Of a stretch of DNA of 64,000 bases, positions 1-64,000 are shown piece by piece. The notes under the pieces are model-generated. The model did not search any database. It saw nothing but the letters and a program-made list of their open reading frames with translations, and was not told where the DNA came from. Each line of letters begins with the position of its first letter. Within the stretch, counting starts at the first letter, position 1. A program made the position numbers and the translations under genes. The stretch comes from Azorhizobium caulinodans ORS 571 (GTDB lineage: Bacteria > Pseudomonadota > Alphaproteobacteria > Rhizobiales > Xanthobacteraceae), in the NCBI RefSeq assembly GCF_000010525.1, contig NC_009937.1:1183501-1247500 (forward strand). Direction: 5' to 3'.

Positions 1-42
1 GCCAAGCCCGCCGATGTGAAGGTGGTGCTCGAGCCCGCCTGA
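1..42 (+). CDS. 3' end of a truncated upstream gene
   Basis: Only the last 13 codons (AKPADVKVVLEPA) and a TGA stop at 40-42 lie in the window. The frame is open from base 1 and codon use matches neighbouring genes. It converges on the molbindin gene with a 13-base gap. Too little is present to name a product. Confidence 0.5.
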   Translation, partial: AKPADVKVVLEPA

Positions 43-55
43 GGACGGGCAGGGC

Positions 56-262
56 CTACTTGCCGACGAGAATGCTGGAGGATTTGATGATGGCGACCAC
101 GTCGTCGCCCACCTTCAGGTCCAGTTCCCGCACCGCGTCATCGGTGATGTGCGAAACGAGGACATTGCCGTTGCCGATGTCGATGGTCACCTTGCCGGAG
201 ATCGGCCCGTGGTCCACCGAGACCACCTTGCCCTTGATCTGATTGCGCGCGCTGATCTTCAT
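56..262 (-). CDS. mop: Molbindin (Mop/TOBE-domain molybdate-binding protein)
   Basis: A 68-residue protein that is a single TOBE/Mop domain. It begins MKISARNQIKGKV, continues with a GPISGKVTIDIGNG stretch and ends with VGDDVVAIIKSSSILVGK, the usual Mop signature. Free-standing molbindins form hexamers in the cytoplasm that store or buffer molybdate or tungstate. Length is normal for a one-domain molbindin. No mod transporter gene is visible alongside, so its partner genes must be elsewhere. The ATG at 262 follows a purine-rich AGGGGGC. The upstream strip to 352 holds a short CCCCC/GGGGG hairpin and an AT-rich patch that may be the promoter. Confidence 0.88.
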   Translation of the reverse strand: MKISARNQIKGKVVSVDHGPISGKVTIDIGNGNVLVSHITDDAVRELDLKVGDDVVAIIKSSSILVGK

Positions 263-351
263 CGCTGCCCCCTGTTTGGGGGAAAGATATATTCAGCGGG
301 GAATAGGAGGCAGCCGCCAAAGTGTCGCGCGGCCAGCCAGTGCCGTCCTTA

Positions 352-1227
352 TCAAGCGCTGGCGGGCTTGCGGCCGATGATGGCGAAGCGCAGGCGCGAG
401 GACACGAAGTCGATCACCGCCACGGTGATCAGGATCATGATGATGATCACGCACACCTGGCTCATTTCCAGCGTGCGGATCAGCTCCGTGAGATAGCCGC
501 CGATGCCGCCCGCCCCGACGATGCCGATGATGGTGGCCGAGCGGGTGTTGGATTCGAAGAAATAGAGGATCTGGCTGGCGATCACCGGCAGGATCTGCGG
601 CACCAGCGCGAAGCGCACGCGGTGGAGCCCGCTGCCGCCCGAGGCGAGCACGCCCTCCACCGGTTTGCGGTCCGCCGCCTCGATGGCCTCCGAGAACAGC
701 TTGCCGAAGGCGCCGAAATCCGCGCAGGCGATGGCGAGCGCGCCGGCGAAGGGGCCGAGACCCACCACATTGATCCACATGAGTGCCCAGATGAGCGTGT
801 CCACCGAGCGCGAGACATCGAACACCCGACGCAGCGAGAAGTGGACGAAGATGTTCGGCACCACGTTCTTGGCCGCGAGGAAGGCCACCGGGAAGGCGAC
901 GAGGGCGGCGGTGAGGGTGCCCAGGAAGGCGATGGCCAGCGTCTCGCCAAGCGCCTTCATGAAGGCCGGCAGGCGGCCGTGCGCATCGGGCGGGAACAGC
1001 AGCGAGAAGAAGAGGCCGAGGCGGCTCAGCCCCTGCCAGATGCGCTGGGGCGAGAAGTCCAGCGCCCAGAGCGCGAAGAGCGCGATGCCGACGATGATGC
1101 CGATGAAGGCTGCCGTCTTCAGTCGCCGCGCGGGATGGGCTCGGAAGGCGTCCGGATAGCGCGCGCGCATGGCCGCGACATCGGTTTCAAGCACCGGGCG
1201 CGGCGCGGTGGGGGAGGTGGCGGTCAC
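352..1227 (-). CDS. phnE: Phosphonate ABC transporter permease PhnE (second subunit)
   Basis: Inner-membrane permease of a PhnCDE importer for phosphonates or phosphite. The 291-residue protein has hydrophobic segments near residues 20-45, 85-115 and 130-150 and at the C-terminus, and carries the EAA-type loop GGSGLHRVRFALVPQILP that contacts the ATPase. The start is taken as GTG at 1227 because it overlaps the TGA of the upstream permease (GTGA), implying translational coupling; the open frame itself extends further upstream but only in the shadow of the other permease. The C-terminal VGAGGIGGYLTELIRTLEMSQ matches the PhnE family. Confidence 0.9.
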   Translation of the reverse strand: MTATSPTAPRPVLETDVAAMRARYPDAFRAHPARRLKTAAFIGIIVGIALFALWALDFSPQRIWQGLSRLGLFFSLLFPPDAHGRLPAFMKALGETLAIAFLGTLTAALVAFPVAFLAAKNVVPNIFVHFSLRRVFDVSRSVDTLIWALMWINVVGLGPFAGALAIACADFGAFGKLFSEAIEAADRKPVEGVLASGGSGLHRVRFALVPQILPVIASQILYFFESNTRSATIIGIVGAGGIGGYLTELIRTLEMSQVCVIIIMILITVAVIDFVSSRLRFAIIGRKPASA

Positions 1228-2105
1228 TGGCGCTGATCCTGAAAGAGCAGGCGGTGGCGGATGCGCTCGGTGCCAAGGTCGATGAGGATCACCGTGGCGA
1301 TGATCATCAGCAGGATGGCGCTTACGTCCGTGTAGTAGAAATTGCGGATCGCGGTCAGGAATTCCTGGCCGATGCCGCCGGCACCCACGAAGCCCAGCAC
1401 GCCCGCGCCGCGCACGTTGATCTCGAAGCGCAGCAGGCCGTAGGAGGCGAAGTTCGAGAGCACCTGCGGCACCACGCCGAAGCGCACCCGCTGCACCCAT
1501 GTGGCGCCGGTGGCGGTGAGGCCCTCCACGGGCTTCATGTCGATATTCTCCACCACCTCGGCGAACAGCTTGCCCAGCGCGCCGGCGGTGTGGATGGAGA
1601 TGGCGAGCACGCCCGGCACCGGCCCGAGGCCGAAGGCGAAGACGAAGATCAGCGCGAACACCACGTCCGGGACGGTGCGGCAGAATTCGAGGAAGCGGCG
1701 GGTGAGGAAGATCACCGCCTTGTTGCGCACGAGGTTCGCGGAGGCGAGGAAGCACAGCACGAAGCCGCCGATGGCGCCGAACAGCGTGCCGAGATAGGCC
1801 ATCAGGATGGTCTCGCCCAGAAGGCGCGCCCAGTTCTTCAGGTCCCAGTACCATGCGACGATATCCGCCCGCGGGGTCTCGGCGGAAATGGTCGGGATGG
1901 TCTTGGCGAGATAATCGGTGAAGTGCGCAATGTCCTTCAGGGCGCCCGGTTTCACCTCGGCGAACCATGCGGCGAGGAGAGCGAGCGCGGCCACCACCAC
2001 GGCAACCAGAAGACTGCGCAGGCGGGCCTTCGCCGTCGCGGCGTCATAGGCGGCAGCGAGAGCCGCTGCCTGGGCCGGCGGCAGGCTGGGAACGGTGGCG
2101 GACAT
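1224..2105 (-). CDS. phnE: Phosphonate ABC transporter permease PhnE (first subunit)
   Basis: First of two PhnE-type permeases, 293 residues from the ATG at 2105; an in-frame GTG at 2156 is a less likely start. It carries the ABC permease loop GATWVQRVRFGVVPQVL and the terminal VGAGGIGQEFLTAIRNFYY typical of PhnE. Paired, non-identical phnE genes are common in rhizobial phn transporters and probably form a heterodimer. The order phnC-phnD-phnE-phnE with short gaps indicates one operon read on the minus strand. No C-P lyase or phosphonatase genes lie beside it, so the imported compound must be used by enzymes encoded elsewhere. Confidence 0.9.
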   Translation of the reverse strand: MSATVPSLPPAQAAALAAAYDAATAKARLRSLLVAVVVAALALLAAWFAEVKPGALKDIAHFTDYLAKTIPTISAETPRADIVAWYWDLKNWARLLGETILMAYLGTLFGAIGGFVLCFLASANLVRNKAVIFLTRRFLEFCRTVPDVVFALIFVFAFGLGPVPGVLAISIHTAGALGKLFAEVVENIDMKPVEGLTATGATWVQRVRFGVVPQVLSNFASYGLLRFEINVRGAGVLGFVGAGGIGQEFLTAIRNFYYTDVSAILLMIIATVILIDLGTERIRHRLLFQDQRQ

Positions 2106-2183
2106 GGGCGTGCCTGACGGGAGCGGTCGGTCGAGATACGAAAACGGCGGGGGCACGCGGCCCCCGCCGTGATCAGCGAACGA

Positions 2184-3113
2184 TCAGGAGCGCTTCCGCT
2201 GATCGTCGTTGTACTTCACCATGCCGATGATGCCGTCATAGTCCTTGGCCGAGATCGGCGCGAACTCGATGTCCTTGCCGCCGGAGAGCTTGTCGAAGGC
2301 GGCCTTGTCCTTCTTCGGGGCGTCGAGGAAGGCCTGCTTGATCTTGGCCTTCAGGTCGGCGGGAAGGGAATCGAGCACCGCGAACGGGCCCTCGGGCAGG
2401 AAGTCCGACTTGAAGACGATGCGGAAGTCCTTTTCCGTCAGCGGCTTGCCGTCGGCGGTCTTGAGCAGGCCGCGGTTCATCAGGCGGATCAGGTAGTTGT
2501 CGGTCTCGGAGTTCCAGGCGTTGGCGGCGGCGTCCGCCGTGCCCTGGGCCACCGCGAGGACGGCATTGTCGTGGCTGCCGGCATAGACCGACTTGCCGAA
2601 GAAGCTGTCCACCGAGGCGCCTTCCTTGTTCAGGAAATAGCGGGGAGCCTGGTTGCCCGAGGTGGAGTTGGGATCGACGAGGGCGATGGTCTTGCCCTTG
2701 AGATCCTTCAGCTCCTTGTACGGGCTGTCCGCGCGCACCCAGATCACCGAATAATAGCCGGTGAGGCCGGTGTTGTGGCGCTGCACCACCAGCGGGTCGA
2801 TCTTCACGCCGGTGATGACGGCGCGGGCGTAGGAGGCCGGGCCGTAGAAGGCGATCTGGGCGCTGCCGGTACGCTGGGCCTCAATGACGGCCGCATAGTC
2901 ATTGGCGATGCGCAGCTTCACCGGCACGCCGATCTCCTTGGAGAGATATTCGGCGAAGGGGGTGTAGATGTCGGTGGTGGCGGAGGCGTTCTCGGCCGGG
3001 ATCACCGCGAAGGTGAGCTCGGGATACTGCTTCTTCCACTCCTGCGCGCCGGCGGCGCTGGTGGTCAGGGTGAGCGCGGCGGCGGCCGCGATCAGGCTGC
3101 GACGGGTGATCAT
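2184..3113 (-). CDS. phnD: Phosphonate/phosphite-binding protein PhnD
   Basis: Periplasmic substrate-binding protein of the phn importer, 309 residues. The N-terminus MITRRSLIAAAAALTLTTS followed by AGA is a signal peptide with a twin-arginine look. The mature part has the PhnD hallmarks: FAVIPAENA near the start, YTPFAEYLSKEIG, and the ligand-pocket stretch DPNSTSGNQAPRYFL followed by YAGSHDNAVLAVAQG. The start at 3113 is preferred over ATGs further upstream because the ribosome site AAGGAG (3120-3125) sits six bases before it. It lies between the ATPase and permease genes of the same operon. Confidence 0.93.
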   Translation of the reverse strand: MITRRSLIAAAAALTLTTSAAGAQEWKKQYPELTFAVIPAENASATTDIYTPFAEYLSKEIGVPVKLRIANDYAAVIEAQRTGSAQIAFYGPASYARAVITGVKIDPLVVQRHNTGLTGYYSVIWVRADSPYKELKDLKGKTIALVDPNSTSGNQAPRYFLNKEGASVDSFFGKSVYAGSHDNAVLAVAQGTADAAANAWNSETDNYLIRLMNRGLLKTADGKPLTEKDFRIVFKSDFLPEGPFAVLDSLPADLKAKIKQAFLDAPKKDKAAFDKLSGGKDIEFAPISAKDYDGIIGMVKYNDDQRKRS

Positions 3114-3236
3114 GGTCATCTCCTTGAGCAAAGGCATGAGCAGGCAGAACCGCGCGCGGCCGGAGCCGGAAGGCTGCGACGCACGGGCGGAGAAGCTTGC
3201 GGGTACGCACGCGCCCGGCCAGGCGGCCGGACCGGA

Positions 3237-4061
<825 letters not shown>

Positions 4062-4579
4062 GGAGCCGCTCCGATGAGGATAGTGACTTCCCCATTAGCG
4101 GCGGCGCGCAACAATCATGTGACGGTCACGACCCCTTGCAGCCTCTTGGGTCGGCTCAGCATGTGCGGAGGGAAAGGCGTGTCGTGTGGCGGGTGTGTGT
4201 CACAGACGGGCAGCGCATCGGGCGGCTGAAAAGGAAGCGGCGCCGGAGAGGAACGGCTCTCCGGCGCCGCGGGGTCTGGTCCCATCCGCGTGTTCTGAGT
4301 CTTTTTCGCGGCCCGCTGCCTTCGGTGCCTGCGCCCCGGGCGCGTCATCCTCGTGGTGCGGACACGAAGGCGCATTCATCCGGAACGAAGACGCTCTGGT
4401 TCTCCGCTCGGCAACGGAACAAGGGCGACCTCCCGAGGCAAGCGTAGCAAAGAACCGAGGCGCGGCAACAACTATCGATGCTGCGCCGCGCCCTGTCGGC
4501 GGGTGCGGCGCGGCATGTCCCCACGGTCGCTGGATTTTCCGGAACGTGGCAAGATTTCCCCAACGGAACGCGGTGCGGT
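4062..4579. other. Intergenic region between phnC and the amidase gene
   Basis: No convincing gene is seen in these 518 bases. The part next to phnC holds an 11-base palindrome GTGACGGTCAC (4119-4129), a candidate operator or Pho-like site for the phn operon. The middle holds a strong hairpin (4237-4270, listed separately). The remainder up to the amidase stop is featureless GC-rich sequence with overlapping unlikely frames on both strands. Confidence 0.5.
4237..4270 (-). terminator. Likely intrinsic terminator downstream of the amidase gene
   Basis: A perfect 14-bp inverted repeat (left arm GCGGCGCCGGAGAG) with a six-base loop. Read on the minus strand it is followed by TTCCTTTTC, a moderate U-tract. 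It lies about 310 bases beyond the amidase stop, the only minus-strand gene that could feed it, so a long 3' untranslated end is implied. Confidence 0.55.
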
Positions 4580-5836
4580 TCAGCGTGCCGCGAGCGCCCG
4601 CTCCAGGAAGGCGGCTGCGGCCAGCGTGCGGCGGTCGCGGCCGAAGCGGCCCACCACCTGCACGCCCACCGGCAGGCCGCTGGGGCCGAGGAGGCCGGGC
4701 ACGCTGACGCAGGGCGTGCCCATCAGCGTCCACAGGCGGTTGAACATGGCCGATCCGGTGGTGGCAAAACCCTCCGGTGCCTCGCCGGGTGCCGCGAAGG
4801 TGAGCAAGGCGTCACAATCGGCGAACAGGTCGCCGAGGCGCTGGCGCGCGCGCTTGGCGGTGCGGCGCGCCTCGTCATAAGCATCCGGCGTGATGGCGGC
4901 TGCCGCCTCCAGATGCCCGCGCAGCAGCGGAGACAGGAGGCCGTTGTCATATTCGTCGGCGAGCGCGTGCCAGCCTTCATAGTCCTGGATGACAGGGTGA
5001 ATGGCGTCGGCCGCCTCGATCTCCTCGGGCAGCGCGATCTCGCGCACGTCGGCGCCAGCCTTGGCGAGGGCCGCAATGGCGCTGTCGAGGGCGGCGTGGG
5101 ATGCGGCATCCGCCAGATGCGCACGGGCGGTGCGCACCACGGCGAATCGCGCCGGTCCGATGTCGGCATCCGCCAGATCGAGGTCGCGCCCGGTGATGGC
5201 GGCGGCCCCGTAGGCGACGTCCGCCACCCGCGCGCCGAACAGGCCGATGGTGTCGAGATGCCAGGAGAAGACCTTCATGCCCACGGTGGGGATGAGGCGG
5301 AACGTGGGCTTGTAGCCCGTGACGCCGCAGAACGAGGCGGGCCGCAGCACGGAGCCGCCGGTCTGTGTGCCGAGCGCCAGCGGCAGCATGCCCGCCGCCA
5401 CAGCCGCCGCCGAGCCCGCCGAGGAGCCGCCGGGCGTGTGGGTGAGCCGGCGCGGGTTCTTGGTGATGGAGGGCCGCAGGAAGGCGAGCTCGGTGGTGAC
5501 GGTCTTGCCGGGAATGATCCCGCCCGCGCGCTTCACCTGCCGCACCACGGCGGCGTCCGTGCGCGGCTGGTTGCCGGCGAAGGCCTCCGTGCCATAGGCG
5601 GTCGGCAGGTCGGCGGTGTCGATCACGTCCTTGATGCCCACCGGCAGGCCGGCGAGGGGCGTGCGAGCGAGCCCCGGCGCCTCGGCGGCGGTGCGTGCGC
5701 GGTCGAGGTCGAGGGCGGCGAAGGCGTGCACGTCCGCTTCCTGCTCGGCGATGGCGACGGCACAGAGCTCCAGCACGTCGCGGGGCGTCAGGCGTTCAGC
5801 GCGGATGTCTTCAAACAGGTTGCGGGCGAGCAGCAT
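4580..5836 (-). CDS. Amidase signature family protein
   Basis: A 418-residue cytoplasmic amidohydrolase with the Ser-cisSer-Lys triad of the amidase signature family: Lys69 in GLPVGIKD, the cis-serine in TPGGSSAGSAAA (about 136-143) and nucleophile Ser162 in GTQTGGSVLRP. The family consensus GTDTGGS has Gln in place of Asp here. Such enzymes cleave carboxamides to acid and ammonia; the substrate cannot be told. It is not GatA in context, because no gatC or gatB is adjacent and the central part is shorter. Transcribed alone on the minus strand, with a 98-base gap from the deacetylase gene upstream. Confidence 0.85.
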   Translation of the reverse strand: MLLARNLFEDIRAERLTPRDVLELCAVAIAEQEADVHAFAALDLDRARTAAEAPGLARTPLAGLPVGIKDVIDTADLPTAYGTEAFAGNQPRTDAAVVRQVKRAGGIIPGKTVTTELAFLRPSITKNPRRLTHTPGGSSAGSAAAVAAGMLPLALGTQTGGSVLRPASFCGVTGYKPTFRLIPTVGMKVFSWHLDTIGLFGARVADVAYGAAAITGRDLDLADADIGPARFAVVRTARAHLADAASHAALDSAIAALAKAGADVREIALPEEIEAADAIHPVIQDYEGWHALADEYDNGLLSPLLRGHLEAAAAITPDAYDEARRTAKRARQRLGDLFADCDALLTFAAPGEAPEGFATTGSAMFNRLWTLMGTPCVSVPGLLGPSGLPVGVQVVGRFGRDRRTLAAAAFLERALAAR

Positions 5837-5934
5837 GGCGGACGGTCCTCTGGCGGTCGGGGCGTCCGGCCCGGCGGCCGGAATCGCGCTCTCGGCTGAT
5901 AGTCATAGCGAACGATCGATCTGACCGCTCGCCC

Positions 5935-6897
5935 CTACTGCGTCGGCAGGATGCGGCGGCCGGCGCGTGCGGCATCGTCATAGACCTTGGTGTCGCCGGG
6001 GCGCTCGGAATAGCAGGTGGCGGCGATCACCGGCGTGCCGGCGGCGATGAGCTGGCTCACGGTGGCGAACTGGTACCCCTTGGCCTTGAGCGCCGGAATG
6101 AGGATGCGCAGGGCTTCCGCCGTGTGCTTGCCGCGCCCGTTGGCGTGCATGAGCACGATGGAGCCGGGCTTGATGGCTTTGAGCATGGCCTCGGCCATGA
6201 ATTTCGCGCCGAGGAAGGCGGGGTCGCCGGAATCCACGTCCCACTGGATGGCCAGATGGCCGGTCTCGTTCACATAGGCCATGGAATCGGCGGAGCACGA
6301 GCCATAGGGAAAGCGGAAGAGGGTGGTGCGCTCCGGCACATCCGCGACGTTGCAGCCGGCGGCCTGCGCCCCCGCGCGGCGGGCGGCGATGGCCATGTCG
6401 GCATCATCCACCTGCCGCTGCATGGTGGTGCCGGTGGTCACCGTCATGTTGGCGTGGGACCAGGTGTGGTTGCCCACTTCGAACAGCGGATCGGCGATGA
6501 TCTGGGACGCCCGCTCGGGATGGCTCACCGCCCATTTGCCGCCGGCGAAGAACGTGGCTTGGACGTTCTGGTCGCGCAGATAATCCACCAGCGCGCCGTC
6601 ATAGCCGGAGACCTCGCTGGAGGCCTCGCACAGGTCGAAGGTGAGGGCTACCATCTTCACGCCCGCCGGCAGGTTCACCCGCCGGATGGAACCGGCCAGC
6701 GCCCCTGCCACCGGCCGCACGGGCGGCAGGAGACGCTCGGCCAGCGTGTTGCCGCTGGAGGTGTGGGGCTGGACCTTCTCCTCGCCCGGCACGGCCTTGA
6801 GGGCCGAAGGCGCATAGCAGGCGGGCGCGGCCACGGCGGCACCGGCAGCGAGGCAGAGGGGAAGGGCGAGGAGAAGGGAGGAAGAGAGACGGGGCAC
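5935..6897 (-). CDS. Secreted polysaccharide deacetylase (NodB-homology domain)
   Basis: A 320-residue protein with a hydrophobic signal peptide (about 1-23, ending AVAAPA) and a NodB/CE4 domain from about residue 82. Motif 1 reads LTFDLCEA, keeping the catalytic Asp88 but with Leu where TFDD has the second, metal-binding Asp. Motif 2 is NHTWSH with His144 and His148, and RFPYG and a late IVLMHAN are also present. CE4 enzymes remove acetyl groups from chitin-like or peptidoglycan sugars; an envelope or exopolysaccharide role is likely. The start is GTG at 6897 with no strong ribosome site. It is divergent from the tetR-type gene. Confidence 0.85.
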   Translation of the reverse strand: MPRLSSSLLLALPLCLAAGAAVAAPACYAPSALKAVPGEEKVQPHTSSGNTLAERLLPPVRPVAGALAGSIRRVNLPAGVKMVALTFDLCEASSEVSGYDGALVDYLRDQNVQATFFAGGKWAVSHPERASQIIADPLFEVGNHTWSHANMTVTTGTTMQRQVDDADMAIAARRAGAQAAGCNVADVPERTTLFRFPYGSCSADSMAYVNETGHLAIQWDVDSGDPAFLGAKFMAEAMLKAIKPGSIVLMHANGRGKHTAEALRILIPALKAKGYQFATVSQLIAAGTPVIAATCYSERPGDTKVYDDAARAGRRILPTQ

Positions 6898-7064
6898 GGA
6901 TCACGACGCAGTCAGCGGAAGCTCGACCGGACGTTGCACGATGCGCCCATGGCGGCAAGGGTGACATGAAGGGCAGGATGTGAGTGCCGGGGACGCCCGG
7001 CGCGATCCCTGCTGCCGGTGCATGACGGCAACGAACCCGACCCTTGTCCCGTCACGCCCCTGTG

Positions 7065-7097
7065 GCACCCATGGCCGTTTGCGCTATGCATGGGTGC
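7065..7097. promoter_or_regulatory. Inverted repeat upstream of the TetR gene
   Basis: GCACCCAT (7065-7072) and ATGGGTGC (7090-7097) form an 8-bp inverted repeat 17 bases apart, directly abutting the tetR-type start codon. It could be an autoregulatory operator or an RNA hairpin masking initiation. Only the symmetry is seen. Confidence 0.3.
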
Positions 7098-7682
7098 ATG
7101 ACGGAGCGCACGCCCCCGCGCCGGGGCTATCATCACGGCAACCTCAAGGACGCGCTGCTGGACGCGGCGCGCGATCTGGTCGCGACCGAAGGTCCGGCGG
7201 GTGTGACGCTCGCGGAAGCCTCGCGCCGGGCCGGCGTTTCTCCTGCGGCGCCCTACCGGCATTTCAAGGACCGTGACGCGCTCATGGCCGCTCTGGCCGA
7301 GCGGGGCTTTGCGCAGTTCGCGGACGAGCTGGCGCAGGCATTCGGCGACGGCGCGCCGGACCCCGCGAGCGCCTTCCTGCGGGTGGGCGACGCCTATCTC
7401 GCCTTCGCCCGCCGGGAGCCGGGGCTCTACGGCGCCATGTTCACCGTCTGCCCTCCGGGGCGGGAGACGGCGCAGGGCGGACGGGCCTTCGCGCTTCTCG
7501 CGGCCTCCGCCGGTCAGGCGGCGGGTGTCGAGCGCCTGCCGCAAGGCGCCATCCTCTCCATCTGGGCGCTGGCCCATGGCGCCGCGACCCTTGCCGCGTC
7601 CGGCCATCTCGATGAGGCCGAAGCCCACGCCGCGCTGGTGGCGGGCGTCAGCGGCATTCTGAAGGGTGCCAGATCCGACTGA
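7098..7682 (+). CDS. TetR/AcrR family transcriptional regulator
   Basis: A 194-residue repressor with an N-terminal TetR helix-turn-helix: GYHHGNLKDALLDAARDL, then VTLAEASRRAGVSPAAPYRHF as the recognition helices (about 10-60). The C-terminal ligand domain resembles the WHG-type TetR group, with an aspecific hydrophobic pocket. The ATG at 7098 is chosen because the HTH follows at the usual distance; an upstream in-frame ATG at 7044 adds an unconserved extension. It lies just before a DUF2852-SDR pair whose promoter region contains a 21-base palindrome, the likely target. Confidence 0.88.
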   Translation: MTERTPPRRGYHHGNLKDALLDAARDLVATEGPAGVTLAEASRRAGVSPAAPYRHFKDRDALMAALAERGFAQFADELAQAFGDGAPDPASAFLRVGDAYLAFARREPGLYGAMFTVCPPGRETAQGGRAFALLAASAGQAAGVERLPQGAILSIWALAHGAATLAASGHLDEAEAHAALVAGVSGILKGARSD

Positions 7683-7718
7683 TCGCCATCCCACCTGGCC
7701 CTTGAATTGGTGAAGCGA

Positions 7719-7739
7719 AATGTTAATGTAAATAACATT
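7719..7739. promoter_or_regulatory. Candidate TetR operator ahead of the DUF2852-SDR genes
   Basis: Seven-base arms AATGTTA (7719-7725) and TAACATT (7733-7739) flank a seven-base AT-rich spacer, giving a 21-base palindrome in an otherwise GC-rich neighbourhood. It sits between the end of the TetR gene and the DUF2852 start at 7765, where an operator would act. Size and symmetry fit a TetR-family site. Confidence 0.5.
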
Positions 7740-7764
7740 CACATTTGACGCCTAAGGAGAGGTC

Positions 7765-8142
7765 ATGAGCAGATGCAGTTTCGCGCCGGACGCGTCGGAC
7801 TTCCGGTCGCGCTGGAAGGGCTGGGAGATCGCGGCGATGGTGGCCGGCTTCATCGTCTTCTGGCCGCTCGGCCTTGCGATGCTGCTTTACAAGAAGCTGC
7901 GCCGCCAAGGCGTGGAACGGCCGGCGGCCTTGCGTTTCGGCCCGCTTTCCCGCGATACCGGAAATGTCGCGTTCGAAGCCTATAAGGCGGATGAACTGCG
8001 CCGCCTTGAGGAAGAGCGGCGCCAGCTTGCGGCAGAGCAGGGGGCGTTCGAGGATTTCCTCTACGACCTCAAGCGGGCCAAGGACCGGGAGGAATTCGAT
8101 GCCTTCATCGCAAGGCGGGCGGCGCGGCGCAGCGACGGCTGA
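7765..8142 (+). CDS. DUF2852 membrane protein
   Basis: A 125-residue protein of the alphaproteobacterial DUF2852 family. One hydrophobic segment (WEIAAMVAGFIVFWPLGLAMLLY, about 19-41) is followed by a cytoplasmic helical tail with heavy Glu/Arg content and the conserved end DRAKDREEFDAF-like pattern (KRAKDREEFDAFIA here). Function is unknown. The ATG at 7765 follows AAGGAGAGG. The SDR gene overlaps its last 44 bases, so the two are co-transcribed and probably coupled. Regulation by the upstream TetR is suggested by the palindrome at 7719-7739. Confidence 0.85.
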   Translation: MSRCSFAPDASDFRSRWKGWEIAAMVAGFIVFWPLGLAMLLYKKLRRQGVERPAALRFGPLSRDTGNVAFEAYKADELRRLEEERRQLAAEQGAFEDFLYDLKRAKDREEFDAFIARRAARRSDG

Positions 8143-8926
8143 CAGCCGCCCCTGCGCCCTGGTCACCGGCGCCAGCACCGGCATCGGCTTCGAGCTGGCG
8201 CGGCTGCTGGCGCGGGACGGCTACCGGCTGCTGCTCGTCTCGCGCGATCCCTCGCGGCTGGAGGATGCCGCCGCCAAGCTCCGCGCGGAGTGGCCGGATG
8301 TCGCGCTGGAATTGCGCGCGGTGGATCTCGCCGATGCCGATGGCATGGACGAGTTGTGCGAATACGCCGCGCATGTTGCGCCCGACATTCTCGTCAACAA
8401 TGCGGGCTTCGGCGGTTATGGCCCCTTCGTCGAGAGCCGCCCCTCCGACGAGGTGGCGATGATCGCCACCAATGTGACCGCGCTCACCATGCTCGCCAAG
8501 GCGGTGCTGCCCGGCATGCTGAAACGCAAGGCGGGCCGCATCCTCAATGTGGGGTCAACGGCGAGCTTTGCGCCGGGACCGTTCGCGGCGGTCTATGCCG
8601 CCACGAAGGCCTATGTGCTGAGCCTGTCCGAGGCGCTGGCCGAAGAGGTCAGCGGCAGCGGCGTCACCGTCACCTGCCTGTGTCCCGGCCCCACGGAGAC
8701 CGGCTTTGCCCGCCGCGCCAGCATGAGCAGCACCCGCGTCTTCAAGGGGCCGGTGGCCGATGCCGCAGGCGTCGCCCGCACTGGCTATGAGGCGATGATG
8801 GCCGGGCGCCGCCTTGCGGTGCCGGGGCCGGTGAACAAGCTGCTCGTCTTCGCCATCCGTTTGGTCCCGCGCCGCGTCGTCGCCTTCATTTCCCGACGGG
8901 AACTCTCTCCCGTGCCGCCCGCCTGA
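8099..8926 (+). CDS. Short-chain dehydrogenase/reductase
   Basis: A 275-residue classical SDR. Visible are the NAD(P) motif TGASTGIG (about 23-30), the NNAG motif in DILVNNAGFGGYG, the catalytic serine in VGSTASFAPGP and the YxxxK pair in YAATKAY. The C-terminal part after PGPTETGF resembles the DltE/YqjQ-type oxidoreductases of short-chain type. It catalyses NAD(P)-linked oxidation or reduction of an unidentified carbonyl or alcohol. The ATG at 8099 has GGGAGGA five bases upstream and lies inside the end of the DUF2852 gene. Confidence 0.87.
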   Translation: MPSSQGGRRGAATADSRPCALVTGASTGIGFELARLLARDGYRLLLVSRDPSRLEDAAAKLRAEWPDVALELRAVDLADADGMDELCEYAAHVAPDILVNNAGFGGYGPFVESRPSDEVAMIATNVTALTMLAKAVLPGMLKRKAGRILNVGSTASFAPGPFAAVYAATKAYVLSLSEALAEEVSGSGVTVTCLCPGPTETGFARRASMSSTRVFKGPVADAAGVARTGYEAMMAGRRLAVPGPVNKLLVFAIRLVPRRVVAFISRRELSPVPPA

Positions 8927-9032
8927 CCGGTCCATCAGGAAAAGCGCTGCCCGCCATCAGCAGATTCCATTTGTGCCGGCTGCTGTGACGCGCTAACCGG
9001 CGCGGCAGAGTTCCCCTCCGCGTGGCCGCACC

Positions 9033-9881
9033 ATGAACCTGCTCTCCATTCAGTCCCACGTGGCCTACGGGCATGTGGGAAATGCCTCCGCCGTCTTCCC
9101 CCTCCAGCGGCTCGGCGTCGAGGTGTGGCCCATCCACACGGTGCAGTTCTCCAATCACACGGGCTATGGCGCCTGGCGCGGCCAGGTGTTCGAGGCCAAT
9201 GTCATCGGCGATCTGGTGGACGGCATCGCCGAGCGCGGCCAGCTTGGCCGCTGCGACGGCGTGCTCTCCGGCTACATGGGCTCGGCGGACATCGGGGCGG
9301 CCATCCTCGATGCGGTGGCCAAGGTGCGGGCGGCCAATCCGCGGGCCGATTATTGCTGCGATCCGGTGATCGGCGACGTGGGCCGTGGCGTCTTCGTGCG
9401 GCCGGGCATTCCCGAATTCATGCGCGATCAGGCGGTGCCCGCCGCCGAGGTGATCACGCCCAACCAGTTCGAGCTGGAGCTGCTCTCCGGCCGTGCTGCC
9501 GGCACCCGCGCGGAGGCCGTCGCTGCCTGCGACGTGCTGCACGCAACGGGGCCCAAGGTCATCCTCGTGACCAGTCTCCAGACTGCCGAGACCCCGGACC
9601 ATTCCATCGATCTCATGGCCTCCGGTCCCGATGGGCGCTTCCTCGTGCGTACGCCCCGGCTGGATGTGAGCCTCAACGGCGCGGGTGATGCGATCGCTGC
9701 CCTGTTCTTCTTCCACTGGAAGCGCTCGGGCTCGACGGCACTGGCACTGGGGGCGGCGGCGTCCTCCATCTATGGCCTGCTCTCGCGCACCCATGCGGAG
9801 GGCTCCCGCGAACTGCTGCTGGTGGCGGCGCAGGACGAGTTCGTACGCCCAAGTCACGTCTTCACGGCCGAGGCGATTTAA
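9033..9881 (+). CDS. pdxY: Pyridoxal kinase PdxY
   Basis: A 282-residue cytoplasmic kinase that phosphorylates pyridoxal with ATP in the vitamin B6 salvage pathway. It begins MNLLSIQSHVAYGHVGNASA, the strongly conserved PdxY/PdxK opening, has the SNHTGYG substrate loop (about 40-46), the GYMGS and DPVIGD motifs, ITPNQFELELL, and the ribokinase-family anion hole NGAGDA with catalytic Asp219. Length matches E. coli PdxY. It stands as a single gene on the plus strand after a 106-base gap, with a PhzF gene 47 bases downstream. Confidence 0.94.
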   Translation: MNLLSIQSHVAYGHVGNASAVFPLQRLGVEVWPIHTVQFSNHTGYGAWRGQVFEANVIGDLVDGIAERGQLGRCDGVLSGYMGSADIGAAILDAVAKVRAANPRADYCCDPVIGDVGRGVFVRPGIPEFMRDQAVPAAEVITPNQFELELLSGRAAGTRAEAVAACDVLHATGPKVILVTSLQTAETPDHSIDLMASGPDGRFLVRTPRLDVSLNGAGDAIAALFFFHWKRSGSTALALGAAASSIYGLLSRTHAEGSRELLLVAAQDEFVRPSHVFTAEAI

Positions 9882-9928
9882 GGTCAAGATTGCCGCGCCC
9901 ACCGCCTGCAACCGACGGACACCCGCCC

Positions 9929-10822
9929 ATGTCGCGCCGCTATCTCATCCTCGACGTCTTCACCGACCGCGCCCTTGGCGGCAACCCGCTGGCGGTGGTG
10001 CTGAATTCGGACGGGCTGGACGAGGCGTCCATGCAGCACATCACCCGCGAGTTCAACCTCTCGGAGACGGTGTTCATCCTGCCGCCCAAGGATCCGGCGA
10101 ACCGCGCCCGCATCCGCATCTTCACCACCGCCCACGAACTCCCCTTCGCTGGCCATCCCACCGTCGGCGCCTCCATCGCGCTGGCGCTGGAAGGCGGCTC
10201 AGCCGGGGCCATGGCGCTCGAGGAGGCGATCGGCATCGTGAAGTGCGAGGTGGCGACCGATGGCACCGGCAGCCGCCGCGGCACCTCCACCTTCGTGGTG
10301 CCGCGCGCCAGCACGCTGGAAGAGACGGAAGTGTCGAAGCGCGAGTGCGCCGATGCCCTGTCGCTGGAAGTGGCGGACATCGGCTTCGACGCGCATCGAC
10401 CGGTGGTGGCGACCGCCGGCGTGCCCTTCCTCTTCGTGCCGGTGGCCAACCTCACCGCGCTTGCCCGCGCGCGGCCGGACGAGAGCGCCTTCATCCGCAA
10501 TCTCGGCGCCTATGGCGAGGCCATGTATCTCTACACGCTGGACGATGAGGGCGACGCGGATTTCCGCTCCCGCATGTTCTCGCCCGGCATCGGCTCGCTC
10601 GAAGATCCCGCCACCGGTGCCGCCGCCGCTGCCTTCCCTTCGGTGCTCATGGATGCGGAGGCACGCGTGGACGGCCACCATCGTGTCCGCATCGACCAGG
10701 GCGTGGAGATGGGGCGCCCCAGCCGCATCAATCTCGCCTTCACGGTGAAGGGCGGCGCGGTGGCCCAGGCGACCATCGGCGGCTCGGCCATCGTCATCGC
10801 CGAGGGCACGCTGCACGTCTGA
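9929..10822 (+). CDS. PhzF family isomerase/epimerase-like protein
   Basis: A 297-residue PhzF-fold protein made of two diaminopimelate-epimerase-like halves. Conserved features are the N-terminal DVFT...LGGNPLAVV, catalytic Glu46 in NLSETVF, PFAGHPTVG and the second-half SLEDPATGAAAAAF and QGVEMGRPS motifs. PhzF itself isomerises a phenazine precursor, but most bacterial homologues have no known substrate and there are no phenazine genes here. The ATG at 9929 is chosen over an in-frame TTG. Probably co-transcribed with pdxY. Confidence 0.88.
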   Translation: MSRRYLILDVFTDRALGGNPLAVVLNSDGLDEASMQHITREFNLSETVFILPPKDPANRARIRIFTTAHELPFAGHPTVGASIALALEGGSAGAMALEEAIGIVKCEVATDGTGSRRGTSTFVVPRASTLEETEVSKRECADALSLEVADIGFDAHRPVVATAGVPFLFVPVANLTALARARPDESAFIRNLGAYGEAMYLYTLDDEGDADFRSRMFSPGIGSLEDPATGAAAAAFPSVLMDAEARVDGHHRVRIDQGVEMGRPSRINLAFTVKGGAVAQATIGGSAIVIAEGTLHV

Positions 10823-11034
10823 TCCTGCCGCAAGGACAGGGGTTTGGGGCACGCCGCCGTTTCCCGGCGCGCAACGGGCCTGTGCCGTGAAGGCACAGCT
10901 TTTCTGGGGGCGCTACCCTTGGAACGGTCCGTCGGCACTCTATGTGTTGTGCATTGCAACCCACCTGTCCGGCCTGTTGCGCGACGCCCACTCTGCTGCC
11001 TGCCGCCGACACGCCGATCCCAGAAAGGTCTCCG

Positions 11035-12123
11035 ATGACAGCGTCTCTCTTCGAGCCCTACCGCCTTGGCGACATCACGCTCTCCAACCGCATTGTCATG
11101 GCGCCGCTGACGCGCAACCGCGCCGCGCCCGGCAACATCGCCACGGATCTCACCGCCCAATATTACGCCCAGCGCGCCAGCGCCGGCCTCATCATCTCCG
11201 AGGCGAGCCAGATTTCGCCGGAGGGCCAAGGCTATCAGGACACCCCCGGCATCCATTCCCCCGAGCAGATCGCCGGCTGGAAGAAGGTGACGAAGGCCGT
11301 GCATGACGCCGGCGGCCGCATCTTCCTGCAGGCCTGGCACGTGGGCCGCATCTCCCACACCTCGCTCCAGCCCGGCGGCAAGGCTCCGGTGGCGCCCTCC
11401 GCCATCCGTGCCAACGGCAAGACCTTCGTGAACAACGCCTTCACCGACGTCTCCGAGCCGCGCGCGCTTGAGTTGTCCGAGCTTCCCGGCATCGTCGAGG
11501 ACTATCGCAAGGCTGCCGCCAACGCCATCGAGGCCGGCTTTGACGGCATCGAGATCCACGCCGCGAACGGCTATCTCCTCGACCAGTTCCTCCGCGACGG
11601 CGCCAACAAGCGCACGGACGCCTATGGCGGCTCCATCGAGAACCGCGCCCGGCTCCTGCTGGAAGTGATGGAGGCGGTCATCAAGGAGATCGGCGCCAAC
11701 CGCGTCGGCATCCGTCTCTCGCCCGTAACCCCCGCCAACGACCTGACGGACAGCAATCCGCAGGCCCTGTTCAATTACGTGGTCGAGAAGCTGAACGGGC
11801 TGAAGCCGGTCTATATCCACGTGGTCGAGGGCGCCACGGGCGGCCCGCGCGATGTGGCGCCCGACTTTGATTTCGAGGCCCTGCACAAGCGCTTCGATGG
11901 CACCTGGATGACCAACAACGGCTATGACAAGGCTCTGGCCGAGACGGTGCTGGCGGAAGGCAAGGCGGACCTCATCGCCTTCGGCCGTCCCTTCATCTCC
12001 AATCCCGACCTTGTGGAGCGCCTCAAGCGCGGCGCGCCGCTGAACGAGCTGAACCGCGACACGCTCTATGGCGGCGGGGCGACCGGCTACACCGACTATC
12101 CGACCCTCGGCACGGCTGCGTGA
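11035..12123 (+). CDS. Old yellow enzyme family NADH:flavin oxidoreductase (alkene reductase)
   Basis: A 362-residue FMN-dependent TIM-barrel ene-reductase. It starts FEPYRLGDITLSNRIVMAPLTRNRA, the usual OYE opening; His175 and Asn178 in IEIHAANGYLLDQFL bind the substrate, with Tyr180 nearby. The stretch TDAYGGSIENRAR and the final AFGRPFISNPDLV are also conserved. Closest in type to NemA/xenobiotic reductases, which reduce activated C=C bonds, N-ethylmaleimide or nitro compounds. The ATG at 11035 follows AGAAAGG. Its TGA overlaps the GTG of the Nudix-like gene. Confidence 0.92.
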   Translation: MTASLFEPYRLGDITLSNRIVMAPLTRNRAAPGNIATDLTAQYYAQRASAGLIISEASQISPEGQGYQDTPGIHSPEQIAGWKKVTKAVHDAGGRIFLQAWHVGRISHTSLQPGGKAPVAPSAIRANGKTFVNNAFTDVSEPRALELSELPGIVEDYRKAAANAIEAGFDGIEIHAANGYLLDQFLRDGANKRTDAYGGSIENRARLLLEVMEAVIKEIGANRVGIRLSPVTPANDLTDSNPQALFNYVVEKLNGLKPVYIHVVEGATGGPRDVAPDFDFEALHKRFDGTWMTNNGYDKALAETVLAEGKADLIAFGRPFISNPDLVERLKRGAPLNELNRDTLYGGGATGYTDYPTLGTAA

Positions 12124-12848
12124 GCGCAGACGGCGATACGGGGACGGTCAGCGTCCATCCGGTCTCCCGGCTCGACCTTCGGGTCGAGCCGGGGATCTGG
12201 ACCGAGGCGGAGCGCCATCGCTCCGCCATCGACGCGCACTTCGCGGTCCGCCAGGCGGCCACGCCGCAGATCTGGAACGGGCGTGTGCTCGTGATGCGGC
12301 ATCTGGAGGTGGAGGGCGAGACGCTCGTCGGCCGCTTCATCGAGGTGGATTTTGCCAGCTTCCTCTGGTGGCGCGATCACGGCTGGAAGCCTGAGTTCAA
12401 TGTCTATAACGCCTTTGCCGCCGCGGCTCTTGAGGGCGCGGACGGGGCGTTCCTGCTCGGCGTCATGGCGCCCTGGACGGCGGCGGCGGGCCGTGTCTAT
12501 TTCCCCTGCGGCACGCCCGATCTCTCCGACGTGACACCCGACCGCCGGGTGGATTTCGAAGCGAGCCTCTGGCGGGAGCTGGCGGAGGAGACCGGCCTCA
12601 CGCGGGCCGACATCGCCCGCGACGGCGGCTGGACGCTGGTGCTTGATGGTCGCCGGGCGGCGGTGCTGCGCCCTCTTGTGCTGGCGGACGAGGGCGAAGC
12701 GGTGGCGGAGGTCATTCGCGCGCGCCTCGCGCAGGAGGCGGAGCCGGAACTGTCCGGCATCCGCGTGGTGCGCCATGAGGCGGACCTGACCGCCGACGTG
12801 ATGCCGTTCGCCGCCGCCTATGTCCGCAACCGCTGGACCGCCAGCTGA
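12120..12848 (+). CDS. Nudix hydrolase-like protein
   Basis: A 242-residue protein whose middle holds WRELAEETGL (about 150-160), the REUXEEXGU core of a Nudix box; the upstream glutamate and glycine of the full box are not in register, so the metal site may be altered. Such proteins hydrolyse nucleoside diphosphates linked to another moiety. The GTG start overlaps the stop of the ene-reductase gene by GTGA, so the two are translated together. The substrate is unknown. Confidence 0.7.
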   Translation: MSADGDTGTVSVHPVSRLDLRVEPGIWTEAERHRSAIDAHFAVRQAATPQIWNGRVLVMRHLEVEGETLVGRFIEVDFASFLWWRDHGWKPEFNVYNAFAAAALEGADGAFLLGVMAPWTAAAGRVYFPCGTPDLSDVTPDRRVDFEASLWRELAEETGLTRADIARDGGWTLVLDGRRAAVLRPLVLADEGEAVAEVIRARLAQEAEPELSGIRVVRHEADLTADVMPFAAAYVRNRWTAS

Positions 12849-12857
12849 CGCTTCCGC

Positions 12858-13487
12858 TCAGATGGGCGGCAGGTGCAGCCATTTGGCCAGCGCGCTCAGC
12901 ACCAGATCTACCGACAGCGCGGCGATGAGGATGCCCATCACCCGGCGGACGAGGTTCGTCCCGCCGCTGCCGATGAGGCGGGTGATGATGTCGCCCGCGA
13001 GGAAGGCGCCCATCAGCAGCAGCATCATGCTCGCCACCGCCAGAACGGTCATGCTCTGGGCGATGAGGCTGCCGCGATTGTTGTCCGCCAGCAGGACCAC
13101 GGACAGGATGGCGCCGGGCCCTGCGATGGTGGGCGTCGCCAGGGGATAGATGGCCTGCGAGATCAGGTTCTTCTCCTCGGGCACGCCGCTCGGCTTCTTC
13201 GCCTCGCCGAAGATCATCGACAGGGAGAAGCTGAAGAGGATGATGCCGCCGGCGATCTGGAAAGACAGGATCGAGACGTTCATCGCATTCAGCAGCGTCT
13301 GCCCCGCCAAGGCGAAGAAGGACAAGACGGCGAAGGCGAACAGCGGGCTCAGAATGGCGAGCCGGAGGCGGTCCGCCTTGCTGTGCTCGCCGGTGAGGGC
13401 GAGGAAGAGCGACAGGTGGCCGATGGGCTCCAGGAGGGCATAGAGCGTCACGAACTGGGTGATGAAGAGGTCGTAGTCTTCCAGCAT
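12858..13487 (-). CDS. MarC family integral membrane protein
   Basis: A 209-residue inner-membrane protein with six hydrophobic segments. Family features include FVTLYALLEPIGHLSLFLALT at the N-terminus, IAGGIILFSFSLSMIFG, and PLATPTIAGPGAI in the middle. MarC proteins were once tied to multiple antibiotic resistance, but the function is unknown. The ATG at 13487 is chosen; the frame runs 28 codons further upstream without family similarity. It converges on the Nudix-like gene with a 9-base gap. Confidence 0.88.
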   Translation of the reverse strand: MLEDYDLFITQFVTLYALLEPIGHLSLFLALTGEHSKADRLRLAILSPLFAFAVLSFFALAGQTLLNAMNVSILSFQIAGGIILFSFSLSMIFGEAKKPSGVPEEKNLISQAIYPLATPTIAGPGAILSVVLLADNNRGSLIAQSMTVLAVASMMLLLMGAFLAGDIITRLIGSGGTNLVRRVMGILIAALSVDLVLSALAKWLHLPPI

Positions 13488-13669
13488 GGTCCGGCGCTCC
13501 CGCCCCTCCGTCAGACGCCCCTCGGGCGGATCACAAAACCTTGAACGACGGCAAAGCTCAGGCCTGGTCATGGTTCAGTACGGGACCGGCTTTAGCATGG
13601 AGCGATGGAGAGGGAACCCGTCATCCGGCGCGGCGTCCACCTCCCGAGCCATCACATCGGAGAAACATC

Positions 13670-14218
13670 ATGGCAAATTGGGCTGTGTGGGTGGGTAGCG
13701 TGCGCAAGGGATCCTACAACGCCGCGATCGCGCGGGCGCTGGCGGAACTCGCGCCTGCGGGCACGAGCATCGACATCCTGCCCTCCGTGGCGCAATTCCC
13801 CATCTATGATGCCGATCTTCAGGCGGAAGGTTTTCCGGCCGTGGTGGAGGACACCGGCGCGCGCATCGCCAAGGCGGACGGCCTCATCATCGTGACGCCG
13901 GAATACAATTATTCCGTGCCGGGTGGCCTGAAGAACGCCATCGACTGGGTGTCCCGCCTGCCGGGCAAGCCCGTTGCCGGGAAGCCGGTGCTGATCCAGT
14001 CGGCCTCGCAGGGCGTCCTCGGCGGCGCGCGGGCGCAGTATCATCTGCGCCAGATCCTCGTCTTCCTCGACGGCCGGGTCTTCAACGTGCCCGAGGTGAT
14101 GGTCGGCAAGGTGCAGACGCTGGTGGAGGACGGCAGCCTCACCGACGCCGGTACCCGCGACTTCATCGCCGGTCAGCTGAAGGCCTTTTCCGCCTTTGCG
14201 GAGAGCTTCAAGAAATAG
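13670..14218 (+). CDS. NADPH-dependent FMN reductase (ChrR/azoreductase type)
   Basis: A 182-residue flavodoxin-fold protein. The phosphate loop VGSVRKGSYNAAIA is near the N-terminus and the family signature TPEYNYSVPGGLKNAIDW sits at about residues 79-96. Relatives such as ChrR and YieF reduce quinones, chromate or azo dyes with NAD(P)H and guard against redox stress. The ATG at 13670 places the loop at the normal distance; the open frame upstream lacks similarity. It is transcribed alone, divergent from marC. Confidence 0.9.
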   Translation: MANWAVWVGSVRKGSYNAAIARALAELAPAGTSIDILPSVAQFPIYDADLQAEGFPAVVEDTGARIAKADGLIIVTPEYNYSVPGGLKNAIDWVSRLPGKPVAGKPVLIQSASQGVLGGARAQYHLRQILVFLDGRVFNVPEVMVGKVQTLVEDGSLTDAGTRDFIAGQLKAFSAFAESFKK

Positions 14219-14268
14219 GGTTAAGGTTTTGGATTTGCGCGAGAAATAGCGTTATCCTCATCCGATTT

Positions 14269-14293
14269 CCGAGGGTGCCTCAGGCATCCTCGG
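14269..14293. terminator. Hairpin between convergent genes
   Basis: An 11-bp stem with one G-U pair and a three-base loop lies between the convergent FMN reductase and the small membrane gene. No clear U-tract follows on either strand, so termination is only suggested by position. Confidence 0.35.
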
Positions 14294-14301
14294 GGTGCCG
14301 G

Positions 14302-14490
14302 TCAGGGGCCGAAGAGTGCCCGCACCGCATTGAGAATGGTGAAGCCGCCCACCGGGGCGATGAAGAGGCCGAGCACATTGAGAGCGACCACCCACAGGAG
14401 GAACTTCTCCTCCTTGGGCGAGAACCGCGCCTTGGGCGGTTCAGGGGGCGGGTCTTGCGGGGGCCACTGGCTGGGCACGTCCAGGAACAT
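14302..14490 (-). CDS. Small single-span membrane protein, hypothetical
   Basis: A 62-residue protein with a Pro-rich N-terminus (SQWPPQDPPPEPP), a charged patch and one hydrophobic helix (FLLWVVALNVLGLFIAPVGGF, about 30-50). The ATG at 14490 has GAGGGA five bases upstream. I do not recognise a family. The composition and good ribosome site make it likely real. Confidence 0.6.
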   Translation of the reverse strand: MFLDVPSQWPPQDPPPEPPKARFSPKEEKFLLWVVALNVLGLFIAPVGGFTILNAVRALFGP

Positions 14491-14595
14491 GGGTGTCCCT
14501 CATTGCCGTCCGTTGCGCGTCAGCCTTGAAGGATAGGCGCGGCTCCGCCTGAGCGCCACCCGTCTTTTCGTCACGCTGGCAGATCAGGGATGGGC

Positions 14596-14952
14596 TCAGC
14601 GGCCCTCATACTCCGCCCACGAGAGCGGGGTCTCGAACACGCGCACGGTGGCCAGCTGCGCCAGCAGCGGCTTGGTGCGCTCCCAGATCCAGATGGCGAT
14701 GTGCTCGGCCGTGGGGTTCTCCAGCCCCTCGATCTCGTTCAGGCAATAATGGTCGAGCCGCTTCAGCACCGGGCCGAAGGCGGCTTCCACGTCGAAGAAG
14801 TCCACCACGAAGCCGGTATGCGGATCGACGTCGCCGTCCAGCACCAGTTCCACCCGGTAGGAATGGCCGTGCATGCGGAAGCAGCGGTGCGTCTGCGGCA
14901 CGTTGGGCAGGCGGTGGGCCGCCTCGAAGGTGAAGGCCTGGGTGATCTTCAT
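14596..14952 (-). CDS. queD: 6-carboxy-5,6,7,8-tetrahydropterin synthase QueD
   Basis: A 118-residue zinc enzyme converting 7,8-dihydroneopterin triphosphate to 6-carboxytetrahydropterin in the queuosine/preQ0 pathway. It shows the family order: FTFEAAHRLP with the first zinc His, THRCFRMHGHSY with the catalytic Cys and two zinc His, DPHTGFVVDF, LDHYCLN and ENPTAEHIA. The ATG at 14952 is taken; a GTG at 14967 overlapping the queE stop (GTGA) would add five residues and is a real alternative. It follows queE in a two-gene operon. Confidence 0.94.
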   Translation of the reverse strand: MKITQAFTFEAAHRLPNVPQTHRCFRMHGHSYRVELVLDGDVDPHTGFVVDFFDVEAAFGPVLKRLDHYCLNEIEGLENPTAEHIAIWIWERTKPLLAQLATVRVFETPLSWAEYEGR

Positions 14953-14963
14953 GGGGCGCGCTT

Positions 14964-15602
14964 TCACGGAATGCCGGTGATCTTATGGGTCTGGAGGCTC
15001 AGGCGCCATTGCGGATGGGCGAGGCAATAAGCGATCACCGCCTGCGTGTTCTCGATCCGCGCCGGCCCGTCCATGGGCTGAAGGAAATAGTGCTCGAAGG
15101 TGAGGCCGGCCACCGCTTCGGGCGGCACCTCCGGCTGCGGATAGACGAGCTTCAGCTCGCTGCCCGTGCGCTGCACGATTTCCGCGCCGGCCTTGGGGCT
15201 GACGCAGATCCAGTCGATGCCGGCGGGGGCGGGGAGGGTGCCGTTGGTCTCGATGGCGATCTCGAAGCCTTCCGCATGGACGGCCTCAATCAGCGCAGCA
15301 TCGAGCTGGAGCAGGGGCTCGCCGCCGGTGAACACCACATAGGGTCGACCGCCGGCGCCCTTCTCGCCCCAGGTCCGGGCGATGGTCGCGGCAAGGCTTG
15401 GCGCATCGGCAAAGCGCCCGCCACCTTCGCCGTCCATGCCGACGAAATCCGTGTCGCAGAAGCGGCAGATGGCCGAGGCGCGATCCTCCTCGCGGCCGGA
15501 CCACAGGTTGCAGCCGGCAAAACGGCAGAAGACGGCCGCACGGCCGGCCTGCGCCCCCTCGCCCTGGAGGGTCTTGAAGATCTCTTTCACCGCATAGGAC
15601 AT
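14964..15602 (-). CDS. queE: 7-carboxy-7-deazaguanine synthase QueE
   Basis: A 212-residue radical SAM enzyme that contracts 6-carboxytetrahydropterin to 7-carboxy-7-deazaguanine, the step after QueD. The cluster-binding cysteines are Cys31, Cys46 and Cys49, a CX14CX2C pattern instead of CX3CX2C; this expanded loop is known from the Burkholderia-type QueE. It also has KEIFKTLQGEG at the start and VVFTGGEPLLQ. queC and queF are not in view. The gene leads a queE-queD operon on the minus strand. Confidence 0.94.
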   Translation of the reverse strand: MSYAVKEIFKTLQGEGAQAGRAAVFCRFAGCNLWSGREEDRASAICRFCDTDFVGMDGEGGGRFADAPSLAATIARTWGEKGAGGRPYVVFTGGEPLLQLDAALIEAVHAEGFEIAIETNGTLPAPAGIDWICVSPKAGAEIVQRTGSELKLVYPQPEVPPEAVAGLTFEHYFLQPMDGPARIENTQAVIAYCLAHPQWRLSLQTHKITGIP

Positions 15603-15872
15603 GGCGCATGGCTCTAGCGGCGGGCGCGGGCGCGGACAAGCGCCCCCCGTGCAAGGGGCCTGTGCAGCGGCGGCCCTAGTCCTAGGTCATTGCATATACG
15701 CAATTATCCATTGTCGCTCCGCCATCTCCATTGTCTTTCCTGCAAGGCGCATCCGCCCTACTTATGAGGACGAAGCCGGGCCGCCCCAGAGCGGAACCGG
15801 CACGAGACTGGCCCCGCCGGCCGCATGTTGCGGCTGGCCGGTGGCCCGGAGGCTCGCCTCCCGGAGGATCAC

Positions 15873-16829
15873 ATGCAGACCACAGGCCTTGAACTGACCG
15901 GCTTCCACCATCTGACCGCCGTCTCCGCCGACGCGGTCTATAATCACGATTTCTACACCAAGGCGCTGGGCATGCGCCTCGTGAAGAAGACGGTGAACCA
16001 GGACGATACGTCCGCCTATCACCTCTTCTATGCGGACGGGGAAGGCAATCCCGGCACCGACATCACCTTCTTCGATTGGCCGGTGGGCCGGGAGCGGCGC
16101 GGCAACCATACGGTCGCTCGCACCGGCCTGCGGGTGCGCGACGAGGCGGCGCTCGGCTATTGGCAGGAGCGCCTGAAGGAACTCGGCGTGACGCAGGACG
16201 AGATCGTGCTGCGGGACAACCGTCCGACCCTCGATTTCGAGGATAAGGAAGGCCAGCGCCTCAGCCTCGTTGCGGACAACGGCCAGGGCCCCGGCGTGCC
16301 GTGGGCGAAGAGCCCGGTGCCGGAGGCGCACCAGATCCGCGGCCTCGGCCCGATCACGCTCAGCGTGCCGGACCTGAAGCCCACGGATGCCGTGCTCACC
16401 ATTCTGCTTAACATGCGGCAGGTGCGCAGCTTCACCGATGCCTCCGGCGCGACCACCCACGTCTATGAGATGGCGCAGGGCGGCCCGGATGCGGAACTGC
16501 ATGTGCGGGTCGATCCCAAGCTCGGCCCGGCGCGGCCGGGGGCGGGCGGCGTGCATCACGTGGCCTTCCGCGTGCCGACCTTCGAGGATTACGAGGGGTG
16601 GAACGCGCGGCTCAACGAACTGGGCGTGCCCTCGTCCGGCCCCGTGGACCGCTACTATTTCCGCAGCCTCTATTTCCGCGAGCCCAACGGCGTGCTGTTC
16701 GAACTCGCCACAGACGCGCCCGGCTTCTCGGCCGATGAGCCGCAGGCGACGCTCGGCGAGCGCCTCTCGCTGCCGCCCTTCCTCGAAGGCCGCCGCCGAG
16801 AGATCGAGGCGGGCCTGAAGCCGCTCTGA
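15873..16829 (+). CDS. Ring-cleaving dioxygenase (glyoxalase/VOC family)
   Basis: A 318-residue protein with two VOC modules. The first begins [14 protein letters not shown] (metal His), the second contains [15 protein letters not shown] (about residues 229-243). Sequence style matches the MhqO/YkcA-type ring-cleaving dioxygenases, which open hydroquinone-like rings with Fe(II). The ATG at 15873 follows GGAGGA by four bases. It stands alone; a strong hairpin follows it. Confidence 0.88.
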
Positions 16830-16834
16830 GCACC

Positions 16835-16867
16835 TTCCTGCCGGCCTCTCCGTGGGGCCGGCAGGAA
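16835..16867 (+). terminator. Hairpin after the dioxygenase gene
   Basis: A perfect 12-bp stem (left arm TTCCTGCCGGCC) with a nine-base loop starts six bases after the stop codon. The following CGCTTT is a weak U-tract, so this is a likely but not classical intrinsic terminator. Confidence 0.55.
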
Positions 16868-16947
16868 CGCTTTCGGCAGCGCCGGCGCTTTATCCCCGTG
16901 GCGGTTCGGGCGATAAGAAGGCTCCGGTGCCACGGAGAGCAGGGCGG

Positions 16948-18150
16948 ATGAGCTATCAAGTTCCCGGCTTCATCGCCTTCACCATCGCCATCGTGGTCTA
17001 TTTCGTCGGTGCCGGGCTCAACAACCTCGTCCCGCCGCTGCGCCGCTGGAACATTCCGGAGGCAGTGACCGGTGGACTGCTTGCGGCACTGGCGACCCTT
17101 GTGGCGCACAACGGCTTCGGCCTCGCCATCTCCTTCGACATTGCGGCCCGCGACCTGCTGCTGCTCTATTTCTTCACCGGCATCGGCCTCAATGCGCGCC
17201 TTGCCGATCTTGGCGCCGGCGGGCGGCCGCTGGTCATCCTGCTCGTCCTCACTGTCGTCTATCTCGGTCTCCAGAATGCCGTGGCGCTGGGCGCTGCGGC
17301 GGCGCTGAAGCTACCGGAGGGCATGGCGCCGCTGCTCGGCTCGGTGTCACTGGTGGGCGGGCACGGCACCACCATCGCCTGGGCGCCCCTCATCTCGCAG
17401 CGCTTCGGCCTCAGCAACGCGCTGGAGGTGGGGATCGCGAGCGCTACCCTCGGCCTCGTTCTCGCGAGCCTGCTCGGCGGCCCCATCGCCGGCCTGCTGA
17501 TCTCGCGCTTCCGGCTGCGTGGCGGGGCTGCGGAGGCGCCCATGGTCGGCCTGCCCGAGGAGACGGGCCAGCCGGAGGGCGGGGAGGTGGGCTATCGCAA
17601 CATCCTGAGCACGCTGCTGGTGCTCAATGTTGTGATCCTGGTCGCCTATTCGCTGGAGGGAATCGTCGAGAAGACCGGCATCAAGCTGCCGCTGTTCGTG
17701 GTGTGCCTACTGGTGGCGATCGTGGTCACGAACCTCCTGCCGCTGGTGTTGCCGCGCCTGCCGTGGCCGGCGCGCACGCCGGCGCTGGCGCTGATCTCGG
17801 ACCTGTCGCTGAAGATCTTCCTCGCCATGTCGCTCATGAGCATGCAGCTCTGGACCCTGGGCGGACTTGGTCCGGCCCTGGCTCTGGTGCTGGGGCTGCA
17901 GAGCCTCGTCGCCGTGCTCTACATCCTGTTCGTGGTGTTTCCGGCCATGGGGCGGACCTATCAGGCCGCCGTGCTGGCGGCGGGCTTCACCGGCATCAGC
18001 CTCGGGGCCACGCCCACCGCCATCGCCAACATGACGGCGGTCACGCGCACCCACGGCCCGGCGCCGCTGGCCTTCATCATCCTGCCGCTGGTCTCGGCCT
18101 TCTTCATCGACATCATCAACGCGATCGCCATCGGCTTCATGGTGCGCTGA
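16948..18150 (+). CDS. gltS: Sodium/glutamate symporter GltS
   Basis: A 400-residue inner-membrane carrier of the glutamate:Na+ symporter family. Two inverted halves each contain a Gly/Ser-rich re-entrant loop: VSLVGGHGTTIAWAPLI in the first half and FTGISLGATPTAIANM in the second. About ten to twelve hydrophobic segments cover the rest. It would import L-glutamate driven by sodium. The ATG at 16948 follows AGGGCGG. It reads alone, with a MarR-controlled operon starting 71 bases later. Confidence 0.92.
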   Translation: MSYQVPGFIAFTIAIVVYFVGAGLNNLVPPLRRWNIPEAVTGGLLAALATLVAHNGFGLAISFDIAARDLLLLYFFTGIGLNARLADLGAGGRPLVILLVLTVVYLGLQNAVALGAAAALKLPEGMAPLLGSVSLVGGHGTTIAWAPLISQRFGLSNALEVGIASATLGLVLASLLGGPIAGLLISRFRLRGGAAEAPMVGLPEETGQPEGGEVGYRNILSTLLVLNVVILVAYSLEGIVEKTGIKLPLFVVCLLVAIVVTNLLPLVLPRLPWPARTPALALISDLSLKIFLAMSLMSMQLWTLGGLGPALALVLGLQSLVAVLYILFVVFPAMGRTYQAAVLAAGFTGISLGATPTAIANMTAVTRTHGPAPLAFIILPLVSAFFIDIINAIAIGFMVR

Positions 18151-18200
18151 GCGCATCGGGGTCGGGGCGGCGCCCCGCAGGGATTGGTTGCATCGTAATA

Positions 18201-18214
18201 ATTAGGGTGCTAAT
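18201..18214. promoter_or_regulatory. Candidate MarR operator
   Basis: A 14-base palindrome, ATTAG-GGTG-CTAAT, sits in an AT-rich patch eight bases before the marR-type start codon. Position and symmetry suggest autoregulation of the efflux operon by its first gene. Confidence 0.45.
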
Positions 18215-18221
18215 AGAAAGC

Positions 18222-18713
18222 ATGACTTATAAATATTCCGCGCCCACGCTGCCGCCCGCGACCCAGTTCGGGCGCCTGGTCATTCAGGTGCACCGGCTAT
18301 GGCGGCGGGAACTGGACCATGCCCTGGTCGGCCACGGACTGAGCCTTGCGACCGCTCTGCCGCTGCTCATGCTGCGCGAGCGCGGGGAACTGCGGCAGAA
18401 CGCGCTGGCGGAGGCGCTCGGCATCGAGTGCCCCTCGCTTGTGCGCCTGCTCGATGCGCTGGCCGCCGAAGGGCTGGTGGAGCGGCGGGAAGACCCGGCA
18501 GACCGCCGGGCCAAGGTGCTGCACCTCACCCCGCTCGGGCAGCGCCGCGCGCAGGCGGCGGAGGATGCGCTTGTGGTCATGCGCGCGCGCCTGCTGGCGG
18601 ACGTGTCCGAGGAGGATCTCGCCCGCACGCTCCATGTGCTGCGCACCGTCGAGGGGCGCCTCGATCGTGAGGCGGAGACCCGTCGGCCCGGAGCGGAGGG
18701 AGATGCCGCATGA
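18222..18713 (+). CDS. MarR family transcriptional regulator
   Basis: A 163-residue winged-helix regulator. The recognition region reads LRQNALAEALGIECPSLVRLLDALAAEGLVERREDPADRRAKVLHLT (about 58-104, split by family positions), with the wing DRR motif. It begins MTYKYSAPTLPP and heads an operon of efflux genes that overlaps at every junction: its TGA overlaps the ATG of the FUSC gene. MarR proteins in such operons usually sense aromatic acids or phenols and repress the pump. The palindrome just upstream is the likely operator. Confidence 0.9.
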   Translation: MTYKYSAPTLPPATQFGRLVIQVHRLWRRELDHALVGHGLSLATALPLLMLRERGELRQNALAEALGIECPSLVRLLDALAAEGLVERREDPADRRAKVLHLTPLGQRRAQAAEDALVVMRARLLADVSEEDLARTLHVLRTVEGRLDREAETRRPGAEGDAA

Positions 18714-20785
18714 TCGCGCTGCTGGCCAGCCTGCGCCCACGGGCGACGGACTGGATCTTCTCGCTGAAGACCTTCGCCGCCGCCATGACGGCGCTCTTCA
18801 TCGCGCTGTCCTGCGGGCTGGAGAAGCCCTTCTGGGCCATGGCGACGGTCTATATCGTCTCCTCGCCCATGTCCGGTGCGCTGTCGTCCAAGGCGGTCTA
18901 CCGGGTGCTGGGCACCATCATCGGTGCCACCGCGACGGTGGTGCTGGTGCCCAATCTCGTGAACGCCCCGGAACTGCTCAGCCTCGTCCTCGCGCTGTGG
19001 GTCGGCGGGTGCCTCGCCGTCTCGCTGCTCGACCGTACCCCGCGGTCCTACGTCACCATGCTCGGGGGCTACACGGTGGCGCTCATCGGCTTTCCGGCGG
19101 TGAGCGATCCCGGCGCGGTGTTCGACACGGCGGTGGCGCGGGTGGAGGAGATCGTGCTCGGCATCACCTGCGCCGGGCTGTTCGGCCATCTGCTGCTGCC
19201 GCGCCACGTGGGCCCGATGGTCGCCGGCCGTATTGATGCCTGGCTCAAGGACGCGGGGGAGCTCACCCTCGACGCCTTCGCGGGCGTGACGGGCGCGGAG
19301 GCCCGCGCCAAGCGCGCCCGGCTGGCCGCCGACGCGACGGAACTGCACGGCCTGTCGGTGCACCTTGCCTATGACCATTCCCAGTTTCGCGGCACCACCG
19401 GCCTGATGCAGGCGCTGCGCGGCCGCATGCTGCTGCTGCTGCCCCTGCTGGGTGGCATTGCCGCGCGCGTGTCCTCCCTGAAGCAGGACGGCGCCCTGAC
19501 CGACGACCTCGCGCAGGTGCTGGAGCGCCTTTCGGCCTGGACGCGGGCGGGCGAGGCGGTGGACGCGCAGGAGGCGGCATGGCTGCGTGCGCGTCTCGCG
19601 GACCTCAAGCCGGACACCGGCCCCGATGCCGCCTGGGCCGCGCTCCAGCAGGCCTATCTCATCGACCGCCTGAACCTCTTCATGGACGTGCGCGAGCAGT
19701 GCCGCGACCTCTGGCGCGCCGTGAAGAGCGGCGGGGCCGCGCTGCCACCTAGCCTCGACGGCAACCGCCGCCTGCCGCCCGCGGGCACGGTGCATCGCGA
19801 TCCGCGCCTCGCGGTCTGGTCGGGGGCCTCGGCGATGCTCTCTATCCTGCTCTTCTGCGCCTTCTGGATCTCCAGCGGCTGGGCCGACGGCGCGACCGGC
19901 GCGCAGATGGTGGCGGTGGCCGCCTGCCTCATGGCCGGGCTCGACGATCCGGCGGTGGGCATCCTCTCCTTCGTGCGCGGCCTGCTGGTGGCCATCGCCG
20001 CAGTCTGCCTCTATGCCTTCGTGATCCTGCCGGGCACGGACGGCTTCCCGCTGCTGACATTCATGCTGGCGCTCTATCTGGTGCCTGCCGGCACGCTGAT
20101 GAGCATGCCGGGCTGGGGCGGCACGGGCCTTGCTCTGTGCCTCAATTTCTCAGCGCTCATCGGCATTCAGGAGCGCTTCTCCGCCGATTTCGCCGCCACG
20201 CTCAATGGCGACATGGCCGCCGTCATCGGTATGCTGTTCGCCGCGGTGGTCGCGACGCTGGTGCGCTCCATGACGGTGCAGCAGGCCATCGGACGGCTGT
20301 TGCGGGCCAATGCCTCGGACCTCGCGGCCATCGCGCAGAGCCCGGCGCAGGTGCGCGCCGACCCGCTGGCGGTGCGGATGCTGGACCGGCTGGGGCTGAT
20401 CGTGCCCCGACTCGCCAAGGCCGGCCCCGACGCGCCCGAGGCGGGGCATGCCCTGCGCGAAGTCATCGCCGCCATCAATGTCGCGGACCTGAAGCGGGCC
20501 CGCCACGCGCTGCCGGCGGGGCCGCGCCGGGCGGTGGAGGAACTCCTCGGCCGCATCGCCGGTGCCGCCCGCGCGGCGGGCGAGGGCACGCTCTTCGATC
20601 AGGCCATGACCCCCGTCGCGCCGCCGCTCGATGATGCGCTCGGCGCGGTTCTGGCCCTGCCGTCCGGCGGACGGCGGGACGAGGCGCTCACCGCGCTGGT
20701 GGCGCTGCGCTGCGCCCTTGTGCCGGGCGCCGCCGCCTTCCGTCCGTCCGCCGTCCATGAACCCGTCTGGAAGGAGGCCGTGTGA
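18710..20785 (+). CDS. FUSC family efflux protein (AaeB-like)
   Basis: A 691-residue inner-membrane protein of the fusaric acid resistance/AaeB type. Hydrophobic blocks near residues 18-165 and 370-520 each hold several membrane spans, separated and followed by long cytoplasmic helical stretches, the standard FUSC layout. KPFWAMATVYIVSSPMSGA at the start is typical. Together with the DUF1656 and HlyD genes it should form a p-hydroxybenzoate/aromatic acid efflux pump like AaeXAB. ATG overlaps the marR stop as ATGA. Confidence 0.9.
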   Translation: MIALLASLRPRATDWIFSLKTFAAAMTALFIALSCGLEKPFWAMATVYIVSSPMSGALSSKAVYRVLGTIIGATATVVLVPNLVNAPELLSLVLALWVGGCLAVSLLDRTPRSYVTMLGGYTVALIGFPAVSDPGAVFDTAVARVEEIVLGITCAGLFGHLLLPRHVGPMVAGRIDAWLKDAGELTLDAFAGVTGAEARAKRARLAADATELHGLSVHLAYDHSQFRGTTGLMQALRGRMLLLLPLLGGIAARVSSLKQDGALTDDLAQVLERLSAWTRAGEAVDAQEAAWLRARLADLKPDTGPDAAWAALQQAYLIDRLNLFMDVREQCRDLWRAVKSGGAALPPSLDGNRRLPPAGTVHRDPRLAVWSGASAMLSILLFCAFWISSGWADGATGAQMVAVAACLMAGLDDPAVGILSFVRGLLVAIAAVCLYAFVILPGTDGFPLLTFMLALYLVPAGTLMSMPGWGGTGLALCLNFSALIGIQERFSADFAATLNGDMAAVIGMLFAAVVATLVRSMTVQQAIGRLLRANASDLAAIAQSPAQVRADPLAVRMLDRLGLIVPRLAKAGPDAPEAGHALREVIAAINVADLKRARHALPAGPRRAVEELLGRIAGAARAAGEGTLFDQAMTPVAPPLDDALGAVLALPSGGRRDEALTALVALRCALVPGAAAFRPSAVHEPVWKEAV

Positions 20786-20994
20786 TGGCCGATCTCGATC
20801 TGCATGGGGTGTTCATTCCCCGTCTGCTGGTTCTGGCGGTCGCCGCTTACGTGACGCTGGCGCTGCTGCGTCCGCTCCTCGACCGCGCCGACCTCTATCG
20901 CCTCGTGTGGCACCGCGCGCTGTTCGACGTGTGCCTCTACGTCCTCGTCCTGGGCGGTTTCGTCGCCCTCTCGCTGCAATGGTCGCAATCATGA
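20785..20994 (+). CDS. DUF1656 membrane protein (AaeX-like)
   Basis: A 69-residue protein with two hydrophobic helices and the family signature DLHGVFIPRLLVL near the N-terminus and YRLVWHRALFDVCLYVL in the middle. AaeX-type proteins accompany FUSC and HlyD subunits; their precise role in the pump is unknown. ATG shares its A with the preceding TGA (TGATG); a GTG one codon earlier is also possible. Confidence 0.88.
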   Translation: MADLDLHGVFIPRLLVLAVAAYVTLALLRPLLDRADLYRLVWHRALFDVCLYVLVLGGFVALSLQWSQS

Positions 20995-21917
20995 AACGGA
21001 TGCTCGCCACCGCCGGGCGCATCGGCGTCACCCTCACCGCCCTCGTTCTGGCGGTGCTCACCGGCCACTATCTGTGGTCCTATTACATGGAGGAGCCCTG
21101 GACCCGCGACGCGAAGATCCGCGCCGCCGTCGTGGAGGTGGCCCCCGATGTCTCCGGCCTCGTCTCCGAGGTGCTGGTGGACGACAATGCGGCGGTCCGC
21201 AAGGGCGACCCGATCCTGCGCATCGATCCGCAGCGCTTCCAGATCGCGCTGGAACAGGCGGACGCCGCGCTCGCCAGCCGGAAGGCGGCCCTCGTGCAGG
21301 CGCAGCGGGACTATGATCGTGCCCAGCAGCTGAGCGAGATGGCGGTCTCCCGCCAGGCCCGCGAGCAGGCGGAGACGACGCTGGCGCAGGACAAGGCCGC
21401 GCTGGCGCAGGCCCAGAGCGACCGCGATCTTGCCGCCCTCAATCTGGAGCGCTCCACCCTGCGGGCGCCCGTGGATGGCATCATCACCAATTTCGAACTG
21501 CGGCCGGGCAAATACGTCTCGGCCGGATCGGGCGTCGCCGCGCTGGTCGACACCGGCTCCTATTATGTGGCGGGCTATTTCGAAGAAACGAAGCTGCCCC
21601 GCATCGCGCCCGGCGACCGCGTGAAGATCTCGCTCATGGGATCGGATGCGGTCCTCTCCGGACGCGTGCGCAGCATCGATGCGGCGATCGAGGACCGTGA
21701 GCGCTCCGACGGCTCGAGCCTCATCGCCAATGTGACGCCCACCTTCAGCTGGGTGCGTCTCGCCCAGCGCGTGCCGGTGCGCATCGCGCTCGATCCGGTG
21801 CCCGAGGGCACGCGCCTCGTGGCCGGCCGCACGGCGACGGTGGAGGTGTTGCCCGGCACCGCGTCCGGGACGGCGCAGGCGGACGCGCGGGGCGAGGCGC
21901 CGACGCTGACGCGCTGA
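20991..21917 (+). CDS. HlyD family periplasmic adaptor (AaeA-like)
   Basis: A 308-residue membrane fusion protein. An N-terminal anchor helix (about 8-30) is followed by a biotinyl-lipoyl-like half VVEVAPDVSGLVSEVLVDDNAAVRKGDPIL, a coiled-coil hairpin (about 85-150), and the returning barrel RAPVDGIITNFELRPGKYV. It would link the FUSC pump to an outer-membrane channel, which is not encoded here. The ATG overlaps the DUF1656 stop (ATGA). Last gene of the four-gene operon. Confidence 0.92.
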   Translation: MKRMLATAGRIGVTLTALVLAVLTGHYLWSYYMEEPWTRDAKIRAAVVEVAPDVSGLVSEVLVDDNAAVRKGDPILRIDPQRFQIALEQADAALASRKAALVQAQRDYDRAQQLSEMAVSRQAREQAETTLAQDKAALAQAQSDRDLAALNLERSTLRAPVDGIITNFELRPGKYVSAGSGVAALVDTGSYYVAGYFEETKLPRIAPGDRVKISLMGSDAVLSGRVRSIDAAIEDRERSDGSSLIANVTPTFSWVRLAQRVPVRIALDPVPEGTRLVAGRTATVEVLPGTASGTAQADARGEAPTLTR

Positions 21918-22250
21918 ACGTCGATCCCGTCCGGCCGGAGCGTTGGCCTGCTCCGGCCTTCAGTCTTCCCCTACGTCTCGTCGCCATGCCGGAGGTTTCG
22001 GCCGTTGGGGAAGTCGCCTCGTCTTGCCAGGCCCAAGATGTTGCGGGGCGGCTATCGCATCTGAGCTGGCGAGGTGCAGCGCATTCGTCAGTCGTGCTGA
22101 TAGTATTGCGGTTCGATACCTCCATTTACATCAGGTTCGCGCAAGCCAGCGTTGTTCTTATGGAATAATGTGCGGGTCCTCAGGATTTGCGCGGCCGTCG
22201 TGCGGACGGTGCGCGCATCGGGCGATCCGTCTTCTTGCGTGGGGATGGAT
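21918..22250. other. Intergenic region before the chemoreceptor gene
   Basis: No gene is supported in these 333 bases. The half nearest the chemoreceptor (about 22085-22170) is AT-richer than its surroundings and is the likely promoter. I see no strong hairpin after the HlyD gene and no recognisable sigma-28 element. Confidence 0.4.
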
Positions 22251-24356
22251 ATGAGCTTCGCCAGCCGGTTGTCGATCAAGTGGTCGCTGGGCCTTTTCCT
22301 CGGTGTTCTGGGCGTCATCGTCTTCATCTATGCGGGCATTGATCTTGCCGGCGCGCTGAAGCGGCAGGCGGCCTCCGAGCGGGTGCTGACGCTGGCGCAG
22401 GCCAGCCGCACGGCGCTGAAGACCCTGCTCGGCACGCGCCTCGAACGCGGCTCGCTCAACATCGCGCTCTCCGGCGAAGGCCCGGCGGATGCCGCCATCA
22501 CCGGCAATATCGCCAATTATCGCAAGACGGTGGAGGCCGGATACGGGGCGCTCGTCGCTTCCATCGAGGCCGCCGGCATCGCCAAGCCCATCTCGACGCT
22601 TCCGGCGCTGAAGCAGGCGCATGACGCCATGGTGGCGCTCCAGTCGCGTCTCGATGCGGATGCCGGGCGGCCGAAGTCCGCCCGCGATCCGCAGTCGCAC
22701 GGGGCGTCGCAGACCACCTACCAGAATTTCCTCAATGCCCTGACAGCGACCACCGACGCGGTGGACGCCTCCATCTTGAATGCGGACAAGGGCGTGGACC
22801 GCTATCTGGCGGTCAAGCGCGCGGCCTGGGCGGCACGGGCACAGTATGGCGCGGCGCTTGTGCGACTGGAGACGGTGGTGGCGGCCAATCGCGGCTTCAC
22901 CCCGGTTGAGGCGGGTCTCGCCTTCGAGGAGCGGGGCAAGACGGCCAGTTTCTGGAGCGTGCTTCAGGATGCGGTGAATGCTGATGACATGGCCCCCGCG
23001 GTGCGTGAGGCTTTCAACAAGGCAAACACAGCTGCCTTCACCGGGCAGGTCTGGGAAGACACCAAGGCCGCCTACGACACGCTGGCCGCCGGCAAGCCGC
23101 TGCCCATCGCCGCGAAGGACCTTCAGGTGCAAAACACGTTGAAGGCCGGGCTGGTGGTGGAGGTGGCCAATGTCGCGCTCGACCAACTGGTACAGAGGGC
23201 GGAGGCCGTGGTCTCGGAATCCCGCGCCGACTTCTTCCTGTCGCTCGCTTGTCTCATCGGCTCGGCGCTCATCGTCGTCGCCGGCCTTGCCTTCACCCTC
23301 CTGCGCGTGACGCGGCCGATCCAGAAGCTCAACGACACCATGCGCAGCCTTGCCGATGGCGATACCGAAGCCGAGGTGGGGAGCCTCGATCGCGGCGACG
23401 AGATCGGCGAGATGGCCCGCGCCGTGCAGTTCTTCAAGGAGAACCTCCAGCGCAACAAGGAACTGGAGGAGGATGCGAAGCGCATCGCCCGCGAGGCGGA
23501 AGAGGCGCGCCGCGCCGGCATGCTGAAGCTTGCGGATGATCTCGAGCGCTCGGTGGGCGCCATCGTCGCCGCCGTCTCCTCGTCCGCGACACAGATGGAG
23601 GCGACGGCGCAGGCCATGTCCTATTCCGCGTCCACCACGCTGTCCCAGTCCACCTCGGTCTCTTCGGCGGCGACGCAGGCCTCCGCCAATGTGGCGGCGG
23701 TGGCGGGCGCGACGGAGGAGCTGGGCTCCTCGGTGAGCGAGATCGGCCGCCAGGTCGAGCATTCGGTCAACAAGGCGCAGTCGGCGGTGACGGAGGCGGA
23801 GAACGCCAGCGGCGTCATCATGGAGCTCAATCAGGCGGCGGCGCGCATCAGCACCATCGTCGATCTCATCTCGCAGATCGCCGGCCAGACGAATCTTCTT
23901 GCCCTCAATGCCACCATCGAGGCGGCACGCGCGGGCGATGCGGGCAAGGGCTTCGCCGTCGTCGCCTCCGAGGTGAAGGGCCTCGCGGAGCAGACGTCAA
24001 AGGCCACGACGGAGATCGCGCAGCAGGTGGCGAGCATCCAGGGCACCACCAATCAGGCGGTGGCGGCCATTGACCACGTGATGAACACCATCCGCGACAT
24101 CAACACGGCGGCCCGGCAGATCTCCACCACGGTGGAGCAGCAGTCGCAGGCCACCATGGAGATCGTGCAGAACATCAGCCAGGCGTCCGTGGGCGCGAAC
24201 GAGGTGAACTCCATCATCACCAGCGTGGCGCAGGCGGCGGGCGAGACGGGCGATGGCGCGCGGCAGGTGCTGGACGTGTCCTCGGAACTGGCCGGGCGCG
24301 CCGCTTCGCTCCAGAGCCAGATGAAGAGCTTCCTCGCCACCATCCGCGCGGCCTGA
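22251..24356 (+). CDS. Methyl-accepting chemotaxis protein
   Basis: A 701-residue transmembrane chemoreceptor. One TM helix lies at about 11-31, then a large periplasmic helical domain of some 290 residues, a second TM at about 325-347, a HAMP region ([18 protein letters not shown]) and a signalling domain. The hairpin tip [21 protein letters not shown] followed by [17 protein letters not shown] is the CheA/CheW-binding core. The ligand is unknown. No C-terminal NWETF-type pentapeptide is seen. The ATG at 22251 is favoured because GGGG lies six bases upstream; another ATG is two codons earlier. Confidence 0.93.
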
Positions 24357-24379
24357 GCGTCAGACCGTCGGAATAACGA

Positions 24380-24416
24380 AAAGGCCGGGCGGGCTGGCTG
24401 AACCCGCCCGGCCTTT
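24380..24416. terminator. Bidirectional intrinsic terminator
   Basis: A perfect 14-bp stem with left arm AAAGGCCGGGCGGG and a nine-base loop. A-rich and T-rich ends make it work on either strand. It lies between the convergent chemoreceptor and LysR genes. Confidence 0.8.
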
Positions 24417-24422
24417 CGTCGT

Positions 24423-25361
24423 TCAGGGCGTGAGCGTCGCCAGGGCAGGATCGCGGCCCATGCCGAGATCCTGGTTGAGCCGCGGCGCGATGCGCCGGGC
24501 CTCGGCCACGAGGGCGGCGGTGAGGGGCGTGGTCGGCTCGCGGTGGGGCACCACGAGGCCGATGGAGTGGGTGATCTCCGGCTCGACAATGGGGATGGAG
24601 CGCAGCTCGGAGGTGAGGCCGAGGGAATCCGCGAGCATCGCCGGCATGACGCTGGACCACTGGCCCGTGCGCACATGGGTGAAGAGCACGATCATGGAAT
24701 TGCTCTCCAGCGTCGGCTTCTGCACCGCGCCGGAGGCGGCGAGCAGTCCGTCCACGATGCGGCGGTTCTGCATGTCGGGCGTCAGCAGGCAGAGCGGCAA
24801 TTCGGCGATTTCCGCCCACGTCACCTGCTCGCGGTCGCCATATTTGGCGCCCGGCGAGGTCACGAGACGGTAGCGCTCGCGATAGAGCGGCACGGTATTC
24901 ACGCGGCCGAGCGGCTCGTTGTCGAGATAGGTGAGGCCGGCGTCGATCTCCAGATTCTCGAGATGGTTGAGGATCTCGATGGAGGTCGAGGAGATGACGG
25001 TGAAGCGCACGTCCGGATGACGGGCGCGGAAGGGTGTGGTCAGCGCCGCCACCATGGGCAGAGCGGTGGGGATGGCGGCGATGCGCAGCGGGCCGGACAG
25101 GCCGCGCTTGAGCGCGTCGATGTCCTGCCGCATGGCGCGGCTGTCGGCCACGATGCGGCGGGCCCATTCCAGCGTGCGCTCGCCCTCGGGCGTGAAGCCC
25201 ATGAAGCGCGAGCCCCGCTGCACCAGCAGTACGCCGAGCGTATCCTCCAGTTGCTTGATGCCGGCCGACAGTGTCGGCTGCGTCACGCCGCAGGCTTCCG
25301 CCGCCCGGCCGAAGTGCCGTTCGCGGGCCAGAGCAATGAGATATTCAAGTTTGTCGATCAT
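24423..25361 (-). CDS. LysR family transcriptional regulator
   Basis: A 312-residue LysR regulator. The N-terminal winged HTH reads ERHFGRAAEACGVTQPTLSAG (about 14-34) then IKQLEDTLGVLLVQRG; the effector domain begins near residue 90 with GPLRIAAIPTALP. Its target is not evident because the upstream neighbour is on the other strand 336 bases away and unrelated. The ATG at 25361 is chosen; the open frame upstream is a non-homologous extension. Confidence 0.9.
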   Translation of the reverse strand: MIDKLEYLIALARERHFGRAAEACGVTQPTLSAGIKQLEDTLGVLLVQRGSRFMGFTPEGERTLEWARRIVADSRAMRQDIDALKRGLSGPLRIAAIPTALPMVAALTTPFRARHPDVRFTVISSTSIEILNHLENLEIDAGLTYLDNEPLGRVNTVPLYRERYRLVTSPGAKYGDREQVTWAEIAELPLCLLTPDMQNRRIVDGLLAASGAVQKPTLESNSMIVLFTHVRTGQWSSVMPAMLADSLGLTSELRSIPIVEPEITHSIGLVVPHREPTTPLTAALVAEARRIAPRLNQDLGMGRDPALATLTP

Positions 25362-25697
25362 CCGGCCACTCGGAACACTGCCTCGGTCTATCCCTCGCAG
25401 GGAATTCCATCGGCCGCAAGCTCGGCCTTCCGTGGGCGCGGTGCGACGAGCCTTCGGTGCAGTGCGACATGAAAGACACAGAAGACGTATTCCATTCGCA
25501 CGGCCCGATCGATCGCGGGGCTTACTTCCGCCGAATTCGAAAGTATTCAATCGATCCTGTGGACAGAGCGTTCCGCATGGTGAGCTAGAGGCTGTTAACC
25601 GAAGTGGCGAATGCTTGCGGGTTTCTATGGGAACCAAACGCTAAGCCGCAGGGTTACGCCGTCGAGCGACACGCTCCAAGTTGTTGTGGAGAGCATG
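25362..25697. other. Divergent intergenic region
   Basis: These 336 bases separate the LysR gene from the small secreted protein gene. No gene is supported. Around 25485-25560 the strand contains AT-richer stretches with ATTCCATTCG and CGAATTCGAAAG, which could belong to a LysR-type site, but no perfect T-N11-A palindrome stands out. Confidence 0.35.
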
Positions 25698-26003
25698 ATG
25701 AAAAGTGCCCGGATTTGCGCCGCGGCCGTGTTCGGCCTGTTGGCGTTCGGCACCGTTTCCGCTGAAGCGGCCAGCCCCATTTCCCCCCTCGCAGCCCCCG
25801 CGCCCGTCACTTCGGCGCCGGTGGAGCAGGCGGCCTGGGTCTGCGGGCCGGCGCGCTGCAACTGGGTGCCCGGTCCGCCTCGTGGTCCCGTGCCGCCGTG
25901 GGCCCGTGGCTGGGGTCCGCCGCCCCGTCCGGGCTGCTACTGGACCCGCCAGCCGCGCCCCTATGGGCCGCCGCGCTGGGTTCAGGTCTGCCGCCGCTGG
26001 TGA
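25698..26003 (+). CDS. Small secreted Pro/Arg/Trp-rich protein, hypothetical
   Basis: A 101-residue protein with a clear signal peptide (ARICAAAVFGLLAFGTVSAEA) and a mature part rich in Pro, Gly, Arg and Trp, holding four cysteines in WVCGPARCNW, RPGCYW and VQVCRRW. Similar small secreted proteins are common in this bacterial group but uncharacterised. Start 25698 is favoured by GGAG six bases upstream; an ATG sits one codon earlier. Followed by a terminator hairpin. Confidence 0.7.
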   Translation: MKSARICAAAVFGLLAFGTVSAEAASPISPLAAPAPVTSAPVEQAAWVCGPARCNWVPGPPRGPVPPWARGWGPPPRPGCYWTRQPRPYGPPRWVQVCRRW

Positions 26004-26042
26004 CGGCGGTCCTCTCCGGACGAGACGCCTGACGACATGAAG

Positions 26043-26068
26043 ACGGCGGCACCCTCGGGTGCCGCCGT
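26043..26068. terminator. Intrinsic terminator between convergent genes
   Basis: ACGGCGGCACCC pairs perfectly with GGGTGCCGCCGT around a minimal CTCG-type loop. The following TTCTGCT gives only a weak U-tract on the plus strand. Lies between the small secreted gene and the coiled-coil gene. Confidence 0.6.
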
Positions 26069-26114
26069 TCTGCTGTGCGGTCTCCGGCGACGTTCGCCGG
26101 CCGTGTCCTGAAGA

Positions 26115-27389
26115 CTACTCTCCGGCGACCTGCCGGGCGCGGGGATAATCCGGCTCCGCGTTCGCCGCTTCCGTCTGTCGGGCGGAGCGGATGCGTCCGG
26201 CTAGGGTCAGCGTCCCGCCCGTCTCCTCGCGCTCCGCCTTGGCCAGCAGATCGGGGAGAGGGGAGCCGGGCGTTTCCGCCGCACGGGCCGCCACCTTGGC
26301 GGCGAGATCGAGAATGGCGTCCTTGAGCTGCGCCCGCGCCTCGGGCCCGTCACCGGCAGGTGCGTCGCTGCGGGCGGCCCGCGCGCGCTCCAACGCTTCG
26401 CGCATCATGGCGTGGTCGGCCTTCAGCATGTCGAGTTCACCGGTCAGGCGGGTGATGTCGGTTTCCGATCGCGCGAAATCGTCGGCGCGCTGGTGTTCCA
26501 TCAGGTGCTGGCCGCTGCGCAGGGCTGCGATCTCCGCCTGCGAGAGCGCGAGCGCCGCCTCCAGTTCCGCAATGCGGCCGGCGCGGGCGTCCAGTTCGCC
26601 GCCGCGGCCCGCGCTCTCGTCCCGCGTGGCGGCAAGGGCGGTGCGGGCTTCGGCAAGTTCCGCCTCGAGCGTCGCCTGCGCCGCGCCGGCCTCCGCCAGC
26701 CGGGTATCGAGCTCCTGTCCCCGCGCTTCGGCAGTCTCAAGCTTCGCCTGCGTCTCCTCCTGGCGCGCACGGGCCTCGGCCAGCGTGTTCTCCAGTTCGA
26801 GGATGCGGCCGTCGAGGGCGATAAGGCGGGTGTCCCGCTCGGCGAGGCTGAGCGTCATCTCGTCGGCGCGTGCGGTCTGGTCCGCCAGATCGCGGGTGGT
26901 CTGCGCCAGCGCCGTGCGGGTGTTGGCGAGGGCTGCATTGGCCTGTTCGAGCTGGATGCGGTGGTCCGCCAGCGCCTCGGCCTCGGCGGCAAAGCGCGCT
27001 GCGAGGTCGGAATGGGCGGTCGAGAGCGCCTCGTGCGCCGCCTTCTGGGCGGTCAACTGCTGTTCCAGGTTGAAGATGCGCTGGCGCTGGCGCTCGATGG
27101 TCGTGGCCTGCGCCACCAGCGTGTTCCGGGCCTGGTCGAGCTGGAGTTCGAGCCGGCGCTGCGAGACGGCGAAGGCCGCGCGCTGCTGGTCCTTGTCGGC
27201 CTGCACCTCGAAGATGGAGATGGGCACGGCGGCCTCGACGCGCCGCGTCGTCAGGCGGACGGCCCGGTGCCAGACAGCCGGCAGCACGAGGAGCGCGATC
27301 AATGTCGCACTCAGCACGCCCAACCCGAAGAACATGATCTGTTCGATCACGTGAAACCTGCGCTTTCCACCGCCCGCCGGTGTTGTCAT
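26115..27389 (-). CDS. Membrane-anchored coiled-coil protein, hypothetical
   Basis: A 424-residue protein with one N-terminal membrane helix (MFFGLGVLSATLIALLVLPA, about 19-38) and then some 300 residues of Ala/Glu/Arg/Gln-rich heptads without Pro, a very long coiled coil. The C-terminal 80 residues are less regular. The anchor-plus-rod layout suggests an envelope scaffold or a septation/segregation helper; no enzymatic motif is seen. Similar unnamed proteins are known in related alphaproteobacteria. It faces the opposite way to its small neighbour. Confidence 0.75.
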   Translation of the reverse strand: MTTPAGGGKRRFHVIEQIMFFGLGVLSATLIALLVLPAVWHRAVRLTTRRVEAAVPISIFEVQADKDQQRAAFAVSQRRLELQLDQARNTLVAQATTIERQRQRIFNLEQQLTAQKAAHEALSTAHSDLAARFAAEAEALADHRIQLEQANAALANTRTALAQTTRDLADQTARADEMTLSLAERDTRLIALDGRILELENTLAEARARQEETQAKLETAEARGQELDTRLAEAGAAQATLEAELAEARTALAATRDESAGRGGELDARAGRIAELEAALALSQAEIAALRSGQHLMEHQRADDFARSETDITRLTGELDMLKADHAMMREALERARAARSDAPAGDGPEARAQLKDAILDLAAKVAARAAETPGSPLPDLLAKAEREETGGTLTLAGRIRSARQTEAANAEPDYPRARQVAGE

Positions 27390-27501
27390 TCATGCCATGC
27401 AAAAGCACGGCAGGCTACCTGAGAGCACCGCCGTGCAGGCCGAATGGCTCACGCTTGGTTTACAACGCGGCGTTTCGATGGCGCCGCTCAACGCTGAAGC
27501 C

Positions 27502-28167
27502 TCAGAAGGGGTTCCAGGTCGGCTGGGGCGTGAATTTCAGATAACCGAGGTTGGCTCCGAGACGCACGCCGACGCCCGAACGGATGGGCACCACCACGAT
27601 GTCGTCGGCGGTGAGGGCCGTCATGCCGAAGCCTGCGACAAAATAGGCCGAGCCGGTGACGCCGCCGAAGCGGCGGAACACGTCGTCCACGGTGCGCAGG
27701 TTATAGACGAGGATCATGGTGCGGCCGCCGTCGCCGCCGAAGTCCCAGCCGATGGACGGGCCCTGCCAGTAGACCTTCAGGTCGCCGGCATTGCGGGTAT
27801 AGAGCGTGCCCTCGCCGTAGCGCAGGCCGCCCACGAAGGCGCCAGTGCCTTCCTGGCCGAGGATGTAGCCGTTGGGCTGGCCCCACTGGGACACCGCCTT
27901 CTCGATGGAGAGGGCGAGGCCCTTGGACACCGTGCCGAAGAAGGAATGGCCCTTCGCCACCAGCTCGTTGGTGGAATAGGTGCTGTTCTGCCCCTGGCCC
28001 TGGCGGGGCTGGTACTGCTGCTGGGGCTGGTAGGGCTGCGGCTGGGGCGGCGCCGTATAGGGCTGCGACCCATAGGGCTGCTGCTGAGCCGCAGCCGGGC
28101 TGGCCAGGGCCGCGAGGAACGCAAGCCCGGCAAGGGTGCGGGCCAGGGAAGAACGCGGTGTGGTCAT
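27502..28167 (-). CDS. eipA: DUF1134 envelope integrity protein EipA
   Basis: A 221-residue periplasmic protein. A signal peptide (about 1-27, ending AAAQ) is followed by a Gln/Pro/Tyr-rich linker (about 28-62) and the DUF1134 domain from STNELVAKGHSFFGTVSKGLA to VRLGANLGYLKFTP. The Brucella member, EipA, is a periplasmic beta-barrel needed for envelope integrity; the same role is inferred. The linker is longer and more Gln-rich than I expect but otherwise the protein is complete. Minus strand, upstream of the coiled-coil gene and possibly co-transcribed. Confidence 0.88.
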   Translation of the reverse strand: MTTPRSSLARTLAGLAFLAALASPAAAQQQPYGSQPYTAPPQPQPYQPQQQYQPRQGQGQNSTYSTNELVAKGHSFFGTVSKGLALSIEKAVSQWGQPNGYILGQEGTGAFVGGLRYGEGTLYTRNAGDLKVYWQGPSIGWDFGGDGGRTMILVYNLRTVDDVFRRFGGVTGSAYFVAGFGMTALTADDIVVVPIRSGVGVRLGANLGYLKFTPQPTWNPF

Positions 28168-28285
28168 GCGGGGAACTCGCGGTTGGCGACGGGCGGGACG
28201 TTACGATTCGGCAGGCGATCGTTTCCCGCTACTGTGACGCAGACAAGGCGAGGCGCAAACCCGCGCTGCCAGCCCGCGCCCGCCG

Positions 28286-29086
28286 TCAGGCGACGGGCCG
28301 GCCTTCCGCGATGAAGCCGTTGACGCGGAAGTCGTTTTCCGGATGGCCGTAGGTGAGGGGCGATCCATCGGGCCGGCGCACGCTGCCGCCGGCGGCCACC
28401 ACGATGGCGTGGCCGGCCGCCGAATCCCATTCCATCACCGGCGACAGGCGCGGATAGAGGTCCACCGCGCCTTCCGCCAGCAGGCCGAATTTCAAGGCCG
28501 AGCCGGCGTTGACGCAATCCTCGACCTCGAAGCCGCCGATGAAGGCGCTGGTGCTGGGGTCCGAATGGGAGCGGCTGGCGCAGACGCGGATGGGCCCGGC
28601 GGGGCGCAGCCGGCAATGGATGGGCGTCCAGCTTTCCGGCACCACCGCATCCTCCGGCGCGCGCAGCGCCTTGAAGGCGGCGCCGTCGCCGCCCGCATAG
28701 AGCAGGCCCTTGGCCGGTGCGTAGATGATGCCGTAGCGCGGCGTGCCATCCTCGACCAAGGCAATGTTCACCGTGTACTCGCCATTGCCCGAGACGAACT
28801 CCCGCGTTCCGTCCAGCGGATCCACGAGGAAGAAGCGTCGGCCCGGCGCGACCCCGCCGCCGGCGGCGACCGCTTCCTCGGCGATGATGGGCGTGCCGGG
28901 CGCGAGCGTGCGCAGGGCCGGGCAGATGAGTGCCTCTGCGGCCTCGTCCGCATCCGTCACCACGCTGGCGTCCGCCTTCTCCCGCGCATGGATGCCGTTC
29001 GCCTCGATCCGGCGGATGACGGCGCCAGCGTCGAGGGCGATGCGGGCCAAAGCGGCGAGGAAGGTGAGGTCGGCTGGGGCGGTCAT
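28286..29086 (-). CDS. cysQ: 3'(2'),5'-bisphosphate nucleotidase CysQ / inositol monophosphatase family
   Basis: A 266-residue Mg-dependent phosphatase. Metal-site motifs are KADASVVTDADEAAE, IIAEE, DPLDGTREFVSGNGEYTVNIAL (split over about 92-113) and the C-terminal EWDSAAGHAIVVAAGG. The DPLDGTREFV and EYTVNIA features favour CysQ, which removes PAP or PAPS formed in sulfate assimilation, over inositol monophosphatase proper. ATG at 29086 is chosen over a TTG three codons upstream. Divergent from chpT. Confidence 0.88.
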   Translation of the reverse strand: MTAPADLTFLAALARIALDAGAVIRRIEANGIHAREKADASVVTDADEAAEALICPALRTLAPGTPIIAEEAVAAGGGVAPGRRFFLVDPLDGTREFVSGNGEYTVNIALVEDGTPRYGIIYAPAKGLLYAGGDGAAFKALRAPEDAVVPESWTPIHCRLRPAGPIRVCASRSHSDPSTSAFIGGFEVEDCVNAGSALKFGLLAEGAVDLYPRLSPVMEWDSAAGHAIVVAAGGSVRRPDGSPLTYGHPENDFRVNGFIAEGRPVA

Positions 29087-29340
29087 GGGCGGCAATCGCT
29101 CCGGGGCGGGGCGGAGCCCGCTGTCAAAGGGCGCTTGTTAGGCCGGGCGGGACCGCTTGGGAAGAGGGCGCCCTGTCGCTGCGTCCGGGCCGCCGCGCCC
29201 CGCTCGCGCTTGTAGCCGGCGAATTCGCGGTATATCAGAGCGCCGAGCGCCGTTCTGCGGGCCGGGTTGCGCCGCATCATGGATGGAGGCGCCGAAGGCT
29301 TCGCCCCGGTCGCCGTTTCGGAACCGCCAACGGATACGCC

Positions 29341-30006
29341 ATGTCTTCCGAGTCCACAGGCTCGACCGTCACCCTCAAGGTCTCGCCGCTCGATCTCGCC
29401 GCGCTGCTGTGCTCGCGCGTGTGCCACGACGTCATCAGCCCGGTCGGCGCCATCGTCAACGGCCTGGAAGTGCTGGAGGACGAGGACGCCCCCGACATGC
29501 GGGAAGTGGCCCTCGACCTCATCTCCAAGAGCGCCCGGCAGGCGTCCGCCCGTCTCCAGTTCACGCGCCTTGCTTTCGGCGCCGCCGGCTCCGCCCGTGC
29601 CACCATCGATCTCGGCGATGCCGAGAATGTGGTGCGCGGCATGATGGAAGACGCGCGCACCAAGATTGACTGGATGCTGCCGCGCGAGCTGCTGCCGAAG
29701 AACCGGGTGAAGCTGCTGCTGAACCTGATGCTGCTGGCCGGAATGACCGTGCCGCGCGGCGGCGTGATCCAGGTGGCGGCCGTGGGCGCGGCGCCCGACA
29801 TGGGTTTCTCCATCGCCTCCACCGGCGTCAGCGCCCGCATCCCGCAGGCCATCCTGCCCCTGCTCGACGGCGTGCCGCCGGAAGGCGGGCTCGACGCCCA
29901 TGCGGTGCAGCCCTTCTATGCCGGCCTACTGGCGCAGGACTGCGGCCTCGTGCTCGGCTTCTCCCAGGACGGAGAGACCGTCACGCTGTCGGCCCTGCCG
30001 GCCTGA
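29341..30006 (+). CDS. chpT: Histidine phosphotransferase ChpT
   Basis: A 221-residue HPt-like protein that passes phosphate from the hybrid kinase CckA to CtrA and CpdR, the alphaproteobacterial cell-cycle relay. The phosphorylated histidine is His29 in LLCSRVCHDVISPVGAI, followed by the characteristic NGLEVLED. The C-terminal degenerate kinase-like domain ends with LGFSQDGETVTLSALPA. Length is standard. It reads alone, divergent from cysQ, and is followed by a hairpin. In Rhodobacter this same relay controls gene transfer agent production, relevant to the cluster at 49-62 kb. Confidence 0.92.
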   Translation: MSSESTGSTVTLKVSPLDLAALLCSRVCHDVISPVGAIVNGLEVLEDEDAPDMREVALDLISKSARQASARLQFTRLAFGAAGSARATIDLGDAENVVRGMMEDARTKIDWMLPRELLPKNRVKLLLNLMLLAGMTVPRGGVIQVAAVGAAPDMGFSIASTGVSARIPQAILPLLDGVPPEGGLDAHAVQPFYAGLLAQDCGLVLGFSQDGETVTLSALPA

Positions 30007-30010
30007 GCGG

Positions 30011-30031
30011 GCCGGTCCTCGAAGGACCGGC
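30011..30031. terminator. Hairpin between chpT and ptrB
   Basis: A perfect 9-bp stem GCCGGTCCT/AGGACCGGC with a three-base loop, five bases after the chpT stop, between convergent genes. No U-tract; termination inferred from position. Confidence 0.5.
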
Positions 30032-30051
30032 GCCGCCCGTTCTTGCGACGG

Positions 30052-32160
30052 TCAGGCGATGACGCCGGCCGTCTTCAGCGCGAAGATGTATACGAGCGCC
30101 ACTTCCTCCAGCCGGTCGAACCGGCCGGCGGCGCCGCCATGGCCCGCCTCCATATTGGTCTTGAGCAGGATCGGTGCCGTACCGGTATTGGCCGCCCGCA
30201 GCCGCGCGATCCATTTGGCCGGTTCCCAATAGGTGACGCGCGGGTCGGTGAGGCCGGCGAGTGCGAAGAGCGCCGGGTAGGCCTGCGCCGTCACATTGTC
30301 CACGGGCGAATAGCCGAGGATGGTGCGGAAGGCGTCCGGATCGATGATCGGATTGCCCCATTCGGGCCATTCGGGCGGGGTGAGGGGCAGCGTGTCGTCC
30401 AGCATGGTGGCGAGCACGTCCACGAACGGCACCTCGGCGACGATGCCCGCGAACAGGTCCGGCCGCATGTTGGCGATGGCGCCCATGAGCATGCCGCCCG
30501 CCGAGCCGCCCTGCGCGACGATCTTCTCCGGCCGGGTGAGGCGCGCCTGCACCAGATGTTCGGCTGCGGCGATGAAGTCCGTGAAGGTGTTGGTCTTCTT
30601 CGCCAGCTTGCCGTCCGTGTACCAGTGCCAGCCCTTTTCCGTGCCGCCGCGCACGTGGGCGATGGCATAGACGAATCCCCGATCCACCAGCGACAGGCGG
30701 GTGGTGGAGAAGCTCGCCGGCATGGACATGCCGTAGGCGCCATAGCCATAGAGCAGGCAGGGTGCGCTGCCGTCGAGCGGCGTATCGGCGCGGTAGAGCA
30801 GGGAGATGGGCACCTGCTCACCATCCGCGGCCGTCGCGAACAGGCGGCGGGTCACATAAGCCGCCGGGTCATGCCCGCTCGGCACCTCCTGCCGCTTCAG
30901 CAGCGCGCGGGTGCGTGCGGCCATGTCGTAATCCCATTCCTCAGCCGGGGTGGTCATGGAGGAATAGGTGAAGCGCAGGCTTTTCGGATCGAACTCATAG
31001 CCGCCGTTGAGGCCGAGCCCATAAGCCTCCTCGGCGAAGGCGATGGCATGCTCCTCGCCGCTTGCCAGCGCCCGCAGCGTGACGCGCGGGAGGCCGTCCT
31101 CCCGCTCGAGCCGGACCAGGAAATGCCGGTAGGCGGTGTGGGACAGGATCATGCGCCCGGCACGGTGCGGCACGAGATCGCGCCAGTTCGCCTTCTGCGG
31201 CGCGGCGGTCGGAGCTGTCACGAGCTTGAAGTCTTCGGCCCCGTCCGCATTGGTGAGCAGGATGAGGGTATCGGCGCCGCCCAGATCGGGGTGGTGCTCC
31301 ACGTCATAGCGCAGCCCGACGGTGCGCGCGGCGACGAGGCGGGGTGTGGCGGACGGGTCGGCGAGGTCGAGCAGATGGACTTCCGACGTCTCATGGTCGC
31401 CGCAGGCGATGAGGCCGAAAGTCCCCGACTGGGTTTCACCCAGTGAAACAAAGAACCCCTTGTCCGGCTCCTGATAGATGAGTTCGTCGCTCTCCGGCGG
31501 CGTGCCGATGCGGTGACGGAACACCATGGAAGGACGGTGTTCCTCGTCGCGGCGGATGTAATAGAGGGTCTCGGCGTCGCCGCCCCAGAGCAGGTCGCCG
31601 GTGGTATCCGCTATGCTGAAGGGCAGGTTGGCGCCGGTCGCAAGGTCCCGCACCCGCAAGGTGAACAGTTCCGAGCCCGCCTCGTCCGCGGCATAGGCGA
31701 GCCGGGCGTGGTCGCGGCTGTGGCGGGCGGGCGCGAGGCGGAAATAGGCCTTGCCTTCCGCTTCCCTGTCGCCGTCCAGCAGGATCTCCTCTGCGCCGTC
31801 GGGCAGGGCCTTGCGGCAGATGAGCGGATGCTGCCCGCCGGTGCGGTGGCGGGAATAATATGCGAAGGCGCCGTCCGGCGATGGAACGTTCGCATCATCT
31901 TCCTTGATGCGTCCGCGCATTTCCGTGATCAGCCGCTCCTTCAGCTCTCCATAGGCGGCAAAGTAGTGCGCAGAATAGCTGTTCTCGGCTTCCAGATAGG
32001 TGCGGATGTCGGCGGGCAGGAGCGCAGGATCACGCATGACGTCGCGCCAGTTGTCGGCCCGCAACCAGGCGTAATCATCATGGACCGTGACGCCGTGCAG
32101 CGTGCGGGCGGTCGGACGGCGGGGAGCCTCGGGAAGATCAGGCGTCACGTGTGTTCTCAT
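30052..32160 (-). CDS. ptrB: Oligopeptidase B (S9 prolyl oligopeptidase family)
   Basis: A 702-residue serine peptidase that cuts small peptides after Arg or Lys. The N-terminal part is the seven-bladed propeller; the C-terminal catalytic domain has Ser553 in QGGSAGGML, Asp639 in [12 protein letters not shown] and His674 in NMEAGHGG. The phrase [10 protein letters not shown] is also family-typical. Probably cytosolic, no signal peptide. Its first 23 bases overlap the end of msrB, so the two are one minus-strand operon. Confidence 0.92.
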
Positions 32161-32569
32161 CGGCGGGAGACAAGTGCAGTGCGGTGCCGTTCATGCAGAA
32201 ACGCAGGCCTGTCGGCCGCGGTCCATCCGGAAAGACATGGCCGAGATGACCATCGCATCGTGCGCATCGGATCTCCACCCGATGCATGCCATGAGATCGA
32301 TCTTCGACACTCTTGACTGCGTCTGCTCTGACGGGGGCGTAGAAACTGGGCCATCCGCTGCCGGAGTCGTATTTGGTCTCCGAATTGAACAATGCTGCTC
32401 CGCAACCAGCGCATTCGTAGATACCGGCCCGTTTTTCGTCCCAATAGGGACCGGTGAAGGCCCGTTCGGTGCCGTGCTGTCTCATCACGCGATATTGTTC
32501 TGGGGTGAGGGCGTTGCGCCACTCCTCCTCCGAACGTTCGATCTTCTCCGGGGAGTCCTTTTGGGTCAT
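32138..32569 (-). CDS. msrB: Peptide-methionine (R)-S-oxide reductase MsrB
   Basis: A 143-residue repair enzyme reducing methionine-R-sulfoxide. Zinc cysteines lie in CAGC (53, 56) and CARC (102, 105); the catalytic residue is Cys125 in LRFCMNG. The signature SGSGWPSF is present. Length is normal for a single-domain MsrB; no MsrA is fused or adjacent. It starts at ATG 32569 and overlaps ptrB by 23 bases. Divergent from mucR. Confidence 0.95.
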
Positions 32570-32940
32570 GGTCGCCTCTGTACTTATTGGCGCAAATTCT
32601 TGTGCTCAGAGGTAGGCATCAGCGGGCGCCGTGGCAAGGTGTGCGGTAACCGGCGGCAACCAACCGCGCGTCGCGGATGGTGGAACGAACGCGTGGTCTT
32701 TGCAGGTTGTAGTGCTCTCGCATGGTGGAGCGCCGTTTCCAAAGAGCAGGGAAGAAGAACGTTGAAACACGCCAAAATGAACTTGCAATTCATGGCAGAT
32801 CAACATAGGTAGGCATGAGTGGCGCCCGTCGAATCGCAGCGCTCTCGCAGCGATATCCGCGCGTTTGGCGCAAGCTCGAATTTTCCCGTCGCGGTCAGCA
32901 CGCCGTTGTGAAATTTGTTTCCAAACTTGAAGAAAGACCC
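32570..32940. other. Divergent intergenic region msrB-mucR with a direct repeat
   Basis: These 371 bases hold the promoters of msrB and mucR and no supported gene. A near-identical direct repeat is visible: AGGTAGGCAT followed by AG and GGCGCC at 32610-32629, and again at 32807-32825. The part next to mucR is AT-rich (about 32770-32810), as expected for the AT-rich sites of MucR/Ros autoregulation. Confidence 0.5.
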
Positions 32941-33357
32941 ATGAGCGAAGCTACGGAATCGACCACCTACATCGAGCTGGCTGCGGATATCGTCTCCGCT
33001 TACGTCAGCAACAACTCGGTCGCGGCGGCAGACCTCCCCAACCTCATCAATGAGGTTCATGCAGCGCTCCAGCGTGTCTCCAAGGGCGAGAGTGAGCCGG
33101 CGCCCGAGCCGCTGAAGCCCGCGGTGCCCGTCAAGAAGTCCGTCACCCCGGATTTCATCGTCTGTCTCGAAGACGGCAAGAAGTTCAAGTCGCTGAAGCG
33201 CCACCTGCGCACGCAGTACAACATGAGCCCCGAGCAGTATCGCGAGAAGTGGGCCCTGCCGCCGGATTATCCGATGGTCGCCCCCAATTACGCGGCCGCC
33301 CGCTCCGAACTCGCCAAGCAGATGGGTCTCGGCCAGCAGCGTCGCCGCCGTCGTTGA
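32941..33357 (+). CDS. mucR: MucR/Ros family transcriptional regulator
   Basis: A 138-residue regulator. The N-terminal helical oligomerisation part ([17 protein letters not shown]) is followed by a Ros-type zinc-finger region at about 85-125, [19 protein letters not shown] then SPEQYREKW. Relative to Ros, the second zinc Cys is Asp and the last His is replaced (TQY), so zinc binding by this domain may be lost or changed, as in some MucR paralogues. MucR proteins silence AT-rich promoters and affect exopolysaccharide, motility and cell cycle. The ATG at 32941 fits the family N-terminus. Confidence 0.93.
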
Positions 33358-33378
33358 GCGCTTGCCGAACGTTATGCC

Positions 33379-33420
33379 AAAAGGGCACCCGGCCTTCCGC
33401 CGCGGTGCCCTTTTCTTTTG
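33379..33420 (+). terminator. Intrinsic terminator of mucR
   Basis: An 11-bp perfect stem AAAAGGGCACC/GGTGCCCTTTT with a 14-base loop, ending in TTTTCTTTT. A textbook rho-independent terminator 22 bases after the stop codon. Confidence 0.88.
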
Positions 33421-33444
33421 GGGCCGCTCATCTTCCGGAAGGCC

Positions 33445-33711
33445 TCAGGGGCAGGTGCGGCCCCGGGCCAGGCGGCACAAGGCCGCATGGCGCACGGGAT
33501 CGTAGCCGATGCCGGTCAGCGCGGCCCGGCGCACGGCCCGAAGCGCTGCGGTGGGGTCGCCGGCGGTGAAGACCTTGAGGGCCTCCATGCGCAGCCCGAT
33601 GTCCTGCTCGCGCTCCCGTGCGGCGAAGCCGCGAATGCGTGGGCGCCGGGGACGCTGGGCCGGATTGGTGGGCGGAGCGGACATGCGGTGGCGGTCGGGA
33701 CGGGGAGGCAT
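33445..33711 (-). CDS. Small basic protein divergent from the gafY-like gene, hypothetical
   Basis: An 88-residue basic protein beginning MPPRPDRHRMSAPPTNP. After a Pro/Arg-rich start it has a helical core (AAREREQDIGLRMEALKVFT) and a C-terminal segment AALTGIGYDPVRHAALCRLA. No known domain is recognised and there is no clear HTH. The ATG at 33711 has AAGGAA seven bases upstream. It is transcribed away from the DnaA-like/DUF6456 pair across 215 bases that carry related candidate operators on both sides, which suggests shared control. Confidence 0.6.
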   Translation of the reverse strand: MPPRPDRHRMSAPPTNPAQRPRRPRIRGFAAREREQDIGLRMEALKVFTAGDPTAALRAVRRAALTGIGYDPVRHAALCRLARGRTCP

Positions 33712-33757
33712 GGAGTGTTCCTTTCCCCTCCAGCATGCGCCGGCCTGCCGATCAGGG

Positions 33758-33771
33758 GGATAAGTTCCTAT
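33758..33771. promoter_or_regulatory. Candidate operator, proximal to the divergent small gene
   Basis: Reads ATAGGAACTTATCC on the minus strand and is nearly the same as ATAGGAAATTTATCC (33894-33908) on the plus strand. GGGGGATAAGT here (33755-33765) is also exactly mirrored by ACTTATCCCCC at 33861-33871. The two sides of the divergent region therefore carry matching elements. Confidence 0.5.
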
Positions 33772-33860
33772 TCTTGAGCCGCATCCCTCGCCTGTATGCG
33801 GCTTGCCAGCCCTTGCCATAAAAACGTTTTGCCGTCAGGAGCCGGTGGCCAGTGGTGCCG

Positions 33861-33871
33861 ACTTATCCCCC
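33861..33871. promoter_or_regulatory. Mirrored ACTTATCCCCC element
   Basis: Exact reverse complement of GGGGGATAAGT at 33755-33765, 95 bases apart. It shares the TTATCC core with the other two sites of this region, so it may be a half-site for the same regulator. Confidence 0.4.
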
Positions 33872-33892
33872 TTGCGTTTCCGTGTGTCACGT

Positions 33893-33912
33893 TATAGGAA
33901 ATTTATCCTATA
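33893..33912. promoter_or_regulatory. Palindromic candidate operator in the gafY-like leader
   Basis: TATAGGA and TCCTATA form a perfect 7-bp inverted repeat around a six-base AT spacer, ending two bases before the ribosome site GGGAG (33915-33919) of the gafY-like gene. A protein bound here would block promoter or initiation. The same core recurs at 33758-33771. Confidence 0.55.
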
Positions 33913-33926
33913 TTGGGAGATGCGCG

Positions 33927-34349
33927 ATGGATGCGGCCTGCCTGCTGCCTGTGAGGGTCAGTCCTGGAGTTGAACCGTGGTTCGGTCCCTCGGCAGGGGA
34001 GACGGAGGCTCCGGCGACATCCCGCCGCCTGCGGTGCTCCGGGTCGGATCTCTCGCTGCTGTGCCGCATGGCGGCACTGGCGGCGGCCCGCCACGATGCC
34101 GCTCTCGCGCAGGAGATGCTGGCCACCTGCGACCGCAGTGCCCCGGTGGCCCGTGCCCGCCAGCTTGCCATGTATCTCGCCCATGTGGCGCTGGGCCTGA
34201 CGCAAAGCCAGGTGGCAGAAGGCTTCCGGCGCGATCGCCGGACGGTGGCGCATGCCTGCCTGCGCATCGAGGAGCGGCGGGAGGCGCCGGCCTTCGACGG
34301 CGACGTGACCGTGCTGGAGGCAGGCCTGCGCTGGGTGGCCGCGCGATGA
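33927..34349 (+). CDS. DnaA-like helix-turn-helix regulator, GafY-like
   Basis: A 140-residue protein whose C-terminal half (about 77-118) looks like the DNA-binding domain IV of DnaA: RARQLAMYLAHVALGLTQSQ then FRRDRRTVAHACLRIEERRE, where RDRRTVAHA parallels the DnaA signature RDHTTVLHA. No ATPase domain is present, so it is not an initiator. In Caulobacter the GTA activator GafY, and the first half of Rhodobacter GafA, have such a domain and are followed by a DUF6456 partner, as here. By gene order and motifs I infer a GafY-type activator. ATGA overlap with the next gene; GGGAG seven bases before the ATG. Confidence 0.72.
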   Translation: MDAACLLPVRVSPGVEPWFGPSAGETEAPATSRRLRCSGSDLSLLCRMAALAAARHDAALAQEMLATCDRSAPVARARQLAMYLAHVALGLTQSQVAEGFRRDRRTVAHACLRIEERREAPAFDGDVTVLEAGLRWVAAR

Positions 34350-34876
34350 GCCGGGCCATGCCCCGCCGTGCGGCCTCCGGTCGCCACCCGCCTGCGCGCA
34401 CCGCAGCTCCGGTCGTCACCGATGAGAGCCCGCTCGACTGGCTCGCCCGCCGCAGGGGGCGCGACGGCACGCCCCTGATCACTCCGGCCCAGCAGGGCGC
34501 CGGAGAACGGCTGCGGCGGGATTTCACGCAGGCCGGCCTCACGCCCCGCGTCACCGCCAACTGGTCGGCGCTCGGCACGGGGGCGGCCGGTGCCGCGGGC
34601 AGCCCCGGCAGCTTCAGCGACGTGGTGCTTGCGGCCAAGACGCGCTTTGCGCTGGCGATGCGCGCGCTCGGTCCGGAACTCTCGGGTACTGTCGTCGATG
34701 TTTGCTGTTTTCTGAAAGGACTGGAAACCGTGGAAAGCGAGCGGCGCTGGCCGCCGCGCACCGCGAAGGTCGTGCTCGGGCTGGGTCTCGACCGGCTGGC
34801 CCGTCACTACGGCCTTGCCTCGCAGGCGCAGGGACGGGGCACGGCGCCGACGCGGGCCTGGCATGCGGGGGAGTGA
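34346..34876 (+). CDS. DUF6456 protein, GafZ-like
   Basis: A 176-residue protein with the DUF6456 pattern: DESPLDWLARRRGRDG (27-41), then AGERLRRDFTQAGLTPRVTANW (52-73 across) and a C-terminal helical region with DVCCFLKGLETVE and WPPRTAKVVLGLGLDRLARHY. DUF6456 proteins downstream of a DnaA-like HTH gene include GafZ of Caulobacter, reported to act as an antiterminator letting polymerase pass terminators in the GTA cluster. The ATG overlaps the preceding stop (ATGA), so both proteins should be made together. Function is inferred from this pairing and from the GTA cluster downstream. Confidence 0.72.
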   Translation: MSRAMPRRAASGRHPPARTAAPVVTDESPLDWLARRRGRDGTPLITPAQQGAGERLRRDFTQAGLTPRVTANWSALGTGAAGAAGSPGSFSDVVLAAKTRFALAMRALGPELSGTVVDVCCFLKGLETVESERRWPPRTAKVVLGLGLDRLARHYGLASQAQGRGTAPTRAWHAGE

Positions 34877-34943
34877 TCGTCTGTGCATCGCGGCAGGCCG
34901 GATCATTCCACCGCTTGACCATCAGCCATGGGGCGGGGTCATC

Positions 34944-35354
34944 ATGGGTGGTCCGAACGTGGTGGGGGCATGGATGGACGGCTATCTCGCGGCCATGGGC
35001 AAATACGGCACCTTCTCCGGCCGCGCCGCGCGGCAGGAATACTGGGTGTTCCATCTGGTGCTGGTGGTGCTGTCGCTGGCCGCCTCCGTGGCGGACCTTC
35101 TGGTGTTCGGCACGGGCCTCGACCATCAGGGCCCGGTGGGCCTCGTGGTTCTCCTGGTCCATCTGGTGCCGAGCTTCGCCGTCTCGGTGCGGCGGCTGCA
35201 TGACATCGGCCGCACCGGCTGGTGGCTGCTGCTGGAGATCACCGTGATCGGCATCCTGGTGATCTTCATCTTCGCGCTGCAGCGGGGCACGCCCGGCCCC
35301 AACCGCTATGGTGCCGATCCCTATGGCGCCGGTCCCCAGGGCGTCGCGGCCTGA
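34944..35354 (+). CDS. DUF805 membrane protein
   Basis: A 136-residue inner-membrane protein of the DUF805 (YhaH) family with three hydrophobic helices. It has the opening KYGTFSGRAARQEYWVFHL and the family motif VRRLHDIGRTGWWLLL; the tail is PGPNRYGADPYG. Function is unknown. The ATG at 34944 has GGGG five bases upstream; MDGYLAAM ten codons later is the usual family start and remains possible. Confidence 0.88.
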   Translation: MGGPNVVGAWMDGYLAAMGKYGTFSGRAARQEYWVFHLVLVVLSLAASVADLLVFGTGLDHQGPVGLVVLLVHLVPSFAVSVRRLHDIGRTGWWLLLEITVIGILVIFIFALQRGTPGPNRYGADPYGAGPQGVAA

Positions 35355-35366
35355 GGGCTCTGCCGC

Positions 35367-35801
35367 TCAGGCGGTGGCGAGGGCGGCCCGGGCGTCGGCG
35401 CGGATGCGCTCCACCATGGAGCGCAGGCCGTTGGAGCGCTGCGGCGTGAGATGGCCTTCGAGCCCGATGCGACGGAACACCGCCAGCGCGTCGGTCTCGA
35501 GGATCTCCTTGGCCGTATGGCCGGAGAGCACGGTGAGCAGCACCGCCACGAGGCCGCGCACGATATGGGCGTCGGAGTCGCCCCGATAGTCCAGCACCGG
35601 GCCATCCGCCGTGTCGCGGCGCGCGCCCACGAGCCACACTTGGCTGGCGCAGCCCTGCACCTTGTTGGCTTCCGTGCGCAGCTCCTCCGGCAGGTCCGGC
35701 AGGCTGCGGCCGAGTTCGATCACGAAGCGGTAACGGTCTTCCCAATTGTCCAGAAGCTCGAAGTCCTCGATCAGGTCTTCGGCGGTCTTGGGCTTGGTCA
35801 T
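35367..35801 (-). CDS. sufE: Cysteine desulfuration protein SufE
   Basis: A 144-residue sulfur acceptor that takes persulfide sulfur from SufS for iron-sulfur cluster assembly. The active Cys51 lies in EANKVQGCASQVWL, and the N-terminal EDFELLDNWEDRYRFVIELG and C-terminal LTPQRSNGLRSMVERIR are standard. The suf operon is not adjacent, so it is an orphan SufE. ATG at 35801 is chosen. Convergent with the DUF805 gene with a 12-base gap. Confidence 0.93.
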   Translation of the reverse strand: MTKPKTAEDLIEDFELLDNWEDRYRFVIELGRSLPDLPEELRTEANKVQGCASQVWLVGARRDTADGPVLDYRGDSDAHIVRGLVAVLLTVLSGHTAKEILETDALAVFRRIGLEGHLTPQRSNGLRSMVERIRADARAALATA

Positions 35802-35895
35802 GGAAAGTGTCCGTTCTCGTCGTCTGGCCGGGCGCACGGGTGCGCGTTCCGCCTCATATAGGCGGCAGCACGCGCTTGCGAAAGCGTGCGGGAGA

Positions 35896-36318
35896 TCAGG
35901 CGGGACGGCGCGGGGGCAGGGGCATGCCGGGGGCGGGCGCGCCGCGCTGCGGCTCCAGACTCCAGGCGGGCGCGAGGTCCTGCGGGGTCAGGTCGTGGGA
36001 AGCGCTGCCTTCCTTTGCGGCAGACGGCTGGGGCGCGGCGGGAGCGGTGCCCGCATCGGCCTTGTGGGCGCCGATGGCGTCATAGACCCATTTGGCGCTC
36101 GCCTGCGCCTTCTCCGCCATGTGGTCGAGCATTTCGCCGCCCACCGCGCAGGCATCCGGCTGGCGCTGGCAGAAGCCGCGCGCATCGTTGATGGCCGCCT
36201 GCACGGCGGTGAAGGCCTGCCACGCGCCGATCTGCCGCCCGCCGTCGCTGGTGACGCCGATGGGCAGGATCAGAAGGATGAGGGCCAGCCAGAAGGCCAT
36301 TCGCAGCAGGAAGAACAT
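35896..36318 (-). CDS. DUF5330 small membrane protein
   Basis: A 140-residue protein beginning MFFLLRMAFWLALILLILP, a membrane anchor or uncleaved signal typical of DUF5330 in rhizobia. The middle contains an FCQRQPDACAVGGEMLDHM stretch with two cysteines, and the tail is Ala/Pro-rich. Function is unknown. ATG at 36318 is chosen over an upstream ATG that adds a non-conserved charged stretch. It lies upstream of sufE on the same strand. Confidence 0.8.
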   Translation of the reverse strand: MFFLLRMAFWLALILLILPIGVTSDGGRQIGAWQAFTAVQAAINDARGFCQRQPDACAVGGEMLDHMAEKAQASAKWVYDAIGAHKADAGTAPAAPQPSAAKEGSASHDLTPQDLAPAWSLEPQRGAPAPGMPLPPRRPA

Positions 36319-36557
36319 CCGATCCTCACGGCCCCGGCCAGCCTCCTGAGGCCGGGCGCTTACCCTTGAAAGTAGCAAAGCCGGGCGCGCGGGGCAGCGG
36401 CGGGGACCCGTTTGCCACCGCTTCTTTTCAAGACATCGTTAACGCTGATCGCGTCCGTGATGGCGCTGCGCGCTTAGCCTTCCTTAAAGCCTTCCGTGTC
36501 AGGCTCTCTCCCATCGTCATGCAAGGGCGCCGCGGGCGCCGGTCGCACGGTGGGCAC

Positions 36558-38027
36558 ATGGATTGGGTCTTGAGCGATCAACGGCAGGGTGCAGGCAGCC
36601 TCAACGCGCAGCCGGACGCGGCGCGATCCGGTCGCGTCCGCACGTCGCTGCGTGATCTGGCCGGGGTCGGCCGCCACAGCGCCGCCGCGCTTGGGGCGCT
36701 GGCCTTCATGTGCGCGCTCGCCGGCGGCGGGCTGCTGCTGGCGGCGGCGCTCGGGCTCTCGGAGACCGGCCTGCCGGAAGGCGGCTGGCTGCTCGGCTGC
36801 GGCCTCATCAGCGCCGCTCTGTCCGCCGTCGCCGCTGGCCTGTCTCTGGCGGCCGAGCGGCTCGACCGTTCCATGATGGGCGTCGATCTGGCGCTCGTCA
36901 CCCTGCACGGGCGGGGCGGCGAGGTGCTGGGGCTGGAGCATGCGGATGCCGCCCGCGCCCATGTGCCGGAGGATGCCTGGCTGGGGCAGGGCCTGTTCGA
37001 CCGCGTGCTGGTGCCCGATCGGCCGGCCTTCCTCGCGGCCCTCTCCACGGCCGCCCACGGCCTTTCCGCCACCGAGAGCGTGTGCGAGGTGCGCCTGCGT
37101 TGCGAGGGCGAGGGCGAGGCCCCCGATTTCGTGTGGATGGAACTGCGTTGCGTCCCGGCTGGCGAGGACCGCGCCCGCGCGCACTGGCGCGACATCCATG
37201 CGGTGAAGATACAGCTGGAAGAGGATCACCGCGCCCGCACCGAGGCGGAGCGGGCGAACCTCGCCAAGAGCCGCTTCCTCGCCGCGATGAGCCATGAACT
37301 GCGCACGCCGCTCAACACCATCCTCGGCTTTTCCGAACTGCTCGCCACCGACACCGAGCAGCGTATCGATGCCCGCCGCAAGGAAGACTATGCCCGCATC
37401 ATCCACGAGAGCGGCCAGCATCTCCTCGGTGTCGTGAACGACATCCTCGACCTGTCGCGGGTGGAGGCGGGGGCCTATGAGCTTTCCTTCGAGCACATCG
37501 ACATGGCCCATCTGGTGGATGGCTGCGTGGAGATGGTCGGCCTCGATGCCGCCCGCCGCAACATCAAGGTGACGACGCTTCTGCCCGCCCGCCTGCCGCG
37601 CCCCATGGCCGACCAGCGGGCCGTGCGCCAGATGACGCTGAACCTGCTTTCCAATGCCGTGAAGTTCTCCGAGCACGGCGGCCTCGTGGAAGTGAATGTC
37701 TCGGCCCAGAACGGCGTCGTGTCCCTGAGCGTGCGCGACAGCGGCGCCGGCATGTCGCCGGCCGAGGTGGAGCGGCTCGGGGAGCCCTTCTTCCAGGCGG
37801 GCGACGCGGAGCGCCGCGCGCGGGGCAGCGGCCTCGGCCTTGCCGTGGTGCGCGCCCTCGTGAAGCTGCATGACGGTGCCTTCGAGGTGACGAGCAGCGT
37901 CGGCGGCGGCACCACCGTCACCATCAGCCTGCCGGTGCGGCGGTCGTCGGGCGTTGTTTCGCCCTTCGCGCGGGCCATCACCGATGAGGCCGGCCGCAAG
38001 GACAATGAGGGGCGCCGGATCGCATGA
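36558..38027 (+). CDS. Sensor histidine kinase
   Basis: A 489-residue membrane kinase. Two TM helices (about 43-66 and 76-98), a PAS-like region (about 105-218), a short coiled coil, the HisKA box with His246 in AMSHELRTPLN, then HATPase motifs NLLSNAVKFSEHGG (N box), DSGAGM (G1) and GSGLGLAVVRAL (G2). There is no receiver domain. The HisKA region resembles the PleC/DivJ/PdhS group of cell-cycle kinases, but this is a resemblance only. The partner regulator is not adjacent. Start ATG 36558 is tentative; 36519 is an in-frame alternative. It overlaps the next gene by ATGA. Confidence 0.85.
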   Translation: MDWVLSDQRQGAGSLNAQPDAARSGRVRTSLRDLAGVGRHSAAALGALAFMCALAGGGLLLAAALGLSETGLPEGGWLLGCGLISAALSAVAAGLSLAAERLDRSMMGVDLALVTLHGRGGEVLGLEHADAARAHVPEDAWLGQGLFDRVLVPDRPAFLAALSTAAHGLSATESVCEVRLRCEGEGEAPDFVWMELRCVPAGEDRARAHWRDIHAVKIQLEEDHRARTEAERANLAKSRFLAAMSHELRTPLNTILGFSELLATDTEQRIDARRKEDYARIIHESGQHLLGVVNDILDLSRVEAGAYELSFEHIDMAHLVDGCVEMVGLDAARRNIKVTTLLPARLPRPMADQRAVRQMTLNLLSNAVKFSEHGGLVEVNVSAQNGVVSLSVRDSGAGMSPAEVERLGEPFFQAGDAERRARGSGLGLAVVRALVKLHDGAFEVTSSVGGGTTVTISLPVRRSSGVVSPFARAITDEAGRKDNEGRRIA

Positions 38028-38944
38028 GGCTCGCATTCTGGCGCCCGGCCGAGACCGAGGCGGATGACCTTGCCGGTGCCGGCGCGTTCGAGGCGTTCAA
38101 GGCCGAGCGCAGCCTGAAGCGGCGGCGCCGGCTCGATGCCATGGCGGGCGCGCTGCTGGTGGCCTGCACCGTCGGCGTGCTGGTAAACATCTTCTCGCTG
38201 CAGAACGGCAACCGCTCGAACTTCATGTTCGGCCTCGCGCTGCCGGAGGCCATCGGCAAGCGCCTGACCATCGATCCGCGCACCCTGCTGACCGGCACCA
38301 GGGCGAGCGATACCGATGCCGCCCCGGCGGCTCCGGTGCCGACGCAGGCGCAGCTCCAGCCGCAGCTTCTCGCCGCCACGGCGCCGCCGGCCGCCGCCGT
38401 GCCGCCCGCGGCACCGCCCCAGTCCATCGCCGCCCTCATCACCGGCGGCGCGCCTGCCGCGCCGGCGCCCCGCCAGCCCCAGCCGGTCGTGGCGGACGTC
38501 CAGCGCGAGCTTTCGCGGCGCGGCTTCTATGACGGCCCGGCCGACGGCCTCACCGGCCCGAAGACGGAAGCGGCCATCCGCGCCTATGAGCAGAGCGCGC
38601 GCCTGAAGGTGACGGGCACCGCGAGCGACGCTCTGCTGGCGCAGATCCGCCGCACGCCGGTTGCCTCCAACGCCATGCTGCCGCCCGCCAATGTGGGCGG
38701 CGGCGACATCACCGGCGCGCTTCGGCCGCCGGGCGAGGTGGCCAGGCCCAACCGCGTGCTCGGCGTGCAGAAGACGCTGGCGCGCCTCGGCTATGGCCCG
38801 CTCAAGGTGACCGGCAGCCTGTCGCCCGAGACGCGCCTTGCGGTGCAGCGCTTCGAGCGCGATCGCGGTCTCCCGGTGGATGGCGAGATCACGGACCGTC
38901 TGGTGCGCGAGCTCTCCACGGTCTCCGGCACGGCCATCGAGTGA
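38024..38944 (+). CDS. Peptidoglycan-binding domain membrane protein
   Basis: A 306-residue protein. A cytoplasmic N-terminus and a TM helix (AMAGALLVACTVGVLVNIF, about 39-57) precede an Ala/Pro-rich linker and two PG_binding_1 modules: VADVQRELSRRGFYDGPADG (about 152-171) and VLGVQKTLARLGYGPLKVTG (about 244-263). It should be anchored in the inner membrane and grip the wall. Coupled to the histidine kinase gene (ATGA) and to the DUF1491 gene (TGATG), so the three genes form an operon. Confidence 0.88.
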   Translation: MRLAFWRPAETEADDLAGAGAFEAFKAERSLKRRRRLDAMAGALLVACTVGVLVNIFSLQNGNRSNFMFGLALPEAIGKRLTIDPRTLLTGTRASDTDAAPAAPVPTQAQLQPQLLAATAPPAAAVPPAAPPQSIAALITGGAPAAPAPRQPQPVVADVQRELSRRGFYDGPADGLTGPKTEAAIRAYEQSARLKVTGTASDALLAQIRRTPVASNAMLPPANVGGGDITGALRPPGEVARPNRVLGVQKTLARLGYGPLKVTGSLSPETRLAVQRFERDRGLPVDGEITDRLVRELSTVSGTAIE

Positions 38945-39288
38945 TGCGGCTCAAGAGCGCGATCTTCGTCTCGGCCCTCATCCGCCGCGCGCAGGTGGAG
39001 GGCGCCTATGCCGTCGTCCGCCGCAAGGGCGCGGAGGAGGCGGGAGCGGTGTTCGTGAAGGTGGCGCCGCTGGACGGCACCGCCGCCTTCTACGGCCCGG
39101 CGCCGCAGAGCGAGATCGACGAGAGCTTTCCTGCTGACCGCCTGTTCAGCCCCATCCTCGGGCCGGGGACCCCCGAGGCGGACGTGGAAGCGCGCATCCA
39201 GAAGGAAGTGCGCTTCGATCCCGATCTGTGGCTGGTGGAGATCGAGGACCGGGACGGCCGCAGCTTCCTTGATCTCGCAAAAGCTTGA
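38944..39288 (+). CDS. DUF1491 protein
   Basis: A 114-residue cytoplasmic protein of the DUF1491 family. Typical are the N-terminal RLKSAIFVSALIRRAQVEGAY-like stretch (here after M), VRRKGAEEAGAVFVK and the closing RFDPDLWLVEIEDRDGR. Function is unknown; it is widespread in alphaproteobacteria. ATG 38944 shares its A with the preceding stop; a GTG one codon earlier is also in frame. Confidence 0.88.
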   Translation: MRLKSAIFVSALIRRAQVEGAYAVVRRKGAEEAGAVFVKVAPLDGTAAFYGPAPQSEIDESFPADRLFSPILGPGTPEADVEARIQKEVRFDPDLWLVEIEDRDGRSFLDLAKA

Positions 39289-39375
39289 GATTTCCGCCGC
39301 CCTGACGCTGCGGTGCAGCTTTCCCTTTGGCATCCCACGGCTTAGCCTGTCGCCGATTTGGATTCCCGGTGTGCC

Positions 39376-40515
39376 ATGGACGTCATTGAACTCGATCATG
39401 TGGTTGTCGGCGCCGGTGTCGTCGGCTTGGCCAGCGCTGCGGCGCTGGCGCGGGCAGGGCGCGAGGTGTTCGTGCTGGAAGCCGGGCCGACCATCGGCAG
39501 CGGCATCTCCTCGCGCAACAGCGAGGTGATCCACTCCGGCGTCTATTACACCACCGGCACCCTGCGCCATCTCCTCTGCGTCGAGGGCCGTCGGCGGCTC
39601 TATGCCTATTGCGAGCGCCACGGCATCGCCCACAACAAGTGCGGCAAGCTCATCGTCGCCACCAACGAGGCCGAGGCCGAGAAGATCGCCGGCATTGCGG
39701 TGCGGGCGAAGGAGAACGGCGTCGAGAACACCGATCTCATCACCGGCGCCGCCGCCATGGCGCTGGAACCGGCGCTGAAGGCGGTGGCGGCGCTTCATGT
39801 GGCCGAGACCGGCATCATCGATACGCATGGCTACATGCTGGCGCTCCAGGGCGAGGTGGAGGCGGCGGGCGGCGCCGTGCTGCTGCGCCACAGCGTGCGG
39901 CGGGGCACCGCTGCGCCGGGCCGCTTCACGCTGGACGTGGACACGCCGGACGGTCCCTTCACGCTCACCTGCCGCTCGCTGGTGATCGCCGCCGGCCCTT
40001 GGACGCACAAGGTGGCGGGCCGCATCGAGGGCTATGACATCTCGGCCATCCACCCCCTCGTGCTGGCCAAGGGCTCCTATTTCTCCTATGCCGGCAAGCC
40101 GGTGTTCTCGCGCCTCATCTATCCGGCGCCCATCGACGGCGGCCTCGGCACCCATGTGACGCTCGATCTCGCCGGGCGCATGCGCTTCGGCCCCGACGTG
40201 GAATGGCTGAACACGGGCGATCCGGATGCGGTGGACTTCTCCGTGGATCCCGCGCGGGCGGAAAGCTTCTACGCCAATGTGCGCCGCTTCTGGCCGCACC
40301 TGCCGGACGGCTCGCTCGTGCCGGACTATTCCGGCGTGCGGCCCAAGCTTGCGCCGCGCGGCACGCAGGAGGACTTCCTGCTGCATGGCCCTGCCCAGCA
40401 CGGCGTCGAGGGGCTGGTCGGCCTGTTCGGCCTCGAAAGCCCCGGCCTCACCTCGTCTCTCGCCATCGGCGAGCGCGTGCGCGGCCTCGTGGAGCCCACC
40501 GCGCTCGCCGCCTGA
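39376..40515 (+). CDS. FAD-dependent oxidoreductase, L-2-hydroxyglutarate oxidase-like
   Basis: A 379-residue flavoprotein of the DAO superfamily. The dinucleotide fold is DHVVVGAGVVGLASAAALA, then EAGPTIGSGISSRNSEVIHSG and YYTTGTLRHLLCVEG, which are characteristic of the L2HGDH/LhgO group. It probably oxidises L-2-hydroxyglutarate or a related hydroxy acid to the keto acid. The C-terminal GLFGLESPGLTSSLAIGERV is conserved. ATG at 39376 sits close before the Rossmann motif. Transcribed alone. Confidence 0.88.
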   Translation: MDVIELDHVVVGAGVVGLASAAALARAGREVFVLEAGPTIGSGISSRNSEVIHSGVYYTTGTLRHLLCVEGRRRLYAYCERHGIAHNKCGKLIVATNEAEAEKIAGIAVRAKENGVENTDLITGAAAMALEPALKAVAALHVAETGIIDTHGYMLALQGEVEAAGGAVLLRHSVRRGTAAPGRFTLDVDTPDGPFTLTCRSLVIAAGPWTHKVAGRIEGYDISAIHPLVLAKGSYFSYAGKPVFSRLIYPAPIDGGLGTHVTLDLAGRMRFGPDVEWLNTGDPDAVDFSVDPARAESFYANVRRFWPHLPDGSLVPDYSGVRPKLAPRGTQEDFLLHGPAQHGVEGLVGLFGLESPGLTSSLAIGERVRGLVEPTALAA

Positions 40516-40634
40516 GCGGGCGCGCGAAGATGGGCTGAAGGTTGCACCAGATTGGACCTACACCCAAGAACAAGCTTCGCGAAACCTTCCGGTCGGATCG
40601 ACGTTCTCAGGTCATGAGATCCGGAGGTCCGAAC

Positions 40635-40829
40635 ATGACGACCGTGGTTCCCTTTCCCCTCGATCGCCGTGCCGCCATGCCCCCGCGGGTGCAGGACGGC
40701 GCCGCCCAGATTTTCATCCTGCCGGTGATCCGCGTGGAGCGCCACGGGGACGCGCCGATGGGCATGGGCCCCGCCGATGCCAGCCGCCCGCCGCTGCCGT
40801 TCAGCTTCTTCCTGACGGGCAATCGCTGA
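40635..40829 (+). CDS. Small hypothetical protein
   Basis: A 64-residue protein starting MTTVVPFPLDRRAA and ending PLPFSFFLTGNR, with a central AAQIFILPVIRVERHGD. No family is recognised. GGAGG lies eight bases upstream of the ATG at 40635. It is convergent with the DUF1254 gene with a 6-base gap. Confidence 0.55.
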   Translation: MTTVVPFPLDRRAAMPPRVQDGAAQIFILPVIRVERHGDAPMGMGPADASRPPLPFSFFLTGNR

Positions 40830-40835
40830 CCCCGA

Positions 40836-41459
40836 TCAGCCGGGCGCGGGCCCGCAGGTGGCGGCATTGAGCTGGCCGCGCACCATGTCCCGCATGTCCC
40901 GGTCGCGGGTGAAGGCGCGCACCAGCGCGATGCCCGTGGTGGAGGGCGACACCACCACCAACCGGTCGGCTGCGGTGATTTCCTCGTCCTCGGGAATGGC
41001 CGCCTTCTGGGCCGGCGTCATGAGATCGAGCTCGATCACCTTGCCCGCCGCCTTGTCGCTCAGGGCGTAGAAGCCGACGCCCCGCGCCGTGTAGAACGAC
41101 ACCGAGGTGTAGTCGGCGGTTGCCGGCACCCGCAGCTTCAGCGGCTCCTTCGACAGGTCATAGAGGCAGACGGAATAGACGAAGGCCGGATCCATCATCG
41201 GCAGGACGTCACCCGTGCCCTTCAGCGCCACCATCTCATTGACCGGCCGGTCCGCCGCCAGCCGCCGGAAGGCGTTGCGCTCGGAGAGCAGCGGCATGGC
41301 GAGGATGGAGACGAGGTGCACCATGCCGGCCAGCACGAGGATGATGGCGAGCGCCAGCAGGAGCGAGGGGCGCTCCGCCCGCGCCGGGATGCGCCAGCGC
41401 CAGGGATTGGCCAATCCGAGGCGGGAGGTCCGCCGATAGCCGTCAAAGCGCAGGCTCAT
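40836..41459 (-). CDS. DUF1254 domain protein
   Basis: A 207-residue protein with one TM helix (LLLALAIILVLAGMVHLVSIL, about 33-53) and a periplasmic part resembling the N-terminal DUF1254 half of the DUF1254/DUF1214 proteins, with YSVCLYDLSKEPLKLRVPA and VSFYTARGVGFYALSD. In many rhizobia the two halves are separate neighbouring genes, as here. Function is unknown. The start overlaps the upstream stop (ATGA). Confidence 0.78.
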   Translation of the reverse strand: MSLRFDGYRRTSRLGLANPWRWRIPARAERPSLLLALAIILVLAGMVHLVSILAMPLLSERNAFRRLAADRPVNEMVALKGTGDVLPMMDPAFVYSVCLYDLSKEPLKLRVPATADYTSVSFYTARGVGFYALSDKAAGKVIELDLMTPAQKAAIPEDEEITAADRLVVVSPSTTGIALVRAFTRDRDMRDMVRGQLNAATCGPAPG

Positions 41460-42031
41460 GGGCAGCGCTCCGTCGTGACGCGGGGCAGAACCGCATCCTC
41501 CACGGCGCCGGAGGCGAAGCTGAAGGGCGCGTCATAGAGTCGGAGCGCCACCTGCACATGCGGCTGCGCGCCCGTGGGCACCCAGTTCCCCGAACGGGCC
41601 TCGGGGCTCAGCACCACGTTGATGTTGCCATTGTCCGTGTAGAGCAGTTCGGCCGAGGTGAAGCCGGTGCGCCGGGCCTCGTTGGGAATGGGCTGGCCCT
41701 TGCCGTCCATGAGCGTGAGCGTCCAGAGCCGCGCCTGCGGCAGGCGGCCGGTGATGCGGATCACGCATCGGCCGTCCAGCGGCTTGCCGGCGCTGTCCTG
41801 GCGGGCGAGGAACAGCAGGCCGTCAGCCAGTTCCAGCGGCAGTTCGCCGGAGCGCGCGATGAAGGCGCGGGCATAGGGATCGGCCTGCGTGGTGCCGGAG
41901 CGCGGCCAGCCTTCCCAGGCGCCCGCCCGCACCAGATCCATGCCGCGCGAGGAGGTGACGGTGAGCCAGGTGCCGCCGAGGCCGAGGGCGGCGGCGGCGG
42001 TGAGGCAGACGGCGAGGGAGAGCGGACGCAC
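41456..42031 (-). CDS. DUF1214 domain protein
   Basis: A 191-residue protein with a signal or anchor helix ([20 protein letters not shown], about 5-24) and a DUF1214 domain: [36 protein letters not shown] and a terminal [13 protein letters not shown]. The partner DUF1254 gene overlaps its end. Only 10 bases separate its start from the class A PBP stop, so all three share an operon and likely act at the envelope. Confidence 0.8.
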
Positions 42032-42041
42032 GGGCCGGCCT

Positions 42042-44204
42042 TCAGTTCGTCCGGCCGAGCGGCGCGGCGGAAGCGGTGGGGCCGGCGGGCCGCGCCGGCA
42101 AGGGCGGCGCCTCCTTCAGCAGCCGTTCGAGGCGCGCGAGGTTGGCGGCGGATTTCGGCGAGAGGGTGATGGGCCGCTCGGTGGATTCAAGGCCCGGCAC
42201 CACCAGCGGCGCCGGCGGCTGGTCGAGCTTGGGCGCCGGGGCGTTGCCGATGCCGGGGATGTATTTCAGCTCGATGCCCTGATGGGCATAGGCCATGACC
42301 TTCTGCCACGTCATGGCGGGCAGGGAGCCGCCGGTCATCTTGTTCATGGACTGGTAGTCGTCATTGCCGAACCAGACGCCGCCCACGTAATTGCCGGTGA
42401 AGGCCATGAACCAGGCATCGCGATAGGCGTTCGTGGTGCCCGTCTTGCCCGCCACCTTGATGCCCGGCAGGCGGGCCCGACGCCCGGTGCCGTTCTCGAT
42501 GACGTTGTTCAGCATCGGGTTGATCTCGTCGATGATGTCCGGCGGCAGGATCTGCACGGGCTTGGGCGCGTCGCGGTCGAACCGCCAGACCACCTCGCCA
42601 TTGCCGATGCGCATCTCCACCATGGCGTGGGGATAGACGCTGCGCCCGCCATTGGCGAACACCGAATAGGCGGTGGCCATGTCGATGAGCGTCACCTCGG
42701 CGGCACCGAGCGGCAGGGCGGGGGAGATTTCGAGCTTGGTGGTGAGGCCCATCTTGTGGGCGAGCGCGGCGATGTTGGTGCGGCCGAACTTGTCGCCGAG
42801 GCGCACCGCCACCGTGTTCAGCGAATGCTGGAGCGCGGTCTGGAGCGTGATGGTGCCCATGTAGCTGCGGCCGTAATTCTGCGGGCACCAGTTGCCGTTG
42901 CAATAGGGCGCATCCACCACGGTGGAGGTGGGCTTCATGCCGCCGAGCAAGGCGGTCGTATAGACGAACGGCTTGAAGGAAGAGCCGGGCTGGCGCAGGG
43001 CGTCGGTGGCGCGGTTGAACTGGCTCTCGCCATAGTCGCGCCCGCCGACCATGGCGCGCACGGTGCCGTTCGGCTCCATGATGACGATGGCGCCCTGCGT
43101 GACCTTGTAGTCCTTGCCATATTCCCGCAGGGACTGGTCGAGGGCGGCTTCCGCCACCTTCTGGATGTTCGGGTCGAGGCCGGTGCGCACCACGAAATTG
43201 CGCTCGGTCACGCTCTTGGGGAGCGTGTCCACGAACTTGCGCACTTCGGCGAAGGCATAGTCGAGATAATAGTCCGGCACGCCCTCGTCGCGCCGGTCGA
43301 TGGGGGTCGCCGGATTGCGGCGGGCGCCGAACACCTGGCCCTCGGTCATGAAGCCGGCGTCCACCAGATTGTCGAGCACGGTGGAGGCGCGGGCGCGGGC
43401 GGCGGGCAGGTTGATGTGCGGCGCGAATTTGGTCGGGGCCTTGAACAGGCCCGCCAGCATGGCGCTTTCGGCCAGATTCACCTCGCGCACCGATTTGCCG
43501 AAATAATAGCGGGCCGCCGCGTCCACGCCATAGGCGCCGCCGCCGAGATAGGCGCGGTCCAGATAGAGCTTCAGGATCTGGCTCTTGGTCAGGCGGCTTT
43601 CCAGCCACAGAGCGAGGAAGGCCTCCTTGATCTTGCGTTCGATGGTCCGCTCATTGGAGAGGAACAGGTTCTTGGCGAGCTGCTGGGAGAGCGAGGAGCC
43701 GCCCTGCCGCACGCCGCCGGCCCGCGCATTGGTGACGAGGGCACGCAGGGTGCCGGCGACGTCGATGCCGAAATGCTCGTAGAAGCGCCGGTCCTCGGTG
43801 GCGAGCGTCGCCTTGATGAGGGTGTCGGGGATTTCCTCCAGCGGCACCGTGTCGTTCTGCTTCACCCCGCGCTCGCCCACGAGATTGCCGTAGCGGTCGA
43901 GGAAGGTGACGGCGAGCTCCGTGCGCTTCAGCCAGTCGTCGGAGGTTTCCTGGAAGGCCGGCAGCGCAAGGGCCAGCAGCACGACGAAACCGGCGGCGCC
44001 CAGCGTGAAGCCTTCCGAGGCCATCCCGACGAAGAAGCGCGGGATGCCGCTCAGGGAGAAGTGCTCCATGAAGGCGGAATAATTCGTGACCGCGCGGCGG
44101 GTGAGATCGCCCAGCCGGTACATCCCGCTGTCGATGCGGGAATCGAGATCCAGCAGCGCGTTGCGCAGCCGTTTCCGGAACGGGTTCTGCTCGCCTTCGC
44201 TCAC
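42042..44204 (-). CDS. Class A penicillin-binding protein (PBP1A-like)
   Basis: A 720-residue bifunctional peptidoglycan synthase. A cytoplasmic N-terminus and a TM helix (about 66-84) precede the GT51 glycosyltransferase, with Glu137 in [14 protein letters not shown] and [13 protein letters not shown] (167-179). The transpeptidase has Ser408-xx-Lys411 in GSSFKPF, SLN (461-463) and KTGTT (587-591). A Pro-rich tail follows. It polymerises and crosslinks glycan strands in the periplasm. First gene of an operon with DUF1214 and DUF1254 on the minus strand. Confidence 0.93.
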
Positions 44205-44450
44205 TGGCCGGGAACCGATCTTCTTGGAGGCCGCGCCGTCGCGGCCGCTCTGAACCTAAGGCGAACCGGCGCAGGAGGAAAGCGCCCCGCCGCTGCGGTA
44301 CGCTTCAACCAGCTCCGTGCCGGAGGCCCCCGCCCGGGACTGCGACGACGCTCATGTAGGATGCGCCGCCGGCCACGGCAACGCCTGCGTCCGGGTATGG
44401 TTCCCGCCCCGCGCTCTTCATTTCGCCGCAGGGATCGGCTAGCAAGCGGC

Positions 44451-44990
44451 ATGCCCCATGATGCCACGCCCCAAGAGCCGTTCTGGCGGACCGTGCCGCT
44501 CGCCCGCATGACGCCGGAGCAGTGGGAGAGCCTGTGCGACGGCTGCGGTCGCTGCTGCCTCGTGAAGCTCGAGGACGAGGATACGGGAGAGATCGCCTAT
44601 ACGGACATCGGCTGCCGCCTGCTCGATGGGGAGACCTGCCGCTGCACCGATTACCCCAACCGTCAGGCGCAGGTGCCCGACTGCGTGCGGCTGACGCCGG
44701 AGGCGGTGATGACCATCGGCTGGCTGCCGCCCACCTGCGCCTACCGGCTGCTGGACGAGGGCAAGGATCTGCCCTGGTGGCATCCGCTGGTGTCCGGCGA
44801 TCCGGCGACGGTGACCGCCGCCGGAATCTCGGTGAGCGGGCGGACGGCCGGCTCGGAGGACGCCTTCGGGCTGATGGAACTCATCGCCCACGTGGTCTCC
44901 TGGCCCACCCGCTGGCCGCGGGGGGCCAAGGCCCGGACGGCCGCGGCGCCGAGGTCCCGCCGCAAGCCGGCCCCGGACCGTCCGGCCTGA
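44451..44990 (+). CDS. YcgN family cysteine cluster protein (UPF0260)
   Basis: A 179-residue cytoplasmic protein. The family cysteines are seen in [31 protein letters not shown] and [10 protein letters not shown], probably a zinc or iron-sulfur site. It also has [26 protein letters not shown]. The tail is Arg/Ala-rich and longer than in E. coli YcgN. Function is unknown. ATG 44451 is the clear start; the long open frame upstream is antisense to the PBP gene. Confidence 0.9.
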
Positions 44991-44999
44991 GGCGCGCCG

Positions 45000-45332
45000 T
45001 CAGACCGAGTGGAACGGCGCGGCGGGCCGTACCGGCAGCGGGCCGGGGGCGCCCTCCAGATCCTTCCGGTCCCGCGGCATCTCGATATCGTCCTGCGGGG
45101 CGGCGGCGGTTCTGCCCCGGTGCCGGTGGCGGCGGCCGTGCGTGGTGTCCTTCTCCGCCACCGCCTTGAGGGCGCAGCGGCCAGTGCCCGCCCGCAGGAT
45201 CAGGCCGGCGGCGGCGCCGACGCCGATGAGCCCCAGCAGGCCGCCCCGCTTCAGGCTGAAGCTCATCAGCAGGCTGGCGGCCACGCCGGAGGCCCAGCGT
45301 TCCGTTGAACTCAAGTTTCGCGCGCGCGTCAT
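45000..45332 (-). CDS. DUF2892-like small membrane protein
   Basis: A 110-residue protein with a two-helix hydrophobic core (WASGVAASLLMSFSLKRG and LLGLIGVGAAAGLILRAGTG) ending in GRCALKAV, the pattern of DUF2892/YgaP-type membrane proteins. The C-terminal 50 residues are basic and disordered, an unusual extension. Two adjacent ATGs are possible; the second has GGGAG six bases upstream. Convergent with ycgN with a 9-base gap. Confidence 0.7.
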   Translation of the reverse strand: MTRARNLSSTERWASGVAASLLMSFSLKRGGLLGLIGVGAAAGLILRAGTGRCALKAVAEKDTTHGRRHRHRGRTAAAPQDDIEMPRDRKDLEGAPGPLPVRPAAPFHSV

Positions 45333-45554
45333 CATGTGCTCCCGTCGTTACGCAACAGGAACGCCGGGCAGGTGTGATCGGGTTCCGGTGGCGGCGTAGC
45401 GCCGGGCCCCGCTCAGGACGGGGCTCTCGCCCCAGCCATGCGCAATCCGCGCTTTTCGCTGGCGGGAGCGAGGATTAGACGGAATAGATAGCTCCGGCTT
45501 CCGCCCTGTTCGCGTCGCGCCCTGCGCGGCGGTGCGTCGTTGTTGAGTCTGCCG

Positions 45555-47078
45555 ATGCCGTCCCCGCACGTCTCCCAGCCGTCCCCCGAGGCCCCGCCCG
45601 CATCCCATGCCCGCAAGGGCGGCCCCCGCCGCCAGCCGGGCTACCGGGCCGTGGCGCTGATCGTGGCAAGCGCCATGTTCATGGAGCAACTGGACGCGAC
45701 GGTGCTCGCGACCGCCTTGCCGGCGATGGCGCGGGACTTCGGCGTGACGGCGCCGCACATGAGCATCGCGCTCACCTCCTACCTGCTCTCGCTCGCCGTC
45801 TTCATTCCCGCCAGCGGCTGGGCTGCGGACCGGTTCGGCTCGCGCACGGTGTTCCGCCTCGCCATCGCCGTCTTCACCATCGGCTCGCTTCTGTGCGCGC
45901 AGTCCCAGAGCCTCGCCTTCCTCGTCTTCGCCCGCCTGTTGCAGGGCATGGGCGGGGCGATGATGATCCCGGTCGGCCGCCTCGTGCTGCTGCGCTCCAC
46001 CACCAAGGCGGACCTCGTCTCGGCCATGAGCTGGCTGCTGGTGCCGGCGATGATCGGCCCGATGGTCGGTCCGCCGCTCGGCGGCTTCCTCGTCACCTTC
46101 CTCGACTGGCGCTGGATCTTCTACATCAACCTGCCCATCGGCGTGCTGGGGCTGGTGCTGGTCAGCATCTTCATCGCCGACAGCCGGGCCGAGAAGCCGG
46201 ACCGCTTCGATGGCCTCGGCCTCGTTCTCTCGGGTGCGTCGCTGGGCGGCCTGCTGTTCGCCTTCGAGCTGTCGAGCCGGGGCGAGGGGGATGCCCGCAT
46301 CACCTTCGGCCTGATGGTGATGGGCGTCCTGAGTGGCCTTGCGTATCTCCGTCACGCCCGCAAGCTCTCGGCGGCGGGTGGCCATCCGATCCTCGATCTG
46401 TCGCTGATGAACATCGAGACGTTCCGCCTCTCGGTGATCGCCGGCAACATCACCCGCATCACCCAGGGCGCCCAGCCCTTCCTGATCCCGCTCATGCTCC
46501 AGCTCGGCTTCGGCATGACGGCGGCGGAGGCGGGCATGATCTCGCTCTCCACAGCCGTCGGCTCGCTGCTGATGAAGGGCGTGGCGCCGAAGGTGCTGCG
46601 CCGCTACGGCTTCCGCAACACGTTGCTCGTCAACGGCATCATCTGCACCGGCACCTATGCGGTCTGCGCCCTCATGCGCCCCGACTGGCCCCACTGGTCC
46701 ATCTACGTGCTGCTGACCGCCGCCGGCTTCTTCATGTCGCTCCAGTTCACCGCCTACAATACGGTCGCCTATGACGAGGTGCCGGCGGCGCGCATGAGCG
46801 CGGCCGCCAGCTTCTACAGCACCTTCCAGCAGCTCATGCTCTCCATGGGCATCTGCGTCGCCGGCTTCGCGCTCGCCACCTCCATGGCCGCCAACGGCCG
46901 TTCCGTGGCCGGCTTGGCGGATTTCTCAGTGGCCTTCGTCACCGTCACCACCATCGCCATGGCGGCGACCTTCTGGAACGCGCGCCTGCCCCATGATGCG
47001 GGTGCCGACATTTCCGGCCACCGCCGCCGGCGGAGCTTGGCTGCCGCCGTCAACGAGGCGACGGACGCCCCGGACTGA
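45555..47078 (+). CDS. MFS transporter, DHA2 (EmrB/QacA-like) family
   Basis: A 507-residue drug:H+ antiporter with about 13-14 hydrophobic segments. Typical features are MFMEQLDATVLATALPAMA in TM1, GWAADRFGSRTVF (motif A), and the antiporter motif C region IGPMVGPPLGGFLV. No HlyD partner is adjacent. Substrate unknown. ATG 45555 chosen; an in-frame TTG lies five codons upstream. It is convergent with the zigA-like gene across a terminator. Confidence 0.88.
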   Translation: MPSPHVSQPSPEAPPASHARKGGPRRQPGYRAVALIVASAMFMEQLDATVLATALPAMARDFGVTAPHMSIALTSYLLSLAVFIPASGWAADRFGSRTVFRLAIAVFTIGSLLCAQSQSLAFLVFARLLQGMGGAMMIPVGRLVLLRSTTKADLVSAMSWLLVPAMIGPMVGPPLGGFLVTFLDWRWIFYINLPIGVLGLVLVSIFIADSRAEKPDRFDGLGLVLSGASLGGLLFAFELSSRGEGDARITFGLMVMGVLSGLAYLRHARKLSAAGGHPILDLSLMNIETFRLSVIAGNITRITQGAQPFLIPLMLQLGFGMTAAEAGMISLSTAVGSLLMKGVAPKVLRRYGFRNTLLVNGIICTGTYAVCALMRPDWPHWSIYVLLTAAGFFMSLQFTAYNTVAYDEVPAARMSAAASFYSTFQQLMLSMGICVAGFALATSMAANGRSVAGLADFSVAFVTVTTIAMAATFWNARLPHDAGADISGHRRRRSLAAAVNEATDAPD

Positions 47079-47088
47079 GGGACATCAC

Positions 47089-47129
47089 ACCGGCGCCCGG
47101 CCGGGGGCGCGAAAAGGCCGGGCGCCGGT
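47089..47129. terminator. Bidirectional hairpin between MFS and zigA-like genes
   Basis: A perfect 14-bp inverted repeat, left arm ACCGGCGCCCGGCC, with a 13-base loop containing GAAAA. Located between convergent stops at 47078 and 47144. Stable but without a U-run. Confidence 0.65.
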
Positions 47130-47143
47130 TCCGGCCGCGCCGG

Positions 47144-48370
47144 TCAGGCGACGGCCGGCTGCCGGCTCCACGAGGGGAACGGGTCCGGCAGGTGAGACAA
47201 GGCGGCGAAGTCGAGCTGCGCCGGATCGGTGGGGCCCGTCAGGCAGTCATCCAGCGCCGCCCGGATGGCGGCTTCATCCAGGCCCATGCCGATGAACACC
47301 AGCTCCTGCCGCCGGTCGCCATAGAAGGGCGCCCAATAGCGCTTCAGTTCGGTGCGGAAGGCGGGGTCCTGCGGCCAGTGCTCCTTCGGCACGGCGGCCC
47401 ACCACAGGCCCAGCTTCTCGGTGCGGCAGAGCGAACCGGCAAGGCTCATCTCGCCCACATAGGCATCGCGGGTCGCCAGCCAGAACAGCCCCTTGGCGCG
47501 GATCAGGCCCGGCCAGGTGCGGCGCAGGAAGGCGGAGAACTTCTGCGGATGGAAGGGCCGGCGGGCGCGATAGACGAAGCTCGCGACGCCGTATTCCTCG
47601 GTCTCCGGCACATGGTCCGCAAAGCCGTTCAGCTCCTTGAACCACAGCGGATGGCGATGGGCGGCCTCGAAATCGAAGCGGCCGGTGTTCATCACCTCGG
47701 CGAGCGGCACCTGACTGTGGTTCGTCTCGAGGATGCGGGCGTCCGGGTTGAGCCCCTTGATGACGGCGCGGGCGAGCCGGAGCTTTTCCGGATCGGTGGC
47801 GCCGACCTTGTTCAGCACGATCACGTCGGCGAACTCGATCTGGTCCACCATCAGATCGACGATGGTCCGCTGGTCCTCTTCCCCGAGGCTCTCGCCCCGG
47901 TCGCGCAGGAAGTCGGTGGAGGCGTAGTCCTTCAGGAGGTTCGCCGCGTCCACCACCGTCACCATGGTGTCGAGGCGGGCGAGGTCGGAGAGGGAGAAGC
48001 CCTCCTCGTCCCGGAACTCGAAGGTCGCGGCCACCGGCAGCGGCTCGGCGATGCCGGTGCTCTCGATGACCAGCGCGTCGAAGCGGCCTTCGCGGGCGAG
48101 GCGGGTGACTTCCGCCAGCAGGTCGTCGCGCAGGGTGCAGCAGATGCAGCCGTTGGTCATCTCCACCAGCGTTTCCTGCGTGCGGGAAAGATCGCCGCCG
48201 CCGGCCCGGATCAGTTCCGCATCGATGTTCACTTCGGACATATCGTTGACGATCACCGCGACCCTCAGGCCCTCGCGGTTGGCGAGGACGTGGTTGAGCA
48301 GGGTGGTCTTCCCGGCGCCCAGAAAGCCTGAAAGCACGGTGACTGGCAGGCGATTGTCGGCGGTCGGCAT
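47144..48370 (-). CDS. CobW/ZigA family zinc-related GTPase
   Basis: A 408-residue G3E GTPase. Walker A is GFLGAGKTT (15-23), the metal-binding motif is NGCICCTL with CICC at 75-78, then ESTGIAEP and NKVG. The C-terminal CobW_C domain includes [12 protein letters not shown] and GLFWLATRD. ZigA/ZNG-type members act as zinc metallochaperones in zinc shortage. The ATG at 48370 has AAGGA upstream. The 19-base palindrome at 48385-48403 supports control by Zur. Confidence 0.88.
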
Positions 48371-48384
48371 GGGGCGGTCCTTTG

Positions 48385-48403
48385 AATGATACAATATATC
48401 ATT
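48385..48403 (-). promoter_or_regulatory. Candidate Zur box upstream of the zigA-like gene
   Basis: Perfect 7-bp arms AATGATA and TATCATT flank a five-base CAATA spacer, an AT-rich 19-base palindrome within 33 bases of the start codon. Size and GATA/TATC symmetry resemble alphaproteobacterial Zur sites, and ZigA-type genes are commonly zinc-repressed. Confidence 0.6.
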
Positions 48404-48553
48404 TCATGGCATGCCCGTCTTTTTGGCGCAAGTGCCGGACCGTTCGCCTGCCTGATGATGCCGTTCCGGAAAGGGTCCGCGTTGTCCGCGCAGCCGGATG
48501 GTGACGAAATGAACCTACGGTGAATGCAGCCGGACGCCGGGGAGGGGCGGATG

Positions 48554-48781
48554 ATGGCGATGTTTCAAGCGAGCCAGACGTTGATGGAGGCCGAGCACCA
48601 GTTCGACGACCGGACGGCCTATTGCACCCGGTGCGGTTGCCACTGGAACACCGCCTACCAGCTGCGCCGCGGCTGCATCACAGCGGAGAATGTTTCGGCG
48701 ATCTCGCACCTGCGCGCCCGGGCTCGGCTCGACGCGCTCCTGACCGCGCGCCGCATGCCCCGCCCGCCGAAGGGGGCATGA
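48554..48781 (+). CDS. Small zinc-ribbon-like protein, hypothetical
   Basis: A 75-residue protein beginning MAMFQASQTLMEAEHQF with a Cys motif YCTRCGCHWNTAYQLRRGC that looks like half of a zinc ribbon. No family is recognised. GGAGGGG lies six bases before the ATG at 48554. It sits between the zigA-like gene and the GTA leader, divergent from the former; whether it belongs to zinc homeostasis is unknown. Confidence 0.55.
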   Translation: MAMFQASQTLMEAEHQFDDRTAYCTRCGCHWNTAYQLRRGCITAENVSAISHLRARARLDALLTARRMPRPPKGA

Positions 48782-48879
48782 GGCGCGCAGGTCGGTGACC
48801 CCGCTTCGGTGCGGGATGGTTTTTCGAGTTTGAGGGATGTTCCAGGGCACCTATCTCCCCCCCCCGGGTGCCTTGGGAC

Positions 48880-48903
48880 GCCCTCTCCCCCACGGGAGAG
48901 GGC
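48880..48903. repeat. Palindromic intergenic element
   Basis: GCCCTCTCCC pairs with GGGAGAGGGC around a four-base loop. A related palindrome occurs at 56266-56289. The CCCTCTCCC/GGGAGAGGG pattern is a common dispersed palindrome in GC-rich proteobacterial genomes. Confidence 0.55.
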
Positions 48904-48932
48904 ATCAGTGGGCGCGCAACGCGCGGTCGCCG

Positions 48933-48966
48933 GGACCCCTGTCATGGTGGGACAGGACAGGGGTCC
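48933..48966. repeat. 11-bp inverted repeat
   Basis: GGACCCCTGTC pairs perfectly with GACAGGGGTCC around a 12-base loop, 29 bases after the previous palindrome. No U-tract follows. Function unknown. Confidence 0.5.
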
Positions 48967-49273
48967 AACGGCAGCGCGGGACGCACCCGGCACGCCGGAG
49001 GGAAACCGGCGGCAGGGAGGGGCCGAGTACCCAAGTGCAGTTCCCGAAGTTCAAGCTTCCGACGTTCGAAAGACCCGAGTTTCGTCTCCAAGTTCCAGAG
49101 TTCCGAAGTCCCCAAACGCCGGGTCCCGACCGGGCTCGGCCACCGGTACCAAGTCGCAAAGTCGTGTGTCCTCAAGTGTCAGTACCCAGTGCCAAGACCA
49201 GCGTTTGCGTTCGGTTCGAGTTCCTGAGGGTTCGTGAGTTTGGTCTCCCGACCGGAGTTTAGGAAAATATGCC

Positions 49274-49302
49274 TTGACAGCGTGCCGCTCATCAGGCATC
49301 TT
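49274..49302 (+). promoter_or_regulatory. Possible promoter of the GTA cluster
   Basis: TTGACA at 49274-49279 is followed after 17 bases by CATCTT (49297-49302), a poor -10 match that might need an activator. The inverted repeat ATGCCT/AGGCAT (49269-49274, 49294-49299) overlaps both elements. Confidence 0.35.
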
Positions 49303-49330
49303 TTCTCCATGCTCCGGAATTGTGACTTGA

Positions 49331-49367
49331 AAGGCGCCGCATCGCCCCCGCGGCGCCTTCCTTTTTT
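49331..49367 (+). terminator. Intrinsic terminator in the GTA leader
   Basis: AAGGCGCCGC pairs perfectly with GCGGCGCCTT across a nine-base loop and is followed by CCTTTTTT. A classical rho-independent terminator on the plus strand, 61 bases before the first GTA gene and about 30 bases after the possible promoter. Unless it serves the small gene 550 bases upstream, it would stop GTA transcription and so is a candidate target for antitermination by the GafZ-like protein. Confidence 0.8.
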
Positions 49368-49428
49368 CCGGCGTCCGCGGTGCCCCTTCGCACCCCGCGT
49401 GAACACGAACGCCCGGGATCTGCACCCA

Positions 49429-50004
49429 ATGACCGCTCCCGCCTCTCCCGCCGCCGTGGCCCGCGCCCGCGCCCTGCGCGGCGAGGGTCTCGAGCCCGCC
49501 GCCATCGCCGCCAAGACCGGCCTCTCGCTTCGCCAGCTCGGCTACTGGCTGCGCCCCGATGCCGGGACGCCCCGCCCGACCGCGCGCCGCGCCGGCAAGG
49601 GCCGCAAGCGCGCGGCGCGCAAGGCCGCCCGCCCGCCGAGCCCCGCCGCCCGCCTTCGGATGATGGGACGTCTCTGGACGGCTGCCGAGGCGCAGATGGC
49701 CGAGATCGAGGCCCGCCTCCAGCGGCTCGCCGAAGGGGAGGGGTCGGCCCGAGATGGCGTACAGGACGCCCGCGCGCTCGCCATTCTCGCCCGCGTCATG
49801 CGCGATCTCTCCGCCCTCGATGCCGCCGCCCGCAAGGCGCGTGCCGAGGCGGCGCCCCCGGCAGGAGCCGCGCCGCTCTCTCCCGAGGGGGCCGGCGCCT
49901 TCCGCGCCGAGCTCGCCCGCCGCCTTGCCGGCCTGTGCGACAGCGTGCAGCCGCCGGCCCCCGACACTCCGCCGGAGGGTACGGCACTGCTCTCCCAAGG
50001 GTAA
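49429..50004 (+). CDS. GTA small terminase-like protein (g1 position)
   Basis: A 191-residue basic protein. The N-terminal half has an HTH-like stretch GLEPAAIAAKTGLSLRQLGYWL (about 21-42 in parts) and then an Arg/Lys-rich segment; the second half is helical with WTAAEAQMAEIEARLQRLAEG. It occupies the place of orf g1 (TerS) in RcGTA, immediately before the large terminase. Its role would be to bind host DNA for headful packaging. ATG at 49429 is chosen; the frame upstream runs through the leader terminator and is not coding. Confidence 0.72.
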   Translation: MTAPASPAAVARARALRGEGLEPAAIAAKTGLSLRQLGYWLRPDAGTPRPTARRAGKGRKRAARKAARPPSPAARLRMMGRLWTAAEAQMAEIEARLQRLAEGEGSARDGVQDARALAILARVMRDLSALDAAARKARAEAAPPAGAAPLSPEGAGAFRAELARRLAGLCDSVQPPAPDTPPEGTALLSQG

Positions 50005-50123
50005 GCGGGCCGCCGCACCGTGGCGCCTGTCCCGAAACGGGACGGACGCGAACATCCACAGGACAAACCCCGTCCGAATCGCTGGCGCCCGCCTGTGCCG
50101 CATTCGTTCGCCGGAGGCGCCTC

Positions 50124-51494
50124 ATGTCGCTCGCCCTTCCCCCTCCCTCCGCCGCCGCTTTGCGTGCGGCCCTGGCGGCGGTGATGGCGGATGCGGGCGC
50201 GGCGCGGACGTTCCTCTCGGGCCTCGACGAGGCGGGCGCCGAACGCCTGCTCACCGATTGGGAGATCTGGGCGCGCCCCGACCAGTTGCCGCCGCCCGCC
50301 GCGTCCGGTGGCCGGCCCTGGACCACCTGGCTGGTGCTGGGCGGGCGGGGCGCCGGCAAGACGCGGGCGGGTGCCGAATGGGTGCGTGGACTGGCCCTCG
50401 GCCGGCCGCCTTTCGCGCCGGCCCCCGTGGGCCGCATCGCGCTGGTGGCCGAGACCATGGGCGATCTGCGGGAGGTGATGGTGGAGGGTGTGTCCGGCCT
50501 GCTCGCCGTCCATCCCGCCGCCGAACGGCCCCGCTGGGAGCCCACCCGCCGCCGCCTCGTCTGGCCCAATGGCGCGGTGGCGCAGGGCTTTTCCGCCGAG
50601 GACCCCGAAAGCCTGCGCGGGCCGCAATTCGAGGCCGCCTGGCTCGATGAACTCGCCAAGTGGCGGCGGGCCGAGGCGGTGTTCGACATGCTCCAGTTCG
50701 GCCTCCGGCTCGGCGCGCAGCCGCGCCAGATGGTGACGACGACGCCCCGCCCGAGCGCCCTGCTGCGCCGCCTCATGGCCGACCCGTCCACCGTCTTGAG
50801 CCGCGCAACCACGGCTCAGAACGCCTTTCACCTCGCGCCCGCTTTCCTCGACACGGTGCTGGCCCGCTATGGCGGCACGCGGCTCGGGCGGCAGGAACTG
50901 GAGGGCGAAATCATCGAGGACCGGCCCGACGCGCTCTGGACCCGTTCGGCCCTCGAGGCCGCCCGCGAGGCCGCGGCCCCGCCGCTCGCCCGCGTGGTGG
51001 TGGCCCTCGATCCGCCGGCCTCCTCGCGGGCCGGGGCGGACGCCTGCGGGATCATCGCCGCCGGCATCGACGGGGAGGGCCTTGTGCATGTCTTGGCGGA
51101 CGCCACCGCCGCCGGCCTGCGCCCCGCCCAATGGGCGGCGCGGGCCATCGACCTGTGGCGCACCCATGAGGCGGATGCGGTGGTGGCGGAGGTGAACCAG
51201 GGCGGCGAGATGGTGCGCAGCGTGCTCGCCGAGGTGGATGCCAGCGTGCCGGTGGTGAGCGTGCGCGCAACGCGCGGCAAGTATCTGCGCGCCGAGCCCG
51301 TCGCCGCTCTCTATGAGCAGGGGCGCGTGCGCCACGCCGGTGCCTTCCCGGCGCTGGAGGACGAGATGTGTGACTTCGGCCCGGAGGGCCTGTCCTCCGG
51401 CCGTTCGCCGGACCGGCTCGACGCCCTCGTCTGGGCCGTCACCCAGCTCGCCCTCGGCCCCCGCGCCCCGGCGCCGCGCGTGCGGCGGTTTTGA
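50124..51494 (+). CDS. GTA large terminase (g2)
   Basis: A 456-residue DNA-packaging motor. The ATPase part has Walker A GGRGAGKTRAG (73-83), a Walker B with Asp175-Glu176 in AAWLDELAKW, and the coupling segment MVTTTPRPS (about 203-211). The nuclease part begins at VVVALDPPASS (Asp296) and includes VVAEVNQGGEMVRS and the late DRLDALVWAV. All core residues seem present, so it could be active. GGAGG precedes the ATG at 50124. Downstream, a three-gene minus-strand cassette separates it from the portal gene. Confidence 0.93.
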   Translation: MSLALPPPSAAALRAALAAVMADAGAARTFLSGLDEAGAERLLTDWEIWARPDQLPPPAASGGRPWTTWLVLGGRGAGKTRAGAEWVRGLALGRPPFAPAPVGRIALVAETMGDLREVMVEGVSGLLAVHPAAERPRWEPTRRRLVWPNGAVAQGFSAEDPESLRGPQFEAAWLDELAKWRRAEAVFDMLQFGLRLGAQPRQMVTTTPRPSALLRRLMADPSTVLSRATTAQNAFHLAPAFLDTVLARYGGTRLGRQELEGEIIEDRPDALWTRSALEAAREAAAPPLARVVVALDPPASSRAGADACGIIAAGIDGEGLVHVLADATAAGLRPAQWAARAIDLWRTHEADAVVAEVNQGGEMVRSVLAEVDASVPVVSVRATRGKYLRAEPVAALYEQGRVRHAGAFPALEDEMCDFGPEGLSSGRSPDRLDALVWAVTQLALGPRAPAPRVRRF

Positions 51495-51512
51495 AGGCGC
51501 TCCCGCGCCGTT

Positions 51513-52364
51513 TCAGGCGGCGGCCAAAAGCGCCCGGAAGCCGAACAGCCGGGCGGCGGTGCCGCCGAGAACCTGCGGCAGCTCGGGGGCCGGGAAGACG
51601 CGGGCGAGGAGGGCCTTGAGGCCGGCGATGTCGGCTTCGCTTTCGTGCTGGGTATGCGGCCAGTCGCTGCCGATCATCAGGCGACCGGCGCCAAAGGCGG
51701 CGCGGGCCGCCTCGGCCAGCGGCAGCGGATCGCCGCCCCCGAGGCGGTAGGGCGCGGAGAGTTTCATGAAGAGGCGCGGCGTGCGCGCAGCCAGCAGCAT
51801 GAGGGCGGCCAAGCCGGGGTCATTCACGCCGAGGGCGGGGTCCGGCAGGCCGAAATGGTCCACCACCACCGCCGGCACGTCGCTTTCCAGCAACCCCGCC
51901 AGCAGGCGCGGATACCGCCGGGCCTGCGCCTGCACCTCGATCTGGAAACCGCAGCGGGCCGCCGCCGCGAGGAAGGCGCGCCAGACGGGATCGGCAAAAT
52001 CCGGGTCCGGCCGGCCGATCAGATTGAGCCGCACGCCGGCGATGCCTTGAGCCGCAAGCCCGCGCATCGCCCCTTCGGTGCAGTCCGGCGCCACCACGGC
52101 GATGCCGCGCAGATGGTCGGGATCGGCAGCGATCGCGGCCAGCAGATAGGAATTGTCCGTACCGAGGAAGCTCGGCTGCACCAGCACGCCGCCGGCAAAG
52201 CCGTTGGCCGCCCGCAGGGCCGCATAGGTCTCGGGCAGCGCGTCATAGGCCGGCACGTAGCGGGCGGCGGCAATGGTCGGCAGGTCGCGCCGGAAGATGT
52301 GGGCGTGGCTGTCGATGGCCATCAGGCCGGCGGAACGCCGCCGGCCGTCGAGGGGTTCGTTCAT
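51513..52364 (-). CDS. Amidohydrolase family 2 protein (metal-dependent hydrolase)
   Basis: A 283-residue TIM-barrel hydrolase. Metal-ligand motifs are DSHAHIF near the N-terminus, VVVDHFGLPDP mid-protein and IGSDWPHTQHE near the end. This is the style of 2-pyrone-4,6-dicarboxylate hydrolases and sugar-lactone hydrolases. Together with the adjacent MFS carrier and GntR regulator it should take up and hydrolyse a carboxylic lactone or similar compound. The cassette is on the strand opposite to the GTA genes that flank it. ATG at 52364. Confidence 0.85.
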   Translation of the reverse strand: MNEPLDGRRRSAGLMAIDSHAHIFRRDLPTIAAARYVPAYDALPETYAALRAANGFAGGVLVQPSFLGTDNSYLLAAIAADPDHLRGIAVVAPDCTEGAMRGLAAQGIAGVRLNLIGRPDPDFADPVWRAFLAAAARCGFQIEVQAQARRYPRLLAGLLESDVPAVVVDHFGLPDPALGVNDPGLAALMLLAARTPRLFMKLSAPYRLGGGDPLPLAEAARAAFGAGRLMIGSDWPHTQHESEADIAGLKALLARVFPAPELPQVLGGTAARLFGFRALLAAA

Positions 52365-52389
52365 GTTGCGGGACCGGATGCGCGGCGGC

Positions 52390-53676
52390 TCATTGCGCCG
52401 GGGCGGACGAGCGCACGCCCGCACCGGCCGGCGCGCCGGGCGCGTCCACCGCGTCGAGCTTCACCGCCTTGGTCTCGGGTAGCATGAGCACCGCCACCAC
52501 CACGAGGCCATAGGCCACCGCTGCATCGATGCCGATGGCGGCGCCGAGCGACATCTGCTCGGACAGATGGCCGACGAGGAAGGGGAAGATGGCGGAAACG
52601 ATGCGCCCGGCATTGTAGCAGAAGCCGACGCCGGTGCCGCGGATGCCGCCCGGATACAGCTCGGAGAACAGCGCGCCCATGCTGGCCGGAATGCCGGCCG
52701 AGCAGAAGCCCAGCGGGAAGCCGAGGATCAGCATGGCGGTGTCGCCGATGGGCAGGAACACATAGGCCAGCACGACGATGACGCAGGAGAGCGCGAACAG
52801 GCCCACCGTGCGCCGGCGGCCGATGCGGTCCAGCAGATGCGCGGCGGCGATGCAGCCGAAGAAGAAGGCGACGATGATGACCGCCAGATAGGCGCCGGTG
52901 CCCAGCGTGGAGAGATGGCGCTCGGTCTTGAGATACGTGGGCAGCCAGCTCGTCACCGCGTAATAGCCGCCGTGGGCGCCGGTGCCGAGCAGAAGGCCCA
53001 CCAGCGTGACGCGCAGCACGTCCGGCGAGAAGATGCCGAGCAGCGGCGTGCGCGCCTGCTGCGCCTTGGGCGCGCGGGCCGGCGAGGCCTCGGGCTCGGG
53101 CACATGGCGGCGCACGAAGATGACGAGGATCGCCGGGATGAGGCCGAGGCCGAACAGCAGGCGCCAGGCGATTTCCGGCGGCACGAAGGAATAGATGCTG
53201 GTCTGGATCAGCACCGAGGCGCCCCAGCCCACGGCCCAGGCGCTCTGCACGGTGCCCAGCGCCTTGCCGCGGTGGCTCGGGCGGATGGCCTCGCTCATGA
53301 GCGCGACACCGGCCGCCCATTCGCCGCCGAAGCCGAGGCCCTGCAAGGCTTTCAGCACGAGGAGCTGGTTGTAATCCTGCGCGAAGGCGGAGGCGAAGGT
53401 CGCGAGCGCGAACCACAGGATCATCACCTGCAGGGCGCGCACGCGGCCGATGCGGTCCGAAATGGCCCCGCCGACCCAGCCGCCCAGCGCCGAGGCGATG
53501 AGCGTCACGCTGGTGATCATGCCCGCATCGGCCTTGCTGATGTGCCAGAGGGCAAGCAGCGTCGGGATGACGAGGGAGAAGAGCTGGACGTCGAGCGCAT
53601 CGAGCGCCCAGCCGCCGAAGCAGGCCCAGAATGTCTTGCGCTCGGTGGCGTCGATCTCGCGGAACCAACTGAACAT
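52390..53676 (-). CDS. MFS transporter, metabolite:H+ symporter type
   Basis: A 428-residue 12-TM carrier. It opens FWACFGGWALDALDVQLFSLVIP, the style of the aromatic acid/sialic acid:H+ symporters, has motif A GGAISDRIGRVRALQ, GFGGEWAAGVALMSE, and the second-half motif AHLLDRIGRRRT. It probably imports the substrate of the neighbouring amidohydrolase. 25 bases separate the two genes. ATG 53676. Confidence 0.9.
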   Translation of the reverse strand: MFSWFREIDATERKTFWACFGGWALDALDVQLFSLVIPTLLALWHISKADAGMITSVTLIASALGGWVGGAISDRIGRVRALQVMILWFALATFASAFAQDYNQLLVLKALQGLGFGGEWAAGVALMSEAIRPSHRGKALGTVQSAWAVGWGASVLIQTSIYSFVPPEIAWRLLFGLGLIPAILVIFVRRHVPEPEASPARAPKAQQARTPLLGIFSPDVLRVTLVGLLLGTGAHGGYYAVTSWLPTYLKTERHLSTLGTGAYLAVIIVAFFFGCIAAAHLLDRIGRRRTVGLFALSCVIVVLAYVFLPIGDTAMLILGFPLGFCSAGIPASMGALFSELYPGGIRGTGVGFCYNAGRIVSAIFPFLVGHLSEQMSLGAAIGIDAAVAYGLVVVAVLMLPETKAVKLDAVDAPGAPAGAGVRSSAPAQ

Positions 53677-53763
53677 GGGTGTCCTCCGGCAGGCCCGCGC
53701 GGCTCTTGCGGCCGGCTGGCGCCTTGCGTGAACGGTTGCGAACGAAAATGAGCGGCGGACCGC

Positions 53764-54567
53764 TCAGCGGATCTCGATGCGGTAGCGGAAGCGGTCGGCG
53801 GGGCCGCGCGAGCGGCGCCACTCGATGGGATGGCGATCGAAGCCGAGCGCCACACGGTCCACCACCACCACGGGCGCGCCGGCGGGGATCTCCAGCACGC
53901 GGGCGTCCTTCTCGGTAGCGAGGTCGATGGTGAGCGTCTCCTCGGCAGAGGCGACCACCTCGCCGCACAGGCGCTCATAGAGCGGATAGAGCAGGTCGCC
54001 GAAGCCGGTGAGGACGAGATCCTCCAGCGGCGCGAAGCGGGCGCGCGGCAGCCAGATTTCCTCGGCGAAGACCGGGGTGCCGTCGATGAGGCGCAGGCGG
54101 TCGATGCGCAAGGCGAGCGACTTCGGCGCGAGGCCGAGCGCCCTCGCGGGTTCCGCCGGGCAGGGGGCGACCTTGCGGGCGAGCACGCGGCCCTCGGGCA
54201 TGGCGCGCGCCCCGTCCGCCCCCTCGGCGCGGAAGAAGCGGAAGAGCGAGCGGTCGAGGGAGGGGCGGCGCACGAAGGTGCCGCGCCCCTGCACCCGGTC
54301 GAGCACGCCCTCGGCCACCAGCGTGTCGAGCGCCTTGCGCACGGTGCCGAGCGCCACGCCGTTGACGCGGGCGATCTCGCTTTCCGCCGGAATGGCCGTG
54401 CCCGGCCCCCAGTCGCCCGCGACGATGCGGGCGACGATGGCGTCGCGCAGGCGCTGATAGAGGGGCAGGCGGCTGTCGCTGGTCTCGCTGAGCGCGAGCA
54501 CGGCGCCGGGCGCATCGGCCGATGCGTCCGCCTGCGTCCTGTCCGCGTCCACAGCGTGCTGGCTCAT
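53764..54567 (-). CDS. GntR family regulator with UTRA domain (HutC type)
   Basis: A 267-residue regulator. A winged HTH (PLYQRLRDAIVARIVAGDWG then VNGVALGTVRKALDTLVAEG and VQGRGTFV, about 35-100) is followed by a UTRA ligand domain with GLAPKSLALRIDRLRLIDG and VFAEEIWLP. It likely represses the transporter-hydrolase genes until substrate arrives. The region before its start carries overlapping palindromes (54594-54613). First gene of the cassette. Confidence 0.9.
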   Translation of the reverse strand: MSQHAVDADRTQADASADAPGAVLALSETSDSRLPLYQRLRDAIVARIVAGDWGPGTAIPAESEIARVNGVALGTVRKALDTLVAEGVLDRVQGRGTFVRRPSLDRSLFRFFRAEGADGARAMPEGRVLARKVAPCPAEPARALGLAPKSLALRIDRLRLIDGTPVFAEEIWLPRARFAPLEDLVLTGFGDLLYPLYERLCGEVVASAEETLTIDLATEKDARVLEIPAGAPVVVVDRVALGFDRHPIEWRRSRGPADRFRYRIEIR

Positions 54568-54593
54568 GCCACCCGCGCTCCACCGGTTGATTG

Positions 54594-54613
54594 GTCCTCT
54601 ATAGGACTAGAGG
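54594..54613. promoter_or_regulatory. Candidate GntR operator
   Basis: Two overlapping palindromes: GTCC-TCTATA-GGAC (54594-54607, arms GTCC/GGAC) and CCTCTA-TAGGAC-TAGAGG (54596-54613). They lie 27 bases before the GntR start, the usual place for autoregulation. Confidence 0.45.
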
Positions 54614-54831
54614 GGGCTATCCCCACCGTCAATCGGGTAGCTGTGCAGGTGCGAAGGCGCCGTATTGCGCTGCAATGTGCCGCCGCCGCTTTGCCTTCGG
54701 GCGCGGCTTCACAGCGCGTCCCTCGGCCGCCGAGGGCGCGGTGCGCTTTCACGCTTCAGACACGATCCTCCAGCGGCCGGTGGCCGTCGCCTGTCCTGCT
54801 TGCTCCGGCTGCGGAGCCGAGGGAGTCCCGC

Positions 54832-56004
54832 ATGCTGTCGTCCGTCTTCCAGGCCCTGCGCCCGCGTCCCGCCGAGGCCAAGGCGAGCCGCACCGCCGCG
54901 CTGGTGGCGCTGCTCGCCACCGGCCGCGCCCGCTGGACGCCCCGCGATTATGCCGGGCTCGCCCGCGAGGGCTTTGCCCGCAATGCGGTGGCCTATCGCG
55001 CCGTTCGGCTGATCAGCGAGGCCGCCGCCAGCGTGCCGCTGCTCTTGATGGACGGCGACCGCGAGATCGACGCCCATCCGCTGCTGGACCTCCTCGCACG
55101 GCCCCATCCGCGTGCGGCGAAGGCGGATTTCCTGGAGGCGCTGTGCGGCCATCTGCTGGTGGCCGGCAATGCCTATGTGGAAGCGGTGGCGGTGGAGGGC
55201 GCCGTGCGCGAACTCCACGTGCTGCGGCCGGATCGCGTGCGCATCGTGCCCGGCCCCGACGGCTGGCCGGAGGCGTTCGACTACACGCTGGAGGGCCGCA
55301 CCCTGCGCATTCCGCAGGAGAGCATCGTGCCGGGCGCCGACGTGCCGCCGGTGCTGCACCTCGCCTTGTTCAATCCGCTGGATGATCTCTACGGCTTCGC
55401 CCCGCTGGAGGCGGCGGCGCAGGCGCTCGATCTGCACAATGCCGCCGGCGCCTGGAACAAGGCGCTGCTCGACAATGCCGCGCGCCCTTCCGGCGCGCTG
55501 GTCTATGGCGGCACGGGTTCGCTCTCCGAGGAACAGTTCGCGCGGCTCAGGGAAGAACTGGAGGCGAGCTTCCAGGGTGCCGCCAATGCCGGCCGCCCGC
55601 TGCTGCTGGAAGGCGGGCTCGACTGGAAGCCCCTCGGCCTCAGCCCGAAGGACATGGATTTCGCCGCCGCCCGCGAGGCCGCCGCGCGGGAGATCGCGCT
55701 GGCGCTCGGCGTGCCGCCCATGCTGCTTGGCATTCCGGGCGACAACACCTATGCCAATTATGCCGAGGCCAACCGCGTGCTTTGGCGCCAGAGCGTGCTG
55801 CCGCTGGTGAAGCGGGTTGCCGGTGCGCTGAGCGCCTGGCTCGCGCCGGCCTTCGGTTCGGGCCTCGCGCTCGTGCCCGACCTCGACCAGGTGGAGGCGC
55901 TCGCCGCCGAGCGCTCCGAGCTCTGGAGCCGCGTGAACGCGGCCGATTTCCTCACCGATGCGGAGAAGCGCGCGGCGGTCGGCTACGGCCCCGTCGCGCC
56001 CTGA
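54832..56004 (+). CDS. GTA portal protein (g3, HK97 family)
   Basis: A 390-residue phage portal. Recognisable stretches include AYRAVRLISEAAASVPLLL, HPLLDLLARPHPRAAKADFL, the NPLDDLYGFAPLEAAAQALD segment and GVPPMLLGIPGDNTYANYAEA, all usual in HK97-type portals and RcGTA g3. It would form the dodecameric channel through which DNA is packed. The ATG at 54832 follows GAGGGAG. It is separated from terminase by the antisense cassette, so it needs readthrough or its own promoter in 54614-54831. Confidence 0.92.
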   Translation: MLSSVFQALRPRPAEAKASRTAALVALLATGRARWTPRDYAGLAREGFARNAVAYRAVRLISEAAASVPLLLMDGDREIDAHPLLDLLARPHPRAAKADFLEALCGHLLVAGNAYVEAVAVEGAVRELHVLRPDRVRIVPGPDGWPEAFDYTLEGRTLRIPQESIVPGADVPPVLHLALFNPLDDLYGFAPLEAAAQALDLHNAAGAWNKALLDNAARPSGALVYGGTGSLSEEQFARLREELEASFQGAANAGRPLLLEGGLDWKPLGLSPKDMDFAAAREAAAREIALALGVPPMLLGIPGDNTYANYAEANRVLWRQSVLPLVKRVAGALSAWLAPAFGSGLALVPDLDQVEALAAERSELWSRVNAADFLTDAEKRAAVGYGPVAP

Positions 56005-56016
56005 GGGGAGGTCATC

Positions 56017-56202
56017 TTGGAGAGCATCCTTCAGGTTTTCGCCACGCGCGGCGACCTCGCCCATCTGGCGCTCGCCGCCTGGGCGCTGAGCGCGTCCGGC
56101 GTTGCGCTGGCCGCCCTCGGCGGCTTGTCCCGCGCCAACGAGCGCATCGACGCCTTCGTCCGCGAACTCGCCCGCTTCAACGCCCGCCACGACGATCCGT
56201 GA
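56017..56202 (+). CDS. Small membrane protein in the GTA cluster (g3.5-like position)
   Basis: A 61-residue protein, start TTG at 56017 with GGGGAGG six bases upstream. One hydrophobic helix (LAHLALAAWALSASGVALAALGG) then a charged C-terminus RANERIDAFVRELARFNAR. It is 12 bases after the portal stop, matching the small orf g3.5 position of RcGTA. Role unknown. Confidence 0.7.
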   Translation: MESILQVFATRGDLAHLALAAWALSASGVALAALGGLSRANERIDAFVRELARFNARHDDP

Positions 56203-56265
56203 GGGGCCCGTGACCGGCGCGGTCTGAGGATCGGACCGCGCTCCTCTCCGCTCGCGCAACCGGGT

Positions 56266-56289
56266 CCCTCTCCCGCCTGCGGGGGAGGG
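56266..56289. repeat. Palindromic element within the GTA cluster
   Basis: CCCTCTCCCGC pairs with GCGGGGGAGGG (one G-U pair) around a tiny loop. It resembles the 48880-48903 palindrome. It lies in a 233-base gap between the g3.5-like gene and the next small gene, which is otherwise empty. Confidence 0.5.
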
Positions 56290-56435
56290 GGGCTGGAACG
56301 AGCCTCACCAGTCCAACGCATGATCGTCCACTCACCAAAGCCGCACCGTCCGGCCCACCGATCGCGCGGGCGGCCGCCGCGCGGTGGTTCGCGCTCGGAC
56401 TGCCGCCACCCCTCCATCCCAGCAGGAGACCATCC

Positions 56436-56618
56436 ATGCGAGCCCCCTTCATCGCCAGGGCATCGGCGCCGCGCATCCGGGCGCTGTCGCCGGCGCCGGT
56501 CCGGCGCGCGGCGCCGCAGAGCACCAGCGTGTTCCGCGATTTCGTCGCCACCCTCGAGCGCCTCGAGAAGGCGCGGCGTCGCAAGGGCGCGGGCCAGGGT
56601 GCGGGCAAGGTGCGTTGA
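56436..56618 (+). CDS. Small basic protein in the GTA cluster, hypothetical
   Basis: A 60-residue, strongly basic protein (MRAPFIARASAPRIRALSP at the start, RRRKGAGQGAGKVR at the end) with GGAG about six bases upstream. Its stop overlaps the protease ATG (TGATG). Tight coupling supports a real gene. It could help scaffold assembly, but no family is recognised. Confidence 0.55.
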   Translation: MRAPFIARASAPRIRALSPAPVRRAAPQSTSVFRDFVATLERLEKARRRKGAGQGAGKVR

Positions 56619-57148
56619 TGGGCGCCGCCTTTTCTCCACCGGGCCTTGGGGCAGCGACGGCGCGCTTCGAGGGCTATGCCTGTCTGTTCGACCGGCAGGA
56701 TCTCGGCCGCGACGTGATCGCCCCCGGCGCCTTTGCCGAGACGCTGGCGCGGCGGGGCGTCGCTGGCGTGCGGCTGCTCTATCAGCACGACCCCGCCGAG
56801 CCCATCGGCGTGTGGACCTCACTCATCGAGGACGGCATCGGCCTCAAGGTCGAGGGCGAGCTCACGCTCGGCGTCGGCCGGGCGCGCGAGGTGGCGGCGC
56901 TCATCGGCGTCGGTGCGCTCGATGGCCTCTCCATCGGCTTCAAGGCGGTGGAGGCCCGCACCGACCCGCGCACCCGCGTGCGGCGGATCACCCGCATCGA
57001 TCTCTGGGAGGTGTCCATCGTCACCTTCCCCATGCAGCCGGACGCGCGCATCCGCCGCCCGCCGCCGCCTCTCCTCGCGATGCGGGCCGCGGCCGATGCC
57101 GTGTCCCGCGCCGCCGCCCGCCTGCGGCCGCATCTGGCGGCCGTCTGA
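56618..57148 (+). CDS. GTA prohead protease (g4, HK97 family)
   Basis: A 176-residue serine protease that matures the procapsid. The catalytic His57 is in LLYQHDPAEPIG and Ser105 in LDGLSIGFKA; FEGYACLFDRQDLGRDVI opens the domain and RIDLWEVSIVTFPMQP closes it. It should remove the N-terminal delta region of the capsid protein encoded next. Start overlaps the small gene stop. Confidence 0.93.
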   Translation: MGAAFSPPGLGAATARFEGYACLFDRQDLGRDVIAPGAFAETLARRGVAGVRLLYQHDPAEPIGVWTSLIEDGIGLKVEGELTLGVGRAREVAALIGVGALDGLSIGFKAVEARTDPRTRVRRITRIDLWEVSIVTFPMQPDARIRRPPPPLLAMRAAADAVSRAAARLRPHLAAV

Positions 57149-57174
57149 TCCCTCTCCAACCTCAGGATCCCTTC

Positions 57175-58419
57175 ATGAGCGATCTCCTTTCCGCCCCCGA
57201 GACCAAGGTGGCGGCGCCCGAGCGCCAGTCGGCCCTCGACACGCTGATGCACGCCTTCGAGACCTACAAGACCGCCAACGAGACCCGCCTCGCGGAGATC
57301 GAGCGGCGCGGCGCCGCCGATCCGCTGCTCGATGAGCGCATGCGGCGGCTGGACCATGTGATCGACGCCTGCAAGGCGCGCATGGACCGGCTGGAGACGG
57401 AGCGCCGCCGCCCGCCTCTCGGCATCACGCGGACCGAGGCGCCGCGCGGCGAGCACGGCGCGGCCTTCACCGGCTATGTGCGCCACGGCGCCAGCGACGG
57501 CCTGAAGGCTCTGGAGGCCAAGTCCCTCTCCACCGGCGTCGGCGCCGACGGCGGCTATCTCGTGCCCTATGAGACCGAGCAGGAGATCGGGCGCCGCCTT
57601 GCCGCCCTTTCGCCCATCCGCGCGCTCGCCACCGTGCGCACCATCGGCGCCGGCACCTATCGCAAGCCGTTCATGACCTCCGGTCCCATGGTGGGCTGGG
57701 CGGCGGAAACGGCGGCGCGGCCGCAGACCGACAGCCCGGTGCTGGCGGAACTCGCCTTTCCGGCCATGGAGCTCTACGCCATGCCTGCCGCCACGCAGGC
57801 GCTGCTCGACGACGGGCAGGTGAATGTGGAGGAGTGGCTGGCGGGCGAGGTGGACAGCGCCTTCGCCGAGCAGGAGGGCGCCGCTTTCGTCTCCGGCGAC
57901 GGCACGGCCAAGCCCACCGGCTTCCTCGCTTATCCGAAGGTGGCGGAAAGCGGCTGGAGCTGGGGCAAGACGGGCTATGTGGCGACCGGCGTCGCGGGGG
58001 GCTTTCCCGCGTCCGATGCCGCCGATCCGCTGCTCGATCTCGTCTATGCGCTGAAGGGCGGCTATCGCCAGAACGCGGCCTTCGTCATGAACCGCCGCAC
58101 CCAGGCCGCCGTGCGCAAGCTGAAGGACGATGCGGGAGCCTATCTCTGGACGCCGCCGGCCGGTGCCGGCCAGCCGGCGAGCCTCATGGGCTTTCCGGTA
58201 CAGGAGGCCGAGGCTATGCCGGACATCGGCGACGGGGCCTTCGCCATCGCCTTCGGCGACTTCCGGCGCGGCTATCTGGTGGTGGACCGGGCGGGCGTGC
58301 GGGTGTTGCGCGATCCCTATTCCGCCAAGCCCTACGTGCTGTTCTACACCACCAAGCGCGTGGGCGGCGGCATCCAGGACTTCGATGCCATCAAGCTGCT
58401 GAAGTTCGCCGCCGGCTGA
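57175..58419 (+). CDS. GTA major capsid protein (g5, HK97 fold)
   Basis: A 414-residue capsid protein. The first roughly 105 residues are a charged helical delta/scaffold region (MHAFETYKTANETRLAEIERR), then the HK97 core with STGVGADGGYLVPYETEQEI, WAAETAARPQTDSP, VEEWLAGEVDSAFAEQEGAAF and GDGTAKPTGFL. Complete and standard in length for RcGTA g5. A stable hairpin overlaps its stop codon, and a convergent protease gene follows where the head-tail connector should be. Confidence 0.93.
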   Translation: MSDLLSAPETKVAAPERQSALDTLMHAFETYKTANETRLAEIERRGAADPLLDERMRRLDHVIDACKARMDRLETERRRPPLGITRTEAPRGEHGAAFTGYVRHGASDGLKALEAKSLSTGVGADGGYLVPYETEQEIGRRLAALSPIRALATVRTIGAGTYRKPFMTSGPMVGWAAETAARPQTDSPVLAELAFPAMELYAMPAATQALLDDGQVNVEEWLAGEVDSAFAEQEGAAFVSGDGTAKPTGFLAYPKVAESGWSWGKTGYVATGVAGGFPASDAADPLLDLVYALKGGYRQNAAFVMNRRTQAAVRKLKDDAGAYLWTPPAGAGQPASLMGFPVQEAEAMPDIGDGAFAIAFGDFRRGYLVVDRAGVRVLRDPYSAKPYVLFYTTKRVGGGIQDFDAIKLLKFAAG

Positions 58420-58432
58420 GCCCGGCGGCGAA
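58405..58432. terminator. Hairpin spanning the capsid stop codon
   Basis: TTCGCCGCCGG pairs perfectly with CCGGCGGCGAA around a six-base loop, between the convergent capsid and protease genes. A likely bidirectional attenuator inside the GTA cluster, though no U-tract follows. Confidence 0.5.
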
Positions 58433-58438
58433 GGCGGG

Positions 58439-59206
58439 TCAGGGCACGGGGCTGCCGAGCTTGCGCGCGGTGGCCTCGATCCAGTCCCGCTGGAGGCCCA
58501 CCAGCGTGATGCCGGTGACGCCGCCGCAGCCGCGGGCGCCGTTGGGGCCCGTGGCCCAGCCGATGACGCCGGCCAGCAGGTTGCCCACGAAAGCCGGGCC
58601 GCCGCTGTCGCCGGTGCAGGCCCCCGCATTGCTCATGGGCGAGGCGAGGCGGGCCATGATGCCGCCCGTCGTGCCGATGGTAGGCAGGCTCGTGCAGCGC
58701 AGGGTGCCGGCGGTCTCGTCGGCCCCGTCCGAGGCCATGCCGTAACCGGCGATGAGATATTCCGCGCCCCGCTGCGGTAGGGTGTTGTCCTGCGTGAGCG
58801 CGGCCGGGCGGAAGCTTGGCGGCAGCGGCGAGGCGAGCTTCACCAGCGCGAGATCCGGCGTCGGATGGCGGTTGCGGAACTGGTCCGGATCGAAGCCGGG
58901 ATGCACCACGATCCGCAGCGCGGGAATGAGGCGCGGCGGGCCGGACCCGGTGATCGCCACCGCATAGCTGCCGGGCGGCGCGACGCAATGGGCGGCGGTC
59001 AGGATCAGATCCTGCGCCAGCGCGGTGCCCGAGCACGAGGCGCCCCGCGTCGAGACCAGCATGACGGTGTGGCTGGTGCCCTGGGCCGCGCCGGGGCGAC
59101 CGCCCACCACCGCGTGGCCGGGAGCAGCCTGCGCCAGAAGAAAGCCGGCGCAGAGCAGGGCGGAACCCAACGGACGCCCGCCGGACAACAGGAAACGAAG
59201 CAGCAC
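58439..59206 (-). CDS. Secreted trypsin-like serine protease (S1)
   Basis: A 255-residue exported protease with a signal peptide (about 1-32, ending GHA) and the mature start VVGGRPG. The triad is His73 in ILTAAHCV, Asp118 in HPTPDLALVK and Ser201 in CTGDSGGPAF. Cysteines C58, C74 and the pair near 171 and 197 would form disulfides. Phage clusters do not normally contain S1 proteases; it is inserted antisense between capsid and connector genes and probably has a host periplasmic or extracellular role. Confidence 0.9.
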   Translation of the reverse strand: MLLRFLLSGGRPLGSALLCAGFLLAQAAPGHAVVGGRPGAAQGTSHTVMLVSTRGASCSGTALAQDLILTAAHCVAPPGSYAVAITGSGPPRLIPALRIVVHPGFDPDQFRNRHPTPDLALVKLASPLPPSFRPAALTQDNTLPQRGAEYLIAGYGMASDGADETAGTLRCTSLPTIGTTGGIMARLASPMSNAGACTGDSGGPAFVGNLLAGVIGWATGPNGARGCGGVTGITLVGLQRDWIEATARKLGSPVP

Positions 59207-59321
59207 GGATCCCCCTCATGTACGGCGGCGAAATTTTTGCCCCGAGCGTGGGGGGCGGGTCAATCCCGCACCTTGGTGCGGTCGGGCCCCCGTCTGCCGG
59301 ATGCGAGGGGACAATCCGCAC

Positions 59322-59885
59322 ATGACGCAACGTATTTCAGGCCCCGCTGCGGAACCGCTGACGCTGGCCGAGGCGAAGGACTTCCTGCGCCTCACCGATC
59401 CGTCAACGGACGTGCTCGTGGGTGCGCTGCTTTCCGCCGCCCGGCGGACCATCGAGAGCGCCACGGGGCGCGTCCTCATGACCCAGAGCTGGCGCCTCGT
59501 CCGCGACGCCTGGCCGGCGAGCGGGCTCTTCCTGCTGCCCATCGCGCCCGTCGCCAGCCTCGATGCGGCGCGGGTCCGGCGCGCCGACGGCACATGGGAG
59601 GAGGTGCCCGCCGGTCGCCTCTCGCTCCTCGGCGACCGCACGCCGCAGCTCATCGGCCTCGACCGCGCGCACCTGCCGCAGCCGGCCGTGGACCATGGCG
59701 GCATCGCCCTCGACGTGACCGCCGGCTATGGCCCGGAGCCCGCCGACGTGCCGTCGGATCTGCTGCAGGCGGTGCGGCTCACCCTCGCGCATTTCCATGA
59801 GCATCGCGACGTGGTGGGCGAGGCCATCGGCCTGCCGGGCGCCGTCCTCGCACTCATCGCGCCCTACCGGATGCTGCGGCTGTGA
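59322..59885 (+). CDS. GTA head-tail connector (g6)
   Basis: A 187-residue phiE125 gp8/HK97 gp6-type connector. The opening GPAAEPLTLAEAKDFLRLTDPSTD and AARRTIESATGRVLMTQSW are the family hallmarks, as is DVPSDLLQAVRLTLAHFHEHRD. It attaches to the portal on the capsid. ATG 59322 chosen; an ATG at 59301 adds seven residues. The GTA genes resume here after the antisense protease. Its stop overlaps the g7 start (GTGA). Confidence 0.88.
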   Translation: MTQRISGPAAEPLTLAEAKDFLRLTDPSTDVLVGALLSAARRTIESATGRVLMTQSWRLVRDAWPASGLFLLPIAPVASLDAARVRRADGTWEEVPAGRLSLLGDRTPQLIGLDRAHLPQPAVDHGGIALDVTAGYGPEPADVPSDLLQAVRLTLAHFHEHRDVVGEAIGLPGAVLALIAPYRMLRL

Positions 59886-60211
59886 GCGGGGCCATTCCCA
59901 TCGGCGCGCTGCGCCATCTCGTGACGCATCTGGCCCCGGTGTCGGTGCCGGACGGCTTCGGCGGCGCCAGCGTCACCTTCGTCGCCGTCGATCGCCTCTG
60001 GGCGGCGGTGGAGGAGAGCGCCGCGGGCGCGTTTGCCGACGAACGGCGCTTCGGCCTTGCCGGCGTGCGCGTGACCGTGCGCGCGCCCAACACGCTCAAG
60101 GCCGGCGACATCCTGCGTCACGGCACCCGCCGCCTCGCGGTGGAGGCGACCTGCGATCCGGACGGACGCGGCCGGTACACCCGCGCCATGTGCAGAGAGG
60201 AACAGACATGA
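59882..60211 (+). CDS. GTA head-tail adaptor/stopper (g7)
   Basis: A 109-residue protein of the phage head-tail joining family: GALRHLVTHLAPVSVPDGFGG, then VDRLWAAVEESAAGAFADERRF and VRAPNTLKAGDILRHGTRRL. It should close the capsid below the connector. GTG start within the previous stop; its own stop overlaps the next ATG (ATGA). Confidence 0.88.
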   Translation: MSGAIPIGALRHLVTHLAPVSVPDGFGGASVTFVAVDRLWAAVEESAAGAFADERRFGLAGVRVTVRAPNTLKAGDILRHGTRRLAVEATCDPDGRGRYTRAMCREEQT

Positions 60212-60399
60212 TCTCGGTGAAGATTTCAGGCCTGGATGGCCTCGTGGAACAACTGCTCGACAAGCTGCGCGACAAGGCGATGCACCTGCTGCTTGGCCGC
60301 GTGCCGGACCCTGCGCCCGCGCCCGATGGACCCGCCGATCCGGCCGCGGACGAGGCGCCGCCGCGCGCTTCGGACGGCACGCCGGGAGGCGGCGCGTGA
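60208..60399 (+). CDS. Small protein resembling the N-terminus of HK97 gp10
   Basis: A 63-residue protein that starts MISVKISGLDGLVEQLLDKL, like the first helix of HK97 gp10-type tail-completion proteins, then turns into an Ala/Pro/Asp-rich tail ending GTPGGGA. Full gp10 proteins are about 110-150 residues. It may be a remnant or an own small factor. It overlaps both neighbours (ATGA, GTGA), so it is translated in the chain. Confidence 0.6.
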   Translation: MISVKISGLDGLVEQLLDKLRDKAMHLLLGRVPDPAPAPDGPADPAADEAPPRASDGTPGGGA

Positions 60400-60809
60400 G
60401 CGCGCCGGCCTCCGCCGCACTCGCCCTGCGCAAGGCCATCCACCAGCGCCTTGCCGCCGACACCGCGCTCGGCGCACTGGTGGCGGGCGCCATCCATGAC
60501 GTGCCGCCGGCCGGTGTCCCCTTTCCCTATGTCACGCTCGGAGAGGCGGTGGTTTCCGACTGGTCCACCGCCACCGAGGCGGGCAGCGAGCAGGCGCTGA
60601 CGCTGCACGTCTTCTCCCGCCAGGGCGGCCGGGCGGAGGCCATGGCGCTGTGCGCCGCCGTGCAGGAGGCGTTGCACGAGGCGCCGCTCGCCCTCGACGG
60701 GCATCGCCTCGCCAATCTCAGGGCCACCACCGCCGAGGTGCGGCGCGACGGCGACGGGCGGACCTTCCACGGCTTCGTCCGCTTCCGCGCGGTGACCGAG
60801 GCGCTCTGA
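60396..60809 (+). CDS. GTA tail terminator (g8, DUF3168)
   Basis: A 137-residue DUF3168 protein with LRKAIHQRLAADTALGALV, VPFPYVTLGEAVVSDWST and LTLHVFSRQGGRAEAMAL. It caps the tail tube at its head end. GTG start overlaps the previous stop as GTGA. Confidence 0.9.
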   Translation: MSAPASAALALRKAIHQRLAADTALGALVAGAIHDVPPAGVPFPYVTLGEAVVSDWSTATEAGSEQALTLHVFSRQGGRAEAMALCAAVQEALHEAPLALDGHRLANLRATTAEVRRDGDGRTFHGFVRFRAVTEAL

Positions 60810-60835
60810 AGCGACATTTCCCGAAGGAGACTTCC

Positions 60836-61243
60836 ATGGCCGCGCAGATGGGCAAGGACCTGCTGCTCAAGATGCTGGATGGCGCCGATTACGTAACCGT
60901 CGCGGGCCTGCGCTCGCGCACGCTCGCCTTCAATGCCCAGACGGTGGACGTGACCCATTCCGAGAGCGCCGGCCGCTGGCGCGAACTGCTGGCGGGGGCG
61001 GGTGTGAAGCGCGCCAGCATTTCGGGGGCCGGCATCTTCAAGGATGCCGCCTCGGACGCGCTTGTGCGCGCCGCCTTCTTCGCCGGAGAGGTGCGCGACT
61101 GCGCGGTGGTGATCCCCGATTTCGGCACCGTTTCCGGTCCCTTCCTCATCAGCGCGCTGGAGATCGCCGGCCAGCATGACCGGGAAGTGACCTTCGACCT
61201 GACGCTGGAGAGCGCCGGCGCGCTCGCCTTCGCGGCACTGTGA
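60836..61243 (+). CDS. GTA major tail protein (g9, TP901-1 family)
   Basis: A 135-residue tube protein. MAAQMGKDLLLKML and VAGLRSRTLAFNAQTVDVTH with SESAGRWRELL are the TP901-1/RcGTA g9 signature; FKDAASDALVRAAFFAGEV follows. It would stack as hexamers to make the tail tube. ATG 60836 has AAGGAGA five bases upstream. Confidence 0.92.
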   Translation: MAAQMGKDLLLKMLDGADYVTVAGLRSRTLAFNAQTVDVTHSESAGRWRELLAGAGVKRASISGAGIFKDAASDALVRAAFFAGEVRDCAVVIPDFGTVSGPFLISALEIAGQHDREVTFDLTLESAGALAFAAL

Positions 61244-61254
61244 GGAGAGCGGCC

Positions 61255-61599
61255 ATGGCCAACCGGCATCGCGGGGAAATCTCCGCACACCTCGGCGGGC
61301 GGGACCGCACGCTGGTCCTCACGCTCGGCGCGCTGGCCGAACTGGAGGCCGCCTTCGCGGTGGAGGATCTCACAGCTCTGGCCGAGCGCTTCGGGCGCGG
61401 GCGACTCTGTGCGAGCGACATGGTGCGCCTCATCGGTGCCGGCCTGCGGGGTGCGGGCGAAACGATCGATGATGAAGAGGTGGCGCGGCTCGCCTGTCCC
61501 GAAGGGGCGGTCGGCTATGCGCGCATCGTTTCGGCTTTGCTCTCGGGCACCTTCGGGGGCGGGGAGGCGCCGCGCCCTCCGGTGCCGCAGGAGACCTGA
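61255..61599 (+). CDS. GTA g10 tail assembly protein
   Basis: A 114-residue gene transfer agent family protein (g10): ANRHRGEISAHLGGRDRTLV, LTLGALAELEAAFAVEDLTAL and LGAGLRG-like LIGAGLRGAGETI. Usually regarded as a tail assembly chaperone. ATG at 61255 has GAGGAGAG six bases upstream, in the overlap with the g9 stop region. Its stop overlaps the possible CTG start of the next gene. Confidence 0.85.
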   Translation: MANRHRGEISAHLGGRDRTLVLTLGALAELEAAFAVEDLTALAERFGRGRLCASDMVRLIGAGLRGAGETIDDEEVARLACPEGAVGYARIVSALLSGTFGGGEAPRPPVPQET

Positions 61600-61802
61600 G
61601 CGCGGGGCCGGCACCGTTCCCCTGGGAAGCGGCCATGGCCCTCGGCTTCGGCATTCTGCGGCTGTCCTCCCGCGATTTCTGGTGCCTCACGCCCCGTGAG
61701 CTGGCCGCCGCCTGCCGCCCGCCCGCTGCCACGTCTTCCGGCCTCGATCGCGCTGGCCTCGCCGCGCTGATGGCCCGCTTTCCCGACACGACACGGAGAT
61801 AG
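61596..61802 (+). CDS. GTA g10.1 tail assembly chaperone (rcc01693 type)
   Basis: A short frame with the rcc01693-family pattern PFPWEAAMALGFGILRLSS then RDFWCLTPRELAAA. The conserved FPW lies upstream of the only ATG (61635), so translation probably begins earlier; a CTG at 61596 overlapping the g10 stop (CTGA) would give 68 residues, and ATG alone gives 55. The product should act with g10 in tail assembly. It is easily missed because of its size and start. Confidence 0.7.
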   Translation: MSAGPAPFPWEAAMALGFGILRLSSRDFWCLTPRELAAACRPPAATSSGLDRAGLAALMARFPDTTRR

Positions 61803-61810
61803 AGATAGAG

Positions 61811-62476
61811 ATGGAGACGAGCGATCCCGTTTCGCTGGCCCTCACCGCCGACACGTCCGGCTTCACCGCCGGCCTGGCGGAAGCGGAGGCCTCCGCCCGC
61901 AACTTCAGCGCCGGCGTGACCTCGGCTTTCTCCGCCGCCGAAGTGCCGGCGCGGGGTTTTTCCAGCGCGCTGGGGGATGCCTTCGCCAGCGTCGCTGTGA
62001 AGGGGCGCGATCTCGATACGGTGCTGGCGGGGCTGGGCCAGCGGCTTTCCGGCATGGCGCTGAATGCGGCGCTGAAGCCGCTGGAGCAGGGGATCAGCAA
62101 CAGCATCGGCCAGCTCTTCTCCGGCGCCTTCGCAAACGGCGGGGTGCTGGAGGCGGGCGCGGTGCGCGCCTTCGCGGACGGCGGCGTGGTGTCCGGTGTC
62201 CGGGCCTTTGCCGAGGGCGGGGTGGTGGCGGCGCCGACCTATTTTCCCATGGCGTCCGGCGTCGGCCTCATGGGGGAGGCGGGGGCGGAAGCCATCCTGC
62301 CTCTGGCGCGTGGGGCGGACGGGGCGCTCGGCGTACGCACACAGGCGAGCGGCGGTGGGACGACGACGGTGAATGTCTCGGTATCAACGCCCGATGCGGG
62401 CGCCTTCCGCCGCTCCGATGCCTATCTGTCCGGGCTCATTGCCCGCGCCGTGGCGCGCGGTCAGCGCAGCCTGTGA
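61811..62476 (+). CDS. GTA tail tape measure protein (g11)
   Basis: A 221-residue lambda-type tape measure protein. SLALTADTSGFTAGLAEAEAS opens it, LGQRLSGMALNAALKPLEQG and repeated FADGGV/FAEGGV segments follow, and GLMGEAGAEAILPLARG ends the conserved part. RcGTA gp11 is about as short, so this is the normal size and not a truncation. It is the last plus-strand GTA gene in the window; g12 to g15 homologues do not follow. Confidence 0.9.
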   Translation: METSDPVSLALTADTSGFTAGLAEAEASARNFSAGVTSAFSAAEVPARGFSSALGDAFASVAVKGRDLDTVLAGLGQRLSGMALNAALKPLEQGISNSIGQLFSGAFANGGVLEAGAVRAFADGGVVSGVRAFAEGGVVAAPTYFPMASGVGLMGEAGAEAILPLARGADGALGVRTQASGGGTTTVNVSVSTPDAGAFRRSDAYLSGLIARAVARGQRSL

Positions 62477-62493
62477 GACGGTGGGCGGTTCCT

Positions 62494-62802
62494 TCAGCGC
62501 ATCTGCTTCCAGGGATCACCGGCCGGTGCCGGCGTGCCGGACGCGGCGGCGGTGGGCGTGTTGGTGAAACCCTGGTTGGGCGCATTGCTGGGCGCGGTGC
62601 CGCGGGCCGCGGTCATCTCCACGCTGCCGCTGAGCTGCATGCAGGTGTCGGAGCCTGAAATCCGCTTGAATCCCGGCCCCATGGCCGCGCAGGCGACATC
62701 CGCCGCGGTCGGCTTGGTCTGTGCCAGAGCGGGAAGGGCGAGCGACGGCGCCAGAGCCAGCAGTGCGACACTGAGGCGGCCAAGGCGCGGGACAAAACGC
62801 AT
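62494..62802 (-). CDS. Small secreted protein with a porin-like N-terminal motif
   Basis: A 102-residue protein with a signal peptide (VALLALAPSLALPALAQ, about 12-28). The mature part has GPGFKRISGSDTCMQLSGSV, similar to the start of alphaproteobacterial porins (GSDTC then a beta strand), plus one more Cys upstream, and then a Thr/Ala/Pro tail without a barrel. Function unknown. It is antisense to and 17 bases from the GTA tape measure gene. Confidence 0.65.
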   Translation of the reverse strand: MRFVPRLGRLSVALLALAPSLALPALAQTKPTAADVACAAMGPGFKRISGSDTCMQLSGSVEMTAARGTAPSNAPNQGFTNTPTAAASGTPAPAGDPWKQMR

Positions 62803-63106
62803 GGGGCAACTCCGGCAGGCAGATCGCGAAAAGACCGGGGCGATGAGCCTGGCGCGACCGAAGCCGCTGGCCGTGATCCATCCCACCCGATCCGTCACAA
62901 CCGATCGACAGGAACGCTGGCATCCAATGATGGCGTAACAAGGACCGCCAACCGGTTGTGCGCGGTGGAGCGCGCGCCGCGACAGGCGGTTCGCATCGGC
63001 CTCTCCGCGAGAGAGGCCGAGCGAGCGGATAGCAAAACGGCGCGCGAGACCGCACGCCGTCGATAAGGACCACATGACGGGGACCGGTGGGCCGGTCCCC
63101 CGCCGA
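62803..63106. other. Intergenic region below the histone-like gene
   Basis: These 304 bases have no supported gene. Next to the histone-like stop is a 9-bp hairpin GGGGACCGG/CCGGTCCCC (63079-63100) that may end its transcript. The remainder probably holds the promoter of the small secreted protein. Confidence 0.4.
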
Positions 63107-63871
63107 TCACTTCGCCTTGGCGGCCTTCTTGGCCGGGGCCTTCGCAGCGGCGGGCTTTGCAGGCGCGGCCTTCGCGGCGGGAGCCTTGGCGACAGCCGCC
63201 TTGGCCGGGGCCGCCTTCGCCTTCGGCGCAGCCTTCGCAGCAGGTGCCTTCGCGGCCGGGGCCTTCGCCTCGGCGGCGGGCGCGGCCTCCTTGGCAGCCG
63301 CCTTCTTGGCGGGCGCCTTTGCCGGCTTGGCGGGTTCGGTCTTCGCCGCTTCGACCTTCGCGGCCTTCGGCGCCGGCGCGGCCTTCGGAGCGGCCGACTT
63401 GGCGGCCGTGGCCTTCGGCGCCGCAGCCTTCGCGGCGGCGGGCTTGGCAGCGGCCTTCGGCGCGGCAGCGGTCTTCGGAGCCGCCGCCTTGGGTGCCGCA
63501 GCGGTCTTGGCAGCGGCAGCCTTGGGCGCGGCGGCCTTGGCGGGAGCCTTCGCCTTGGTGGCGGGCTTCGCGGCCGCAGCCTTGGCGGGCGCCGGCTCAG
63601 CAGCCTTGGCCGGGGCCTTCGCCGCCTTCGCGGGTGCCTTGGCTGCGGGCTTCTCGGCCGCCTTGGCGGGAGCCTTCGCAGCCGCTTTCGCAGGGGCCTT
63701 GGCCGGCGCCTTGGCAGCGGCGGGCTTCTTCGCGGCAGCGGGCTTGGCGGAAGCGGTCTTCACCGGAGCGGTCTCGGCGGCCGGCGTGGGAGCGGCCGGG
63801 GGCGCAGCTTCGGTCTTCTTGGCAGCCGGCGCCTTGGCGGCGGCGGTCGTCGTCCGGGTCGTCTTGGCCAT
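63107..63871 (-). CDS. Ala/Lys/Pro-rich histone H1-like DNA-binding protein
   Basis: A 254-residue protein composed almost wholly of Ala, Lys, Pro and Thr in repeats such as KAPAKAA, KPAAAKA and PKAAA, with only a few acidic residues. This composition matches bacterial histone H1-like proteins, which coat or compact DNA through the lysine-rich tail. No globular domain is present. GGAG lies about seven bases before the ATG at 63871. It sits beside the GTA cluster on the opposite strand; a link to GTA DNA packaging is conjecture. The long plus-strand frame over it is a shadow. Confidence 0.8.
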   Translation of the reverse strand: MAKTTRTTTAAAKAPAAKKTEAAPPAAPTPAAETAPVKTASAKPAAAKKPAAAKAPAKAPAKAAAKAPAKAAEKPAAKAPAKAAKAPAKAAEPAPAKAAAAKPATKAKAPAKAAAPKAAAAKTAAAPKAAAPKTAAAPKAAAKPAAAKAAAPKATAAKSAAPKAAPAPKAAKVEAAKTEPAKPAKAPAKKAAAKEAAPAAEAKAPAAKAPAAKAAPKAKAAPAKAAVAKAPAAKAAPAKPAAAKAPAKKAAKAK

Positions 63872-64000
63872 CAGGCGGCTCCATCCTTCGATGGTTGGAA
63901 GTCAAAGCGCGGCTCTCAACTATGTCAAGACTGAAACTATTAACGGAACGCCAGAATTGAGCGGAGTAGACATAAGATGCCCTCCTTTCATGAGGTTTTG

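Follow-up and report, generated by a model that had tools for sequence, protein, structure and literature searches.

Genes and Regulatory Elements of the gafYZ Locus

The analyzed DNA (hereafter, the window) is a stretch of 64,000 nucleotides from Azorhizobium caulinodans ORS 571, corresponding to bases 1183501-1247500 of one 5,369,772-bp contig. It contains the genes gafY and gafZ, located between mucR and a sufE-DUF5330 gene pair, and, further downstream, a gene transfer agent (GTA) cluster with its predicted regulatory elements (Table 1). An earlier note on this DNA described a helix-turn-helix protein carrying the RDRRTVAHA motif that overlaps by ATGA a DUF6456 protein, and ascribed to the pair the composition of the GafY and GafZ activators; the open reading frames and the Pfam and structural searches agree on both counts. 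The motif is present in GafY, whose residues 62-114 match the profile PF08299 (Bac_DnaA_C, 1.7e-10). The best of its matches to DnaA domain IV among the PDB profiles is 1j1v (1.5e-14), and the top 12 rows obtained with its model in Foldseek are all DnaA entries. GafZ matches PF20057 (DUF6456) over profile positions 3-135 of 136 (4e-46), and structure comparison places its model nearest to sigma region 4, with a weak likeness. The two genes overlap by four bases (34346-34349), and a search across the 5,369,772-bp genome gave a single match, with no second gafZ-like protein.

Table 1. Annotated features of the window, with positions counted from its first nucleotide.
Feature	Position	Strand	Basis or description
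mucR, conserved upstream neighbor	32941..33357	+	Pfam 2e-55; synteny
gafYZ operator TATAGGAAATTTATCCTATA	33893..33912	.	TAGG-N8-CCTA palindrome, 20 bp
gafY	33927..34349	+	DnaA-domain-IV-type DNA-binding protein, 140 aa, ATG start
gafZ	34346..34876	+	DUF6456 protein, 176 aa
sufE and DUF5330, conserved downstream neighbors	35367..36318	-	Pfam; synteny
Class A penicillin-binding protein	42042-44204
Second operator copy	49260..49275	.	Overlaps -35 of GTA promoter
GTA late promoter (predicted)	49274..49302	+	-35 TTGACA 49274-49279, 17-bp spacer, -10 CATCTT 49297-49302
Candidate GafZ-binding element AGCGTGCCGCT	49279..49289	.	Palindrome between -35 and -10
Conserved initially transcribed block CATGCTCCGGAATTGTG	49308..49324	+	Alignment/consensus of relatives
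Terminator-like hairpin and T-run in GTA leader	49331..49368	+	10-bp stem, 9-nt loop, GC-rich
GTA gp1, putative small terminase	49429..50004	+	Place before TerL; homology in relatives
GTA large terminase (TerL)	50124..51494	+	Terminase_6N 3.7e-31, 6C 7.2e-25
Amidohydrolase/MFS/GntR set, between TerL and portal	51513..54567	-	Pfam
GTA portal	54832..56004	+	1.6e-86
GTA prohead protease	56618..57148	+	8.2e-33
GTA major capsid, HK97-type	57175..58419	+	1.3e-89
Trypsin-like protease, between capsid and gp6	58439..59110	-	1.9e-27
GTA gp6-gp11 (head-tail, tail tube, tape measure)	59322..62476	+
Two small genes between g11 and g12	62494-62802 and 63107-63871	-	Pfam: none matched

The gafYZ operon of Caulobacter crescentus, described together with the gtaT promoter, likewise encodes a DnaA-domain-IV protein and a DUF6456 protein (PMC11150451; PMC9632790). 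GafA of Rhodobacter capsulatus, the activator of an RcGTA-type cluster, has the same two domains (PMC9638019; PMC6363796); however, it is one fused protein, whereas the Azorhizobium pair is split (PMC9638019). The DUF6456 annotation was reported for GafA homologs by Sherlock and Fogg, and the central omega-binding region of GafA is poorly matched by Caulobacter GafYZ (PMC11150451). The Azorhizobium genes are almost certainly orthologs of GafY-GafZ from Caulobacter and of GafA from Rhodobacter; they are the split form of the GafA/GafYZ activator, and the pair itself is of an ordinary kind. A ChpT-like histidine phosphotransferase gene lies 4 kb upstream of gafYZ (29341-30006). The CckA-ChpT-CtrA phosphorelay acts on GTAs in other bacteria.

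The downstream cluster extends from gp1 through g15, and includes a match to PF11836 (GTA-gp10, 3.6e-28) and, at and beyond the window end, DUF2460, NlpC/P60, and the 1299-aa g15, which matches the NCBIfam model GTA_megatron (E = 0) as well as GTA_TIM (1.8e-132). Judged from the sequences of g15 and gp10, the cluster is an RcGTA-like gene transfer agent. RcGTA-like GTAs are particles that carry random host DNA. Antisense genes interrupt it at three junctions, namely TerL/portal, capsid/gp6, and g11/g12. The amidohydrolase/MFS/GntR insertion is shared by the window and A. doebereinerae, i.e., by two Azorhizobium species, and was not found in the third Azorhizobium genome (G442). The antisense trypsin-like gene occupies the capsid/gp6 junction in each of the 15 further family genomes with retrieved sequence spanning it, and also in one genome of another family. 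Many of the relatives' matches to the 63107 gene between g11 and g12, as well as to g13, look low-complexity.

Linkage of gafYZ to the GTA Structural Cluster

A split gafA between mucR and sufE was already reported for Hyphomicrobiales (PMC9638019), and the local gene order is identical to the Azorhizobium mucR-gafY-gafZ-sufE; linkage to the structural cluster and shared promoter elements go unmentioned in the available part of that report. In the window, the gafZ stop is separated from gp1 by 14.6 kb, in good agreement with the earlier note, which had placed an RcGTA-like cluster about 15 kb downstream. Its further claim that such closeness of activator and structural genes would be unusual was dropped in view of the tallies within and outside the order and of the intervening genes held in common. 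A sample of 199 genomes from the same order contains DUF6456 in 163 and GTA gp10 in 132, of which 150 and 130, respectively, entered the linkage tally, among the matches listed. On the same basis, both genes occur in 120 genomes and on one contig in 63; gafZ and gp10 are at most 60 kb apart in 55 of these 63, and in 48 of the 55 close pairs gp10 is downstream of gafZ on the same strand. For the single-contig genomes with both genes among the matches listed, 10 of 11 pairs read by eye fall within 60 kb. Outside the order, the distance, also read by eye, does not exceed 40 kb in 9 of the 12 genomes with both genes on one contig, two of these nine pairs depending on weak DUF6456 matches. The intervening genes common to the linked loci examined encode a histidine kinase, a peptidoglycan-binding protein, DUF1491, a penicillin-binding protein, and a CxxCxxCC protein; since the loci for this gene-order map were chosen for being linked, it describes order and not rate. 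Among the known systems, the Caulobacter gafYZ genes look unlinked from their GTA, judged by locus numbers (PMC9632790), and Rhodobacter gafA is said to be outside the head-tail cluster (PMC9765227). A gafA homolog was reported in 196 of 208 GTA-bearing genomes, having co-evolved with the cluster (PMC9765227).

A Putative Operator Common to the gafY and GTA Promoters

The TAGG-N8-CCTA palindrome is present both upstream of gafY and at the GTA promoter. Alignment of the upstream regions from three Azorhizobium genomes gave the forms TAGGAAAttwATCCT before gafY and TAGGAAAATATrCCT at the GTA promoter. With a criterion of at least 7 of the 8 bases of TAGG-N8-CCTA and an AT-rich center, the operator was found in 76 out of 114 distinct gafY upstream regions and not in the remaining 38, compared with a mean of 1.05 and a maximum of 3 in Markov sequences. 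Nine other palindromes have 0 to 11 occurrences in the same regions, and the control upstream regions of sufE (0/130) and DUF1491 (0/82) lack the operator. It was also identified upstream of TerL in 10 of 49 cases vs. 0.2 expected; the relatives share descent, and thus the operator and promoter counts are not independent. In the 5.37-Mb genome, there are two exact matches to the 15-bp form, one at gafYZ and one at the GTA promoter (49260), the pattern itself being derived from these two Azorhizobium sites. With one mismatch allowed, there are five places (six rows) vs. one for the reversed pattern. A looser 16-bp palindrome with two mismatches matches 7, 7, and 5 places in the three Azorhizobium genomes vs. 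3, 4, and 2 for its reversed form, so that single sites at this level are unsafe. Chance sharing of the palindrome was rejected against the Markov sequences, the other palindromes, the control genes, and the reversed patterns.

In Caulobacter, a stretch of the gafYZ promoter that contains two GGAA-N4-TTCC repeats is bound by RogA, a regulator with an XRE-type helix-turn-helix and a degenerate S24 domain (PMC9632790). The gafYZ promoter of the window contains one such repeat, GGAA-ATTT-ATCC, one base off this form, and some of the related palindromes in the 76 relatives have the exact core. From this likeness and from its position before gafY, we assign the operator to a RogA-like repressor, which is reasonably likely to act on both the gafY and GTA promoters. 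S24 proteins were found at two places in the genome, one of which is taken to be LexA. The S24 protein at 442149 of the chromosome (G000, L193) is a candidate repressor of the operator: its N-terminus looks helix-turn-helix-like by eye, a Pfam search gave no such match, and, in contrast to what is described for RogA, it seems to retain the catalytic residues.

The GTA Late Promoter and Its Leader

The region at 49.0-49.4 kb, in which the earlier note had suggested looking for binding, contains a conserved promoter block (49260-49302) that is kept in the three Azorhizobium genomes. The pattern TAGGAN7CCTTGACA with at most one mismatch occurs in 24 of 55 TerL upstream regions (one place counted twice) vs. 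0.0 in Markov sequences. A longer pattern comprising the promoter and the palindrome has 105 matches in 77 of the 199 genomes of the order, 12 of these 77, including that of the window, underlying the loci from which the pattern was drawn; its reversed form has zero matches in the same genomes. In 49 of these 77 genomes, the pattern and gp10 share a strand, with gp10 4.0-14.6 kb farther downstream; in the remaining 28, the pattern is on another contig or at a greater distance, or gp10 is not among the matches listed. At two mismatches, it was not found in 61 of the 130 genomes with gp10 listed. Conversely, eight genomes (G233, G290, G329, G333, G337, G346, G358, and G380) have the pattern with no gp10 listed, and their GTA may be lost, diverged, or unlisted. 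Five genomes of family f151 (G210, G290, G321, G349, and G373) have 3-6 GTA-type promoters each vs. one in the genome of the window, so that GafZ may have several targets there.

The consensus over 29 promoters is TAGGAAaatA.tCC TTGACA gCGTgaCGcT. The second hexamer, tallied at an assumed fixed spacing of 17 bp, is TAGGGT in 14 of the 29 and a variant of it in 15, and is followed by CAtgcTCc. In the window, the -10 element CATCTT is weak, and a generic sigma-70 scan calls no promoter at 49274-49302. The end bases of the palindrome between -35 and -10, which were left free in the search pattern, are G-C in 66, C-G in 7, and unpaired in 15 of 88 sites; hence they pair in 73 sites, 7 of them by a full flip. 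Caulobacter GafZ binds an inverted repeat (ZBE) at the same position (PMC11150451); the palindrome of the window is unlike it in sequence. By this positional analogy, GafZ probably loads at the marked palindrome. Caulobacter GafY binds RpoD region 3-4 (PMC11150451) and has the site ACTATG (PMC11150451; PMC9632790), and the GTA promoter there has a degenerate -35 and needs IHF together with GafY (PMC11150451). With the consensus -35 of the Azorhizobium promoter, GafY may matter less or act differently. The IHF consensus was not found within 60 bp upstream of the 29 promoters, nor, at 8 or more of 9 positions, in 49000-49280 or 33600-33927 of the window, although degenerate sites could escape this search.

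The terminator-like hairpin begins about 20 and ends about 60 nt past the predicted transcription start (z = -3.0). A similar hairpin within 280 nt was found in 8 of 32 distinct promoters, vs. an expectation of 0.45 estimated with 640 segments drawn at random from these loci. A terminator scan tool does not call the hairpin at 49331, its loop limit being 8 nt vs. the 9-nt loop observed. Caulobacter GafZ reads through terminators, and omega is not enriched with it (PMC11150451). By analogy, we lean slightly toward a role for GafZ in antitermination within this leader.

Nuclease-Like Genes Associated With the Operator

Besides gafYZ and the GTA promoter, three one-mismatch operator places remain in the genome. 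Two of them precede by 36-37 bp the start codons of genes with an N-terminal PRxPAG motif (the start of L199 was chosen by eye), and the third adjoins a tRNA-like sequence, as read by eye. One of these PRxPAG genes has a relative in A. doebereinerae that also carries an operator site, at 36 bp. Among 30 family loci with relatives of this protein, the operator (at most two mismatches) was found in 10 vs. 0 for the reversed control and 0.0 in Markov sequences, and in 8 of these 10 a motif-bearing ORF begins 7-63 bp past the operator. Relatives were further identified beside the capsid gene inside the GTA clusters of 8 (L182, L183, L184, L185, L186, L188, L190, and L191) of the 15 further family genomes retrieved for this part of the cluster, and were not found there in 7, including the other two Azorhizobium genomes. 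The A. caulinodans gene L199 aligns with the capsid-side genes over most of its length (1.8e-26). Altogether, PRxPAG...GxW genes were seen in L198/L216, L199, and L207 (P0003), in L182-L186, L188, L190, and L191, and in L065.

In many Xanthobacteraceae, the genes beside the capsid gene of the GTA cluster encode proteins with the N-terminal motif PRVPAGxPxGGQW and an HNH-like C-terminus; in Azorhizobium and other genera, genes of this type are located elsewhere, preceded by a copy of the operator. We label them nuclease-like because of HH motifs read by eye and of weak Pfam matches to AHH (0.017) in one protein and to a Cas4-like family (0.008) in another. In all 12 genes inspected, the next same-strand ORF is of about 109-128 aa (two are clipped by the end of the stretch), and in 9 of them the two overlap by 4 bases; the single small gene profiled belongs to DUF2019 (2e-49). 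We regard the small ORFs as putative immunity genes. A bolder reading, which we consider less likely than not, is that the genes preceded by the operator form a GTA regulon with nuclease-immunity pairs among its members; the GTA particles of this family would then carry nuclease cargo along with DNA for use in bacterial competition, with gafYZ and the repressor as a common switch.

Proposed Regulatory Circuit and Alternative Explanations

The earlier note inferred that the gafYZ pair controls the RcGTA-like cluster, and this inference gains support from the shared operator and from the conserved promoter, in which a palindrome coincides with the place where GafZ binds in Caulobacter. Based on these sequence elements, gafYZ very probably controls the GTA cluster at 49.4 kb from a promoter 14.4 kb downstream. 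In the proposed circuit, a RogA-like XRE-family repressor would bind TAGG-N8-CCTA at the gafY promoter and at the GTA -35 element and keep both promoters off. Upon relief of repression, GafY and GafZ would be made; GafZ would load at the palindrome between -35 and -10 in the manner of a Q-type antiterminator, and would ride RNA polymerase past the early leader terminator, so that the late operon, including the stretches with antisense insertions, would be read. An antiterminating polymerase would suit transcription across such insertions. This account as a whole, combining a gafYZ switch, RogA-like repression, and GafZ antitermination of this cluster, appears probable to us.

The shared palindrome might alternatively be the binding site of GafY, used for autoactivation of gafYZ and for activation of the GTA genes. 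Its center, about 41 bp upstream of the predicted GTA start, is at a usual activator position, and the targets of GafY in Caulobacter include the gafYZ as well as the GTA promoter, whereas RogA, according to the available text of the report, is enriched at gafYZ and CCNA_02002 only and not at the GTA promoter (PMC9632790). However, the palindrome resembles the RogA site GGAA-N4-TTCC, and before gafY it ends 14 bp from the start codon, which is too near for an activator. Moreover, DnaA domain IV binds 9-mers as a monomer, which sits poorly with a 20-bp palindrome, and overall we consider a GafY site rather unlikely. We hold it slightly less likely still that GafZ works by recruitment or in a sigma-like way, the role suggested for GafA together with the omega subunit, rather than by antitermination. 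The weak resemblance of GafZ models to sigma region 4 and the reported recruitment of GafA via omega (PMC6363796; PMC9638019) are in its favor, but the terminator read-through by Caulobacter GafZ and the lack of omega enrichment (PMC11150451) argue against it, as do the consensus -35 already present in the GTA promoter and the terminator-like hairpin in the leader of the window. Finally, the antisense genes at three cluster junctions and the 14 kb between gafYZ and the cluster could indicate that the pair is a leftover that no longer controls it; this is highly improbable given that neither ORF is disrupted and each is conserved, that the cluster extends from gp1 to g15, and that three Azorhizobium genomes retain the promoter block.

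The Azorhizobium system resembles that of Caulobacter in its RcGTA-like cluster, in a palindromic element that separates the -35 from the -10, in a RogA-type repeat at gafYZ (one base off in the window), and in a terminator or terminator-like hairpin early in the operon (PMC11150451; PMC9632790). It differs in that the Azorhizobium gafYZ genes are linked to the cluster, the -35 element is consensus, and the operator also covers the GTA promoter. In addition, the terminator-like hairpin is in the leader, whereas the Caulobacter terminator follows the first gene, and IHF, which is used in Caulobacter, has no consensus site found in the Azorhizobium promoter regions (PMC11150451). New here are the cis-elements, i.e., the operator used twice, the conserved promoter, and the leader hairpin; the local gene order was already known.

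Possible Origin and Implications

In phage lambda, the Q gene is located just before the late promoter pR', whose Q site lies between -10 and -35 and which is followed by an early terminator and then by the terminase and head genes. The arrangement described here is alike in having an antiterminator-type gene, then a late promoter with a candidate site between -35 and -10, a hairpin, and terminase; however, in the window host genes separate the activator from the promoter, and no sequence or structural similarity of GafZ to lambda Q is reported in the available text of PMC11150451. A promoter of this type lies between gafZ and TerL in a genome of another order (G108) and in three contigs that IMG/VR lists as viral. 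A GTA-type promoter directly follows gafZ in L073 and in two of these contigs (L085 and L086), and is 1.4 kb after it in the third (L088); all three contigs have the TTGAC-palindrome part and lack the operator. In the fourth contig, L083, gafZ precedes TerL and a GTA-type promoter was not found. All four contigs, viral by their IMG/VR listing, resemble RcGTA-type clusters in which gafZ precedes the terminase. A phage-looking contig, L091, encodes a DUF6456-like protein (9728-10405, 35% identity) and has no matches to the GTA genes of the window, so that phage forms of the DUF6456 family may exist. By analogy, the layout over the class fits a phage late-control module (Q, pR', terminase) into which host genes were inserted, which provides a testable account of the origin of GafYZ.

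GTA control is understood for Caulobacter and Rhodobacter; there, the activator lies outside the structural cluster and the GafY motif is hard to define (PMC11150451; PMC9632790). The 30-bp promoter pattern and the 16-20-bp operator can be used to search genomes for GTA regulons, and the conserved promoter palindrome supplies a candidate site for GafZ. If the nuclease-like genes belong to the regulon, the GTAs of Xanthobacteraceae would also be weapons, which would change the debate on why bacteria retain GTAs.
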